Source of the DNA: Coptis chinensis
Taxonomy: Eukaryota > Streptophyta > Magnoliopsida > Ranunculales > Ranunculaceae
NCBI GenBank assembly: GCA_015680905.1
Contig: CM027378.1
Coordinates: 2,108,001 to 2,172,000, forward strand
Direction: 5' to 3'
Length of the DNA: 64,000 bases
Shown: positions 1-64,000 of the stretch, one piece after another
Numbering within the stretch: position 1 is the first letter of the stretch
How the letters are laid out: each line of letters opens with the position of its first letter
Position numbers and translations under genes: made by a program
The notes under the pieces: model-generated
What the model saw: only the letters and a program-made list of their open reading frames with translations
What the model was told of the DNA's origin: nothing
Database searches by the model: none

Positions 1-298
1 CTTTCACTCCAAGCTTTTCCTTCTTTTTCCTCTAAACTTCGTTTTCAAAGATTCTACGAAGCGCTGCTGCTTCGTTAGAGCCTGACCTACTGCATTACAC
101 TTTCAGAAAGTTTACTCAGAGCGCGACCTGCGCCCTCTTTGAGCGCGACTCGCGCCCAAACAATGTAATTCCAAAAACCCACGAGCGTGACCCGCGACCA
201 AAGCGAGAGCACCCGCGCCCTGCCATCTGTAAACACGGAAATTCCAATTTTCTGAGGGTCATTCCAGGATTTTTGGAACTGCTCAAAGAGTCATTGAG
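1..298 (+). other. Leader of ORF-X with GC-rich dyads
   Basis: Non-coding leader matching 21080-21309 in element a. It holds four copies of a GC-rich near-palindrome at 119-135, 141-157, 183-199 and 205-220, reading GAGCGCGACCTGCGCCC and variants in otherwise AT-rich DNA. No reading frame of note. The dyad recurs in other element families. Confidence 0.5.
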
Positions 299-1215
299 AT
301 GACATCTCCTATTGTCGTATTCTGAACAGTCTTTTCGAATCGTGTTGGGAACTAAGACCTATGGACATTGGTTCCGGCCATGATCCTGCGATTAGGATGG
401 CGCCATCTACCGGTAAGTGATGACGATTCATATTCACCACAAACTTTACATCGCTTATTTCTACCCATTACCATAAATTCTATTGTAATCGGGATGGAGA
501 ACAAGAATTCTCCGTCATAGTCGATGACACGACACATAAATTCAATTAAAATGTGGTCGCTTTAGTTTCGTGGATTACCAATACCGATCCTGTTCACACA
601 TGGGCATATATGATCGATAATGCATACCTTTATGATTATACATATTTCCATGAGTATTATGGGGAGGGTATTTCGAGTAATGGACCAGGGGCTTATATAG
701 CATTGCCCTTGGTAGCCTTTCCTAAAATGTAGGCACCACCATGTTATTCATCCCGATGAATATTTTGGGGAATGGCGCTTCATTTCTGCAAAACAATCTC
801 GCTGGTGACATTTTCCTCGCTTTAGGCGAGGGACGTCGCCGATATGACATTCCCCGAAGTTTTAGTCGCTAGTCTTAAGAGAGCCCAAAAGCATGAGGCG
901 TAAGTATCTTCTTATGCCTGTTTTGGTAAGCCGCATCTTAAGGTAGTTGTTTACGTATTCTTCGCACAATTCACAGATTGGAAAAGGGTTGAAGTCATGA
1001 GACCCACTAATTGGGTGGTTCGCTCATTGCGAATAATGACTTGGCCGGGATGGCAGGTGCAGCCTCATTTGGTCGCCCCATACATCCCATCAGACATAAT
1101 AACACTTAAAAGGTTAGCATTAGTAGATGATAAATGGCGGCAAGCTTGGCAAGTTATAATGGACTGGCAGGATGCGAAGGAACCTCATCTCTTTAATGAG
1201 GAGGAGGATGTTTAA
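299..1215 (+). pseudogene. ORF-X, degenerate copy in H1
   Basis: I do not recognise the family. The copy starts at ATG 299 (ATGACATCTCC, the start also seen in elements a and c) and is broken by many stops in its first two thirds. The last 72 codons (997-1215) stay open and carry the conserved C-terminus: W-Q-V-Q-P-H-L-V-A-P-Y, then D-D-K-W-R-Q-A-W, then W-Q-D-A-K-E-P-H and an acidic tail ending EEEDV. Length (917 nt) nearly equals the copy in element a (914 nt). It may be the env-like or ORF3-type product of Athila elements; that is inference. No signal peptide or clear membrane helix can be judged from this broken copy. Confidence 0.55.
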
Positions 1216-1227
1216 ACGGGAGATAAG

Positions 1228-1368
1228 GTAAGTTTTTAAGTTTTGTTATTGTCTGCTTATGTCCCAAGCAATTTATTTCTGTTAACCCCATAATGGGTGG
1301 AACTCTTATAGAGTTGCATCAGTATTTTTATTTTCCCTATATTAGTATGTTCTAACCTTGTTTTGCAG
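1228..1368 (+). other. Predicted 3'-UTR intron after ORF-X
   Basis: A canonical donor (AAG followed by GTAAGTTTTT at 1228) sits 12 nt after the ORF-X stop. A canonical acceptor (CTTGTTTTGCAG) ends at 1368. The same two sites, 137 nt apart, follow ORF-X in element a. Splicing is predicted, not shown. Confidence 0.45.
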
Positions 1369-1423
1369 ATGTTCTCGAATTTCACGCGTTTCCATAGTCT
1401 TTTTTCTACCCTCTTTATTTAAA

Positions 1424-1468
1424 TGCTTTGAGGACAAAGCATGCTTCTTGTTTTGGAGGGGGGGGGGC
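1424..1468 (+). promoter_or_regulatory. Internal polypurine-like module
   Basis: CTTTGAGGACAAAGCATGC followed by a GGAGGGGGGGGGG run. It closely resembles the true polypurine module next to the LTRs (GAGGACAAGCAAAATGCTG then TTTGGGGGTGG), but no LTR follows. It could serve as a second plus-strand primer or be a relic of one. Confidence 0.45.
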
Positions 1469-2427
1469 ATAGAAACACGTGTAATTAAGGCATCTGTTAG
1501 GATATAGATATGTATAATATGCATTTTTTTTCAAGTTAAAATTTTCAAAAATATAAATAAATAAGCTTATGCTATACACTTAGGAATATTGGTATTGTTT
1601 TCTTTCTCTATGCTCTTAACAATTCAGAAGTCTGATGTAGCTTTTGCATCAGAATAATTGTTAGAAACTTAGGTTAATATGTAAGTAATAATCTTTGCAT
1701 CTATCTATAAATATATTACTTGAGTATCTATATGTTAGTAGCGATTAAGTTTCAAATCTAGGCTAGAGTACTTATTCTACAAATCCTGTGAGAATATAGC
1801 CTAAAGCCTTATATGAGCGAAACATTTGAGAAATGACACAAGGGAGAAGTAAAATCCGGATAGAAAAATCACACGTCCACTTGCTTGATCACTATGCCGT
1901 ATCCTAAGAGAGAATTTAGACCCTCTTTGGATCGATATAGCCAGAAATTCAAACCTATGAATTATTTTCCGCTAGTCGCCCCTCTGAGCCTTTCTTTAGC
2001 CTTTCATAACCCACAAATCCTTTACCCTGTTACAAAAACAAAACAAAATAAAAAATAAATAAAAAAAATGAACCTACCCAATTTAGAATAAGTCTGAGAA
2101 TAGAATGAGGAAGAAAAAAGAAGAGAAAAACCGGTGTAAACAAAAGTTAGTTAATTCCTTCAGAAAAGAAGTTTCCATCCAAAGAAAAGAAAAATAAAAA
2201 TAGAAATAAAATAAAAACTCCGAAAAAATAGAATAAAAGGAGTTAAAAGCCAAAGAAAAAGAAAAAAATATGGCTAAGGATGGAAACAAAGTGTAGAAGC
2301 AAAAGTAAATAACAAGGTTTTCTCAAAGTTACATAATATGAAGACTCTACTATCTCAGACTTGTCCTTCTGAATATCCATTTCCTTCCTTCTTAAACCAT
2401 CTCCTAATCCCCACAACACCTAATAAA
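1469..2427 (+). other. Conserved non-coding 3' region of the Athila-type family
   Basis: About 960 bp of AT-rich DNA with no ORF. It is well conserved with 22470-23440, 35500-34530 (inverted) and 52164-52740. A well-kept block lies around 1855-2000 (from the ACACAAGGGAGAAG motif onward). Conservation in four copies suggests cis function or simply recent common origin. Confidence 0.6.
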
Positions 2428-2432
2428 GACGT
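2428..2432. repeat. Target-site duplication GACGT, left copy
   Basis: GACGT precedes the inverted LTR end TGATAAATGC at 2433. The same five bases follow the far LTR end CTTATCA at 27220-27224, where H1 sequence resumes with CTAGCTCAATTAGG. Uninterrupted relatives read AATAAAGACCTCTAGCTC, so the target is recognisable. Confidence 0.8.
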
Positions 2433-3080
2433 TGATAAATGCTAAAATTGAATAGTCTTACCTACGAAATAAAGCGATGAACTCTAAACGCAAGTAAAAC
2501 TAAACTTAATCTTAATGCCAATATTTTTTATCAAAGATTCTACTCTCTCAAGTCTATGAGATATAGTGGAATAGAGTGATTCGTTCCACTCTTAGTCCTT
2601 CCGCATGCTATGTTCTCAAGTGTAAGTACTCTACTTAAGGTCTAATGAGAGATTTACAAAAAAGGCATCTAGACTACGATGCAACTACCCACCAAATGCA
2701 ACTAGTCGACAATGGGAATAACTAAGGGAATGCTACGTTGATTGATTCCACCTTAACTCGACTTATCATCGAATCAACGTAGCATTCCCTTAGTTATTCC
2801 CATCGTCGACTAGTTGGATTTCGTGGGTAGTTGCATCGTAGTCTAGTTGCCTTTTTCGTAAATCTCTCATTAGACCTTAAGTAGAGTACTTACACTTGAG
2901 AACATAGCATGCGGAAGGACTAAGAGTGGAACGAATCACTCTACTCCACTATATCTCATAGACTTGAGAGTAGAATCTTTGATAAAAAATATAGGCATTA
3001 AGATTAAGTTTAGTTTTACTTGCGTTTAGAGTTCATCGCTTTATTTCGTAGGTAAGACTATTCAATTTTAGCATTTATCA
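2433..3080. repeat. Foldback of two Athila-type LTR tails
   Basis: The left arm (2433-2761) is the reverse complement of the right arm (2762-3080), nearly identical with a few substitutions and small indels. Both correspond to the last 324 bp of the full LTR at 24053-25593. The left arm has lost about 30 bp between two TTGATT repeats. The centre shows CTTA (2762-2765) shared by both LTR strands, a microhomology expected of template switching. The U3 part of this 5' LTR is absent. Confidence 0.85.
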
Positions 3081-3082
3081 AA

Positions 3083-3095
3083 TGGCGCCGCTGCC
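3083..3095 (+). other. Primer binding site, tRNA-Asp type (short)
   Basis: TGGCGCCGCTGCC begins two bases after the LTR end and matches the 3' end of plant tRNA-Asp, the primer known for Athila elements. Pairing stops after 13 nt; the next bases (ATCTTA) do not match the tRNA. Element c has the identical 13-nt site. Confidence 0.75.
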
Positions 3096-3719
3096 ATCTT
3101 AGTTTCACTTTCGTATTGTTTTCGTAGTGTTAGTACTGTTCTTAAAAGTCCCATTTCACCCACCCACCCTTGTTTGATTCATACTGTGGTTGTCCACTTC
3201 AGAGTTGAAAAATTTCGGGTAAAAATTACAATCGGCCGATGGCTTCCTTGAGCGAATTCTAACTCAAATGGACCTCGAAATACGACCGCCATTCAACTCG
3301 AATTCTAAAATACACCGAGCGACGGATCAAGGCTTCTATACGAAGCCAATTCCGCTTTACAAAAATTTTTCGTTTTCGGCGGTTTGATTCGAACTTTGAT
3401 CTTTCATATTTTTCGTTCTAACCTCGCTATATACACCGAACAAGCGTAAACAAGACGCTATTCATAAAGCCGAAGCAAGGACGCAATCGTATTCCTTTCT
3501 TCCACACCTCGCGATCTCCTCGTTAGAGGTTTATACTAGTATATCGAATTGTTTGGAGTGTTGACGTGTTTAGCTAAGTTGGTCTTAGCCTTGTATGAGG
3601 TTAAGGTCCGGCCAACAAAAACACCGAACGTAAATACAACAACAACATCAACAATCAAGTCTATCTAGTATACCACACACTACACCTCTAGCTACTATTT
3701 CACATACACCACCGATATA
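3096..3719 (+). other. 5' leader of element a
   Basis: Non-coding leader between primer site and gag, about 620 bp. No ORF, promoter or strong structure recognised. It corresponds to the 1.2-kb leader of element c, but is shorter. Confidence 0.5.
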
Positions 3720-5419
3720 ATGGCGGAAGAAAGAGAGACTCCTCTCTCGACTTCTACAAAGCCTTGAGCGATAGCCCCAAATCTTGCATCGTTCTAGCAG
3801 ACCACCAAATGAGGATTTCGAATCCCCCAAATATTTTTAATTTGTTACCCGCTTTTCATGGATTAGACCATGAAAAACCTTATCACATACGCGTAGGGAT
3901 TGAACAAGTCCTAACAACATTCCACCATCCTACGGTTGGTAATTTAACAAATTAAATTAAGGGTATTCCCTTTCACCTTAGCCGATAAAGCGCCTTGGTT
4001 AACTGCCCAAACGCCTAATTCGTGGACTCGTGGGCTAAACTTGTTCACTATTTATGAAACATTTTTACCCCTAAAGACGGATGAGATGCTTTCCAAGATT
4101 CATTTCTTTCGACAAAAATCCTCATGAATCATTTTCGGAGGCTTGGAATCGCTTCACCGATCTCCTTATAGAGTGTCCACATCATAATTTAGCGAAAGAC
4201 ACGTTAGTTCGTGCCTTTTTCAAAGGACTTCTACACCACCATACGTAAGTCCTAGACATAATGAATGGGGTAGTTTCTTAAGTAAAGGAGCCTCGAGAGG
4301 CATATAAATTTTTGGAAGATCGACTAAGCGAAATAATAATTGGGGGGGGTGACGATTACTCCGCTCCGCTAGTTCTTCTTCAACAGCTAAGGCTACCAAG
4401 ATGTTTGAGGTTAAATCAGATCCCGAGCTTAAAACTCTAATCAATCCCTCACAAAAAGGTAGAGGCCATTTCAGATACAACAAAAGCCAATCCCCGCATG
4501 AATGTAAACTCAAATCCATGTAGTTTCTGTTGAGCCCCGAGCATCCCGACTCACATCGGCCCTATTGCCTATGAATAGGCTTGTTCTATTAATAGTGAAC
4601 CTAACCCTTGAGACAAAATCCCAACTTCGGTTGGAGAAATAACCAAAACGTCCACACCTCAAGCGGTACAATAACCAATATCTTAGGCCTACGCACGCAA
4701 ATTTTAACCAAGCCCCACTACGACAAGGATTGTGGTCGGGGATTTTTAATAATTATAACAACCAAGTGCAACCTCGACAAGGTCAAGCACAAAGTCAAGG
4801 TAATTATAATAATTATAATGCTAATAGAGGTATCGTTCCGGTAAATAATAACTATCAAAATCCACCCATAAATAATTCACGTGAAATAGTTCCAGTCACA
4901 CCACCCGTGACTACTACACCCACACAACCGGATCGTCTTGACACCTTCATACAAGTGAGCCAAAAACCTTTTCAAACCATGGCTCAATCTAACCAACAAC
5001 TTCTACAATCAGTTAATAATTTAACCAAGCAGTTGGCTCAAGATAAAGCCCAACCCAAAGGTGTGTTTCCAGGTAACGAAATACCTAATCCTAAAACAAC
5101 AAATACAGCCTTTGAGGTAACTGATAATACTAGTAATAAGTATGAAAATGTAGGTGAGCTAAAGGCCATCACCACTCTCCGTTCTGGCAGAGTGGTTGAT
5201 AACAAAGTAACTATGCCTATAGTTACCCCCACCAAGAGTCCCTACACCGCTATATTACTAGATACCGAAATAGAAACTGAAGAGCCTACCACCGTAGAGG
5301 TACCAGGTTACAACAAAAAGCCTAAGAAACAGAAGCCACGGTTAAACACCCCAGGTAATACCATTGCTAAATATAGACAGAAAACCACCGCTTCCACAAA
5401 AATTAGCCATGTTAACTAG
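3720..5419 (+). pseudogene. gag: gag, Athila type, frameshifted (element a)
   Basis: Starts at ATG 3720 (M-A-E-E-R-E-T-P-L-S), matching the start of the better gag of element c. An extra base near 3750 throws the frame, and the capsid-like core is then readable only in pieces: FHGLDHEKPY near 3860, then a decayed counterpart of the ADKAASWLTAQTPNS block near 3980-4030. The C-terminal linker (4730-5419) is an intact 229-codon stretch rich in N, Q, P and T with SVNNLTKQLAQDKAQ and LKAITTLRSGRVV. Gag would form the virus-like particle. No zinc knuckle is visible. Confidence 0.75.
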
Positions 5420-6834
5420 GGATACAAATTATGAGGAGATTAGGGATGTTTTTTTAAGAATCTAACTATAAACCTTCCCTTCCTCCGAAGCTATAAAAAG
5501 CTACCACACCATGCTAAGTTTCTTAAGGAATTGTGTACTACTAGGCGTAAGACCAATATACCAAAAGACGCTTTTTAACGAACAATTCCCAACTCTATCC
5601 TAACATAATGGAATTGTTAAGTACAAGGACCCCGGTCGCCCCATCGCATAATGCACCTTAGGAGATTCCTATAATGACGACCGCTATTAGACTTGGGGGC
5701 TAGTGTAAACTTACTCCCGCTTTTATTTGTATAGACAAATAGGTCTAGGCGAGATGCAACCCACTAGAATGACGTTGCAATTAATTGATCGGTCTATTAA
5801 GTATCCTAAGGGTGTCGTCGAAAATGTTCTGGTAAAAATTCAGGATTTTTACTATCCGGCTGATTTTGTCATCCTCGACACATAAGTCGTTAACGACTGG
5901 CATCCGATCATCTTAGTATGCCCTTTTCTCGGCAACCGCCAATGCGCCATTAATTGCCGCGATGGTTCAATGTCCATGTCTTTTGGCCATCTTGCTGTTG
6001 AAGTCAATGTTTTTAAAACAAAGACACAGTTACCCGATTCGTCAATAGATGGAGAGGTTAGCATGATCGAGAGCGTTGCTCGAAATTATTTCAACAACAC
6101 GTTCTCTGATAATCATATGCCCAAATTTCTTTCCTTTGGAAGTTCAGACTCCAACATTTCCATCCCTACACTAGTCGATACACATATTACAGATGAGGAT
6201 GAGATAGATGACTTTCTCAAAGATGTAGAGGACTATCATAGTAACGAGGATATGACCAATCTAGATGAGCAATTCGATGAGTTTCTTCGAGAAGGTGATG
6301 AATCACCCTATCAAGAACTACTTTGCACAACATCCACCTCGATTCCCCAACTTCCACCCTTTTCAAAGGAATCTCGAAGTTTGCACTCGATCCTTTTGTT
6401 TTCCCGCTACATAATTTTTAAATCCACCTAGTAAACAAATACTACGTAAGGACAAACCACTTGACACCTTCATTTTCAGAATTGAGACAGTCCCTACACA
6501 CACAATGAATGAGTTTTGTGCTAAAACCACATTCTCATTGTTTACAGGCTGTCTTTCTACAACTTATCCATATCCACCATATTCTTCACAACCATTCACT
6601 TTTCCACACTTATTTACTAGAACACCCACTCATTCAAAAATGAAAAATAAGGTGCATGATAGGTTACATAATAGGGTTATCCGACTTCGCTTTCATTTCA
6701 CTAGGTTAAGTCATAGGAAATCTTGGTGCTTGATTGTGTTTGGATATGTTTTCTGTGATATTTATTTATGGAATGATCCACAATTATTTCGGTTGTTGAT
6801 ATATGATAAACTGCATGTTCATACATACGTCTAG
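5420..6834 (+). pseudogene. Aspartic protease and conserved C-terminal tail (element a)
   Basis: Frameshifted continuation of gag. The protease active-site segment (LDLGAS-V-N-L-L-P in elements b and c) is recognisable near 5690-5720, and the later conserved part (LADRSIKYPKG-V-V-E-N-V-L-V-K) near 5780-5840. The open frame 5970-6431 holds the post-protease segment FGHLAVEVNVF followed by an acidic stretch. After another break, 6505-6834 ends with HRKSWCLIVFG then LWNDPQLFRLLIYDK, which recurs in elements b and c. In complete Athila elements reverse transcriptase should follow the protease; here none does. Confidence 0.7.
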
Positions 6835-7097
6835 ATAAAGTCTCGAGTATCTGACTATAAACGACTCAACTTTTGTGTTTGGTGCATTTCCTTTCATTTC
6901 CATATATTGGTGAGTGCACCATTAAGGTAACCGGGCCCTCCCTATGGAGTGTGTGGCTGTAAGTGCCGGATCCTAAGTCCACGTTTAAACATAATTCACG
7001 TTTTCCACTCTTGTATGTTTTCTCGGATTTTTTTGAGTCATGTTTCTCTATGGGGTGAATTATGTCTTTATTGTTTATTATTTTTATTTTTTAAAAT

Positions 7098-7128
<31 letters not shown>

Positions 7129-7136
7129 AGAATAAG
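6835..7136 (+). other. Non-coding region after gag-protease
   Basis: Begins with the family motif GTATCTGACTATAAACGACT (6847-6866), matched in element b, and ends in an A-rich and (AT)n tract (7090-7126). No ORF. The Tat-type element entered just after it. Confidence 0.5.
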
Positions 7137-7141
7137 CATAG

Positions 7142-8811
7142 TGTAGACACCCCATTGTTGCACTCCAGGCATAATTCATTCACTATTTTGCCTTGAATTA
7201 AATTTGATCATATAAGGTGATTTGCTTTCTAGAGTCTTCTTTTCTATATCAAACTTCTTTCTTTTCATCTTCTTTTAGCGTCTTTAGACTCTCCTCATCA
7301 TGTTCTAGCTATGGCTGAAGTTTCGTTGCTTTCTGAGTTTTGAGTTGAAAATAACCAAAATGCCCCCGTAACCCTTTGGAGCCCAAATCTCGTTTTTTCC
7401 ACTCTTTCTTTGGATGAGATTATTTCATATTTGAATTCCCCTTGAAAAATCCTTCGAAATGAGTACAAGCTTGCCTAGGTTCCTTTTTGGATTTCGGAAA
7501 CCCTAATCTTGCCCTATCCCGTTTCAGCCTGTTATGCGCACTGTTGAGTGCAACGTTTTTTTGGAGTAAGATTTCGACCCAAGGATATTTTTAAGAGTTC
7601 ATGGACCTTCCTAATAGATTAATTAACAATTTTTGTGCAGAAGAGTTTGCCTAATTTTGACCTGGTCAAAGGGAATTTGCAGTGTTCATAAAATGGTCAA
7701 GATGGGCCTTTTTGGTTGGATTTGGACATATGCACATGGGCTGTGGATCCAGCTCGAGTTGGACCTTTTCATTAGGTTTTCTAGCCCATTTTCAAGCCTC
7801 CAAAAACCTAGAGAACCTTCCTTAATTGTTTGATTTGATTTGATCCCTAAAATCAAGAATATTCTAGAGAATATGCCATTTTGGAGCCAAGTTTGGAAAC
7901 CCTGGATTATGGGCTCATTAAGGACGTGTAGGGCTTGATTTTTTGCCCTAATCCATCTGAAATATCCAAAGATCAAGGGCCAAGATCGCACCCCTTATCC
8001 CACCTCTTGAATCAAGGGCCAAATTTATGAGGTGCAACCAGAAAGAGATCAAGCCATTGGATTTTTCTTCATCAATACTCAGCCATTGGATCAAACTCAT
8101 TACCATATTGAAATCCATCCCAAAAAGCTATAAATATGGGTCTCATTCACCCATAAAAAGAGAATCTAGAGCAAGCTAGAGCTAGGAATTCGGAGTTAAT
8201 AATCTGGACCTAGTTATTCAGAGCTAATAGCCTTCTTTTCTTTAGTGTTCTTCATTTTTTCTTCTAGTTCTTCATTTTATCCTTCTTTTCTTCTTGTCGA
8301 TCTTGGGTAGAAACTTTTTTTTCACCAAAAGTTGTTTTTTTCCTCAAATCACCTGTCTCAATCCAAAAATCACAATTGTCAATGCAAGATCAAGTTTATC
8401 ATCAATCAATCAATCAATCTACAATCAAGTATGAGGCAATATTCCAAATCAGGTGACATCTTTCCTTTTCCTTTTATTTCCTTTTGCATTGCATATTAGG
8501 TTATCTTTTTTTCGTTTTATTATAGCATATAGTTATTAGTTTTTAATCCAACTTGGTAGATTAATTTTTCAAGCTTTCTTCGTTTGCCTATCTTAAACAC
8601 GTTACACCTCAATAGAAGTAAGGCTGGTTTTTACCAGGCGATTGTGGGTGCCTAACACCTTCCCACATCATACCTTGACTCCCGAACCAAATAATCATCT
8701 AGTTTCGAGGGCTAGTCCTTCACATAGGTTTTACTCAACTTTTCCTTAATAAAGTTAGTGGCGACTCTAAAATCAATTGCATAGACCTAGGTACACATTT
8801 TTGTGCGTACA
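7142..8811 (+). repeat. 5' LTR of the Tat-type element
   Basis: Direct repeat of 16944-18608, near-identical by eye. Begins TGTAGACACCCC, ends TTTTGTGCGTACA. Contains a TATA box at 8129. Confidence 0.92.
8129..8136 (+). promoter_or_regulatory. TATA box of the Tat-type 5' LTR
   Basis: TATAAATA in the context AAAAAGCTATAAATATGGG, the best core-promoter candidate of the LTR. The same box is at 17927-17934 in the 3' LTR. Confidence 0.6.
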
Positions 8812-8817
8812 GGTTTT

Positions 8818-8835
8818 TGGCGACTCTGCTGGGGA
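8818..8835 (+). other. Primer binding site of the Tat-type element
   Basis: TGGCGACTCTGCTGGGGA, six bases after the LTR end. The position and 18-nt TGG start fit a tRNA primer site; a tRNA-Arg primer is likely for the Tat lineage but I cannot check the match. Confidence 0.65.
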
Positions 8836-8974
8836 CATCCCTAGAGAGTCAGACTTACATTTTCGTTGAGGTGTTTCAGTTAAGATAGGAAAGAAGAAGG
8901 CTTATCCAGAAGCTAGTTGGAATAGAAGACCAGGGTTAAGGTTATCTCGTGCAACCATTAACTCGCTGATTCAA

Positions 8975-10740
8975 ATGGAGGATCTACCAGACGGTTCTTC
9001 TCAAGAGTTATCGCTGCCACCTATATCTTCATCACAGATGTATGTGCCACAAGGAAGTTCTCCACCAGCACCTCCATCTGAGGGACAAATTTTATCAGCG
9101 AACATTCGAGGTCCACATACATGTAATTCGGGTGAATCGTCAATCCCTACCAGTCAAGAGGAATTGATGGAGAAGGCGATGGAAAAGATGTTTCTCAAGA
9201 TGATGTCAAAATTTGCAATAACTCCAAGTCCGGGTCAACCACAACAACCAGGTATCACACTACCCCCCATGGTTAGTCCTAACTCTACCATTCTACCAAC
9301 CTCATTACCTACTCCGTATGCGACACATAGATCAACCCAATTACATGTTCCTATGTCAACCCATACTCCGTCCCAATTTTTTCCTCAGGATAACACAACC
9401 TACATGCCTCAACCATCCACTCATCAAACTTTTCAAAGCCCAAACCAAATTCCAGCTCCAACCATGATGTCCAACCCATTTATGTTACCAACCCCAACCT
9501 ATTTTCCACAAACTCCACAACCACTATTCTACACGAACCCCCAATACCAAGTGCAAAATCCAATCCAACCACCGGTTGACCCCGTAATGGAGGAGATTAA
9601 GAAATTGAAAGAAGCAATGACCAAGATGAAAGGTGAAGACCTGGACCTTGATAATCTATGTCCATATCCACAGATCAGAGTACCACATGGATTCGAATTT
9701 CCAAAGATGGAGCGATATGAGGGAACCGGTTGTCCAAAGGCTCACATTCGTATGTATGCAAGTTATCTACAACCGATGGGAATCGGGCCAGAACTAATGG
9801 TTCAACTATTCCAGAGGAGTCTTAAGGGTGCAGCCCTTACTTGTTGGATGAATACTGAAACGCAAAAAATCAAGACTTGGCATGAACTGGTAAACGCTTT
9901 CGTAGCTCACTTCTCTTACAACACTGATATCCAAATGGGCCGAAGGCAACTTGAAGCTTTGAAGCAAGGTCTGAATGAAAGTTTTACAGAGTACATTACA
10001 AGATGGAGGACAAAAGCGGCCCAAATCATTGATAGGCCCACGGAACAGGAGCAAATTAGGATGGTTATGAAGAGTTTGAACCAAGAGTATGCGACCAGGC
10101 TAAGTGCCAGTTATCATCCGACATATCAAGCCTTAGTTGCACTGGATCACAAATAGAAGATGGGTTATCATCTGGCAATATTTCTCCCGTCAGCTCAATA
10201 TCTACAGGATCTAACCCACAGAAGAAGAAGCCTCCCACTATAACGGTGAACAACAAAGAAGCCAATGTGGTTGCTGCACAAGTTCAACCTCAGCCACATA
10301 CGCAAATTCAGTCAGAAGTGACAACTCATCCTTTTTCCCATCAAGTCGGGTTTCCCAAGACAAAGAAGAGGCAGGGGTTTTCCCAGCAAATGCAGACAGT
10401 TCACAGAATTGGGCTTCCCATTACAAGTTGTATTGAGGGCTTTAGTCCAACAGGGCTTGATTACGTTAATGCACCCGAGGCCTCCTCCAAATCCGGTGCC
10501 ATTCTGGTATGACGCTTCAAAACATTGTGACTTCCATCAGGCTCCAGGTCACACGACAGAGAGGCGCATGCTCCTTAAACATCTTATCCAAAACTTAATT
10601 GATGAGGGTAAGATAGATGCGTCCAGCCTCGGCACTCCCAATATATCGACAAATCCACTACCAATGCATAATGGAAGAGTTAATACCTTGAAGCCGCCAA
10701 AGAAGGATCCGCATCATTCCTCATTCGATCGTATGGACAT
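8975..10740 (+). pseudogene. gag: gag, Tat type (frameshifted after codon 393)
   Basis: ATG 8975 opens 393 codons: an N-terminal part rich in P, S, Q and T (to about residue 205), then the retrotransposon gag core with PHGFEFPKMERYEGTG, FQRSLKGAALTCW, IKTWHELVNAFVAHF and LNESFTEYITRWRTKAAQI. The frame breaks at 10156 and the C-terminal part continues in other frames: 10409-10750 holds KHCDFHQAPGHTTERR, a zinc-knuckle-like motif in which the last cysteine appears replaced. The core pattern is characteristic of Tat-lineage gag. Function: particle assembly and RNA packaging. Confidence 0.8.
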
Positions 10741-10743
10741 CCA

Positions 10744-11325
10744 ATGTTAACACCACAAGGCCGATTAATCTTCAAGATGCAAATGGGAAGATGCATGGAG
10801 CAAACAAAGCCTAGAGGTATCCAATTAAATGAGGTGGTAGCACCATTTCTTCATACTCCACAGATTCAAAAGCCGTTCAAGTTGACTAGAGAGCACCTGG
10901 AATCCGTTATGATGCAGAGGCCCATTACAAAATGGGTAGATCCTTGGAATACATCTCAATTTACGGCATCACAAGTGGGGTCAGAACCTCAAGGACCTTT
11001 GATTCGCCAGAATCCAACTCAGCAGCAGGTGATCCAAACTCCGATCATAATCCCAAAGGTCCAGTTCGTGCCAGCCAAGAGTCACGATACCGAGGAGGTT
11101 CTAGGGAAGAAGTTAATTGAGCCCGAGAAAAGTACAGATGACTCAACAATCTCACTACATCAGTTGAAGCAATTAGAACCTAGTTTGGCAGAGGAATGTG
11201 TTGAGACTCACGGTTTGATAAGAGGAGGAAGGATATACAAGCCACCACACTTACAGAAGGATCAGGTCTTGGCCCAACAGCCTGACCCGCCTACCCGCCA
11301 TCGAACCGTAAAAGCAAGAGGGTAA
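10744..11325 (+). pseudogene. gag-protease linker of the Tat-type element
   Basis: A 193-codon open stretch of low recognisability, rich in P, Q and T, in another frame than the gag core. It lies where Tat elements have the linker between gag and protease and ends SLAEECVETHGLIRGGRIYKPPH-L-Q, a segment typical of Tat linkers. Frame changes around it indicate indel decay. Confidence 0.55.
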
Positions 11326-11539
11326 TGAAGTAATCCAACAATTGCAGAAAAAACAAGTCCAATATTTCCATATGGGGCTTACTCATGGCGCCACCCCCAA
11401 CATAGGCAAGCAGTTCTTCAAACCTTGAACCAAGCTCATGTTCCAGCTTCCATCCAGCCGAACGATTTGGCGCGTACCATCGCTTCCCTCAGGAAGACAA
11501 ACTCCACAACATTTTCTGATGATGATCTGACCCACCAGA

Positions 11540-11959
11540 TGGTATAACCCACACAAAAGCATTAACTATTACGGTGCATTGCAACAACCATAAGGTACCA
11601 TTTGTACTGATTGACAATGGATCCGGTTTGAATATCTGTCCAGTCAATTCTCTTCACGAAAAGCCATTGGAATCATGCCTGAAGACTTCACTTTCACTAA
11701 GGATACAGCAAGAGCAGTTCATGGGTTTGATAATCAGAGAAGAGAAGTCCTTGGAGAGTTTACAACCGACGTCCAAATAGGTCCAGTCACGTTCAAAGTC
11801 ACATTCTTGGCTATGGACATCGAGGCTAATTACAATTTCCTTTTGGGCAGACCATGGTTACACCAGGCCGGCGCAATTCCCTCTACACTTCACAGAAAGC
11901 TTAAGTTCTTATGGCAAGGGAAGATTATCTGCATTACTAGTGATTCAGATGTAAGGTAA
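11540..11959 (+). pseudogene. Aspartic protease, Tat type (frameshifted)
   Basis: Two overlapping frames read the retropepsin. First part (11574 on): VPFVLIDNGSGLNICP, with D-N-G-S where most retropepsins have D-T/S-G-A/S. A frameshift near 11680 then gives ARAVHGFDNQRREVLGEF, VTFLAMDIEANYNFLLGRP and W-L-H-Q-A-G-A-I-P-S, the flap and ILGRPW region of Tat proteases. The enzyme would cut the polyprotein. Broken by the frameshift. Confidence 0.75.
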
Positions 11960-11964
11960 TACCA

Positions 11965-12843
11965 ATGATTGAAGGAAAGTGTAACTACACTGAGGAACCA
12001 TTAGGGATTGTGGAGTTTAGAGCACCCGACAAGGAGAAGCTCCCTACCCCGTTTTGCAATGGAAATCCCAAGACGACTCAGTTGTTCCGTGAGCAGAACT
12101 ATTTTCTAGGACTTGGATTAGGAAAAAACCAAAACGGCACTTTAGAACCGCTGCAGATTCCTAGTCAAGATGATCGAAAAGGACTAGGCTATACTGAGGA
12201 GGTTGTGGAAGGACTGGCAGAATTGTTTATCGATTCTAACGCCACGGTGAATTATCTCAGATTGGCTCTACCTGATCTAGGGGCAGAGATTGAGGCTATT
12301 ATTGATTCCAATATATTTTGGGGCGAAGACGACGACCCAGATCCAAACTCAGAAGTCACTATTTCAGAGCCATATGTTAATTCCTATTCAGGATATCGCC
12401 AACTTAGGTTGGATCATGAGGCTAGACAGTTTAATTGGATAAATGAGGTTGGATCGACATCCTCCTCTTCAGGTATGGACTATACTCCATCTTTTACTTT
12501 GGCCAGTTTCCCCGGGTTAGATGCTGACCCAGGAGACGAGACTGTCACTCCTTATCATGTCCAGTGGGACCCTCAGACCATACTTGATTTGGATGATTTG
12601 TTGAATATGGAATCTATTGTTGACCTAGTTCCAATGTATGTTGAGAACATGCCACTTTCTGACTCCCAAACGCAATATGAGATTTGGGAAAGGTTTTTAG
12701 AGACCTTAGATTCTGATGAGGATCCATTCATTGATGGAGACTATGATGATTGGGGAACGCAAGTCATTATTGATCCAATCCTCAGCCATCATATTGCTCC
12801 GGTTAAGCCATCGGATGAGTCCGATAGGGCTCAAAGGCCGTGA
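11965..12843 (+). CDS. Tat-type pol N-terminal spacer with glycine-rich motif
   Basis: An intact 292-codon stretch directly after the protease. Near residues 48-80 it has FLGLGLGKNQNG, then DDRKGLGYTEE, a G-patch-like glycine pattern usual between protease and reverse transcriptase in Tat elements. The rest is acidic, ending before a TGA at 12841. It probably is part of a longer polyprotein broken by indels, not a separate gene; the ATG at 11965 is only the first methionine in frame. Confidence 0.55.
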   Translation: MIEGKCNYTEEPLGIVEFRAPDKEKLPTPFCNGNPKTTQLFREQNYFLGLGLGKNQNGTLEPLQIPSQDDRKGLGYTEEVVEGLAELFIDSNATVNYLRLALPDLGAEIEAIIDSNIFWGEDDDPDPNSEVTISEPYVNSYSGYRQLRLDHEARQFNWINEVGSTSSSSGMDYTPSFTLASFPGLDADPGDETVTPYHVQWDPQTILDLDDLLNMESIVDLVPMYVENMPLSDSQTQYEIWERFLETLDSDEDPFIDGDYDDWGTQVIIDPILSHHIAPVKPSDESDRAQRP

Positions 12844-12879
12844 AACCTTTTTCTAACCCTTTTTGTATATAGTAATATT

Positions 12880-13015
12880 TCAAAAAATCCAAAAAAATCA
12901 AATATTTCAAAAAATCCAAAAAAATCAAATATTTCAAAAATCTAAAAAAATCCAGATATTTCAAAAAACAAAAAAATTAAAAAATTTCAAAAATACAAAA
13001 AATCAAAAAAGTTTG
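12880..13015 (+). repeat. A-rich short tandem repeat
   Basis: Imperfect repeats of about 27 bp built from AATATTTCAAAAAATCC and variants. Slippage-like and non-coding, although a lysine-rich frame runs through it by chance. Confidence 0.7.
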
Positions 13016-13084
13016 CAAAATCCCACAGAATATAATTTACCCACTTGCCTTAGTGCAAGATGATTGAATGACTTGTGTAGATTA

Positions 13085-13985
13085 TTATGATCCCCTCCCC
13101 CCGATGATGAAGAAGGAATGGACAATGAAGCTGCTGAGTCCATTTTTTCTCATGAGCAGTCTGAGGATTGACAGACGATAGTCATTGTGAAGACAAAGAT
13201 CATCAACCTTGTCACCACAGATGAACCACGTTATGTGCAGATTGGTATAACCTTGATCCCCTCTGAGCGTTGAAGCCTGATCAAATTATTGAAGGAATCC
13301 ATAGAAGTGTTGATCATACCTATGACAATCTATTGTCTTAAGGTGGTAGATGATTTTCATTGTTCGAAGATGAGAGAATCACTCACCGAGAAGAAGAAAT
13401 TGAGGAGGAAGAAAGTTCAGCGGTTATGTTTGAGAAGATTTTTCAAATGTCTAAGATCACCAACATCAACATCAGCATTCAGCATTATGCATTTACCCTT
13501 GTGGAGAGGGCAAAGCTCCACAACATCATTTGATCAACTACCCTACTGAAGAAGGGGAATGTTCTGCATTCCATCAATCAACGGCTACTTAGCCAATCAA
13601 CCAACCAGCTACCCTACCGTGGAGAGGGCAAACTCCATATTGCATCATTAGCGTCCATTTGCATCCATTGAAGACATGAGAGCTATCTATCAAAGAAGTC
13701 AGCTGACTCGAATCTGATTACATCAACAAGCGGAATGCTAAGAGGAGTTCATCTACGATCAAAATTTTTGAGAGCCGAGATATATGAAGGAGGGCATTGA
13801 TGTTCTACAGGGACTTAGATACCAATGGAGACAGATTGTTGAAGTAAAGCTGAGCAAGCGAATCCAGACTAGAGTGGAATCAATGAACCAGAAAGTTCGA
13901 ACCTAACAGTGAATGTCCATTCACTATGAAGATTCTACATGGAAAATCCTACCAATGCCGACCAATTAAAGAGGTACTACTTTTT
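13085..13985 (+). pseudogene. pol remnant with the catalytic core deleted
   Basis: At 13190-13290 a frame reads TKIINLVTTDEPRYVQIG, then TLIPSER, stop, SLIKLLKE, matching the segment just before reverse transcriptase in Tat pol. At 13940-13985 the frame MENPTNADQLKRYYF matches the extreme C-terminus of Tat integrase polyproteins (N-A/I-D-x-L-K-R-Y-Y). Between them about 650 bp with no RT, RNase H or integrase motif remain, where some 4 kb would be expected. The element therefore lost its enzymes by internal deletion. Confidence 0.65.
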
Positions 13986-14622
13986 ACCCAACTTTGTTTA
14001 TTTTAAGACGAAGAGTATAGTGGAAATCGTAGAGAAACGATGGAACAGGCCATCTTTGATCGTTTTTATTTTAGCCTCATAAGCCCACCTAATGTCATAT
14101 GCTACCATTAGAAGCCCATTTGAGCCTTAGCCTATTCTTTTATTTCCCACAATACAAGCCCATATCCTTTAGGAAGCCTAATAAATCTTTAGCCTACCCA
14201 TAGATCACCCATACCTATTTTTATAGACCTTGTCATATTCCCGGGGCATCATTCCATCCATCCATCTTTGATCACGAAACAATTATCCCCATGTTATTTA
14301 TCCCAAGGAGTTGTTGAAAAAAATCCTAATGCAAGGGTAAAACCGTCATAGCTCCAAATGCTATGCTTAGAGTTGCACAAAATGATCGATACTGTTCCAA
14401 AATGGAAAACCTAAACAAGGGGCAGCGTCATTTAAGATTTGGGATCCTTATCATCATCTCACCACTATCATTCCAATTACTCCCCCCTTTATATGACAAG
14501 TTCTACTCCAAAAATAATTTTTTGATCCTATCCCTTCTTTCTGAACCCATCACCTAAGCTTACATTATAGTCCTATGAAAGTCCACTCTTGATCTCTAAG
14601 TCCACTATATCTCCTAGTTGAG

Positions 14623-14656
<34 letters not shown>

Positions 14657-15809
14657 AAAGCATTGGAGGATTCACTACTAGTGATTGCAATGTATGAGGA
14701 AGTTGTCTCCAGAAGATTGGTCCTATGCTTTATGCTCTATCTGTTTTGGAAGAAAGTTTTTGGGTGTCGTTCAGTACGTTGTGAAGGTCAAGCAATCAAA
14801 GGGACAAGAATATCATCTACTTCATAGGTGCCAAGTTTGATCGTACTTCTATCCTATGGTCGTCTTCATGCTCATCTTCTTGTCGGTAATTCATTCCCCC
14901 ACCTTCATTTGTTATTCAATCATTTGTGGTATTTCTTGTTCTATGGATAAAAAACTGTTTTGTTTTCCATTGTTTTCAAAATGAATTTTAGAAAAAAAAA
15001 AAAAAAAAAAATGATTTGTTTTCAAAAACTTGGTTTACTTTGGATGGCTTATGATGAAAAATCTAGGATTTCGAGCATGTAGAAAATTTTGAAGCCAATA
15101 TTCCTAACTAAACCATGTACTTGTTTTACTAACATAGCATGCATACACCACAATCTTTCTAACTATTCACGCTAACATAGTTGCATTGTTTTCATGCATA
15201 TCATGTATATTTCACTCCATTGTAATATGTGCAGTGAGAAATAAATTGTCTAACCTTTGCCGAGGAAGTGTCTCCAAGATTTATAATTGCTAAATGCCAA
15301 GAACACGTGAGAGCAAGGCTGCCATTGGTCAATAAGATAAGTGAGATTCCATTATAGATTGCCCCAAAGAATCACTGTTAGTTCGAAAAGAAAAAGAAAA
15401 AAATGCGTTACCATAGCATGGCGTGGTTTGTACTGTGTGGCGTGCCATCGCTTCTTCTCTCCTGGACATCTAAGGTACGGCTCTCCCATTCTTCACTGGA
15501 CGGTGGCAAGGGTATGTTTATTCCTCCTTTGGTCCTGTTTATAATCTTTATATAGGTTTGGTTGGACCGTCCAATTAGAAAGTACACGTGACTATGTTTG
15601 TTTAAGAAGTCGGTGGATTTTGTTTCCAAAAGAAAACTGTTCGTTTGGGTTTCAGAAACAAATGATTTGATTTTGAGAAAAGACAAAACTATTTGACTCT
15701 TCAAAGATTCCTTCCTTTTAAACCAACAACTGTTTCCCAAAAGAATGATTCGGTGCAAGCACCAGAATTGGAAGTCGGTGCCCCTTACCTTTTTTATCAT
15801 TCGGTCCTG

Positions 15810-15952
15810 TTCAACCAGTTTTGGACCGGTTTGATCCAGTTGGCCCAGGTTGACCCGGTTGGTCTAGACTGACCCGGGTTTGAACTGTTTGACCCGGTTT
15901 TCACCAATTGACCCGGTTTTGACCAGTTTTGACAGTTGACCAAGTTTGACCA
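15810..15952 (+). repeat. TTGACCCGGTT imperfect tandem repeat
   Basis: Roughly ten imperfect copies of an 11-15 bp unit with core TTGACCCGGTTT. Non-coding. Such repeats are common in 3' regions of Tat elements. Confidence 0.7.
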
Positions 15953-16601
15953 AAAAAAAAAAAAAAAAAATCCAAAAACTTTTCAAAAATAAAAAAATGA
16001 TGAATATTAGTACCATGGGGTTCTTACCCTCCAGTATGAGAAAATATTCATCAAGTTTTGTTTTTCACCGCACTATTGGTAACCACTTGATCATTAATAT
16101 CATTTCGGTAATTCCATTTGTGCAACATTAAAATTGTTCGCGAGAACAATGTCGGTTTTAACGACAAGTTTTCACGGATGGATCAGCCTGAACTCATAGT
16201 GACAGTCTTTTCCAACCCAAGTATACTTGAACGTAATTGATTGATTGATTGATTGAACTTGAATATCATCATCCCCAGCATCCATCTTTCATCTCCAGCA
16301 CATCTCTTGTCTTCCCCAGCAGTGTTTGTCTGTGTCTTCGTCCATCTTCTTTAGAATCTTCCATCTCCAGTGGATCTTCTTGTTCTCCCCGGTGAGTCTT
16401 TCGTCAGTATTTGGTTATCACCATTATATGAGAATATTTAATCTAAGTCAAAATCATGAATGAATTGATCTATCCATTTAATTTCACCAGTTTTCTAAAA
16501 TGAATTTGAAAAATATCAGATTTCAAAAAAAAAAATTTGTCCCTTGATTTCAAAAAAGTTGTTCATCATTTTCAGAAAATATTTTTCAATCAACCAATAT
16601 C

Positions 16602-16750
16602 ATGTTACGCGGTGTAAGTCCGTCCGATGCTTCCGCTAGCATTGATATTTTGTCTTGTGGTATAAGTCCGTCCGATGCTTCCACATATAATCCAGTCACC
16701 ATGTTGCGTGGTATAAGTCCGTTCGATGCATCCACCAACATACAATCAGT
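16602..16750 (+). repeat. Three copies of a 50-bp tandem repeat
   Basis: Units begin near 16602, 16655 and 16701, each with GGTATAAGTCCGTCCGATGC then TTCC or CATCC. The units diverge outside the core. Confidence 0.8.
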
Positions 16751-16931
16751 TTTAAGCCCTCACAAACAACTTGAAAAAAAATCAAGGATTTCAAATATCC
16801 AGGGAAATGCCCTCTTTCAAAAATATTTTTCAAATGAATTTTCAAAAATTGCATGAGATCTTTTGGCTGGAGCTTGGCAAAAATGGTTTGTCTCCATGGC
16901 TTTGCCGTTCAGTTGCAAGCAACCTCCGCCA

Positions 16932-16943
16932 AAGAGGGGCAAC
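16932..16943 (+). promoter_or_regulatory. Polypurine tract of the Tat-type element
   Basis: AAAGAGGGGCAAC immediately before TGTAGACACC, the usual Tat-type plus-strand primer tract. Confidence 0.8.
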
Positions 16944-18608
16944 TGTAGACACCCCATTTTTGCACTCCAGGCATAATTCATTCACGATTTTGCCTTGAAT
17001 TAAATTTGATCATATAAGGTGATTTACTTTCTAGAGTCTTCTTTTCTATATCAAACTTCTTTCTTTTCATCTTCTTTTAGCGTCTTTAGACTCTCCTCAT
17101 CATGTTCTAGCTATGGCTGAAGTTTCGTTGCTTTCAGAGTTTTGAGTTGAAAATGACCAAAATGCCCCCGTAACCCTTTGGAGCCCAAATCTCGTTTTTT
17201 CCACTCTTTCTTTGGATGAGATTATTTCATATTTGAATTCCCCTTGAAAAATCCTTCGAAATGAGTACAAGCTTGCCTAGGTTCCTTTTGGATTTCGAAA
17301 CCCTAATCTTTGCCTCTATCCCGCTTTATTAGTATATGACCGTTGAGTGCAACGTTTTTTGGAGTAAGATTTCGACCCAAGGATATTTTTAAGAGTTCAT
17401 GGACCTTCCTAATGGATTAATTAACAATTTTTGTGAAGAAGAGTTTGCCTAATTTTGACCTGGTCAAAGGGAATTTGCAGTGTTCATAAAATGGTCAAGA
17501 TGGGCCTTTTTGGTTGGATTTGGACATATGCACATGGGCTGTGGATCCAGCTCGAGTTGGACCTTTTCATTAGGTTTTCTAGCCCATTTTCAAGCCTCTA
17601 AAAACCTAGAGAACCTTCCTTAATTGTTTGATTTGATTTGATTCCTAAAATCAAGAATATTCTAGAGAATATGCCATTTTGGAGCCAAGTTTGGAAACCC
17701 TGGATTATGGGCTCATTAAGGACGTGTAGGGCTTGATTTTTTGCCCTAATCCATCTGAAATATCCAAAGATCAAGGGCCAAGATCGCACCCCTTATCCCA
17801 CCTCTTGAATCAAGGGCCAGATTTAGGAGGTGCAACTAGAAAGAGATCAAGCCATTGGATTTTTCTTCATCAATACTCAGCCATTGGATCAAACTCATTA
17901 CCATATTGAAATCCATCCCAAAAAGCTATAAATATGGGTCTCATTCACCCATAAAAAGAGAATCTAGAGCAAGCTAGAGCTAGGAATTCGGAGTTAATAA
18001 TCTGGACCTAGTTATTCAGAGCTAATAGCCTTCTTTTCTTTAGTGTTCTTCATTTTTTCTTCTAATTCTTCATTTTATCCTTCTTTTCTTCTTGTCGATC
18101 TTGAGTAGAAACTTCTTTTCACCAAAAGTTGTTTTTTTCCTCAAATCACCTGTTTCAATCCAAAAATCACAATTGTCAATGCAAGATCAAGTTTATCATC
18201 AATCAATCAATCAATCTACAATCAAGTATGAGGCAATATTCCAAATCAGGTGACATCTTTCCTTTTCCTTTTATTTCCTTTAGCATTGCATATTAGGTTA
18301 TCTTTTTTTAGTTTTATTATAGCATATAGTTATTAGTTTTTAATCCAACTTGGTAGATTAATTTTTCAAGCTTTCTTCATTTGCCTATCTTAAACACGTT
18401 ACACCTCAATAGAAGTAAGGCTGGTTTTTACCAGGCGATTGTGGGTGCCTAACACCTTCCCACATCGTACCTTGACTCCCGAACCAAATAATCATCTAGT
18501 TTCGAGGGCTAGTCCTTCACATAGGTTTTACTCAACTTTTCCTTAATAAAGTTAGTGGCGACTCTAAAATCAATTGCATAGACCTAGGTACACATTTTTG
18601 TGCGTACA
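16944..18608 (+). repeat. 3' LTR of the Tat-type element
   Basis: Direct repeat of 7142-8811. Followed by CATAG (18609-18613), the second copy of the target duplication. Confidence 0.92.
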
Positions 18609-18613
18609 CATAG

Positions 18614-19383
18614 TAACCTAGGAAGTCTCGGGAATCTGACTTTAAAAGACCCACTGCTAAAAACAAATTTTCTAAGCTTCGTTGTAAAAATTTGTTTGGG
18701 GGTGGGGTGTTCGTGTTTCCATACTAAATATTTATGTCTCATTAGAGTTGCTTAGGCCGTTTTATTGTATTACGATTCGGGTTGACATAATCCATGAATT
18801 TAGAGTTCAATTGTTCGCATAACGTAAGTCATGCACGCACTTCGAGGCATTTTCCACTATCTTATATGTCATCCACGGTCGGAATAGAGTGTTTTATGGA
18901 TCATTGGATTGGAAATTCTCTCCTGATCATTTCCATATCTCGTTCGCAAAAATCGGACCGGTAACGAAGAGGCAATTTTGATTTGAAGTTTCGCGAAAAA
19001 TCGAAAAAAAATCACAAATTTCGATTTTGGGCTTGGGCCCAACCCGCGCCCACCGACAGTGCGACCGCGCCCTTACCTTAACCAACAGTCGATCTTCTTC
19101 TCCATCCGCCATTAACGCCAAGCTCCAAAAACCTAAAAAAACAAAATGAAAATAAAAAGAAAACGAGAATTAACCCACGCCCAAAATCAAATCCCAACCC
19201 AAATCGACTCCAAACACCACCGACCACCACTCCCACCAATTTACATCACTAAAAACCACCGAAAATTCAAAATTTTGGTGCTGCTGTGCCACCACTCCAC
19301 CACCACCACGGTTTGCTTCAACCGGTCTATTAAAATTCAACCACCACATCACATTTAAACCCCCACTACATTCCAAACTTCCA
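18614..19383 (+). other. Element a resumes: non-coding with purine tract
   Basis: Starts in mid-motif (GGAATCTGACTTTAAAAGAC at 18631-18650), as in element b at 31271. A purine run TTTGTTTGGGGGTGGGGTG at 18689-18707 resembles a polypurine tract. GC-rich words CCCGCGCCC and GCGACCGCGCCC occur at 19030-19075. Confidence 0.5.
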
Positions 19384-20527
19384 ATGGCTCAACAACGCCG
19401 AATTTTGCCGGAGCAAGCTTTTACCGCCGACCACTTCGTGCCGTTTTACGGTGACGAGATGATCAGTCGAGACTGGAATAGCTTGTGGTACTCGACTGAA
19501 GCCTATTACCACGAGGACTTAGTCTGACGGTTCTATGATACGAGGGAGTTGGAAGGGACTAGGATTTTTGTTGTTGTAGCGAAGAGGCGGAAGGAAGTGA
19601 CGACTAGGTTGTTATCGAGATTCTAGGCATTCCGCCTAGAATCCATCCGATGTCACCCTGCAGGAGTCCCAAAGATAATGGGGTAGAGCCATTGATGCAC
19701 GAGACAGTTATTGGAGGGACTACAATGCAAGATCGCATTGTGTTCGACAAAGCTTGCCTTTTAGGACCAACCACCGCTACTGGTGAGTGGATTGGTCTAA
19801 CGCCCGTGGAAGGGGAAGGTCACGATATCAGCCTGAATCTGCCTCCATATCTTATGGATACTCCGTGAGCGGAAGTATGACTTCTGCATCTTAGAGTTTT
19901 TACCGAAAGCATGATTAGGGGAGTAGGGAGGTCCGTTGCCCTCCCCGTGTTGATAACAAAGATCATGCTCAAGTTGAGAGTAGCTCAGCGACCGATCGGA
20001 CATACATCACTCTCCACCGTAACCCTCGTGATCTATAAGGAGTGTGTCCAACGGGTTTGGAGATTGGGCTGAGGATAGGGAAGAAGAAGAAGAGGATGGA
20101 GGAGCCGAGAATGCCGAGGAGGTCGGGGACATCGGGATACCTCCGGGGATGAGGAGGACTTGACCTGTTTTGACGCTGATGCCTTGGAGAGGTGCTAGGC
20201 GATCAGAATGCATGGCTGTGATCCATCGAGGCATCGTTAAACTTAACACTATCTGTGAAGACCTCCGGACTCGACAGCAACGATGCATCACAACTTCTAG
20301 CTCCCATCGGCCGAGAGGACGGTGAGGTGGGAACAGATGAGCCGAGCTAGCTAGAAGCTTCGACCACCGATTCCGGGGCGAGATGTTGACCGCGATTCCC
20401 ACCTCACGGGGACTCTCCTTCGAGGACACACCATCCAGCACGAAAGTCGCCGCCGGCGATCTAATGGTGCTCGGCTCTTCAGAGCTCGGAGCGATCTCGA
20501 GCATGTTCCCTCCGCCACCGCCCGAGT
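19384..20527 (+). pseudogene. ORF-Y, degenerate, family not recognised
   Basis: ATG 19384 opens MAQQRRILPEQAFTADHF, ending at a TGA near 19527. Further pieces follow: ELEGTRIFVVVAKRRKEVTT (19545-19610), the open frame 19650-19868, and near 20190-20280 MAVIHRGIVKLNTICEDLRT. Indels and stops separate them. The order and the acidic middle (20080-20130) suggest one former protein of about 370 residues. The middle piece has the general look of the Athila-linked putative plant transposon protein domain, but this is weak. Element c lacks ORF-Y altogether. Confidence 0.4.
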
Positions 20528-21309
20528 AGCTGGGATAGTATAGTTTGATGTTTTATGTTTTATTTGTAATTTCATTATTGTTATTTATTTTAATGCAAGT
20601 TTATTTCCGTAATTTGAATTTTGTAGTGTAATGTACTCCGAACAAAAATTTTAATATAAGGAGTTATTTTCAGTATGCGTGGTTGTTTAATATTGACCCC
20701 ACCTTCCCAACTTGTTTGGGGGTGATTTTATCTATTCCAGCATGATTTTTATATAACTCTCGTGTTAGAATTTATTATGAGTCAAGGTGAAAATATGGTC
20801 TGTTTAGGCATATATATGAATAAGTATCATGGTAGGATGAAATCTAGATTAAATAGGTACATTCTATCATAAAATCAACCTAAAAGATAATGGTTTGAAT
20901 TAGAATCAAGGAAATGAGTTGTTTCCGTTTTGGTTTGGAAATTTTAGAATTTCCTGAACCGCCGTAATTAGTTTTGGCAACTTCCCGATCCATTTTAGCA
21001 ACTTTAAACCTATATAAACTTGATACAATCTATCCTCACAACTCACACTACACCTAAACTCCATCACTCACCTTTCACTCCCGCGATTCCCTCGTTTCGC
21101 TCATTTTCTCGAAGTTTCTCGAACTCCGAAGCGCTTCAAGGCTTCTGAGAGAGCGACTTTCGCCGCTCAGATATTTTTCTGAAGTTTTGTCGAGCGCTTG
21201 CGCTTCTATCGAGCGCACTTTCGCGCCCGACTTCGTGGGACCAGAAAATTTCCAGTTTTTTTGCGTAGTATCCGGATCATTCGCAGCTATTCCAAAGCGT
21301 AATTTTGAG
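20528..21309 (+). other. Spacer with purine tract and ORF-X leader
   Basis: AT-rich DNA containing a purine run TTGTTTGGGGGTG at 20711-20723, then a possible promoter (TATATAAAC at 21011) and a leader with GC-rich words (AGCGCTTGCGC, GAGCGCAC, CGCGCCC) at 21130-21235. The leader corresponds to 1-298. Confidence 0.5.
21011..21019 (+). promoter_or_regulatory. Possible internal TATA box for ORF-X
   Basis: TATATAAAC about 300 bp upstream of the ORF-X start, followed by a C/A-rich leader (ACTCACACTACACC) as in many plant 5' UTRs. An internal promoter is inferred; expression through splicing from the LTR is the alternative. Confidence 0.35.
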
Positions 21310-22223
21310 ATGACATCTCCAACATTGATACCGAATAGTCTTTCAAGATTTGTTCCAAAGCACTACTTATGGTGCTTGGTTTCGCTGTTTATCATCACAT
21401 TCGCTGGCCGGGAGCCGCTTATGGTAAGACCGGATGCACTTTATTCTCCAACACTAGCATCTTATTTTTACGATAACTGCATTTTCTTTGAAAGACCAGA
21501 TGGAGAACAAGTGTTCTCCATCAACATTGATAATGAACCAATGGAAATTACCAAGTTCTTGCTAGCATTTGTTCTTGGACTTGCTATGCCCGCTGAAATA
21601 CAAGACCCATGGTGCTATTGGGTCGATAATATGTATGTCTATACTTACGAGTTTTTGCATGAGTCGTATGGCGCGGGCATTTTCCGTATTGAGGACCAAG
21701 GGGGAATAACGTCGCTTTGGTAGCCCTGGCCCATGAACATAGGAACTGTTATGTTTTGGATCATGCTAAACATTTTAGGGGAATGGCGTTTTTCTTACGT
21801 GAATGATGCCACTTGCGGCGTCTTCCTTTTTAGCCACGGGACGATGTGTCATGACCTTCCCGAACCTTGATGTCTAGTTTAGCTCGATCCCATAGCATGA
21901 GGCATAAGTACCTTCAGATGCCCGCTCTAGTTTCTCGATTATGCTATGTTTTCTTTCCTGTTTTTGTACACGCTTCACGGATTGGATTACGGCCGACAAT
22001 CGCATTTTACCCACCAATAGTATTATTCGATCTTTCCGTCGTAATGACTTGGCAAGGGTGGAGGATACAACCTCATCTGGTTGCACCCTACACCCCGTCA
22101 GACCAAGTGGCTCTTAATAGGTTAGCAATAATAGATGATAAATGGCGGGAAGCCTGGCAAATTATCATGGCATGGCAGGACGCGAAGGAACCTCACTTCT
22201 TTATGGAAGAAGAGGATGAGTAA
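21310..22223 (+). pseudogene. ORF-X, best-preserved copy (element a)
   Basis: Starts ATGACATCTCC at 21310. The first open piece (to 21723) encodes about 137 residues with HYLWCLVSLFIITFAG, a hydrophobic segment near residues 18-35, then PDALYSPTLASYFYDN and DPWCYWVDNMYVYTYEF. A break at 21723 is followed by an ILGEWRF segment and by the open frame 21867-22223, with MTWQGWRIQPHLVAPY, VALNRLAIIDDKW and an acidic C-terminus. About 300 residues in full. Recurs in H1 and element c but not in element b. I do not recognise the family; an env-like membrane protein is possible but unproven. Confidence 0.6.
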
Positions 22224-24016
22224 GATGATGAGTAATGCGAGAGATAAGGTAAGTTTTTATTCTACTTAGTGTCTGCTTATGTCCCAAGCAATTTCATTCT
22301 TGTTAACCCCATAATGGGTAGAACTCGTATAGAGTTGTGTCAGTTTTTATTTCCTATATTAGTATGTTCTAACCTTGTTTTACAGATGTTTCTAAATTTC
22401 ACGCGCTTCAATGGTATTTTTCCTACCCTCTTTATTTAAATGCTTTGAGGACAACGCATACTTCTTGTTTGGGGGGCATAGAAACACGTGTAATTAAGGC
22501 ATCTGTTAGGATATAGATAGAGTTAATATGCATTTGTTTTCAAGTTAAAATTTTAAAAATTCAAAAATATAAATAAATAAGTTCATGCTATACACTTAGG
22601 AATAGTGGTATTGTTTTCCTTCTCTATGCTCTTAACAATCTAGAAATCTCACGTAGCTTTTGCATTAGAATAATTGTTAGAAACTTAGGTTAATATGTAG
22701 GTAATAATCTTTGCATCTATCTATAAATATATTACATGAGTATCTATGATTGTTAGCAGATAAGTTTCAAATCTAGGCTAGAGTACTTATTCTACAAATC
22801 CTGTGAGAATATAGCCTAAAAGCCTTATATGAGCAAAACATTTGAGAAATGACACAAGGGAGAAGTAAAATCCGGATAGAGAAATCACACGTCCACTTGC
22901 TTGATCATTATGCCATATCCTAAGCGAGAATTTAGGCCCTCTTTGGATCGATATAGCCAAAAATTCAAACCTATGAATGATTTCCCGCTAGTCGCCCCTC
23001 TGAGCCTTTCTTTAGCCTTTCATAAACCACAATCCCTTTACCCTGTTACAAAAACAAAAACAAAATAAAAAAAAAAATCAACCTACCCAATTTAGAATAA
23101 GTCTGAGAATAGAATGAGGAAGAAAGAAGAAGAGAAAAACTTGTGTAAACAAAAGTTAGTTAATTGCTTCAGAAAATAAAGAAAAGAAGTTTCCATCCAA
23201 GGAAAAGAAAAAATAGAAATAAATAAAAACTCCAAAAATAGAATAAAAGGGAGTCAAAAGCCAAAGAAAAGAAAAAGAAAAATATGGCTAGGGATGGAAA
23301 CAAAGTATAGAAGTAAAAGAACATAACAAGGTTTTCTAAGTTACATAATATGAAAACTCTATTATCTCAGACTTGTCCTTTTTGAATATCCATTTCCTTC
23401 CTTCTTAAACCATCTCCTAATCCCCGCAACACACCTAATAAAGACCTCTAGCTCAATTAGGAATAGGCTAGTGTGATAGTAAGTGGCAGATGTGTTTGAT
23501 CGACTCCGGCTTCCTTGTTGTCATTGAGATTGTAAGGTAAAGTGTGCCCACTGCGCACTAGAGTAGCGAAACTTGAGTGGAAAAAATCGGAGTGTTGTAT
23601 CTTGACTATTATTGTGAGAACCTAGTTAAGGACGCTATTCCGAGTTTCAGAAACGGACCTGCTAGACATTTCATAGTATTACTCATTGTATATATGTTTA
23701 TTATAGATGATTGATTATTATGCATATATTAGTTTAGTTTTTTTTTTACTTGGTTATTCTTGTTCATAGCTAGTGAGATGTATAGATAGTTTGGAGCATG
23801 AATAAGGAAACAATAGTTTTATTTCTTAGTTGTTGTAGTATAGATGAAGTTTGTGAGTACCTTCACTGGAAAACTCTCACGAGGCTATAACTCGTCCACT
23901 AGGGAATTCCTAGTGGTTGAAGGCCTTGTTGCATATGGTCAATGCAATCGCACTCGGCGAAACGAGAAGTAGATAGAACTCCATTTTTGGTCACTTATGT
24001 TAATTTCTCATCTTTG
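22224..24016 (+). other. 3' non-coding region of element a
   Basis: Contains a predicted intron (22249-22385), a second purine-rich module (22440-22476, TTTGAGGACAACGCATAC then TTGTTTGGGGGG), and about 1.5 kb of AT-rich DNA shared with H1, element b and element c. No ORF. Confidence 0.6.
22249..22385 (+). other. Predicted 3'-UTR intron after ORF-X
   Basis: Donor AAG/GTAAGTTTTT at 22249, 26 nt after the ORF-X stop; acceptor CTTGTTTTACAG ending at 22385. Both sites are conserved in H1 (1228-1368). Confidence 0.45.
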
Positions 24017-24052
24017 CTTGAGGACAAGAAAAATGCTGCTTGGGGGTGGTTT
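24017..24052 (+). promoter_or_regulatory. Polypurine tract of element a
   Basis: GCTTGAGGACAAGAAAAATG then CTTGGGGGTGGTT directly before the LTR start TGATAAGAGCCC. Confidence 0.75.
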
Positions 24053-25593
24053 GATAAGAGCCCAAAACTGTAGTTTTAACCCTTTAACAAATTACTTTTT
24101 AGACCAATTATGTGAGTAATAATTAAGAGTTAACACTGATTACGTGTTTTTATGCATTTTAGGCTTCAAAGTCCATTATGTGCAGAAATGTGCCACTTTA
24201 GCGAGATAAAGGAGCAAAGGTCGGTTACTAAGGAGTTCCGTGATTAAAGGCCAAGTTTCTAGAAGACAAAGCCTTTCCCAAAGCCCTGGTCAAAAGCTGA
24301 AAAAAAGTCGACGGCGTGGCAAAAGTCAAAGTCGTGAGAACTTCCTCGGGCCATATCTTTGGACTCAGACCTCGGAATGGGGCCTACCTTATGTCAAAAC
24401 GACCGGCTCCGAAAGAGATTTCCAATGGTCTAAGACTTGATCCAATCAAAGGAGCAAAAGTGGACAAAAAGTCTGTTGAAGCCAACTGCAGCTGAAGAGG
24501 CCTTTTTGGACTAAAAGAATTGGGTTTTGGGCCTGATTCCCTGGCCCAAAACATGGCTCCAAACCCATGCACGATTTTTGGATCTGAATGTATAAAAACA
24601 AAAGTTTAGCTCTTTGTTATGGGTAGATCTTTTAGTAAAGAATAGTAGATTTTAAGGTTAGAAAATAAAGGTAGCTTAGAATAGAAAGTAGCCATTAAAA
24701 TAGCTTCTAGATCTAGTTTTTCATGTAGATTAATTAAGTTTAGTTCCATTTCAATTATTGTATTAGATTAAACCTTTGAATCTTGTTCTTTATTTTGATT
24801 AGATCAATAAAGTAGAATTTTTATCAATTTCGATTTTTGTCATTTCCATTTCTAGATCCAATTTCAATTTCTGTCCTTATTGCATTTTAGTCATTAAATT
24901 AGATTTCATTATTGTTTAATTAAGTAAATTTCAATTCTTTATATCATGTTTAGTTTAAATTTAATCGGAAATGATTGCGTAATGATTCTCGGCTAAACCT
25001 CAATTAGAGGGGGTGGAGAAGCCTTGATGAAAGCTTGATTTCGATTAACGTAAATTCGTCGTAATTTCCTTTCCACTCTAGAAACGTTTAGTTCACCATG
25101 AGAATGGGTTTAATCGTTCATATGCTAGTTATTAATTAGTAGAAATGCCATGTGTAATTAGGGATTAGGAAGAACCAATTGTTAAGCGGGCGATTCAATT
25201 CGGATTACTGACGATTTGTAGTTAATAGGATTAAGTCGAAGTTAAGGTGGAATCAATTCCCTCTAACTCCTTATCATCGAATCAACGTAGCATTCCCTTA
25301 GTTATTCCCATCGTCGACTAGTTGCATTTTAGGTGGGTAGTTGCATCGTAGTCTAGTTGCCTTTTTAAGTAAAATCTCTCATTAGACCTTAAGTAGAATA
25401 CTTACACTTGAGAACATAGCATCTTGGAAGGACTAAGAGTGGAACGAATCACTCTACTCCACTATATCTTATAGACTTGAGAGTAGAATCTTTGATAAAA
25501 AATATAGGCATTAAGATTAAGTTTAGTTTTACTTGCGTTTAGAGTTCATCGCTTTATTTCGTAGTTAAGACTATTCAATTTTAGCATTTATCA
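24053..25593 (+). repeat. Direct LTR of element a, followed by a tRNA copy
   Basis: A 1541-bp LTR from TGATAAGAGCCC to GCATTTATCA. It is in the position of a 3' LTR (polypurine tract before it) yet is followed by an extended tRNA-Asp match instead of a target duplication. A TATA box (TATAAAAACA) is at 24591. Confidence 0.88.
24591..24600 (+). promoter_or_regulatory. TATA box of the Athila-type LTR
   Basis: TATAAAAACA in GGATCTGAATGTATAAAAAC. The same box occurs at 28371-28380, inverted at 26674-26686, and inverted in both LTRs of element c. Confidence 0.6.
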
Positions 25594-25595
25594 AA

Positions 25596-25696
25596 TGGTG
25601 CCGCTGCCGGGGATCGAACCCGGTCATTATAGTATAGTGGTGAGTATTCCCTTTGTCATGCGAAAGTGACCCGGTTCGATCCCCGCAGTGGCTTCA
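25596..25696 (+). pseudogene. tRNA-Asp(GUC) primer copy between two LTRs
   Basis: Two joined copies of tRNA-Asp. Bases 25596-25625 are the complement of the last 30 nt of the tRNA (primer site extended through the T arm). Bases 25623-25696 are the sense strand of nearly the whole tRNA: 5' GTCATTATAGTATAGTGGTG, anticodon GTC at 25655-25657, T-arm GGTTCGATCCCCG, and a 3' end TCA in place of CCA. The copies share GTC at the junction. Spacers of two bases separate them from each LTR end, as in a normal primer site. Lost bases in both arms make it unlikely to work as a tRNA gene. It looks like a primer tRNA copied during reverse transcription. Confidence 0.85.
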
Positions 25697-25698
25697 TT

Positions 25699-27219
25699 TG
25701 ATAAATGCTAAAATTGAATAGTCTTGCCTACGAAATAAAGTGATGAACTCTAAACTTAATCTTAATGCCTATATTTTTTATCAAAGATTCTACTCTCAAG
25801 TCTATGAGATATAGTGGAGTAAGTGATTCGCTCCACTCTTAGTCCTTCCTTCGCGATGCTATGTTCTCAAGTGTAAGTACTCTACTTAAGGTCTAATGAG
25901 AGATTTACTTAAAAAGGCAACTAGACTAATATGCAACTACCCACCTAAATGCAACTAGTCGATTTTACGGGAATAACTAAGGAATGCTACGCTGATTCGA
26001 TGATAAGGAGTTGGGGAAATTGATTCCACCTTTAACTCGACTTAATCCTATTAACTACAAATCGTCAGAATCCGAATTGAATCGCCCATGTAACAATTGG
26101 TTCTTCCTAATCCGTAATTACACATGGCATTTCTACCAATTAATAACTAGCATGTGAACGATTAAACCCATTCTCATGGTGAACTAAACGCTTCTAGAGT
26201 GGAAAGGAAATTACGACATTTAATCTACGTTAATCGAAATCAAGCTTTCATCAAGGCTTCCACCCTCTAATGGAGGTTTAGCCGAGAATCATTACGCAAT
26301 CATTTCCGATTAAATTTAAACTAAACATGATATAAATAATTGAAATTTACTTAATTAAACAATAATGAAATCTAATTTAATGACTAAAATGCAATAAGGA
26401 CAGGAATTGAAATTGGATCTAGAAATGGAAATGACAAAAATCGAAATTGATAAAAATTCTACTTTTTTTATCTAATCAAAATGAAGAACAAGATTCAAAT
26501 GTTTAATCTAATACAATAATTGAAATGGAACTAAACTTAATTAATCTACATGAAAAACTAGATCTAGAAGCTATTTTAATGGCTACTTTCTATTCTAAGC
26601 TACCTTTATTTTCTAACCTAAAAATCTACTATTCTTTACTAAAAGATCTACCCATAACAAAGAGCTAAACTTTTGTTTTTATATATTCAGATCCAAAAAT
26701 CGTGCATGGGCTTGGAGCCATGTTTTGGGCCGAGAATCGCCCCAAAACCCAATTCTTTTCAAATCAAAAGGCCTCTTCAACTGCAGTTGGCTTCAACAGA
26801 CTTTTCGTCCACTTCTGCTCCTCTGATTGGATCAAGGCTTAGACCATTGGAAAGCTCTTTCCGAGCCGGTCGTTTTGACATAAGGTAGGCCCCATTCCGA
26901 GGTCTGAGTCCAAAGATATGGCCTTCGAAAGTTCTCACTGACTTTGTGTGTCAAGCCGCCTCGCCGACTTTTCAAATTTTGATCGGGCTTTTGGAAAGGC
27001 TTTGTCTTCTAGAAACTTGGCCTTTAATCACGGAACTCCTTAGTAACCGACCTTTGCTCCTTTATCTCGCTAAAGTGGCACATTTCTGCACATAATGGAC
27101 TTTGAAGCCTGAAATGCATAAAAACACATAAGCAGTGTTAACTCTTAATTATTACTCACATAATTAGTCTAAAAGTATGACTGTTAAAGGGTTAAAACTA
27201 CAGTTTTGGGCTCTTATCA
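25699..27219 (-). repeat. Inverted LTR of element a (head to head)
   Basis: A 1521-bp minus-strand LTR, from TGATAAATGC (its U5 end, next to the tRNA copy) to GGGCTCTTATCA (its U3 end). It contains no adjoining internal region: the target duplication GACGT follows at once. The length and content are those of a plus-strand strong-stop product. Several percent divergent from 24053-25593 by eye. Confidence 0.88.
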
Positions 27220-27224
27220 GACGT
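27220..27224. repeat. Target-site duplication GACGT, right copy
   Basis: Pairs with 2428-2432; H1 sequence continues at 27225 with CTAGCTCAATTAGGAATAGG. Confidence 0.8.
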
Positions 27225-27833
27225 CTAGCTCAATTAGGAATAGGTTAGTCTGATAGTAAGTGGCAGATGTGTTTGATCGACCCCGGCTACCTTGTTGTCA
27301 TTGAGATTGTAAGGTAAAGTGTGCCCACTACACACCTTTCGAGTAAATAAACTTGAGCGAAAAAATCGAAAGTGGTTTTTGTCTTGACATTTATGTGAGG
27401 ACCTACTTAAGGACGCTATTCCGAGTTTTTATAAACGAACCTGCTAGGCATTTCATAGTATTACTCATAGTATATATATTTGTATCATAGATGATTGATT
27501 ATTATGCATATATTAGTTTAGGTTTTTGACTTGGTTATTCTTATTCAATTGCTAGTGAGATGTATAGATAGTTGAGACATGAATGATGAAACAATAGTTT
27601 TATTTCTTAATCGTTGTAGTATAGATGAAGTTTGTGAGTACCTTCACTGGAAAACTCTCACGAGGGCTATAACTCGGCCCACTAGGGAATTCCTAGTGGT
27701 TTAAGCGCCTTGTTGCATATGATCAATGCAATCGCGACTCAAATAAACGAGAGTAGTTAGAACTCCATTTTGGTCACTTATTCTAATTTCTCATATTTGC
27801 TTGAGGACAAGCAAAATGCTGTTTGGGGTGGTT
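27225..27833 (+). other. H1 resumes: last 600 bp before its LTR
   Basis: Repeat of 23450-24052, 52750-53150 and, inverted, 33912-34520. Non-coding. Ends in the polypurine module GAGGACAAGCAAAATGCTG then TTTGGGGTGGTT. Confidence 0.75.
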
Positions 27834-29311
27834 TGATACGAGCCCAAAACTGTAGTTTTAACCCCGTAATGTCATACTATTAGACCAATTATGTGAGTAA
27901 TAATTAAGAGTTAACACTGATTACGTGTTTTTATGCATTTCAGGCTTCAAAGTCCATTATGTGCAGAAATATGCCACTTTAGCGAGATAAAGGAGCAAAG
28001 GTTGGTTACTAAGGAGTTCCGTGATTAAAAGCAAAGATTCAAGAAGACAAAGCCTTTCTAAAGCCCGGTCAAAAGCTGAAAAGTCGACGCGGGCAGAAAC
28101 AACACTCAAAGTCAGTAGAACTTCCGAAGGCCGTATCTTTAGACTCAGACCTCGGAATTGGGCCTACCTTATGTCAAAACGACCGGATCGGAAAGAGCTT
28201 TCTAATAGTCTAAGCCTTGAACCAATCAGAGGAGCAAAAGTGGACGAAAAGTCTATTGAAGCCAACTGCAGCTGAAGAGGCCTTTTTGGACTGAAAGAAT
28301 TGGGTTTTGGGCCTGATTCTCTGGCCCGAAACATGGATCCAAGCCCATGCACGATTTTTGGATCTGAACATATAAAAACCAAAGCTTAGCTCTTGGTTAA
28401 TGGTAGCTAATTAGACCTAAAAACTATATATAATTCTAGATCTAGTTTTCAATAGATTAATTAAGTTTAAGTTCCATTTTCAATTCTTGTTTTAGATTAA
28501 GTCCTTGAATCATTGTTCTTGATGGATTAGATAAATAAAATAGTTATTTTGTCAATTTCAATTTTTGTCATTTCAACTTATAGATCTAGTTTAAATTCTT
28601 GTTGATTATCATTTCTTAGTTTAAGTAGATTGAAACATTGTTAGTTAAATTAGTTAAGTTAGAATTTTAATATGATGTGTAGTTATAATTCAATGGGAAA
28701 TGATGGGTTGATGACTCAAGGCTAAAACCTCCATTAGAGGGGTTGATGAAGCTTTGATGAAAACTTAGTGGTATAGTGTAGAAGCGTTGTAGAATCTATT
28801 CCACTCTAGAAGGTCGTGATTCGCTATGAGAATGGGAGGACGACCTCACATGCTAGTTAGTATTTGGTAGAAATGCCATGAACACTAGGGATTAGAACTC
28901 AAAATTCTTGCCGTAAGAACGTAAGAATCGAGATACAAGAATCTATGCTAGGTTATTAAGTTGGATTCGAGGTGGATTCAATTCCCCTCTAATCCTTTAT
29001 CTAGATTCAAAAACAATCATATTTCCATAGCATTCGTAGTTTAAATTCAACATAATCAATTTCATATTGTATCGTAGTATAACACCCTTCGTAAAGCTCT
29101 CATTAGACTTAAGACCGATTAATTAGACATAGAAAACATTCCATGCTAGAGAACTAGGAGTGGAACGAATTTGTTACTCCACTCTATTTCGATAGAATTG
29201 AGAGTAGAAACTTTGATAAAGTATAAGGCACTTATGATAGTTTAGTTTACTTACGTTTTGAGTTTCATCGTTTATTTCGTAGGTAAACTTTTATCATTTT
29301 ACCTTTTATCA
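27834..29311 (+). repeat. LTR shared by H1 (3') and element b (5')
   Basis: A 1478-bp LTR, TGATACGAGCCC to CCTTTTATCA, with a TATA box at 28371. It is correctly preceded by H1's polypurine tract but followed with no target duplication and no primer site by the middle of an Athila-type gag. Confidence 0.85.
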
Positions 29312-30955
29312 ATCAGCATGATCAAAACTTTAATATGATGAAACAAACGATGCAAATGATGCAGTCTTTGTGCCAAAAGGTTATTGACATGTCTCCTAAC
29401 CAAAATAATAATCAAACAAAGTTTCGTGTCAAGCGAGGCTGCCTAATCCTAAGTCAACAAACACTGCCTTCGAAATAAAAAGTATTCAGTGTAATGGTAA
29501 TATAACCCCAGGGGACCTACAGGCAGTCACTACCTTTCGTTTAGGGAGAGTAGTTGATAACAAAGTAACTATACCTGAAGACCACCCGCAAACAGAAGCT
29601 GAAAATAAAACCATATCGAATACTGTCATAGAAATTGATGATCCTACACCTATAAAGGTTCCAATATGGACACCTAGATGGAAAACGCTAAAGATAAAGC
29701 AAAGACTAATAATACTTTGGAACCTTATGCTAAATATAGAGGTAAACCACCGTATCCCGAGAGACTAATTGTGTCTAAAAAGGATGAAAATTTTGATGAG
29801 ATTAGGGAAGTGTTTAAAAATCTGACTATAAACCTACCTTTTCGAGATGCTATAAAAAGTTTACCTAGACACACTAAGTTTCTAAAAGAGTTGTGCACCA
29901 AGAAGAGGAAAATCAACATACCCCACGAAGCATTTTTAACTGAACAATATCCCTCTTTATCTGAACATAATGGAATTGTTAAGTACAAGGACCCTGGTCG
30001 TCCTACTGTACAATGCACCTTAGGTGATACCTTCATAACAACTACTTTATTAGACCTGGGGGCAAGTGTTAACTTACTCCCTTTTTAATTATATAAACAA
30101 CTGGGTCTAACAAAACTTCAACCAACCAAAATGACTTTGCAGTTAGCTGATCATTCTATTAAGTATCCCAAAGGCGTATGCAGTTGAAAACATTCTCGTT
30201 AAAGTTCAAGATTTTTACTACCCCGTTGACTTTGTTATTCTCGACACAGAAGCTGCTCATGATTCTATTCCCATCATCTTAAGGCATCCTTTCTTAGCAA
30301 CCGCCAATGCCCAAATCAATTGCCGGGATGGCTCAATGACTCTTTCTTTTGGAAATCTTTCTGTGGAAGTTAATATGTTTAGACAAAAGCAGAGACAACT
30401 AGGTTTTCCTGTAGAAGGTGAAGTTAAGTCTATTGAGAGTTTTATATATCACATTAGTGTTTCTGACGATCTCGTCCCCATACTAGTAGATACCCCTTCT
30501 TATGGAAGAAGACAAATATCATAATTTTGATTCCTTGGACAAGATTGATGACTTTTTCAAAGATGCATATGAATACTATAATTATGTGGATACGACCAAG
30601 CTAGATGAGGAATTCTATGAGTTTCTAAGAGTCTGTGATAATCCACCCTCTTAAAAACTACCTAGAGCACCACCCGACCACCATCCACCTGAGTTAATCC
30701 CTCATAGAATCCAATCATTCTTCCCACCCTTTTCTTCTAACACTTATCCACATTCCAAGTATTTTCCACAACCTTTCATTTACTCACGATCATTCACTTG
30801 GACACCCTCTCATTCAACTAAGTTGCATCGTAGAAAGTCTTGGTGCTTGATTCTATTTGGTGGTGCATTCCATGTTAATTATTTATGGAAAGACCCACAA
30901 CTTTTTTGATTGTTGATATATGGTAAACTGCATTTTAATACATATATATTAGATA
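29312..30955 (+). pseudogene. gag C-terminus, protease and conserved tail (element b)
   Basis: Begins in mid-gag (ATCAAAACTTTAATATGATG, as in element c at 39079). The open frame 29678-30088 holds FRDAIKSLPRHTKFLKELC, KDPGRPTVQCTLGDTF and the protease active site LLDLGASVNLLPF, broken by a stop at 30086. Later parts read MTLSFGNLSVEVNMFRQKQ (30336 on) and an acidic segment. The tail RRKSWCLILFGGAFHVNYLW (30830-30890) then KDPQLF, stop, LLIYGK is conserved with elements a and c. The sequence order is Athila gag-protease; no reverse transcriptase follows. Confidence 0.75.
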
Positions 30956-31941
30956 AAGTCTCGAGTATCTGACTATAAAAGACTCATTTTATTCTTCGGT
31001 GTACTCCATTCCAATCTTATGTTATAGGAGTGCACTATTAAGGTAACTGTCCTTTTGGAGTGAGTGGTTGTAAGGGTCGGATTCTTAGTCTACGTTTCAT
31101 GTGACTCACGCATTTATCTCTTGCACTTTTTCTCGTTGATTGAGTAGTGTTTCTCTATGGAGTGAGTTTCATTTTTATTTCTTTATCGTAATTTTATTTT
31201 GTTTTTCTAAAATTCAAACATATAAAAACTAAATAAAATAAAAACATAAGCATATATTAGTAAGTCTAGGGAATCTGACTTTAAAAGACCCAGTTTTTGT
31301 ACAATACCACCTTTCTGGAGTATAGGCCAAACAAAAATTTTCAAACTTAAAAAGAGTTTTCCAATTTTGTTTGGTGATGGCGTATTTTGGTTTTTCATTT
31401 CAAAACGTTTTGCCACCCTTTGTCTGTCATGTTTACCCCAGTAGAATTTGTGTTAGTTAGTACGTAATAGTTTAATTGTGCTCCATGTTATCATATCATC
31501 TTTACAATATTTTTGTTACAGGTACTGCCAATTTTTGCCACGTTTCTATGGTAAATTCTTTCCTTATCTCTTTACACTTTGAGGATAAAACGTTCGATTG
31601 TTTGGGGGTGGGATAGAAACATTTGCAAAATTAGGCACTTTTAGGATGTAAATTACGCACTTTTCTTTATAAAATATTAAAAATCATAAATATTGTTTAT
31701 ACTAGGCACTTAGTGATAATGGTATTGTTCCTTTCTCCATAATGATATTAGTATAGAAATCTCACGTAGTACTTAAATTAGGATTTAATTTTTGAAACTT
31801 AGATTAATATATAGATAATAGTCATTGCATCTTTTCACGAACATCTTGCATGAGCATCTTTGATTGTACTTGGCAGTATTTTTCTGAGACCTAGGTTAAA
31901 GTACTTAATACATATCCTGTGAGCATCTAGCCTAAAAGCCT
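30956..31941 (+). other. Non-coding 3' region of element b
   Basis: Contains two copies of a family motif (GTATCTGACTATAAAAGACT at 30965-30984 and GGAATCTGACTTTAAAAGAC at 31271-31290), a splice-acceptor-like TTTTTGTTACAG ending near 31522, and a purine module (31577-31612: TTTGAGGATAAAACG then TTTGGGGGTGGG). ORF-X is absent here. Confidence 0.5.
31934..31941. repeat. LINE-1 target-site duplication, left copy
   Basis: AAAAGCCT before LINE-1. The right copy is split by copia1: AAAGCC after the poly-A tail (to 46537) and T at 52169. Confidence 0.6.
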
Positions 31942-31985
31942 GTTCGGGTGGTGAAAGTGCGTCAACACGTGGTGAAAGTGTAAAT

Positions 31986-32765
31986 ATGTTGGCTTCTCGA
32001 GGTATGAGAAGGCAAGTGAAACAATCTGAGGCATCTAATGCTTTGATAACCCATACTTCACAAACATCTCTCTCAGTGCAAGTTGGAACTAAGAGAAAGG
32101 AGTTTTCTGACGAGGAAGAGAACATGGCAAGTATTGTTGGGTATAGGTGGGTTAGAAGAAGTGTTAGGGTGAGTGTGCTGCGCTCAAAAAAGGCAAAGCT
32201 ACATGCGGATCAGGTGAGGAGTAGAGGAGAAGGACATACTCTGATTCCAGTGAATGCCACAATTTTTCCAATATCTAGTACGTCGAGCTCCTCTGTATCG
32301 GTTGGGCCATATACTGTGATGATCTCCAGTGAGAATTTGTCTTCTGATGCTGCAATCATGGATAAGAATCCATCAGGCTCTGAAGGTTCAGATGATAAAG
32401 AGGAGGAGCTTAATATCCCTCTGGTGATGGACAATCCACTGGACCAGTTAGAGGAGTATGAGGACCAACAGAATCATGGGATGATAGGTCAGTCTGATCT
32501 TCTGAAGGGGTATGATGCTGATCTGGAGGATGGTCTTAGTCAGCCTAGACCTTTGGCCATGGATGACTCTTCAGTGGTTCCCAAAGCCCAAATCAGGGAG
32601 ATAAAGGGGGATGTAGGGAGCTCATTCTCACAACAAGGAAAGAGTCTTAAACAAGTGAAAAGGGTTAGTACAGGAAGTGGAAGTGGAAGCTCTAGCAGTG
32701 GGGGTCTGCTCTCTCCCCCAGGGTTTGCGGTGGCTGTCCCCCAACAGCTACCTAAGCTTCAATGA
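31986..32765 (+). CDS. LINE-1 ORF1 (259 codons, possibly truncated)
   Basis: Intact frame from ATG 31986, overlapping the ORF2 start by ATGA. It has a basic N-terminal region (RGMRRQVKQ; YRWVRRSVRVSVLRSKK, residues 50-66), an acidic middle (SDDKEEELN, residues 133-141) and a serine/glycine run GSGSGSSSSGG near residue 240. I see neither a DUF4283-type domain nor a zinc knuckle, which LINE-2 ORF1 does have. It is likely the C-terminal part of an RNA-binding ORF1 protein. Confidence 0.6.
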   Translation: MLASRGMRRQVKQSEASNALITHTSQTSLSVQVGTKRKEFSDEEENMASIVGYRWVRRSVRVSVLRSKKAKLHADQVRSRGEGHTLIPVNATIFPISSTSSSSVSVGPYTVMISSENLSSDAAIMDKNPSGSEGSDDKEEELNIPLVMDNPLDQLEEYEDQQNHGMIGQSDLLKGYDADLEDGLSQPRPLAMDDSSVVPKAQIREIKGDVGSSFSQQGKSLKQVKRVSTGSGSGSSSSGGLLSPPGFAVAVPQQLPKLQ

Positions 32766-32870
32766 TGACCTGGAATTGCCGTGGAATAGGAGCCTCCACG
32801 GTAGTTCATAATCTAAAGGACCTAATCCGGCAACATCAACCGGAAGTGATATGTGTTTTGGAAACAAAGG
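32762..32870 (+). pseudogene. LINE-1 ORF2, first exon-like fragment before insertion c
   Basis: MMTWNCRGIGASTVVHNLKD then PEVICVLETK, the N-terminus of an L1 AP-endonuclease (N of WNCRG, E of ETK). The frame is cut by element c at 32871 and continues in phase at 42424, after the repeated AAAGG. Confidence 0.85.
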
Positions 32871-33911
32871 TGACAACACGACAAAACAATAGAACACTAA
32901 ATATTAATGCTACAAGAACACTAATACGTAATCCTACCGTTCTTACGTTTAAATCAATTATTCTCTTACTCTCAAAACATAATCATGCAATACAACGAGT
33001 AAGGATTCGTTCCACTCTTAATTCTCAAGACTTAAACAAATTCAATTGATCCAACACAAGGAACAATGGTGAGAGTGATGTGTTTGGTGTGAAATTTCTA
33101 TTCTACCATTCCCAACAATTGAATCTAAACAAGACATAATATAAGATTCTAACTTTATAAAATTTAACTAAACAATAATCCAACCCAACATCAATAACTA
33201 CGAAATGACTAACAACCAAGAAATGAAATTATATCTAAGCAATAGATAAATGACAAAATCGAATTTGATCAATAATAACTACTTGATTTATCTAATGAAG
33301 CAATAACAATATTTAATACTTCAAATTAAAACAAGGGAAATGAAAACTAATTAAAATGGAGATTCAAAACTATATCTAGATCTAAAAACTAATCTAGATC
33401 TATCTTTTTCTAACCCTAAACTCCATTAACATTAACTTCCTAACCTAACTGCCATTAACAAAGAGTCAAGCTTTTGTTTTTATACTTCCAGATCCAAAAA
33501 TCGTGCATGGGCTTGGAGCCATGTTTTGGGCGGAAAAAATCGGCCCAAAACCCAATTCTTTCAATCAAAAGGCCTCTTCAGCTGCAGTTCGCTTCAACAG
33601 ACTTTTCGTCCACTTTTGCTCCTCTGATTGGGTCAAGGCTTGGACCATTGCAAAGCTCTTTCCGAGCCGGTCGTTTTGACATAAGGTAGGCCTCAATCCG
33701 AGGTCCGAGTCCAAAGATATGGCATTTGGAAGTTCTGGCGACTTTTGCTCCTTTATCTCGCTAAAGTGGCACATTTCGCACATAATGAACTTTGAAACCT
33801 GAAATGCATAAAAACACGTAATCGAGTATTAACTCTTACTTATTATTCACATAATTGGTCTAACAAGATGATTATTAAGGGGGTTAAAACTACAGTTTTG
33901 GGCTCTTATCA
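32871..33911 (-). repeat. 3' LTR of element c
   Basis: On the minus strand TGATAAGAGCCC to GTGTTGTCA, 1041 bp. Nearly identical with 41378-42418; the few differences are mostly in short homopolymers. Confidence 0.93.
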
Positions 33912-33956
33912 AACCACCCCCAAACAAAGATTTTGCTTGTCCTCAAGCAAATATGA
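33912..33956 (-). promoter_or_regulatory. Polypurine tract of element c
   Basis: On the minus strand GCTTGAGGACAAGCAAAATC then TTTGTTTGGGGGTGGTT, directly before the LTR. Confidence 0.8.
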
Positions 33957-35753
33957 GAAATTAGAATAAGTGACCAAAAATGGAGTTCTATCTACTCTCG
34001 TTTTGAAAGAGTGCGATTGCATTGACCATATGCAACAAGGCCTTAAACCACTAGGAATTCCCTAGTGGACGAAGTTATAGCCTCGTGAGAGTTTTCCCGA
34101 TGAAGGTACTCACAAACTTCATCTATACTACAACGACTAAGAAATAAAACTATTGTTTCCTCATTCATGTCTCAACTATCTATACATCTCACTAGCAATT
34201 GAATACAGAATAATCATGTCGAGAAACCTAAGCTAATATATGCATAATAATCAATCATCTACTTAATAAACATATATACAATGAGTAATGCTATGAAATG
34301 CTTAGCGTGTCCGTTTAAAAAAACTTCGAATAAGCGTCCCTTAAGTAGGTCCTCACATAAAAGTCAAGACAAAAATCACTCGATTTTTCCGCTCAAGTTT
34401 TCGCTACTCCATTAAGTAGGCACACGTTACTTTACAAATCTCAATGACAACAAGGAAGCCGGGTCGATCAAACACATCTGCCACTTACTATCACACTAAC
34501 CTATTCCTAATTGAGCTAAAGGTCTTTATTAGGTGTTGCATGGGATTAGGAGATGGTTTAAGAAGGAAGGAAATGGATATTCTAGAGGACAAGTCCGAGA
34601 TAATAGAGTCTTCATATTATGTAACTAGAGAAAACCTTGTTATTTACTTTTGCTTCTACACTTTGTTTCCATCCTTAGCCATATTTTTTCTTTTCTTTGG
34701 CCTTTGACTCCCTTTTATTCTATTTTTTGGAGTTTTTATTTATTTCTATTTTTATTTTATTTTTTTTTTTTTTTTTTTTTCTTTTCTCTTTGGATGGAAA
34801 CTTCTTTTTTATTTTTTTAAGCAAAACTAACTAATTTTTGTTTACACGTGTTTTTCTCTTCTTCTTTTCTTCCTCATTCTATTCCTCGACTTATTCTAAA
34901 TTGGGTAGGTTGATTTTTTATTTTTTTATTTTTTTTTTGTTTTGTAACAGGGTAAAGGAATTGTGGTTTATGGAAGGCTAAAGAAAGGCTCGAGGGGCTT
35001 AATAAGCGGAAAATAATTCATACGTTTGAATTTCTGGCTATATCGATCCAAAGAGGGCCTAAATTCTCGCTTAAGATATGGTTTAGTGATCAAGCAAGTG
35101 GACGTGTGATTTCTCTATCCGGATTTTACTTCTCCCTTGTGTCATTTCTCAAATATTTCGCTCATATAAGGCTTTAGGCTATATTCTCACAAGATTTGTA
35201 GAATAAGTACTCTAGCCTAGATTTCAGAGACTTACTGCTAACAATCATAGATACTCATGTAATATATTTATAGATAGATGCAAAGATTATTACCTACATA
35301 TTAACCTAAGTTTCTAACAATTATTCGATGCAACGACTCGTTGAGACTTCTAGATTGTTAAGAGCATGGAGAAAGAAAAAACAATACCAATATTCCTAAG
35401 TGTATAGCATACTTTTTATTTATATTTTTTGAATTTTTGAAATTTTAACTAGAAAACAAGTGCACATTATACATATCTATATCCTAACAGATGTCTTAAT
35501 TACACGTGTTTCTATGCCCCCCAAAAAGCATGCTTTGTCCTCAAAGCATTTAAATAAAGAGGGTAGAAAAATACCATGGAAATCGTGGAAATTCGAACAT
35601 CTGCAAAACAAGGTGAGAACATACTAATATAGGAAATAAAAAAGACGACGAACTCTATATAAGAGTTCCACCCATTATGGGGTTAGCAGAATTAAATTGC
35701 TTGGGACATAAGCAGACACTAATTGAAATTAAAAACTACCTCCACTCCAGCGT
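33957..35753 (-). other. 3' non-coding region of element c
   Basis: Inverted counterpart of 22224-24016. Includes a T-run (34758-34780), a splice acceptor-like site (minus-strand CTTGTTTTGCAG, ending at 35601) and a purine module at 35515-35560. No ORF. Confidence 0.6.
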
Positions 35754-36527
35754 TTACTCATCATCCTCCTCTTCTATAAAGAAGTGAGGTTCCTTCGCAT
35801 CCTGCCATGCCATTATAATTTGCCAAGCTTGCCGCCATTTATCATCTACGGATGCCAACCTGTTAAGCGCCACTTGGTCGGATGGGGTGTAAGGTGCAAC
35901 CTGATGAGGTTGTATCCTCCACCCTTGCCAAGTCATTGCACGGAAAGATCGAATAATAGAATTGGTGGGTCTCACAATGTCGACCCCAACCCAAAGCGGG
36001 CACAAAAAAACAGGAAGAAACATAGTATAATACGGCAAACTAATATAGGCATAAGAAGATACTTATGCCTCATGCTATGGGCTCGTGCTAAACTAGACAT
36101 TAAGGTCTTAGGAAGGTCATATAGCAGGCGTTCCTCGGCTAAAGCAAGGAAAACATCGCAAAGTGGCATCATTCGAAGAAAAAAATGCCACTCCCCTAAT
36201 ATGTTTAGCATGATAAAGAACATTACCGTATCACATTAAAGGACAAGCTACCAAGGGCTACGTTATATGTCCCTTGGTCCTCTACACGAAAATGCCGGAC
36301 CCATAAGCCTCATGCAAAAATTCATAAGTCTAGACATGCATATTATCTACCCAATAACATCATGGGTCTTGTATTTTCAGGCATGGCAAGTCCAAGAACA
36401 AATGCTTGCAAGAACCATAAGCGATCCCAAATACGTGTGTGATCACCTCATGAAAACCAAGCACCATAAGTAGTACTTTAAAACAAATCTTCGAAAGATT
36501 GTTCGGTATCAATGTAGGAGATGTCAT
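35754..36527 (-). pseudogene. ORF-X (element c)
   Basis: Same start (ATGACATCTCC) and end as in element a, but shorter (774 nt) and frameshifted. Preserved pieces: MFFIMLNILGEWHFFLRMMP and ARAHSMRHKYLLMPI (36223 down to about 36060), then MTWQGWRIQPHQVAPYTP, LASVDDKWRQAWQIIMAWQD and an acidic tail EEEDDE. The C-terminal 70 residues are the most conserved part in all three copies. Confidence 0.6.
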
Positions 36528-37103
36528 CTCAAAATTACGCCTGGAATAGCCGTGAATGATCCGAAACTACCCGTAGAAAACTGGAATTTTTCTCGTCCAC
36601 GGAAGTCAGCGCGGGCGCTTCCAGATAGAGGCGCTGAAGTCGCTCTGAAATTTTAGAATTCCAGTGTTTGAGCCTGGTCGCGCTCTGAAATTTTAGAATT
36701 CCGGTGTTTGAGCTGGTCGCTAAACTCAACGCTGGCGCTTCTAGGTCCATCCGATGAGATGGGCGGTCGCTGAAGCGTAGGCCTTAGGTCCAGGTCCGAT
36801 GATGAGGCGGGTCGCTTTCGATTATGAGGGCGGTCGCTCGACTAAATTTTCCAAAATGTGAAGGGCGCAGGCTCACGATGGAAGCGTAGGCGCCGCTCAA
36901 AACGGAGTTTAGATGAAAAAGAAAGTAAAACTTGGAGTGGAAAACGTTTTTTTTAAACAGGAGCGAAAGGGGGTAAGAATAGGAAGTTTAGTGATCAAGC
37001 ATGGAAAAACCAAACACCCCCCCCAAAACAAATTTTTGAAAACAGGTTTGTAAAAATTTGTTTTAAAACGTGGTCTTTTAAAGTCGATTCCCTAGACTTA
37101 AAG
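36528..37103 (-). other. ORF-X leader and spacer of element c
   Basis: GC-rich leader (36590-36900) with repeated GCGACC/GCGCTC words, a duplicated segment (36639-36675 and 36680-36716, each with CGCTCTGAAATTTTAGAATT), and a purine run (minus-strand TTTTGGGGGGGGTGTTTGG near 37011-37030). No ORF-Y. Confidence 0.5.
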
Positions 37104-38430
37104 TGATATATATGTATTTACATGCGCTTCCCATATATCAATAATCTAAAAAGTTGTGGGTCTTTCCACAAATAATTAACATGGAATGCACCATCAAACG
37201 TAATTAAGCACCAAGATTTCCTATGATGTAGTTTAGTGGAATGAGAGTAAAGCCTTATAGATCTAAAACCTAATCGAAAGCATACAGTTTCTTCTTTGTC
37301 CTCCTACGAAGGGGGAATGCCAAGTAAATGAACATGAGAAAATTGATGGTTGTGGAAGATCATGTAGGATGTGGATAATTTTGAGAAGGGAAAAATGGAA
37401 AAAATGAAAAAGTGTCCGGTGGCTTGTCCTTGGGTGTTACTTCTTCACTAGTTGGTTTTAGATAGTTATGAAGCATAGGAGAAACGCCAAGGTCAAGTAC
37501 AAACTCAATGGTTCTTTGAAAAGGTAGAGGGCGAAGAACATTCGTGATGGAAGGTGAATGAGTGACATGAGGATGTGAGGTGGGTGAATGGTGTTCAACT
37601 AGTGTTCTTAGGTCTATATCATCGAGGGCTTTGAGATATGCAAGACATTCCTCAATAGGTGGGTAAGAAGAATCACCGGGATAGAGGGCTTAAAAATTCT
37701 TCTTCCGCCATGGCGCCAAGAGATGAATGGATGTCAATAGGAGAGAACTCAAGGAGTCGAAGGAAATCTTCCTCGATGTTATCTACGCCTAGGGGTAGAA
37801 ATTGTGATCCTTGTCTTCTTCCATAAGAGGGGTATCTACTAGTGTGGGGACTAAAGTGTCAGCCGCACTAATGTGAGGTACAAAACTCTCAATGGACTTC
37901 ACTTCTCCTTCTATAGGCAAACCTAGTTGTCCCTGTTTTTGTCTAAACATGTTAAGTTCTACGAAAAGATTTCCAAAAGAAAGAGTCATTGAGCCATCCC
38001 GACAATTGATTTGGGCATTGGCGGTTGCCAAGAAAGGACGCCCTAAGATGATGGGAATGGAATCATGAGCAACTTCTGTGTCGAGAATAACAAAGTCGGC
38101 AGGATAGTAAAAATCCTGAACTTTAACAAGAATATTTTCAACTACACCCTTGGGATACTTAATAGAACGATCGGCTAACTGCAAAGTCATTTTGGTTGGT
38201 TGAAGTATTGTTAGACCCAGTTGTTTATATAAATAAAAAGGGAGTAAGTTAACACTCGCCCCCAGGTCTAATAAAGCAGTTGTTATGAAGGTATCACCTA
38301 AGGTGCATTGTACAGTAGGACGACCAGGGTCCTTGTACTTAACAATTCCGTTATGTTCAGATAAAGAGGGATATTGTTCAGTTAAGAATGCTTCGTGGGG
38401 TATGTTGGTTTTCCTCTTCTTGGTGCACAA
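37104..38430 (-). pseudogene. Aspartic protease and conserved tail (element c)
   Basis: The open frame 38430-37789 (213 codons) covers KYKDPGRPTVQCTLGDTF, the active site LLDLGASVNLLPF, LQLADRSIKYPKGVVENIL, DFYYPADFVILDTE, IPIILGRPFLATANAQ and MTLSFGNLFVELNMF: an Athila-type retropepsin with the flap and ILGRPF motifs. After a stop the sequence continues to the tail HRKSWCLITFDG then YLWKDPQLFRLLIYGK, ending about 37104. Protease would process gag. No reverse transcriptase follows. Confidence 0.8.
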
Positions 38431-39391
38431 CTCTTTTAGAAACTTAAGCGTGTCCGTAGACTTTTTATAGCTTCTAGAAAAGGTAGGTTTATAGTCAAAT
38501 TTTTAAACACTTCCCTAATCTCATCAAAATTCTCGCCCTTTTAAACACAACTAGTCTTTGGGGATATGGTGCTTTATCGCTATTTTTAGCGTAAGGGATA
38601 AAAGTATTATTAGTCTTTGCTTTATCTCTAGCCGTTTTCCAGCTAGGTGTCCATATTGGAACCTCTACAGGTGTAGGGGTCTTCACTTTCTATTATTGGG
38701 TCTTGTAATGTTTTCCCTTTTGGTTGTGGTTTAACCGGTACTTCTACGGTTGTAGGGTCTTCGAGTTTCTATTATAGTATTTGGTATGGTATCATTTTTA
38801 GTTTGCGGGTAATCTTTAGGCATAGTCACTTGGTTATCAACTACTACCGAATCGAAGGGTAGTAGTGACTGCCTGTAGGGTCCCCTGGTTTTATATTACC
38901 ATTACAATCAATACTTTTTATTTCGAATCGCGGTGTTTGTTGACTTAGGATTAGGCAATCGCCTTGACTTGGAAACACGCCGGTTTGGTTATTATTTTGG
39001 TTAGAAGACATGTCAATAACCTTTTGGCACAAAGACTGCATCATTTGCATTGTTTGTTTCATCATATTAGAGTTTTGATCATCTTTGATCTTTCATCAAG
39101 TTGGAGTTTTGTTGCATAATTTGATTTTGTTTCTCCAACAAGGTTACTACTACTTTGTCCGTAGATGGTTGTATTGGAATTAAAGCTTGTTGGCGCTCAT
39201 GTCATGTCTTGATGTTGATAGTTCCGGGTTATGGGTACAAAAGCTCTATTCTGGTCACCTAAGTTCCCTTGTCCTTGATGTTGAGTTAACCGGGTTAAAG
39301 TGTGATGGTTGTGGTGGTGTTTGTGCATAGACAAGAGGACAATAGAAGTCGAATGCTCAAGACTACAAATGACATTACAACGAAAGTAGAG
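38431..39391 (-). pseudogene. gag C-terminal linker (element c), frameshifted
   Basis: Low-complexity linker between gag core and protease, readable in pieces: MMKQTMQMMQSLCQKVIDMS (39065 down) and a segment at 38686-38495. Corresponds to 4730-5419 and 29312-29677. Several frame breaks. Confidence 0.6.
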
Positions 39392-40168
39392 TTAATGTTC
39401 ATGACTGGAGTGGGTTGTTGTTGAACGAGATGGCATCCACCTTTTAGTGAGGGCATTGATAAGAGTTTTAAGCTCGGGGATCATGTTTAACCTCACGAGA
39501 AGAAGGAGAGAGGAGGGGGAGGAATCGTTACCTCCCCAATTGTTGTTCCTCTTAGATTGATCTTCTAGAAATTTATAAGCCTCCAAGGCTCCTTTACTAA
39601 GAAAACTACCCCCAGACATGATATCTAGAACCTCCTTATGATAATGTGAAAGCCCCTTGAAGAAGGCACGAACAAGCGTGTCTTTCGCAAGATTATGATG
39701 TGGGCATTCAATGAGAAGATCAGTGAAACGATTCCAGGCCTCTGAAAAGGATTCATGAGGATTCTGGCGGAAGAAATGAATCTTGTGAAGCATTTCATCT
39801 GTCTTTAGTGGTGGGTAAAATTGTTCCATGAACAATTGAACAAGTTGAGCCCATGAGTCCACAGAGTTTGGCGTTTGGGCAGTTAACCAAGACGCCGCCT
39901 TGTCGGCTAGGGTGAAAGGAAACACCCTAAGTTTAACTTGATCTGGACTTACGCTAGGATGATGGAATGTAGTGAGAACTTGGTCTATCCTACGATGTGC
40001 TTGGTAAGGCTTCTCGTGGTCTAAACCATGAAAAACCGGTAACAAGTTAAATATATTAGGGGGGATTCGAAAATCCCCCACTAGGTTTGCAAGAACGATG
40101 CATGACTTAGAGCCATCGTTTAGGGCTTTATAAAAATCAGAGAGAGGAGTCTCTTGTTCTTTAGCCAT
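39392..40168 (-). CDS. gag: gag core, Athila type (element c)
   Basis: Best gag of the family. Start chosen at ATG 40168 (MAKEQETPLSDFY), because this methionine is shared with element a; 21 further in-frame codons upstream are not conserved. About 258 residues: FHGLDHEKPY (about 48-57), VFPFTLADKAASWLTAQTPN (about 81-100), WAQLVQLFMEQFYPPLKTDE, NPHESFSEAWNRF and ECPHHNLAKDTLVRAFFKGL: the retrotransposon gag domain of Athila elements. A frame change near residue 235 gives a divergent C-terminus. Role: particle assembly. Confidence 0.8.
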   Translation of the reverse strand: MAKEQETPLSDFYKALNDGSKSCIVLANLVGDFRIPPNIFNLLPVFHGLDHEKPYQAHRRIDQVLTTFHHPSVSPDQVKLRVFPFTLADKAASWLTAQTPNSVDSWAQLVQLFMEQFYPPLKTDEMLHKIHFFRQNPHESFSEAWNRFTDLLIECPHHNLAKDTLVRAFFKGLSHYHKEVLDIMSGGSFLSKGALEAYKFLEDQSKRNNNWGGNDSSPSSLLLLVRLNMIPELKTLINALTKRWMPSRSTTTHSSHEH

Positions 40169-41362
40169 TGATGCAAGTGTAGTGTGTGAAATTCTAGATA
40201 GGCGTGTTGTATTTATTTCTATGAAAAACAAGCCTGATTATACTAGAATTAAAACTCCTCTCGACGAAGAGGCGCGAGGAGTGGAAGAAGGAGTACTGAA
40301 TGCCTCCTTGCTTGCTACGCGTTTGAATAATAAAAGATTGTATCGCTGATTTAAGTGTATTTAACAAGTTAGAAACACTTAATAACTTTAAGGAATAAAA
40401 ATATGCATTTACCTATGAAAATTGGGCTGTTCGGATGAATTTTCCTTGTTGGGCGCGGGTTGGGCGCGGGCGCGCTCAAGGTAAGTTGAAATTACAGTGA
40501 ATAAGGGCGGGTCGCGCTCAACATGGGCGCGGGCGCGCTCCAGGGTTTTCAAGTTTTAGGCCTTTTATCGTACTCCAAAAAATCTGAAATTTTTACAGTA
40601 ATTTGCTAAGACGTCTATCAAGTAGCCTGTAAAATTTCAGATCGATCGGAGCAGTGAAAGTCCCTCTACAGCCCTTCAAAGTTTGTGTAACGGTTTTCGG
40701 ACACAATACAAACAACCGAATGGTTAACCCATCAAAACAAATCCAAAAATTTCCAAATTTTTACTGGAGACTCCTGAGAGATTCTAGTTGTTCCTGTAAA
40801 AAGTTTAGAGTAATTGGAGTTCTACAACCTCTCCTTATTGGATGGTGTTCCAGATATTAAGTGTTTGCAACACTGCAGAAACACACTGGAAACACTCTAC
40901 TATTTAGGAGGTCAAAACAAATCAAAAACTCATCAAATTTTTACTACAAACTCCTGGATTAGGATAGATACTCCTGTAAAAATTATAGAATTTTTAGAAC
41001 TCCCTAAGTAACCTTATTCGTCTGTTTTTCAAGAACATACGGTGTGAAAACTGAAATGCAGCACTGTAAAGATCGTATTTTTTTCACAAGGTAAACCAAC
41101 TTTGAAAAATCTGAAAATATTCTAGTAAATCAACAACACATTAAATATTATGTATGAATATTTTCAGAATTTTCGAAAATTTAGAAATACCTTCACCGCA
41201 GTGTTTTTCTCTGTGAATCCGCAGCCCCTAAAGCTGAAACAGTGAACAGTTCCGAAAATTCAAGAAACAAGAATGAAAAATTAAAAGGGTGGGTGGGTAG
41301 AGAATGGGGGATTGCCCCTTGGATTCAAGCAATTGAATTCTTGTCTTGAACGAGATTAAGAT
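40169..41362 (-). other. 5' leader of element c with GC dyads
   Basis: A 1.2-kb untranslated leader. Dyads matching GAGCGCGACCCGCGCTC lie at 40462-40477, 40505-40519 and 40525-40540 (minus strand). No ORF. Possible packaging or translational signals are not identifiable. Confidence 0.5.
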
Positions 41363-41375
41363 GGCAGCGGCGCCA
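41363..41375 (-). other. Primer binding site of element c (tRNA-Asp)
   Basis: Minus-strand TGGCGCCGCTGCC two bases inside the LTR, followed by ATCTTAATC, which does not match the tRNA. Confidence 0.8.
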
Positions 41376-41377
41376 TT

Positions 41378-42418
41378 TGACAACACGACAAAACAATAGA
41401 ACACTAAATATTAATGCTACAAGAACACTAATACGTAATCCTACCGTTCTTACGTTTAAATCAATTATTCTCTTACTCTCAAAACATAATCATGCAATAC
41501 AACGAGTAAGGATTCGTTCCACTCTTAATTCTCAAGACTTAAACAAATTCAATTGATCCAACACAAGGAACAATGGTGAGAGTGATGTGTTTGGTGTGAA
41601 ATTTCTATTCTACCATTCCCAACAATTGAATCTAAACAAGACATAATATAAGATTCTAACTTTATAAAATTTAACTAAACAATAATCCAACCCAACATCA
41701 ATAACTACGAAATGACTAACAACCAAGAAATGAAATTATATCTAAGCAATAGATAAATGACAAAATCGAATTTGATCAATAATAACTACTTGATTTATCT
41801 AATGAAGCAATAACAATATTTAATACTTCAAATTAAAACAAGGGAAATGAAAACTAATTAAAATGGAGATTCAAAACTATATCTAGATCTAAAAACTAAT
41901 CTAGATCTATCTTTTTCTAACCCTAAACTCCATTAACATTAACTTCCTAACCTAACTGCCATTAACAAAGAGTCAAGCTTTTGTTTTATACTTCCGGATC
42001 CAAAAATCGTGCATGGGCTTGGAGCCATGTTTTGGGCGGAAAAATCGTGCCCAAAACCCAATTTTTTCAAATCCAAAAGGCCTCTTCAGCTGCAGTTCGC
42101 TTCAACAGACTTTTCGTCCACTTCTGCTCCTCTGATTGGGTCAAGGCTTAGACCATTGCAAAGCTCTTTCCGAGCCGGTCGTTTTGACATAAGGTAGGCC
42201 TCAATCCGAGGTCTGAGTCCAAAGATATGGCATTCGGAAGTTCTGCTGACTTTTGCTCCTTTATCTCGCTAAAGTGGCACATTTCTGCACATAATGAACT
42301 TTGAAACCTGAAATGCATAAAAACACGTAATCAGTATTAACTCTTACTTATTATTCACATAATTGGTCTAAAAGTATGATTATTAAGGGGTTAAAACTAC
42401 AGTTTTGGGCTCTTATCA
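41378..42418 (-). repeat. 5' LTR of element c
   Basis: 1041 bp, partner of 32871-33911. Contains a minus-strand TATAAAAC box near 41983-41990. Confidence 0.93.
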
Positions 42419-45400
42419 AAAGGCAAAAGCAAGAAGGATTGAGAAAGTAGCTAGGGATATTAGCTTTAAAGGTAGTTTTTGTTATCCAGCAACGGGTCGT
42501 AGTGGTGGCTTAGCTATCTTTTGGAGGGATGGAGTGGAGATAGAAATCTTGGGAGCAACAAAAAACTATGCAACAGGTAAAATTTCCAACTTTCCTAGCA
42601 CACAATCTTGGTTTTTTACTCTGGTTTATGGGGAACCTATTGCTAGTAACTGCATCAGAGTTTGGAATGAACTCAGAGCCCTTGCACCTAGTATACCTGG
42701 GCCTTGGGTTTTACTTGGGGATTTCAATGATATAACATGCTTAGATGAAAAATCAGGAGGGAAAAGTATTTTTAACAAAAGTATGATTGATTTCAATGGC
42801 TTTATTAATGATCTTGGCCTGATTGACCTTGGTTTCAAGGGGCCAAAATTTACCTGGTCTAATAACAGAGACTTTAAGGACCATATTCTTGAACGCCTGG
42901 ACAGAGTCTTAGCTGCTACAGATTGGTTAGTTATGTTTCCTCATGCAGCTGTGAGAACAGTGGTCTGTGCTGCTTCGGATCACCTTGCTCTCAAGCTTTC
43001 TTTTACTGCTTTAGACGAGAAAACTTATAAACCGTTTAGGTTCTTTAATATGTGGTTCCAAAATGAGTCTTGTATTCCTACCATTGAGGAGGCTTGGGAG
43101 TCTGCAAATCATTTTAAACCTGACTGTAAGTTGATTTCAAAGTTGACTAAAACTAGGATTAAAATGACCGCTTGGAACAAAGAGGTCTTTGGCAATGTGT
43201 TTCATAACATTAGAGATGTCCAATCCAAGTTGGAAGCTCTGATGGCTAAACCTCTGACCAGAGCTATATGTGAGGAGATTCGAATGCTTAAAAATCAATT
43301 AAATTAGTGGCTGGACAAGGAAGAGGATATGTGGAAACAAAAGTCTGGTGCTCTTTGGCTAAAAGAGCATGGGAGGAATACTAAGTATTTCCATATGTCC
43401 ACCCTGTACAGAAGAAGGTAAAATAGTATCGACAAGCTCAAAGATGATTCTGGCCAGTGGCTAGAAGGAAGAGATAAAGTGGGTAAGAATGTTAATAAGT
43501 TCTTTAATGACATGTTTACTTCGGAGAGTCCTAGTATCAACAATAATATTAGCAATATGTTTAGACCTATTATTACTGATAAAGAGAACGATATGTTGGT
43601 GGCCATTCCATCCCAGGAGGATGTGAGGTGGGTGGTCAACAAGCTGGGAGCTTTGAAGGCCCGAGACCCGAGATGGGTTCCGGGGGTTTTTTCAAAAGTC
43701 TTTGGGATATAGTGGGGAAAACATTCTTGAATGTGTACAAGAGTTTTTTTAGACCGGGGTCCTTAACCCTAAGTTTAATGAAACTTTTATAACGCTCATC
43801 CCTAAGATTGTTAACCCTGAACATATAGCTAAGTACAGACCTATCAGCCTTTGTAATTTTGTATATAAAATTATCTCCAAAATTCTTGCTAATAGGCTTA
43901 AGTGCCATATTCATAAGTTTGTATCACCGTTTCAAGGTGCCTTTGTCAAAGGCAGGAATATTGGGGATAATATAGGGTTAGCCAGTGAGATCTTCCATAA
44001 TATGAAAAACATGTATAAGAGGAAGGAAGGGTGGGTGGCCCTGAAGCTTGACATGGCTAAGGCATATGATCGAGTTGAGTGGTCCTTTGTAGATGATATC
44101 TTAGGTAAATTGGGGTTCTGTAATAAGTGGAGAGAGCTGATCAACCAATGCCTGTCTTCTGTGTCCTTCAAGGTGCTTCTTAATGGTTCTCTGCTAGGAA
44201 ACACCTTCCCACAGAGGGGCCTGAGACAGGGGGACCCTCTGTCTCCGTATCTTTTCATCCTTACGACTGAAGCCTTGTCTAGAATGATTAACCAGGCTGA
44301 GGTTGCTAATGATATTCATGGGATCAAAATTAGAAAAAGTGCTCCCCCTATTGCACATCTTCTATATGCAGATGATCTGCTGCTGTTTACCAGGGCCTCT
44401 CTTAATGAGGCTGCTACTCTAAAAGGTATCCTTGAGGATTACTGCCTGGCATCAGGACAAAAAGTTAACTTTGACAAATCAAGTATTTACTATAGCAAGA
44501 ATGTTCATGCCAGACATAGGAAAATCCTTAAAAAGTTTTGGAAGATGAGAGATTTTGATAATAAGGATAAATACCTGGGAGTTCCAATAGTGCTCTCTGA
44601 CAGTAAAAGTGGGGATTTCAACTACCTGGTGGATAACATACATAATAAAATTAAAGGGTGGAGGGCTAGACTGCTTTCACAAGCTGGAAGGACTGTGCTG
44701 ATCAAGGCAGTGGCCCAAGCCTCTCCCCTCTATGCCATGACTGCCTACTCTCTACCAGTGTCTGTGTGCGATAAAATGGATAGGGTTTGTAGAGATTTTT
44801 GGTGGCATGGAACAGAGGAATCTAAGATTATCCACACTATTGAGTGGGATAAACTCTGCAAACCCAAAAGCCTTGGGGGCTTAGGGTTTCGTAAGTTTGC
44901 TGATATCAACAAGGCCCTTCTAGCTAAACATAGCTGGAGGGCCGTAAATGATAAGGATTCCCTATGGGCTAGATCTTTCAAAGCTGCATATGGGAACAAA
45001 TGGCTAGGACATGTGAAAGGGCCACCTCCCAATGCTTCGTTCTTCTGGAAAGGGGTACATAAAAACCATGACTTGGTTTAGAATGGAACCTGCTGGAGCA
45101 TTGGGAATGGTGAGACCACTTCTGTCTTCCATGACCCTTGGCTGATGCTTCATGGTAAACCTATTATCCTCAAGGACATCTGTCCTCCCAGAGGATTGCA
45201 AAAGTATTGGAAAGTCAGCCATCTCATGAGGGCTGATGGCACTGGTTGGGACCAACAAGTCCTCAATGAGAATTTTGATAGTATGATCAAAACTCTTATT
45301 AATGAGGTCCATGTTAGACCTAGGGCTGGAAATGACAAACTCATGTGGTGGCCTGACAAAAAGGGTGGCTTCAGTGTTAAGTCTGCCTTCAACCTACTGA

Positions 45401-46503
45401 ATCAGAAACAGTGGGAGGAGCAAGACTCAACACTACAAATCAAGACCATAAAGAGAATCTGGAAGGCAAAGGTGGCTGCTAGAGAGCAGCTGCTCTTATG
45501 GAAAATTTACCTAAATATTCTGCCCACAGGGGATAGAATAAAAAATAGAATAAAGAATGATGATATCTCATGCCCCTTCTGTGCAGAAGAGGTTGAAACT
45601 CTGGAACATGTGTTTTTTCAGTGTCACTGGGCAAGAAGCATATGGTTTGCTTCCCCTTTGGGGATTAGAACTGAAGTATATAAGGATTGGAGGGCGAGGA
45701 GATGGATAGATGAGATCATGGAGTGGAGCAACAGCAAGGAGACATATATTGCTGACTTGGGTGTATATGCATGTACACTGCTGCAAGGCATGTGGGATAG
45801 CAGGAATCTGCAGAAGTTTGGCAAGGGTGCTATGGGTAATAAGGAGATACTAGCCTCTAACAGTATCCAGTGGCAGAGAAGACTGAAGGCATTCGCAAGG
45901 GAAGACACCCTAATCCAAGGGAGGAGAAATGGCAATGTTATTATAGCTGGAGCATCTTCTAGTTTGCATACACATATACACACACATAACCATCAATTAA
46001 GCACAGTAGATAACATGGAGCACTGTACTTTAACTAATGTTGTACATGATATGAATATTAGATTTGATGGGGCTTTCAACAAGGAAAAACAAACTGGAGC
46101 AGGAGCTGCTATGGCCTGGAATGCACAGGGAGACCTAGTAGCGGCTGCAGTAAAGAGGTTTAAAGCTTGGACAGCTGAGGAAAGTGAACTCTTGGCGGCC
46201 GAAGTGGCAGTCAAGCTAGCATCAACCTTGGAGGGAAGGAACTATGTCTTTCAAGGAGACAATGCTGCTGTCATCAGCTCTCTAGCATCCCAAGTTTCTA
46301 CTCTAAATTGGTCTCTCCAGACGATAGTGGAGGCGATATGTAGAAGTGTCAGTCTTTTGGACAATGCAGTTTTTAGGTGGTTTAACAGAACTTGTAATGG
46401 GGTTTCCCACGACTTAGCAAAATGGGCAAGTATCTCGTGTGACATGAAAGATCTACCTAAATGCTGTAAAGACTATAATTGTAAACCTTTTATATGGCAG
46501 TAA
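42419..46503 (+). pseudogene. LINE-1 ORF2: endonuclease, reverse transcriptase, RNase H
   Basis: Continues from 32870. Endonuclease to about 43010: GRSGGLAIFWRDGVEIEI, LLGDFNDI, ASDHLAL. A stop at 43305, another near 43421 and a frameshift near 43715 break the linker and RT start. RT: YRPISLCNFVYKIISKILAN, KLDMAKAYDRVEW, GLRQGDPLSPYLF, LLYADDLLLF (44365 on). A stop follows at 45079. Then CPFCAEEVETLEHVFFQC (45571 on), the zinc-binding region, and a C-terminal RNase H with IRFDGAFNKEKQTGAGAAMA and QGDNAAVI, ending at 46503. Functions would be target nicking, copying and RNA removal; this copy is dead. Confidence 0.88.
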
Positions 46504-46537
46504 TAGAAATGGATGGTTAGCAAAAAAAAAAAAAGCC

Positions 46538-47233
46538 CTGCTACACCACCAATACCAATCGATTCCCCCACTACACAGATAACTCGTATATGGAAACAAT
46601 TTAACTCCGGACAAAATCTAAATATCAACTACAGCCTATACTAGCATGCCCAACTCGCTAAACAACTATCAACAACAAATAATAATGCAAAGTAGTAAAG
46701 GCAAACCACAAAACAAAGATTTACCGTGGTTCGGTCAATGGTGCCTACTTCCACAAGAGCTAGTTCTTTATAAAGTGGGAAGGAAGATTACAATCTCTCC
46801 TTTCAGTCTCTCACCTTACTAGCTCACTCTTATCTCTTTACAGGGTTGTATCTCTGTAAAGGTTATCTCTCAATCTTGATAGCTTTCAAGATTGGGTTTC
46901 TCTCCCTTTGTTTTTGTCTGGTTCTTAGTCTTTCTGACTTGGTTAGGTTTTCCAAAACCTTGATTTTGTTTTTATTCTAAAAAACAAATTTCGCAGTTAC
47001 TGTAGCAAAGCCCACAAAAAATTAGACACGGCGCGAGTGCGCTCTTTGGCGTGTCGGCTCGACTCGACTCTTGGCGCGGTCGCTCTCTGGCGTAGGTCGC
47101 GCTCACTCTTCTGGAGGCTTCTACGGCATGGGGCGCAGTGCGCGCTACTCTCGGCGCGATTCAAGACTCGACATATTCCGCCGAGAATCAGCTCCGTTTT
47201 CCTTCTCTCCTCATGTGAGGGATAACTCCAACA
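46538..47233 (-). repeat. 3' LTR of copia1
   Basis: On the minus strand TGTTGGAGTTATCCC onward. GC-rich U3 words are at 47025-47160. Clearly divergent from its partner, mostly in that GC-rich part. Confidence 0.9.
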
Positions 47234-47247
47234 ATCTCCCCCTCCGG
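47234..47247 (-). promoter_or_regulatory. Polypurine tract of copia1
   Basis: Minus-strand CCGGAGGGGGAGAT next to the 3' LTR start. Confidence 0.8.
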
Positions 47248-47283
47248 AACAGTGAGGGGGGATACCTTCATGCAATTTCCAAA

Positions 47284-49000
47284 TCAACAGGAGGAGTCTG
47301 CTACCATTCCGGTGGTAGCACAGCAAATATCAAACTTACCTTTCGGTAAGACTTTGGTCATCATATCCGACCCGTTCTTGTCGGTATGGATCTTCTCGAT
47401 ACACAAATGCTTGTCTTCGAGTACTTCTCTAATCCAATGATAACGCACGTGTATGTGCTTGGATCTAGAATGAAAACTCGGATTCTTGCTCAAGTGGATG
47501 GCGCTCTAACTGTCACATAGAACTACAAATTGTTTCTGCTTTAGCCATAGTTCGTCGAAGAACCTCTTCATCCATAGCATCTCTTTGCAACACTCAGTGG
47601 CTGCAATATACTCGACTTCTGTAGTGGAGAAGGCAACACACTTTTGCAACTTATATTGCCAAGAAACTGCTCCCCCTGCAAAAGTAACCAGATAATCGGA
47701 GGTAGACTTCATGGAGTCAACATCACCTGCCATGTCTGCATCAGTGTAGCCTTCAAGTAAGGGCTTACTTCCACCAAAGCACAAACACAATTTGGAAGTG
47801 CGTTTGAGATATCTCAATATCCACTTAACACCTTCCCAATGCTCCTTACCCGGATTTGACAGAAATCGGCTTACAACACCAACAGCGAAAGCAATATCTA
47901 GTCTAGTACACACCATGACATACATCAAACTGCCCACTGCGGATGCATAAGGAATCTTTTCCATCTGATTCTGCTCATGCTCACCCTTTGGACATATCTC
48001 TTTGGTCATGCGGAACTGACCACCAAGCGGACAACTGACTGACTTCGCTTGATCCATGTTGAATCTCTTCAACACCTTCTCAATGTAGCTTTCTTGAGAA
48101 AGCCACAACTTTCCACTCTTTCTGTCACGAGTGATCCACATCCCAAGTATCTGCTTTGCTTGACCCAAATCCTTCATCTCAAAGGACTTACTCAAGTCTT
48201 TCTTCAGCTTGGATATCTTGTTGATGTTTGGGCCAACTATCAATATATCATCCACATATAGCAATAGCACTATGAAATCCCCATCTGGAAATCTCTTAAC
48301 AAACACACAATGATCGGAAGCAGACTTCTTGTACCCTTGCTTCGCCATAAATGAATCAAACTTTATGTACCACTATCTCGGTACTTGCTTCAACCCATAC
48401 AAGCTCTTTATCAGCTTGCATACTAGGTGCTCTTTGCCTTTGACCTCAAACCCTTCTGGCTGGTCCATGTAGACATCTTCTTCAAGGTCTCCATGAAGAA
48501 AAATTGTCTTAACATCAAGCTGCTCAACCTCTAGGTTCATACTTGTGGTCATACCCAATACCACCCGGATAGAAGTCATCTTCACTACAGGAGAGAAAAT
48601 CTCATCAAAGTCAATCCCTTTCCTTTGATCGAATCCTTTCACGACAAGGTGAGCTTTATGCCTTGGGTGAGGATTGTTCTCCTCATGCTTGACTTTGTAT
48701 ATCCACTTATTCTTGAGAACTTTTCTCCCTGTGGGTTTCTCAACTAACTCATAAGTGTGATTCTTATGCAAAGAATCCATCTCATCATGCATGGCCTTCA
48801 ACCACTTCTCCTTGTCTGTACCTTCAAGTGCCTCTTGATAGTATATAGGTTCTCCACCATCCGATAGTAGCACGTACGTATGTGGTGGATACCTGGTTGA
48901 AGCTAGTCTCCCTCTGTCAGACCTCCTTGCCCCATCTGGCGGGTGCCTCGGGAGGATGCACTTCGCTTGCTTTCGGTGGTGGTTCATGCATCTCATCTGC
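47284..49000 (-). pseudogene. copia1 reverse transcriptase and RNase H
   Basis: RT from about 48850: WLKAMHDEMDSLHKNHTYEL, NKWIYKVKHE, LDVKTIFLHGDLEEDVYMDQ (position of the catalytic aspartate), LIKSLYGLKQ, then a stop region (48349-48372), YVDDILIVGPN (catalytic D-D), and SYIEKVLKRFNMDQAK. RNase H: LEGYTDADMAGD, STTEVEYIAATECCKE (47680-47580). A stop near 47505 precedes the C-terminus HIHVRYHWIREVLEDK, ending about 47284. This enzyme copies the element RNA. Two interruptions make this copy inactive. Confidence 0.88.
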
Positions 49001-50078
49001 ATCTTCTATACCAATAGGTTCTATCCCATCATGAGCAATAGGATTCTCATCATGAGCTTCAAACTCATGGTTCTTTGCATTCTCAATGCCTTCTGCACGT
49101 TCCACAGTAGGAACTTCTGGTTTTGAATCAACAAGATCATTGGTGAAAGCCTGTAGCTTCTCACCCTCCTCAAAGTCTGCTATGGTTTGGTCTTCTAAGA
49201 ACACAACATCTCGACTTCGGATTACCTTCTTGTTAATCGGATCATAGAGTTTGTAACCAAACTTTTCATCTCCATAACCCAGAAAAATGCACTGCTTGGC
49301 TTTGTCATCAAGCTTGGATCTCTCATCCTTCGAATATGCACAAATGCCCCGCACCCAAATACCCTCCAAGTATCCATAATCAACATCTCTGCCGACCATA
49401 CTCTCTCTCGGATAATCACTATTCGAGGCTTTCTTTGGCGACAGGTTGATCACATGCACGGTATGACGCATTGCTTCTACCCAGTAGCTTTTAGGTAGCT
49501 TAGAGTGAGATAGCATGCATCTCATCCTCTCTACAATGGTACGGTTCATTCTCTCTGCTATTCCATTCTGTTGCGGTGTCTTGGGAACGGTCTGCTCATG
49601 ACGAATCCCATGACTCTAGCAATATTCTTCAAATGGCCCAATGTACTAACCCCCATTATCTGAGCGAATACACTTCAACAACTTCCCAGTCTCTCTTTCC
49701 ACCATGATGTGGAATTTCTCAAACACGCCAAGTATTTCATCCTTGGTCTTCAGACTATAGGCCCATATCTTTCTTGACGCATCATCAATGAATGTCAAGA
49801 AGTATGAAGCTCCCTGGTAGGACTTTACTCTCATAGGACCACATAAGTCTGTGTGCACTAGTTCAAGGACAGTGTCCTTTTTGTGAGACGGGAATCTTTG
49901 GAAAGACACCATGTGTTGCTTTCCTACCAAACAGTGAGTACATGTATTTAAATGTGTACCTTTAATGTCTGGCACGACCTTTTGCTTAGCAAGAACTTCC
50001 ATCCCTTTTATGCCCATGTGACCGCGGTCTCTTGTGCCACCACGATTCGGATGAAGCTTCTTTTTCTCGCGCGTTAAA
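49001..50078 (-). pseudogene. copia1 integrase
   Basis: Zinc-binding end HLNTCTHCLVGKQHMVSF (near 49950-49900), first catalytic aspartate in ELVHTDLCGPM, second in RSDNGG (49650), a short break (49646-49550), then NGIAERMNRTIVERMRC with the catalytic glutamate, and the C-terminal copia segment KCxFLGYGDEKFGYKLYDP-like, ending in an acidic linker. Integrase would insert the cDNA; the central break disables it. Confidence 0.85.
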
Positions 50079-51347
50079 CTACGCTTTACACAAACTAGCC
50101 TGTGTTTTGTAAAGAGAGCAAGTTTTCTTTTCTCTAGCTGCTACAATGGAACCTCTGCTCAGTTTCCATACCCCGTTACCAAACGAGTTTACAAAGCCAT
50201 CGTCATCTAATTTCCCAGCCGAAATTAGGTTTAACCGTATGTCAGGGACATGTCTTACATCCTTGAGTGTCAAGGTGTAGCCGACATTGGTTTCTACATG
50301 AACATCTCCAATGCCTATAATCTTCGAGACGCCACTGTTACCCATCCTTACTTCACCATATTCACCACAGCTGTAGGTAGTGAAGAATCCCCTGTGTGGT
50401 GTGATGTGATAAGATGCTCCTATATCTATCACCCACTCTGTATCCTGACATGAGGTACTAAGACAGCACACACCACAATTTGACACAATTCCCACTAGGT
50501 CATCGACTAGTGCGGTAGTATCTCTGCCTGTGTTTCCGTTCCTCTGCACCATGTCTTCATGTACACAGTTATTCTTCTCATCCCTCTTCAGTGTTCTGCA
50601 CTCATATCTGAAGTGGCCTTTGGTGACACAATAATAACATTGCCTCTCTGCCTTAGGAGTTCTAGCTTCACCCCTAGATTTACTTCTGTCATCATCTCTA
50701 GAACGAGATGGTTTTCTATTTCGACCTCTCCCCCATTTCTCTGTGAAAAGGATCTCTGAGTGAAAGGAGCTGCTTCTTGCACTCCTTCTAGTCTCCTCAT
50801 TCAACAAAGACGTGGTAGGCATCTCCATGGTAACAATTCCATCCTTGGCTGCTCCGTGTAGAGAAACTGCTAATGTCTCCCAACTTTTGGGTAGAGAGCC
50901 TAATAGAAACAAAGTCTCAACTTTGTCTCCCAAATTAATCTTCATCAAATGCATCTGATTGATGATATTCTATACTTCATTAAGATGCTCAGACATTGAA
51001 GAACCTTCTTGGTACTTTGTGTCTGCAAACTTCTTAACGACTAGCACTTTGTTTCCGCCCGACTTCCTCTTATAAAGGTCTTCGAGTTTCTTCCACAGAC
51101 TGAAGGTTGTAGTCTCTTGGGACACATGGTGAAAGACATTAGCGTCAATCCACTGTCGAATGTATCCAATCGCTTTTCTGTCAAGTTTTTTCCACTCAGC
51201 CTCATCAGTCTTTTCTGGTTTTACTCCCTCATTCTCAATGGGAAGTGCCAAGTCCTTGCAGTATAACAAGTCTTCCATCTTGGCTTTCCAGATGGTGTAG
51301 TTCTTCCTATTCAGACTCATCATACGAGTGTTCACGGAATGGTCCAT
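50079..51347 (-). pseudogene. gag: copia1 gag and protease
   Basis: Gag starts MDHSVNTRMMSLNRKNYTIW at 51347, has VSQETTTFSLWKKLEDLYKR, and one stop near 50967. It continues NLGDKVETLFLLGSLPKSWE (the UBN2-type capsid pattern), then the zinc knuckle CYYCVTKGHFRYEC (about 50640-50600). The protease follows: TEWVIDIGASYHITPHRGFF, where D-I-G-A replaces the usual D-S-G-A, then LKDVRHVPDIRLNLISAGKL. The unusual active site probably reflects decay. Confidence 0.85.
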
Positions 51348-51443
51348 CTCTATAAGTTATTTAACCTCAAATCTTCTCTCAGGAATTTCGTCAAACACCT
51401 TCTGACCAAGATTCGGATAACACCCCAGGCTATTCCAACCAAG

Positions 51444-51455
51444 GCTTTGATACCA
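51444..51455 (-). other. Primer binding site of copia1 (initiator tRNA-Met)
   Basis: Minus-strand TGGTATCAAAGC two bases inside the LTR; the copia consensus is TGGTATCAGAGC. Confidence 0.8.
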
Positions 51456-51457
51456 CT

Positions 51458-52163
51458 TGTTGGGGTTTACACCAATACCAATCGGTTCCCCCACTACACA
51501 GATAACTCGTATATGGAAACAATTCAACTCCGGACAAAATCTAAATATCAACTACAGCCTATACTAACATGCCCAACTCGCTAAACAACTATTAACAACA
51601 AATAATAATGCAAAGCAATAAAGGCAAACCACAAAACAAAGATTTACTGTGGTTCGGCCAATGGTGCCTACTTCCACAAGAGCTAGTTCTTTATAAAGTG
51701 GGAAGGAAGATTACAATCTCTCCTTTCAGTCTCTCACCTTACTAGATCACTCTTATCTCTTTACAGGGTTGTATCTCTGTAAAGGTTATCTCTCAATCTT
51801 GATAACTTTCAAGATTGGGTTTCTCTCTCTTTGTTTTTGTCTGGTTCTTAGTCTTTCTGACTTGGTTAGGTTTTCCAAAACCTTGATTTTGTTTTTATAC
51901 CAAAAAATAAATTTTGCGGTTCTTTGTAATGCGAAGCCCACCAAAAAATTAGACACAGGCGCAGTGCGTTCTCTTTGGCGGGTTGCTCGACTCGTGCTCT
52001 TGGGCGCAGGTGCTCTCTCTGAGCACAGGTCGCGCTCACTCTACTGGAGGCTTCTACGGCATGGGCGCAGGTACGCCTACTCTGAGCGCAGTCGCACTCT
52101 GACATATTCACGCAGAATCAGCTCCATTTTCCTTCTCTCCTCATGTGAGGGATAACTCTAACA
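51458..52163 (-). repeat. 5' LTR of copia1
   Basis: 706 bp, minus-strand TGTTAGAGTTATCCC to GTAAACCCCAACA. GC-rich U3 (51950-52110) with a near-perfect dyad GAGCGCGACCTGTGCTC at 52021-52037, then a TATA box (minus-strand TATAAAAAC, 51891-51899). Confidence 0.9.
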
Positions 52164-52168
52164 AAGCC

Positions 52169-53150
52169 TCATAAGAGTGAAATATCTGAGTGATGACACA
52201 AGGGAGAAGTAAATTCCGAGTAGAGAAATCACACATCCACTTGCTTGATCATCATACCATATCCTAAGCAAGAATTTAGGCCCTCTTTGGATCGATATAG
52301 TCAGAAATTCACACCTATATGAAATTTATTATCCGCTAGTCGCCCCACTGAGCCTTTCATTAGCCTTTTCACAAACCACAAATCCTTTACCAAAAAAAAA
52401 AAATAGCCTACCTATCTGGATAAGTCTGATAAATAGGATGAGTAGAGAAAAGAGAAGAGAAAAACCTGTGTAAACAAAAATTAGTTAGTTGCTTCAGAAA
52501 AGAAAAAGAAAAGAAAGTTTTCATCCAAAGAAAAGAAAAATAAAATAAAATAAAAACTCCAAAAATAGAATAAAAAGAGTTAAAAAGCCAAAATAAAAAG
52601 GCTAAGGATGGAAACAAAGTGTAGAAGCAAAAGAACAAGGTTTTCTCTAGTTACATAATATGAAGACCCTATTGTCTCAGACTTGTCTTTTTGAATATCC
52701 ATTTTCTTCCTTCTTTAACCAATATCTACTCCCCATATCACCTAATAAAGACCTCTAGCTCAATTAGGAATAGGTTGCTGTGATAGTAAGTGGTAGATGT
52801 GTTTGATCGACCTCGGCTTTCTTGGATTGCCATTTAGATTGTGAGGAAACGTGTGCCCACTACACACTGGAGTTAGCAAACTTGAGTGGAAAAATTAGAG
52901 TGTTATATGTTTTGACACATTCCTTGTGAGAACCTACTTAGGCACACTACCCAAAAATTTCAAAAACGGACCTACCATTGCATTTCATATCATAGTTCAT
53001 TGTATAATTGTTTATCTTAAGATGATTTGATTATTATGCATGTATTAGTTTAAGTTTTAGAATGATCATTCTTGTTTAAATACTAGTGAGATGTATAGAT
53101 CATTGAGACATAAATAAGGAAACAATAGTTTTATTTCTTAGTCGTTGTAG
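52169..53150 (+). other. Element b resumes: 3' non-coding region
   Basis: Continuous with 31941 (CTAAAAGCC then TCATAAGAGTG). Matches 22820-23850 of element a. No ORF. Ends at 53150 in TTAGTCGTTGTAG, where LINE-2 begins. Confidence 0.75.
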
Positions 53151-53511
53151 ACGTAAGCAAAGGTTTAGCAATGGGGACCATATTAGATGCGTCTGGGTGT
53201 GATATTACATAAGCTGCGCTTATGATCCTGTACACCTCTCTTTTTTGCCGCTTTTAGCAAAAACAAAAGATAAGAGACTCTTCTCTATCTCCTCAACTCT
53301 CTTTTCATAGCTATTTCGGGTAAAATCCTACACTGAACAACAGTGTTAGTTCCAGAAAATTCTTCTCTCCTTGCCTTTTGGGTCAAATCCTTCACTGCTT
53401 ATAGTGAAAGTTCTAAAAAGGCTAGTTTATATCCTCTCTATGGTCGGTTTCTTCTAGGGTAAAATCCTCTACTGTGAACAGTACCGAGTTCCGAAAAGAA
53501 ATAGGACAAAC

Positions 53512-55167
53512 ATGGATATCTATGAGTTCGAAAGCTCCTTTAATGAGAAAAGAAGCATACAAAAGGAGATGAGAAACACTCAGGGCATCGACATTGGTAA
53601 GGAACCAAATCAGCAAAGTCAGAATATGGTATAGGAAACAGCGCCAAAAATCTCTTATGCTGAGGCAGCAAAGAAAGCCACACAACAACAAGCAGAACTT
53701 CAAGAGCTTCCAAACCCTGAGAAGATGGGGGACTACCCAGCCATCACCATTCCGAAAAGGGCGATGAAAGGGGTTGCTCTATTGTAAGTTCTGTTTAGTG
53801 GGTAGAATTGATTTACAGAAAGTACCAATCGAAAAAGTGCGTGAAATAGCAAGGAAAATCTGGCAGCCCTCAGGTGAGTGGATTATTACTCCCATTGGTA
53901 AAGGATATCTATTTCTGATATTTTCAAATGCTGAGGATCTGAATAAGGTGTGGGCGAAAGGAGTCTGGGACTTTGATAAAAGTCCAATGAGAATAAGTCA
54001 GTGGACACCGAACTTTTGTTCGGATAGTCAGAGGCAATCCCACGCTTTAGTATGGTTTCGGTTTCCAGGACTTGGTCAAGAATTCTGGGAACCAGAAATC
54101 CTTATGTCCATTGCAAGAGGGGTGGGTTATCCGATGCAGATTGATGGGAAGACGCTGAGCCGAGAATACGGATATTATGCGAAAATTCTGGTAGATGTGG
54201 ACCTTTCAGAACCCATACCTGACCAGATTTATTTGCAAACAAAGTCGGTGAAGTTTTGGCAGACAGTGGAGATAGGGAAGTTACCAAAGATGTGTACCCA
54301 CTACAAAATTGTCGGGCATCTGGTTACTGAATGTAGGAAACTAAAAGGTGATATGCAAACTTCTCGAGGGAAAGAAAATAATGGCAAAGATGTTGTGATT
54401 GACCTTACCCCTGATGCCGATTTTTGAGGACGGAAGACGAGAAGGAAACGAAGTCGAAAACAGACGCAAGCTAAACCTAGTAAACAAGGAGAGACAATTT
54501 GGAGACCAAAATCTAATGAGCAACCGGTGGAAACACAGACTCAGAATAGGTTTGAAAATCTTGAGATAGAGGAAATACAAACCATAGAGGTGCAGGAGCT
54601 AGCTGCCGAACAAGGACAAGAAGTAAATGGGGGGACATGCAAAGATAGAGAATCATTGTAGGAAGCAGACCAAGAGCAGAGTACACATACTCCGCAACAA
54701 AAAAAAATGCAGAGACAGTCAGGGAGGAGGAAGTAATTTCTTTGGAGAGAAACAAGGAGACTGACAGTGATGGAAACGAGGGGACTGAGCATGAGCATAA
54801 TCCCAACTCAGCAGGCAGTAGTGACGCATCAATGTCTCGAATCCATGAAGTTTACACTGAAAAAACTTTGGTTGAGACTGAAGCGGAGAAAGTTCTTCAA
54901 ATGATGGCACGCAAACAGCATTCTAGAGAGGATGATAAAGAACCTCCTGACCCAGAAACCCCTACTTCCAGATAGGGAGACATAATGGAGGATGATGAAC
55001 AAGAGGAACAAGATCCTACTGTGGGCTTGATGGGCTTGATGGTGAATGACAATCAAGAATCCGATATAATCTTCAGGAATCGAAACAGACCTCAGTGGCA
55101 CATGCAACAAACATATCCCCCAGTTACCGGGTCCAGATCACGATCTCGAACTGGGCAAAAGGGATAA
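53512..55167 (+). pseudogene. LINE-2 ORF1 (DUF4283-type, RNA binding)
   Basis: ATG 53512 reads MDIYEFESSFNEKRS, an internal stop at 53632 and a frameshift near 53790. Then comes the DUF4283-type core (53800-54240): VREIARKIWQPSGEWIITPI, GKGYLFLIFSNAEDLNKVW, DFDKSPMRISQWTPNF and WFRFPGLGQEFWEPEIL. A zinc-knuckle relic CTHYKIVGHLVTEC (54294-54335) has lost its second cysteine. The C-terminal region is acidic and ends with GSRSRSRTGQKG at 55167, after a stop at 54424 and further breaks. It would bind LINE RNA. Confidence 0.8.
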
Positions 55168-55173
55168 TTAAAG

Positions 55174-58100
55174 GTGGTTTACACCTTCACTCACAATAAA
55201 AAAACCTCGATCTCAATGAGGTCCATATTTTGGAACATCAGAGGAATTGCGAACGACAAGTCGCAAAATAGGCTTTCGAAGCTCATCAATAAATGGGATC
55301 CTGACATAGTAGGTATTGCCGAACCTATGATCAGCCCTGATGATTTATCCAAGTCTTATCTCCAATCATTGGGAATGAGTTCTTGCTTCTTCTACAACAC
55401 TAGTCCAAATAGAGTTCCTAACATTTGGCTTTTCTGGAAGACAACAGTTGCTACTCCGAATATGATACATTGCTCCAATCAACAGTTAACAGTGGAGATA
55501 GATGGAGTGCTTTTGTCTATTATTCATGCTCATTGCATCTATGTGAATCGGAGGCAACTATGGATGGATCTTCATCAGCTAAGCCTCATGAACCTTCCAT
55601 GGTTAATTCTTGATGATTTTAATGCTTATCTGAGTTACTCAGACAAACAGGGAGGCCATCAACCATCTACAGCAGCGATGTCTGATTTCAGAGATTTTGT
55701 TGGTTCCAATCACTTGATGGAAGCTCCTTGCAATGGGTTTCACTTCTCTTGGTGGAACAAGCAAGTCGGGCGACTTAAAATTCTGGGTAAACTGGACAAG
55801 ATGTTCTTCAATATTCTATGGAGCTCCAAATACCCGGGATGGAACTATAAGGTATGCAACAGGCTATGCTCGGATCATTCTCCTATAGTGGGTCGAAGCG
55901 TAGATATTCCTCGACCAAAAAATATTCCCTTCAAATTTTTCAACATGTGGTGTTCACACTCAACTTTCAGAGATACGGTTCAAGCAAATTGGGATGTTCC
56001 TATGTCAGGACATTCAATCTATATTCTGACACAAAAACTTAAGCGACTGAAAAGCACTTTGAAAGTTTGGAACAGGGAGATATTCGGTAACATCAAATTT
56101 CAAGTTGAAGAAGAATCCAAGAGTCTAGAGCAGATGCAAAAACATTTTGAACAAGGGAGCATGAATGAGGAGTTCACTATGCAAATGGTGAATCAAGAGA
56201 ACAAGGTTGAGCAATTGCTAGAACAAGAACAGATGTTCTGGAGGCAGAAAGTAGGAGCCAGTTGGGATAATGATAATGATCGAAGCACCAAGTTCTTTCA
56301 TGCAATGGCAAATAGCAATAGAAGCAAATCTATGATATTGGAACTGAAAAACAATGAGGGGAACACACTCAGCACTCAGGAGGATATCGGAGAGTTCTTG
56401 GCCAAGCACTATGAGGATAAATTCAAAAAATGGGAGCATGAGATTGATTGGAGTCTAATTCAAAATATGCCTCAGGCAATTTCAGATGATGACAATGAAA
56501 AGATATCTTCCATCCCATCAGCACAAGAAGTGAGGGCAGCGGTTTTTCACCTTAAAGTGGACAGCTCCCCAGGCCCTGATGGTTTTACGGGCTTTTTTTT
56601 TCAACAATGCTGGGACATTGTGGAATATGATTTGGTCAGAGCTATAAGATATTTCTTCATCAAATCTCGGCTGCCTATGGGAGTTAACTCGAACTTCATT
56701 GTGTTAATCCCTAAAGAAAAGAATGCCAACCAGGTTAACAAATTCAGGCCTATTTGTCTTTCTAATTTTGTGTTCAAGATCATCACCAAGATTCTCGCCA
56801 TAAGATTGAGCCCAATTGCAGAAAGGATCATTAGCAAGGAGCAATATGGTTTCAACCCAAATAGAAACTCTCAGCAAGCCATTAGGTTAGCCTCCGAGTT
56901 AATCAATGAGCTGTAAACACCTCGGCATGGGGGAAGTTTAGCAATCAAGATCGACATTTCTCAAGCTTTTGATACAATGGATTGGGAATTTATGGGTAGT
57001 CCTACGGCATGTGGGATTCTGTGATATATGAATTCAATGGCTAGAAGGAGCTTTCCCTAGCAACTCAATGTCTATAATGCTCAATGGTGGACCGAAAGGT
57101 CATTTTTCTGTTGAGAGAGGGCTGAAACAGGGTGATCCACTATCTCCAATGCTTTTTGCGATAGCAGAGGACTGTTTAAGTAGAAACATCAGCAAGCTTG
57201 TCCACGAGAAGAAGATTCGGCATATGGTGGTTAATGGTAAATACTGCAGTCCATCACACCTAATGTTTGCCGATGATATTTTCTTGTTCAGTAATGCTAA
57301 CATGAAATGCACCAGACAGATTGTCAAGATTCTTAATAGATATCAAGACTCGTCTGGACAAATCATTAACAAGGACAAATGCAAGATTTTTCTCAGCCCA
57401 ATGACAAACAGACGGAAACAGCTAATACAGGAGACTTTGAATATCAAGGAAGGAAAACTGCCTGAAAAGTACCTAGGGGTACCTCTAGTCATGGGGAGAG
57501 CAACGAAAGTAGCACTTGCTCCTTTGGTGGATAAGATCAGAAGAAAAGCTTCGGGATGGGCCGGCAAATTACTATCTTTCCAAGGAAGGGTAGTCCTTGC
57601 ACGACATGTTCTAAACAGCATCCCAGTGCATAATATGGCTATATACAAGTGGCTGAAATTAGTGATAAAGGAATGTGAAGCTATTATCAGAAATTTCATT
57701 TGGAGCGGAAACTCGGCAGAATGGAAATCTATCACGGTATCATGGGAGAAAGCATGCAAGCCTACAGAGGAAGGGGGACTGGGGTTAAGAAGACTGCAAG
57801 ATATAAATCTCTCAATGTTTATGAAACAAGTGTGGAGTCTTCTAACAGAGGATTGTGATTGGGCGTCCTTCATGAAAGGTAAATATACCAATCGAACAGG
57901 GGGATGGTCAAATTACAAAACCTCCACTGTTTGGAATGGTATCAAATGGGCACTAAGTGAGATGAAACATCTTCATGGATGGACGGTGGGCAATAGCACC
58001 TCTATCAATCTCTGGAGAGAGAACTGGATGTTGAATAAACCGCTCTGCGACTTCTTTCAGGAAGAGCGAAAAGAGATTGTCAAGTTTTAGTCAAAGCTTA

Positions 58101-59332
58101 GTGAGTGTATTCAGGGAGATAACTGGAATTTTTCGGTAAACATGACTCAACTGTTGCAGCAAATGGGCATAGAACTGGGCACTCTCCCGCAGCCAAATAG
58201 TGCAAGAGAGGATACAAGGGTATGGGTAGGTTCTTCTACTGGGAACTTCACAGTTTCGGAAGCTCATGACGCCATCAGAAAGAAATTAGCCAAACCAGCA
58301 TGGTGTAAATTCATATGGGGCTCAAAAACTCTACCGAAAACACAAGGGATTGCATGGAAGCTGGCACACGGCACAACCCGAACAGATGATCAACTCCAAA
58401 GGAGAAAAATGCAGCTGGCTTCTAGATGTTGCATCTGCCACAATCAGCAAGAAACTCAGAAGCATATTCTCTTTCAATGTACTCTGGCCAAAACAGTATG
58501 GAACTATGCTCGAGACATTTTCAACACTTGCAAGAACCCAGAATCATTTCAGGATGTGCAGCAGTAAGGTAAACACTACAGCTCCCTCATACTTGATATG
58601 TGGAAAGCTTGTTCTATTACTATGATGGTGAGTCTTTGGAAGAACCGAAACAAAGTGCTTTACGACAATAAAGCCTCAAGCTTATCGCACATTTGCTTTT
58701 TAGCAAGACGAGCAATCATTCGAGCTCACCACAGATCTACAGGGCATATGGAGAACTCGGTTCATGATTTAAAGATTCTTAGAGTCTTCAACCTTCAACA
58801 CAAGCTGAGAAGAGCACCGAAAATCATTGAATGTTTCTGGACTCTTCCTCCACCTGGAATATTAAAGGTAAATACTGATGGGTGCTCGAAAGGGAATCCT
58901 GGGAGATCAAGTTGGGGAATGGTTATGCGAAACTATAAGGTTGAATTCTTAGGTGCAGCGGCAGGAGGTCTGGGGGTCAATATTAACTACATGGCTGAAA
59001 CAGTCGTTATTATGGAAGCTGTACACAAGGCGCATTCGCTGGACCTAGGATGGAAATATATATGGGTGGAAAGTGACTCAAAATCTGTAGTCTAAGCATT
59101 TCAGGAGAATAAGGTACATTGGAGAGTCCGAGAAAGGTGGAAAACTATGATGGAGCAGGCAGCATGGATCAATGTCACAGCCACTTGGAGAGAGACTAAC
59201 CTTGGAGCTGATAGCTGCTCTAAACATGGGGCTAACTTGGCTCAAGGTGAAAGAAAATGGTGGGATAGTAGACCACTCTTCATGAAGAATCTAGAGAATC
59301 ACTACACCACTTATTTTCGTTTTGTCCACTAG
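55174..59332 (+). pseudogene. LINE-2 ORF2: endonuclease, reverse transcriptase, RNase H
   Basis: The first frame (55174-56916, 580 codons) has the endonuclease FWNIRGIAND, WLILDDFNAYL (D where G is usual), CSDHSPIV, then the RT start SSPGPDGF, FRPICLSNFVFKIITKILA. It stops at 56916. IKIDISQAFDTMDWEF lies in a broken stretch, then 57068-58090: GLKQGDPLSPMLF, MFADDIFLF (57262 on), KYLGVPLVMG. Next are the zinc-binding region CCICHNQQETQKHILFQC (58429 on) and RNase H KVNTDGCSKGNPGRSSWGMV (58866 on), VESDSKSVV, ending 59332. At least four stops or frameshifts. Confidence 0.88.
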
Positions 59333-59667
59333 ATCATTAATGTTTTAGGAAAGGTACACATATGATGTAACCTTCATTAAACAGTTCTTAATATGTAACT
59401 TCCACTTTTGTAACCCTTATTCTTTATTAATCAATTACCTTTAGCAAAAAAAAAAAAAAAAAAAAGTTTGTGAGTACCTTCACTGGAAAACTCTCACGAG
59501 GCTATAACTCGTCCACTAGGGAATTCTTAGTGGTTTAAGGCCTTGTTGCATATGGTCAATGTAATCGCACTCGGTGAAACGAGATTAGTTAGAACTCCAT
59601 TTTTGGTCACTTATTCTAATTTCTCATATTTTCTTGAGGACAAGCAAAATCCTGTTTGGGGGTGGTT
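59333..59667 (+). other. LINE-2 3' UTR, then element b polypurine region
   Basis: To 59465 the LINE 3' UTR and poly-A tail. From 59466 element b resumes at GTTTGTGAGTACCTTCACTG and ends in the polypurine module TTGAGGACAAGCAAAATCCT then GTTTGGGGGTGGTT. Confidence 0.75.
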
Positions 59668-61241
59668 TGATAAGAGTCCAAAACTGTAGTTTTAACCCCT
59701 TTAACAATATCACTTTTGACCAATTATGTGATTAATAAGTAAGAGTTAGTACTATTATCATGTTCTTGTGTATTTCAGGCATTGGAGTCGAATATGTGTA
59801 GAAATGCACCCCTTTTGCGAGATAAAGGAGCAAGGGTTGGTTACTAAGAAGTTCTATGATAAAAGGCCAAGATTTAAGGAAAAAAGCCTTTTTAAAGCCC
59901 GGTCAAAGCTAAAAAGTCAAAGTCAACACGGGCAGAAACAGCGTACAAAAGTCAGCAGAACTTCCGAAGGCCGTATCTTTAGACTCAGACCTCGGAATTG
60001 GGCCTACCTTACGTCAAAACGACCGGCTCGGAAAGAGATTTCAAATGGTCCAAGCTTTGACCCAATTAGAGGAGCAGAAGTGGGCGAAAAGTCTGTGTAA
60101 GTCAAATCTAGCTGAAAAAGCCTCTGTGGACTGAAGAAATTGGGTTTTGGGCTCGATTTTCCGGCCCAAAACATGGCTCCTCAGCCCATGCACGAAAAAG
60201 TAGATCTGGTCTCCTCCATTTGGATGGAGAAGACTTAGCTCTTAAGGATAGTTAGATATAGATTAGAAAATGAGGTTAGACTCCATTAGTTTTTTTGAGT
60301 AGCTTGTTTTAGATCTAGTTTTTACCTTTAATTAATTAATGTTAGAACAAAGTAGATTATTATTTAGAATCACTATTAGTTTTATAATAAAGTATTAGTT
60401 TTCATTTCAATTTAGTTATTGATTAAATTCTTATTTAGTTTTAGTTGTTTTAAATTCATAAATTAGGTTGTCTTCATTTTGATTCTTAGACTATTGTTAA
60501 AATTAGATTTATAAAGTTTAAATTAGTTATTAAATTATAACTTGTTATTATTGTTCTTGTGTTGGGAATGATAGTATAATGATATTAGGCTAATCCCCTC
60601 ATTAGAGGGAGTGATTATGAAGCTTAATGAGGAATAGATTGCTTAGTAGAATTGTTTAATTGTGTATGTATTTCAACGAGTTTAGTTTATTGTATGACTT
60701 CCAAAATAAGCATATAGTAAATTAAACTAGGGATTACTATAATTAAGTCGAGAGACTTGATTGTAATAATCCTACATGCTAGTAATAATGACTATAGAGA
60801 TGTAGGTTGTTGCTAGGGATGATAAAGGTTGACGCTTTAGGTTGAATCATTGTGTGAAAACCTAAATATGATCTCTTTTCAATGAATAATTCGATTCTTG
60901 CATGAAACTAGTCATCAGGTGGATTGATTACTCTTCTCTATAGCTTTCTCTTCCATCAAAACCGTATTTTTATTTGTTTAGTTAATTTAGATTTATTTGA
61001 ATCCATCGTATAATCGTAGAATAGAAATTTCACATCACACATTACTCTCACCATTGTTCCTTTTGGTTGGATTAGTTGAATTCAATTTATGTCTTGATGG
61101 TTTATGAGTGGAACGAATCCGTACTCCTTTTATATTACTTCATTATTTGAGAGTAGGAATATTGATCTAAGCACTTGTTTATGTGATTGATTATTTGTGT
61201 TTATGCATAGATAGTTAGTTTGTATAAATTTGCTATTGTCA
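59668..61241 (+). repeat. 3' LTR of element b
   Basis: 1574 bp, TGATAAGAGTCC to GCTATTGTCA. Strongly diverged from the LTR at 27834 and ending like element c (TTGTCA). The segment that carries TATAAAAACA in other LTRs (after GGATCTG) is replaced here by GATCTGGTCTCCTCCATTTG (60203-60222), with no TATA box. Confidence 0.8.
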
Positions 61242-62501
61242 CAAACCAAACCAGATCTAAAACACATCCACTCTAAAAAAAAGGGTTATACAAACAACCG
61301 AGAGTGACAAAAAAATAATGATCACATATGCTTTGAGGGACATATAATATAAGAGAAGCGGGGGGAGTAGTAATGAAACTCTGCCCATGTCGGTCGTATT
61401 CAAATTTTCCTTTTATGTCGGCTTTCCGTGCCTCCTCATTGCTCATCCTTGAGCTTTGGATTAATGCTCATCCCACGCAGATGTGTATAATTGATTTATA
61501 GCAAAATTGATTGGTCCCAATGAAGGAATAAGTAGATAACTATGTTAATTGCAAGAATGCCCCATCAGCTCAACTATATGTATTGCCTATAACTCTAGCT
61601 ATGACCTACTACTGCTTGTTCAATACACTTTGTTGTTACTGCCAATGACCTACTGTTGCTTATTTTGATTGATAAGTGTGTGCTAAAATTGTAGTGTGTA
61701 TTGGTTATGATTATGTGTAAAGTGAGAGACTAGTGAGTGTGTGTGTGTGTACTACCAAGTGTATGTTGTTAGTGTGAGTGAGTGTGTGCCTTATTTTATT
61801 GTGAAGTGAGTATGTTGATTCGTAGAGTGTTGTGTGAGAGTGTTTTTGTGAGAAATTAGTATATATGGTCTGTTTGAGTGCAGTGAGTGTGTGCTGTGGG
61901 ATGATTGGCATCACACACTCTTGCACCAGTTCACACTGCTCACAATTATCCCACTGCACACACAAGAAAAGTTCAAGTGCAATATGAACCTTCTTACGTG
62001 TACAAAGGACCATGCCATGGAAAAATGACTCAACAATCCATCATAGACACGCACACACACAAGTCTAGACCTAGAGAGTAGTGACTACCTTTCTACCATG
62101 GACACAAAGTAAGCCTGACACCACATCAAGCACGAGCAACACATACATAGATTAAAGTAGCTATGGACACAAAGCATGCCTAATATATAAAAAGAATATA
62201 TAACTATCATAAAATAACTAAAAGCATAAAGATGTAACACAAAAGTGCTTTCCCCGCACCTGGTGGTACATAAATAATGACTCTTTCTCATAGTCATGGT
62301 AATAAATATGGTCAGATTTGCGGCGACTGCAAAATACAGAAAGGTCTTGTAAGGATAACTAGAACATCAAGTCCAGGATAAATTATCTTTGGAGGAGAAA
62401 CCCCAAGACTCTAACTGGCAACTCAATAACCTAAGGAGATAAAAACAGTGTACAGAAAAATTAATCAACACATTGACGGAATCACACCCAAAACATGTAT
62501 T
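61242..62501. other. Low-copy-looking DNA with GT/AC-rich segment
   Basis: No similarity to the other elements in this window and no convincing gene. Contains (GT)n-rich DNA at 61735-61790, a near-perfect inverted repeat (61887-61902 and 61948-61963, one mismatch), and an (AC)n stretch at 62047-62060. Short ORFs run through the repeats and are not supported. This may be host intergenic DNA or an unrecognised element. Confidence 0.4.
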
Positions 62502-63103
62502 TGATGTGACAAGGACTAAGACACAGCACCAATTTGTAGAGAAAACGATGTTTTTTTCTATCTGGTGTGAAGGGCACGACCCGCGCTCATGAGGTTTTGA
62601 CCTCCAGTGATTTAAGCGCAACCCGCGCTCCACTTTGCCTAGTCGAGGGCGCGACCCACGCTCATGAGTTATTTCAGCACGAATTTGCCCTTTTTCGGAA
62701 GTTTTCTGAAATAGTATAAATATAGGTTTTTTCTGTGGAAACCTAACTTTTCCAAAACTAAGAAAGAGAGAGATTATAAGAGAGCAATTCTTTGTGAGTT
62801 GACTATTCATTCTTTGTGAGTAGATTGAGAGACTTGTAATCTGTTACTCCGGACATCTAGTAAAGCTTGGAACTCGTAGTGTGGAAGTAGGCAAATTACC
62901 GAACCACAATATATCTCGTCTTGTGGTTTGTTCTTCTTTTATATTAATTGTTTTACTTTATATGCTTGTTATTTGATATTGAGAAGTGTTGGGATATTGC
63001 TTGGAAGGTGTTGAAGTCTTGTCTAGTAAGAAGGATTGGTCCTTGTGTAGGATTGATCTATTATAGTAGGTAATGTTGTTTTCGCAGTGTTATATTCACA
63101 ACA
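62502..63103 (+). repeat. 5' LTR of copia2
   Basis: About 602 bp. The end (TTCACAACA) is fixed by the adjacent primer site. The start TGATGTGA is inferred from its near-complementarity to the end. Three GC dyads (62572-62588, 62614-62630, 62647-62663) lie upstream of a TATA box TATAAATA at 62715-62722. Confidence 0.75.
62715..62722 (+). promoter_or_regulatory. TATA box of the copia2 LTR
   Basis: TATAAATA in GAAATAGTATAAATATAGG, with the GC dyads 50-140 bp upstream. Confidence 0.6.
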
Positions 63104-63105
63104 AT

Positions 63106-63117
63106 TGGTATCAGAGC
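63106..63117 (+). other. Primer binding site of copia2 (initiator tRNA-Met)
   Basis: TGGTATCAGAGC, the perfect copia consensus, two bases after the LTR. Confidence 0.9.
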
Positions 63118-63240
63118 ATATGTTTACGACCTAGGATTTTGAGTTTAGCACTCAAAATTTGTATAGACAAGGTGTTCGATTAAATTCCAAAGTGAAATTA
63201 TTTTTGGGTTATTGTGTGTAACTTGAAAGATAGCTCCCAG

Positions 63241-64000
63241 ATGTCAAACGCAAGGTTTGAAGTAGAGAAGTTTAATGGGAAGAATAACTTTGGGATTTGG
63301 CAAGTCCAAGTAAAGGACATCCTCATCTAACAAGGCTTGCACAAGGCTTTAAAGGGGATTAAATCTAAGGCGGCAAATATGAGTAATGATGATTGGGAAG
63401 AGTTCAATCTTCAGGCTTGTTCATCAATCTGGTTATGTCTTGCTAATGAGGTCATGTATAGTGTGATGGGAGAAAATACCGCTGCCGGTATTTGGCTCAA
63501 ACTAGAGTCTATGTATATGACCAAGAGCATGACGAACAAGATGTACCTTAAGAAGCGTCTTTATCGGTATATGATGGTCGATGGTTCAACGATGCAAGAG
63601 CAAGTTAGTGAGTTCCGTCGACGTCTAGCGGATTATTTGAATGTTGGTATGAAGATGGATGATGAGGATTAAGCGGCATGTTTGATATTCTCCTTGCCAA
63701 AAAGCTATGAACATCTAATGACTACATTTATGAACAGAGAAGTCGTCGATCTTGACGAAGTTCAAAGTGCACTTCTTTCTTATAAGTTGATGAAGAAGAC
63801 ACGTGTAAAGAATAGAGCTGATGCAGGTCAGGGGCTAGTGGCCAGAGGAAATTCGTCTGAACAGAATTCTACAAGTAATGAGAATTCTAGGTCTAAGTCA
63901 ATGAAGCCTTTAAAACATGTACAGTGCTACAATTGCAATTAAAAGGGACATTACGCAAGTAATTGTCCTCACCCGAAGAAAGAGAACAAGAGAGATGGTC
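63241..64000 (+). pseudogene. gag: copia2 gag (nonsense-mutated, cut by window end)
   Basis: Starts MSNARFEVEKFNGKNNFGIW at 63241. Core: IWLKLESMYMTKSMTNKMYL, EQVSEFRRRLADYLNVGMK, FSLPKSYEHLMTTF (UBN2-type copia gag), then the zinc knuckle CYNCN-stop-KGHYASNCP (63925-63970). In-frame stops: TAA after LI near 63328, TAA after DDED at 63670, and TAA inside the knuckle at 63940. At least the first and third are explained by a single C-to-T change in CAA. Gag packages the element RNA. Confidence 0.88.

Follow-up and report, generated by a model that had tools for sequence, protein, structure and literature searches.

The window, a stretch of 64,000 nucleotides from Coptis chinensis, contains a single large LTR element insertion at 2433..27219, both ends of which are palindromes built from inverted LTR sequences. 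The palindrome at the right end encloses a copy of tRNA-Asp between two complete head-to-head LTRs, and the palindrome at the left end joins an inverted LTR fragment to a truncated direct LTR. A canonical provirus carries two direct and nearly identical LTRs at its ends, whereas the outer ends of this insertion are inverted LTR sequences and its 5' (inner left) LTR is truncated at the palindrome centre.

A single insertion within an older related element

A perfect 5-bp duplication of GACGT (2428..2432 on the left and 27220..27224 on the right, both on the plus strand) and TG..CA outer ends bound 2433-27219. Read directly, the left boundary is ...AATAAAGACGT at 2428-2432 and then TGATAAATGC..., and the right boundary is ...CTCTTATCA ending at 27219 and then GACGTCTAGCTC. 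In a self-comparison of the window, the 3' internal region of an older element is cut at one and the same coordinate at 2432 and at 27220. When the two flanks are joined with one copy of GACGT, they match, in the bases surrounding the duplication, three homologous sites (at 23.4, 34.5 and 52.7 kb) that are uninterrupted, the exceptions being one C/G difference and, at 34.5 kb, also one C/T difference. The flanks are about equally distant from the internal region of the insert itself (87.6% identity over 1440 columns on the left, 88.5% over 624 columns on the right), which fits a single interrupted copy. The right part of that copy (27225..29311, plus strand) consists of 3' internal region and its own 3' LTR (LTR-C, 27834-29311). 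Given the cut at the same coordinate, the restored site and the GACGT duplication, 2433-27219 is one insertion with integrase-type ends, lying inside an older related element.

The original prediction was confined to 25594-25698. These limits are too narrow, as both self-comparison and direct reading of the bases extend the structure from 2433 to 27219. It had gone unrecognized that the tRNA palindrome terminates a single insertion of integrase type flanked by a 5-bp duplication, and the second, independent palindrome at the left end (2433-3095) had not been noticed.

The primer binding site and the element family

Two ordinary primer sites of the tRNA-Asp kind are present in the window, one belonging to the insert (3083..3095, plus strand) and the other at 41363-41375 (minus strand). 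Each has a 13-nt match to the tRNA followed by ATCTTA, which bears out the original claim that ordinary sites of this family match 13 nt only. The site of the insert starts 2 nt after the LTR. The TG..CA LTR ends and the 5-bp target duplication are likewise those of Ty3/gypsy (Athila-like) elements, and the insert is probably one of these, a label drawn from the tRNA-Asp primer site and not from a reverse transcriptase tree.

The internal region of the insert lies on the plus strand in two parts, a 5' part (3096..7141) and a 3' part (18614..24051) that ends in a polypurine-rich stretch before the right-hand direct LTR. None of its six ORFs of at least 120 aa outside the nested element (0 of 6) has any match in Pfam, whether to gag, reverse transcriptase, integrase or another domain, and the inserted copy may be non-autonomous or decayed. 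Within the 5' part, 3719-4381 aligns with 40169-39499 of a neighbouring element, whose ORF at 39392-40237 matches the Pfam family Retrotrans_gag. A protein search with this neighbouring gag (39392-40234, minus strand) returned one match, a hypothetical protein of Tanacetum coccineum with 26% identity over 45%. Viral contigs scanned for the LTR end followed by the primer site contained 0 matches. The plant Ty3-gypsy elements Athila, Calypso and Diaspora have a tRNA-Asp primer site, a polypurine tract and long LTRs according to PMC1142308, and the insert resembles them in all three features. The primer site of Diaspora, as given there, matches over 18 nt and lies 5 bp after the LTR, whereas that of the insert matches over 13 nt and lies 2 bp after it (PMC1142308).

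The two parts of the internal region are separated by a younger nested LTR element (7142..18608, plus strand, target duplication CATAG). Its LTRs (7142-8811 and 16944-18608) are 97.8% identical, its ORF at 8870-10153 matches Retrotrans_gag, and a further ORF at 11944-12840 matches a G-patch domain just above the cut-off, an unusual companion to Retrotrans_gag. The neighbouring element of tRNA-Asp type (32871-42420, minus strand) has LTRs at 32871-33913 and 41378-42420 that are 98.3% identical, and the ordinary primer site at 41363-41375 belongs to it. Elsewhere in the window are two regions of non-LTR-type reverse transcriptase, at 43753-46503 (RVT_1, zf-RVT, RVT_3) and at 55168-59095 (RVT_1 and RVT_3, with Exo_endo_phos below its cut-off), accompanied by a DUF4283 ORF at 53768-54424. 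Pieces of a Copia-type polyprotein are found at 47506-50140 on the minus strand (RVT_2, with rve and gag_pre-integrs below their cut-offs).

The right-end palindrome contains an entire tRNA-Asp copy

The inner right arm is a complete direct LTR, LTR-A (24052..25593, plus strand). It is followed by AA, the complement of the last 30 nt of tRNA-Asp (25596..25625, minus strand), an entire tRNA-Asp-like sequence (25623..25696, plus strand), TT, and the outer right arm, a complete inverted LTR whose U3 end is outermost (LTR-B, 25699..27219, minus strand). LTR-A was read directly from the sequence, and both tRNA segments were identified by alignment as well as by direct reading. This order had been proposed at the outset, and direct reading of 24052-27219 confirms it. 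A reverse-transcribed tRNA abuts the U5 end of an LTR, as at the retained-tRNA LTR junctions of the MMLV and HIV type. The complement and the sense segment share GTC at 25623-25625. The original prediction correctly placed the junction at this GTC, which is the 5' end of the tRNA and not its anticodon; the anticodon arm is damaged, with a one-base loss and a two-base gain in the alignment to a plant tRNA-Asp.

A plant tRNA-Asp(GTC)+CCA sequence served as the reference for this comparison; its alignment to 25623-25696 covers the full length and has 61 matches, 11 mismatches and 5 gap columns. The tRNA segment reaches a local score of 41.5, and none of 1199 other 105-nt pieces of the window exceeds 17.0. 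ARAGORN called no tRNA gene in the whole window, and an Rfam search of 24000-29500 at E<=1 found no tRNA; the segment is therefore a decayed copy and not a recognisable gene. ARAGORN with loosened thresholds gave inconsistent isotypes, and that output was left unused. The CCA 3' end is not encoded by eukaryotic tRNA genes. In 25623-25696 the sequence begins at the mature tRNA 5' end and TCA stands at the position of the mature CCA. The extra sequence thus derives from a tRNA, as was claimed, and from a mature one. We also judge the claim of reverse transcription into an uncleaved tRNA to be right.

The likeness to a tRNA extends over the whole length of the segment, as it would if an ordinary genomic tRNA-Asp gene lay between two LTR insertions. 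However, such a gene should fold as a tRNA, lack an encoded CCA and have host flanks, whereas this segment has a CCA-like 3' end and directly abuts the primer-site spacers AA and TT with no host DNA between. Together with the negative ARAGORN and Rfam results, these features make a genomic gene extremely improbable.

The last 30 nt of the tRNA occur in two copies that are not identical, with 4 mismatches and 3 gap columns in 31. Their divergence exceeds that of the LTR arms, but most of the tRNA differences fall at CpG, and a CpG-linked process probably explains most of the damage in this CpG-rich tRNA.

The left-end palindrome

The outer left arm (2433..2765, minus strand) is an inverted LTR fragment with its U5 end outermost, reaching LTR-A coordinate 25232. 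The inner left arm (2762..3080, plus strand) is a truncated direct LTR corresponding to LTR-A coordinates 25270-25593, and is followed by AA and the 13-nt primer site. The two arms share CTTA at 2762-2765. Their turn points lie 38 nt apart in an LTR of ~1540 nt, a proximity with a chance of ~5% for two independent uniform points. Near the palindrome centre (2730-2745) the outer arm is without 29 nt between two GATT repeats. These 29 nt are present in both LTR-A and LTR-B, and their loss is likely a later deletion that left the palindrome asymmetric. A turn at the RNA cap, the end of strong-stop DNA, was considered and is ruled out, as the TATA-like TATAAAAA of LTR-A, read as a promoter by eye, lies near 24590 and the palindrome turns at about 25232-25270.

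Read on the minus strand, the insertion has U3 outermost at one end and U5 at the other, like an ordinary antisense provirus, and one might suppose that such a provirus was inverted or gene-converted after insertion. Simple inversion is ruled out by LTR bookkeeping. Two complete LTRs and two U5 fragments exceed what one provirus supplies, and the 5' ~42 nt of the tRNA cannot derive from a primer site, so we regard any rearrangement after insertion as highly improbable.

Relationships among the LTR copies

Across the last ~310 nt common to all four LTR copies, 52 alignment columns differ, and 4 of these are informative for the four-copy split. All 4 join the two left arms against LTR-A and LTR-B, and 0 favour either other split; the 4 columns reflect some 3 events, each of them in a ragged stretch rich in indels. 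After ordinary reverse transcription the inner left LTR should resemble LTR-A. Its grouping with the outer arm instead lends thin support to an origin by fold-back.

Between the outer and inner left arms, 7 of 309 sites differ; between LTR-A and LTR-B, 97 of 1513 do, many of them in local clusters. Differences are concentrated at CpG. Between LTR-A and LTR-B, 12 of the 38 CpGs differ and 19 of 54 difference events lie at CpG (8.8 expected; 1 of 2000 simulations was as high). Corresponding values are 8 of 26 for the LTRs of the nested element (2.1 expected; 2 of 2000), 7 of 14 for the LTR pair 32871/41378 (1.6 expected; 4 of 2000) and 4 of 10 for the left arms (1.5 expected; 112 of 2000). Among the paired LTRs of 24052-27219, 7142-18608 and 32871-42420, the differences at CpG are often ragged multi-base events. 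Such clustering could come either from the decay of methyl-cytosine or from consensus errors where cytosines are methylated.

The latter possibility bears on whether the structure might be a sequencing or assembly artefact, either a fold-back chimera or a mis-join. Palindromes are typical of artefacts, and the CpG clustering of the changes that separate LTR-A from LTR-B could stem from such consensus errors. However, many substitutions and indels distinguish the arms, which would not be so in a fresh fold-back, and a perfect target duplication surrounds the whole insert between the halves of one interrupted element. We consider an artefact very unlikely.

A proposed fold-back model for both ends

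On balance, 2433-27219 is probably an integrase-mediated insertion of an abnormal, tRNA-Asp-primed cDNA of Ty3/gypsy type (Athila-like), in which both strong-stop DNAs had folded back. The outer left arm starts at the U5/tRNA site and the outer right arm at the U3/polypurine site, which are the starting points of the two strong-stop DNAs. At both ends the extra bases are in the outer arm, as 38 nt of minus sense on the left and as additional tRNA on the LTR-B side on the right. Since fold-back synthesis leaves the loop in whichever arm is made first, its position points to the outer arm as the earlier one at each end. This polarity is consistent with inward priming by folded minus- and plus-strand strong-stop DNA. 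Inverted arms with the loop in the first-made arm are found at both ends, given a later deletion on the left: the missing 29 nt include the TAAG on which fold-back would prime, so the deletion must be assumed to have followed the turn.

At the right end, plus-strand strong-stop DNA primed from the polypurine tract would have copied U3-R-U5. With the tRNA primer still attached and the usual block in the tRNA presumably absent, it would have run past its usual stop to the tRNA 5' end. The GAC at its 3' end could then have paired back on the GTC at complement positions 28-30 and been extended inward, regenerating 27 nt of the tRNA before joining or copying the minus-strand LTR. Later copying through the hairpin end would give LTR-A, the tRNA and inverted LTR-B. 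At the left end, minus-strand strong-stop DNA would have halted ~362 nt from the U5 end, folded back via CTTA/TAAG and been extended into U5 and the primer site, after which it may have acted as a plus strand and transferred to the body of the element. Transfer of such a product would explain why the left end has no U3 and carries an inverted and a truncated direct LTR. The two termini of the final linear DNA would have been a normal U5 end and a normal U3 end, making it suited to insertion by integrase with a 5-bp duplication.

When the minus strand of LTR-B is folded, the left turn falls at the foot of a stem-loop, with CTTA on TAAG (predicted pairing 0.40, equalled by 8.8% of stop positions). 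In the LTR-A minus strand the predicted pairing of the left 3' end is an unremarkable 0.13, equalled by 25% of stop positions, which counts against fold-back. DNA folding assigns the 3-nt GAC/GTC pairing at the right end a probability of 0.001-0.03, also against fold-back, and the idea of a right fold-back driven by strong structure in the tRNA complement is unsupported. The mismatch between the two tRNA copies counts against fold-back as well.

The main rival is microhomology end-joining of cDNA fragments before integration, the composite then being integrated. On the right, an LTR-A-ended cDNA carrying a 30-nt tRNA copy would be joined at GTC to a plus strand containing the full tRNA, and on the left, a truncated left LTR would be linked at CTTA with a fragment of LTR in inverted orientation. 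The 3-nt and 4-nt microhomologies at the junctions are as expected from such joining, and in HIV-1 the LTR junctions of circles can contain inserted tRNA or primer sequence, according to PMC5618025. Because the right fold-back pairing is weakly predicted and the two tRNA arms differ, end-joining retains an appreciable probability, though we think it rather unlikely. It would need two independent joins, each near-symmetric (38 nt of ~1540 on the left), both of which must put the extra bases in the outer arm and leave an intact integrase end, and it does not predict that the inner left LTR should group with the outer arm over LTR-A. For the right junction, two plus-strand copies joined to each other, as in the original prediction, are still worth considering, though fold-back priming better accommodates the polarity at both ends.

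Comparison with known reverse transcription products

Components of the proposed fold-back route have precedents. The HIV-1 plus strand is normally halted by m1A58 of the tRNA, and on an unmodified tRNA it can reach the tRNA 5' end (PMC13191261). This 'P1' product on unmodified tRNA-Lys3 corresponds to the plus strand proposed for the insert. However, P1 is outside the shorter P2-P4 products that this 2026 review gives as the only active ones (PMC13191261), whereas in the insert a P1-like product apparently reached the genome. HIV-1 minus-strand strong-stop DNA is described as self-priming, yielding aberrant cDNA whose formation nucleocapsid suppresses (PMC4668388). Both cases would involve extension of a folded-back strong-stop DNA, but in the insert the product was apparently used for strand transfer and integrated. 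Ty3, of the same superfamily as the insert, also copies tRNA into its first plus strand. According to PMC5371799, this involves 12 nt of the tRNA and the strand is displaced and discarded as a dead end, so that, unlike in the insert, it is not inherited.

Near-full copies of tRNA-Gly with CCA beside an LTR are reported for an HIV provirus and for MMLV circular DNA (Colicelli and Goff), as summarized in PMC12220202. They share with the insert a near-complete reverse-transcribed tRNA with CCA adjoining the LTR. However, these copies lack 4 or 5 bases at the tRNA 5' end and the tRNA is not the cognate primer (PMC12220202), whereas the 5' end is complete in the insert and the tRNA type matches its own primer site. 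Inverted LTR pairs are absent from those cases, whereas the tRNA of the insert is inside an integrated palindrome. The authors of PMC12220202 argue that integrase could not have inserted their chimera; both outer ends of our insert, by contrast, are proper LTR ends.

The original prediction held that no element with this arrangement had been described. This stands for the arrangement as a whole: in the full-text literature searched, from which subscription papers are mostly absent, we found no integrated element combining a near-complete tRNA copy with self-primed strong-stop DNA. It does not stand for near-full tRNA copies at LTR ends, which have the precedents above (PMC12220202). What appears to be new is the combination of palindromes at both ends, a cognate-type tRNA copied to its 5' end, and integration with a target duplication.

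Implications

The insert looks like the fossil trace of accidents in replication, of a kind that normally leads nowhere. As evidence from a chromosome, it would indicate that a plus strand can still be productive after copying the entire primer tRNA, and would show that strong-stop fold-back is able to replace normal strand transfer in vivo and that integrase accepts a palindrome-ended product. We suggest, as speculation that is more probably wrong than right, that this group of elements possesses a salvage route, in which tRNA-copying plus-strand strong-stop DNA forms a hairpin and primes, and palindrome-ended cDNA remains an integrase substrate because its outer ends are real U5 and U3 ends. 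If such salvage recurs, ordinary LTR finders would be overlooking a class of retrotransposon insertion in which two LTRs stand head to head around a tRNA core, and these insertions would supply natural inverted repeats. The signature, an LTR end with AA and then over 18 nt of tRNA complement, is searchable and would show how often plant elements copy uncleaved or undermodified primers. Long LTR palindromes of this kind are also candidates for double-stranded RNA and silencing.
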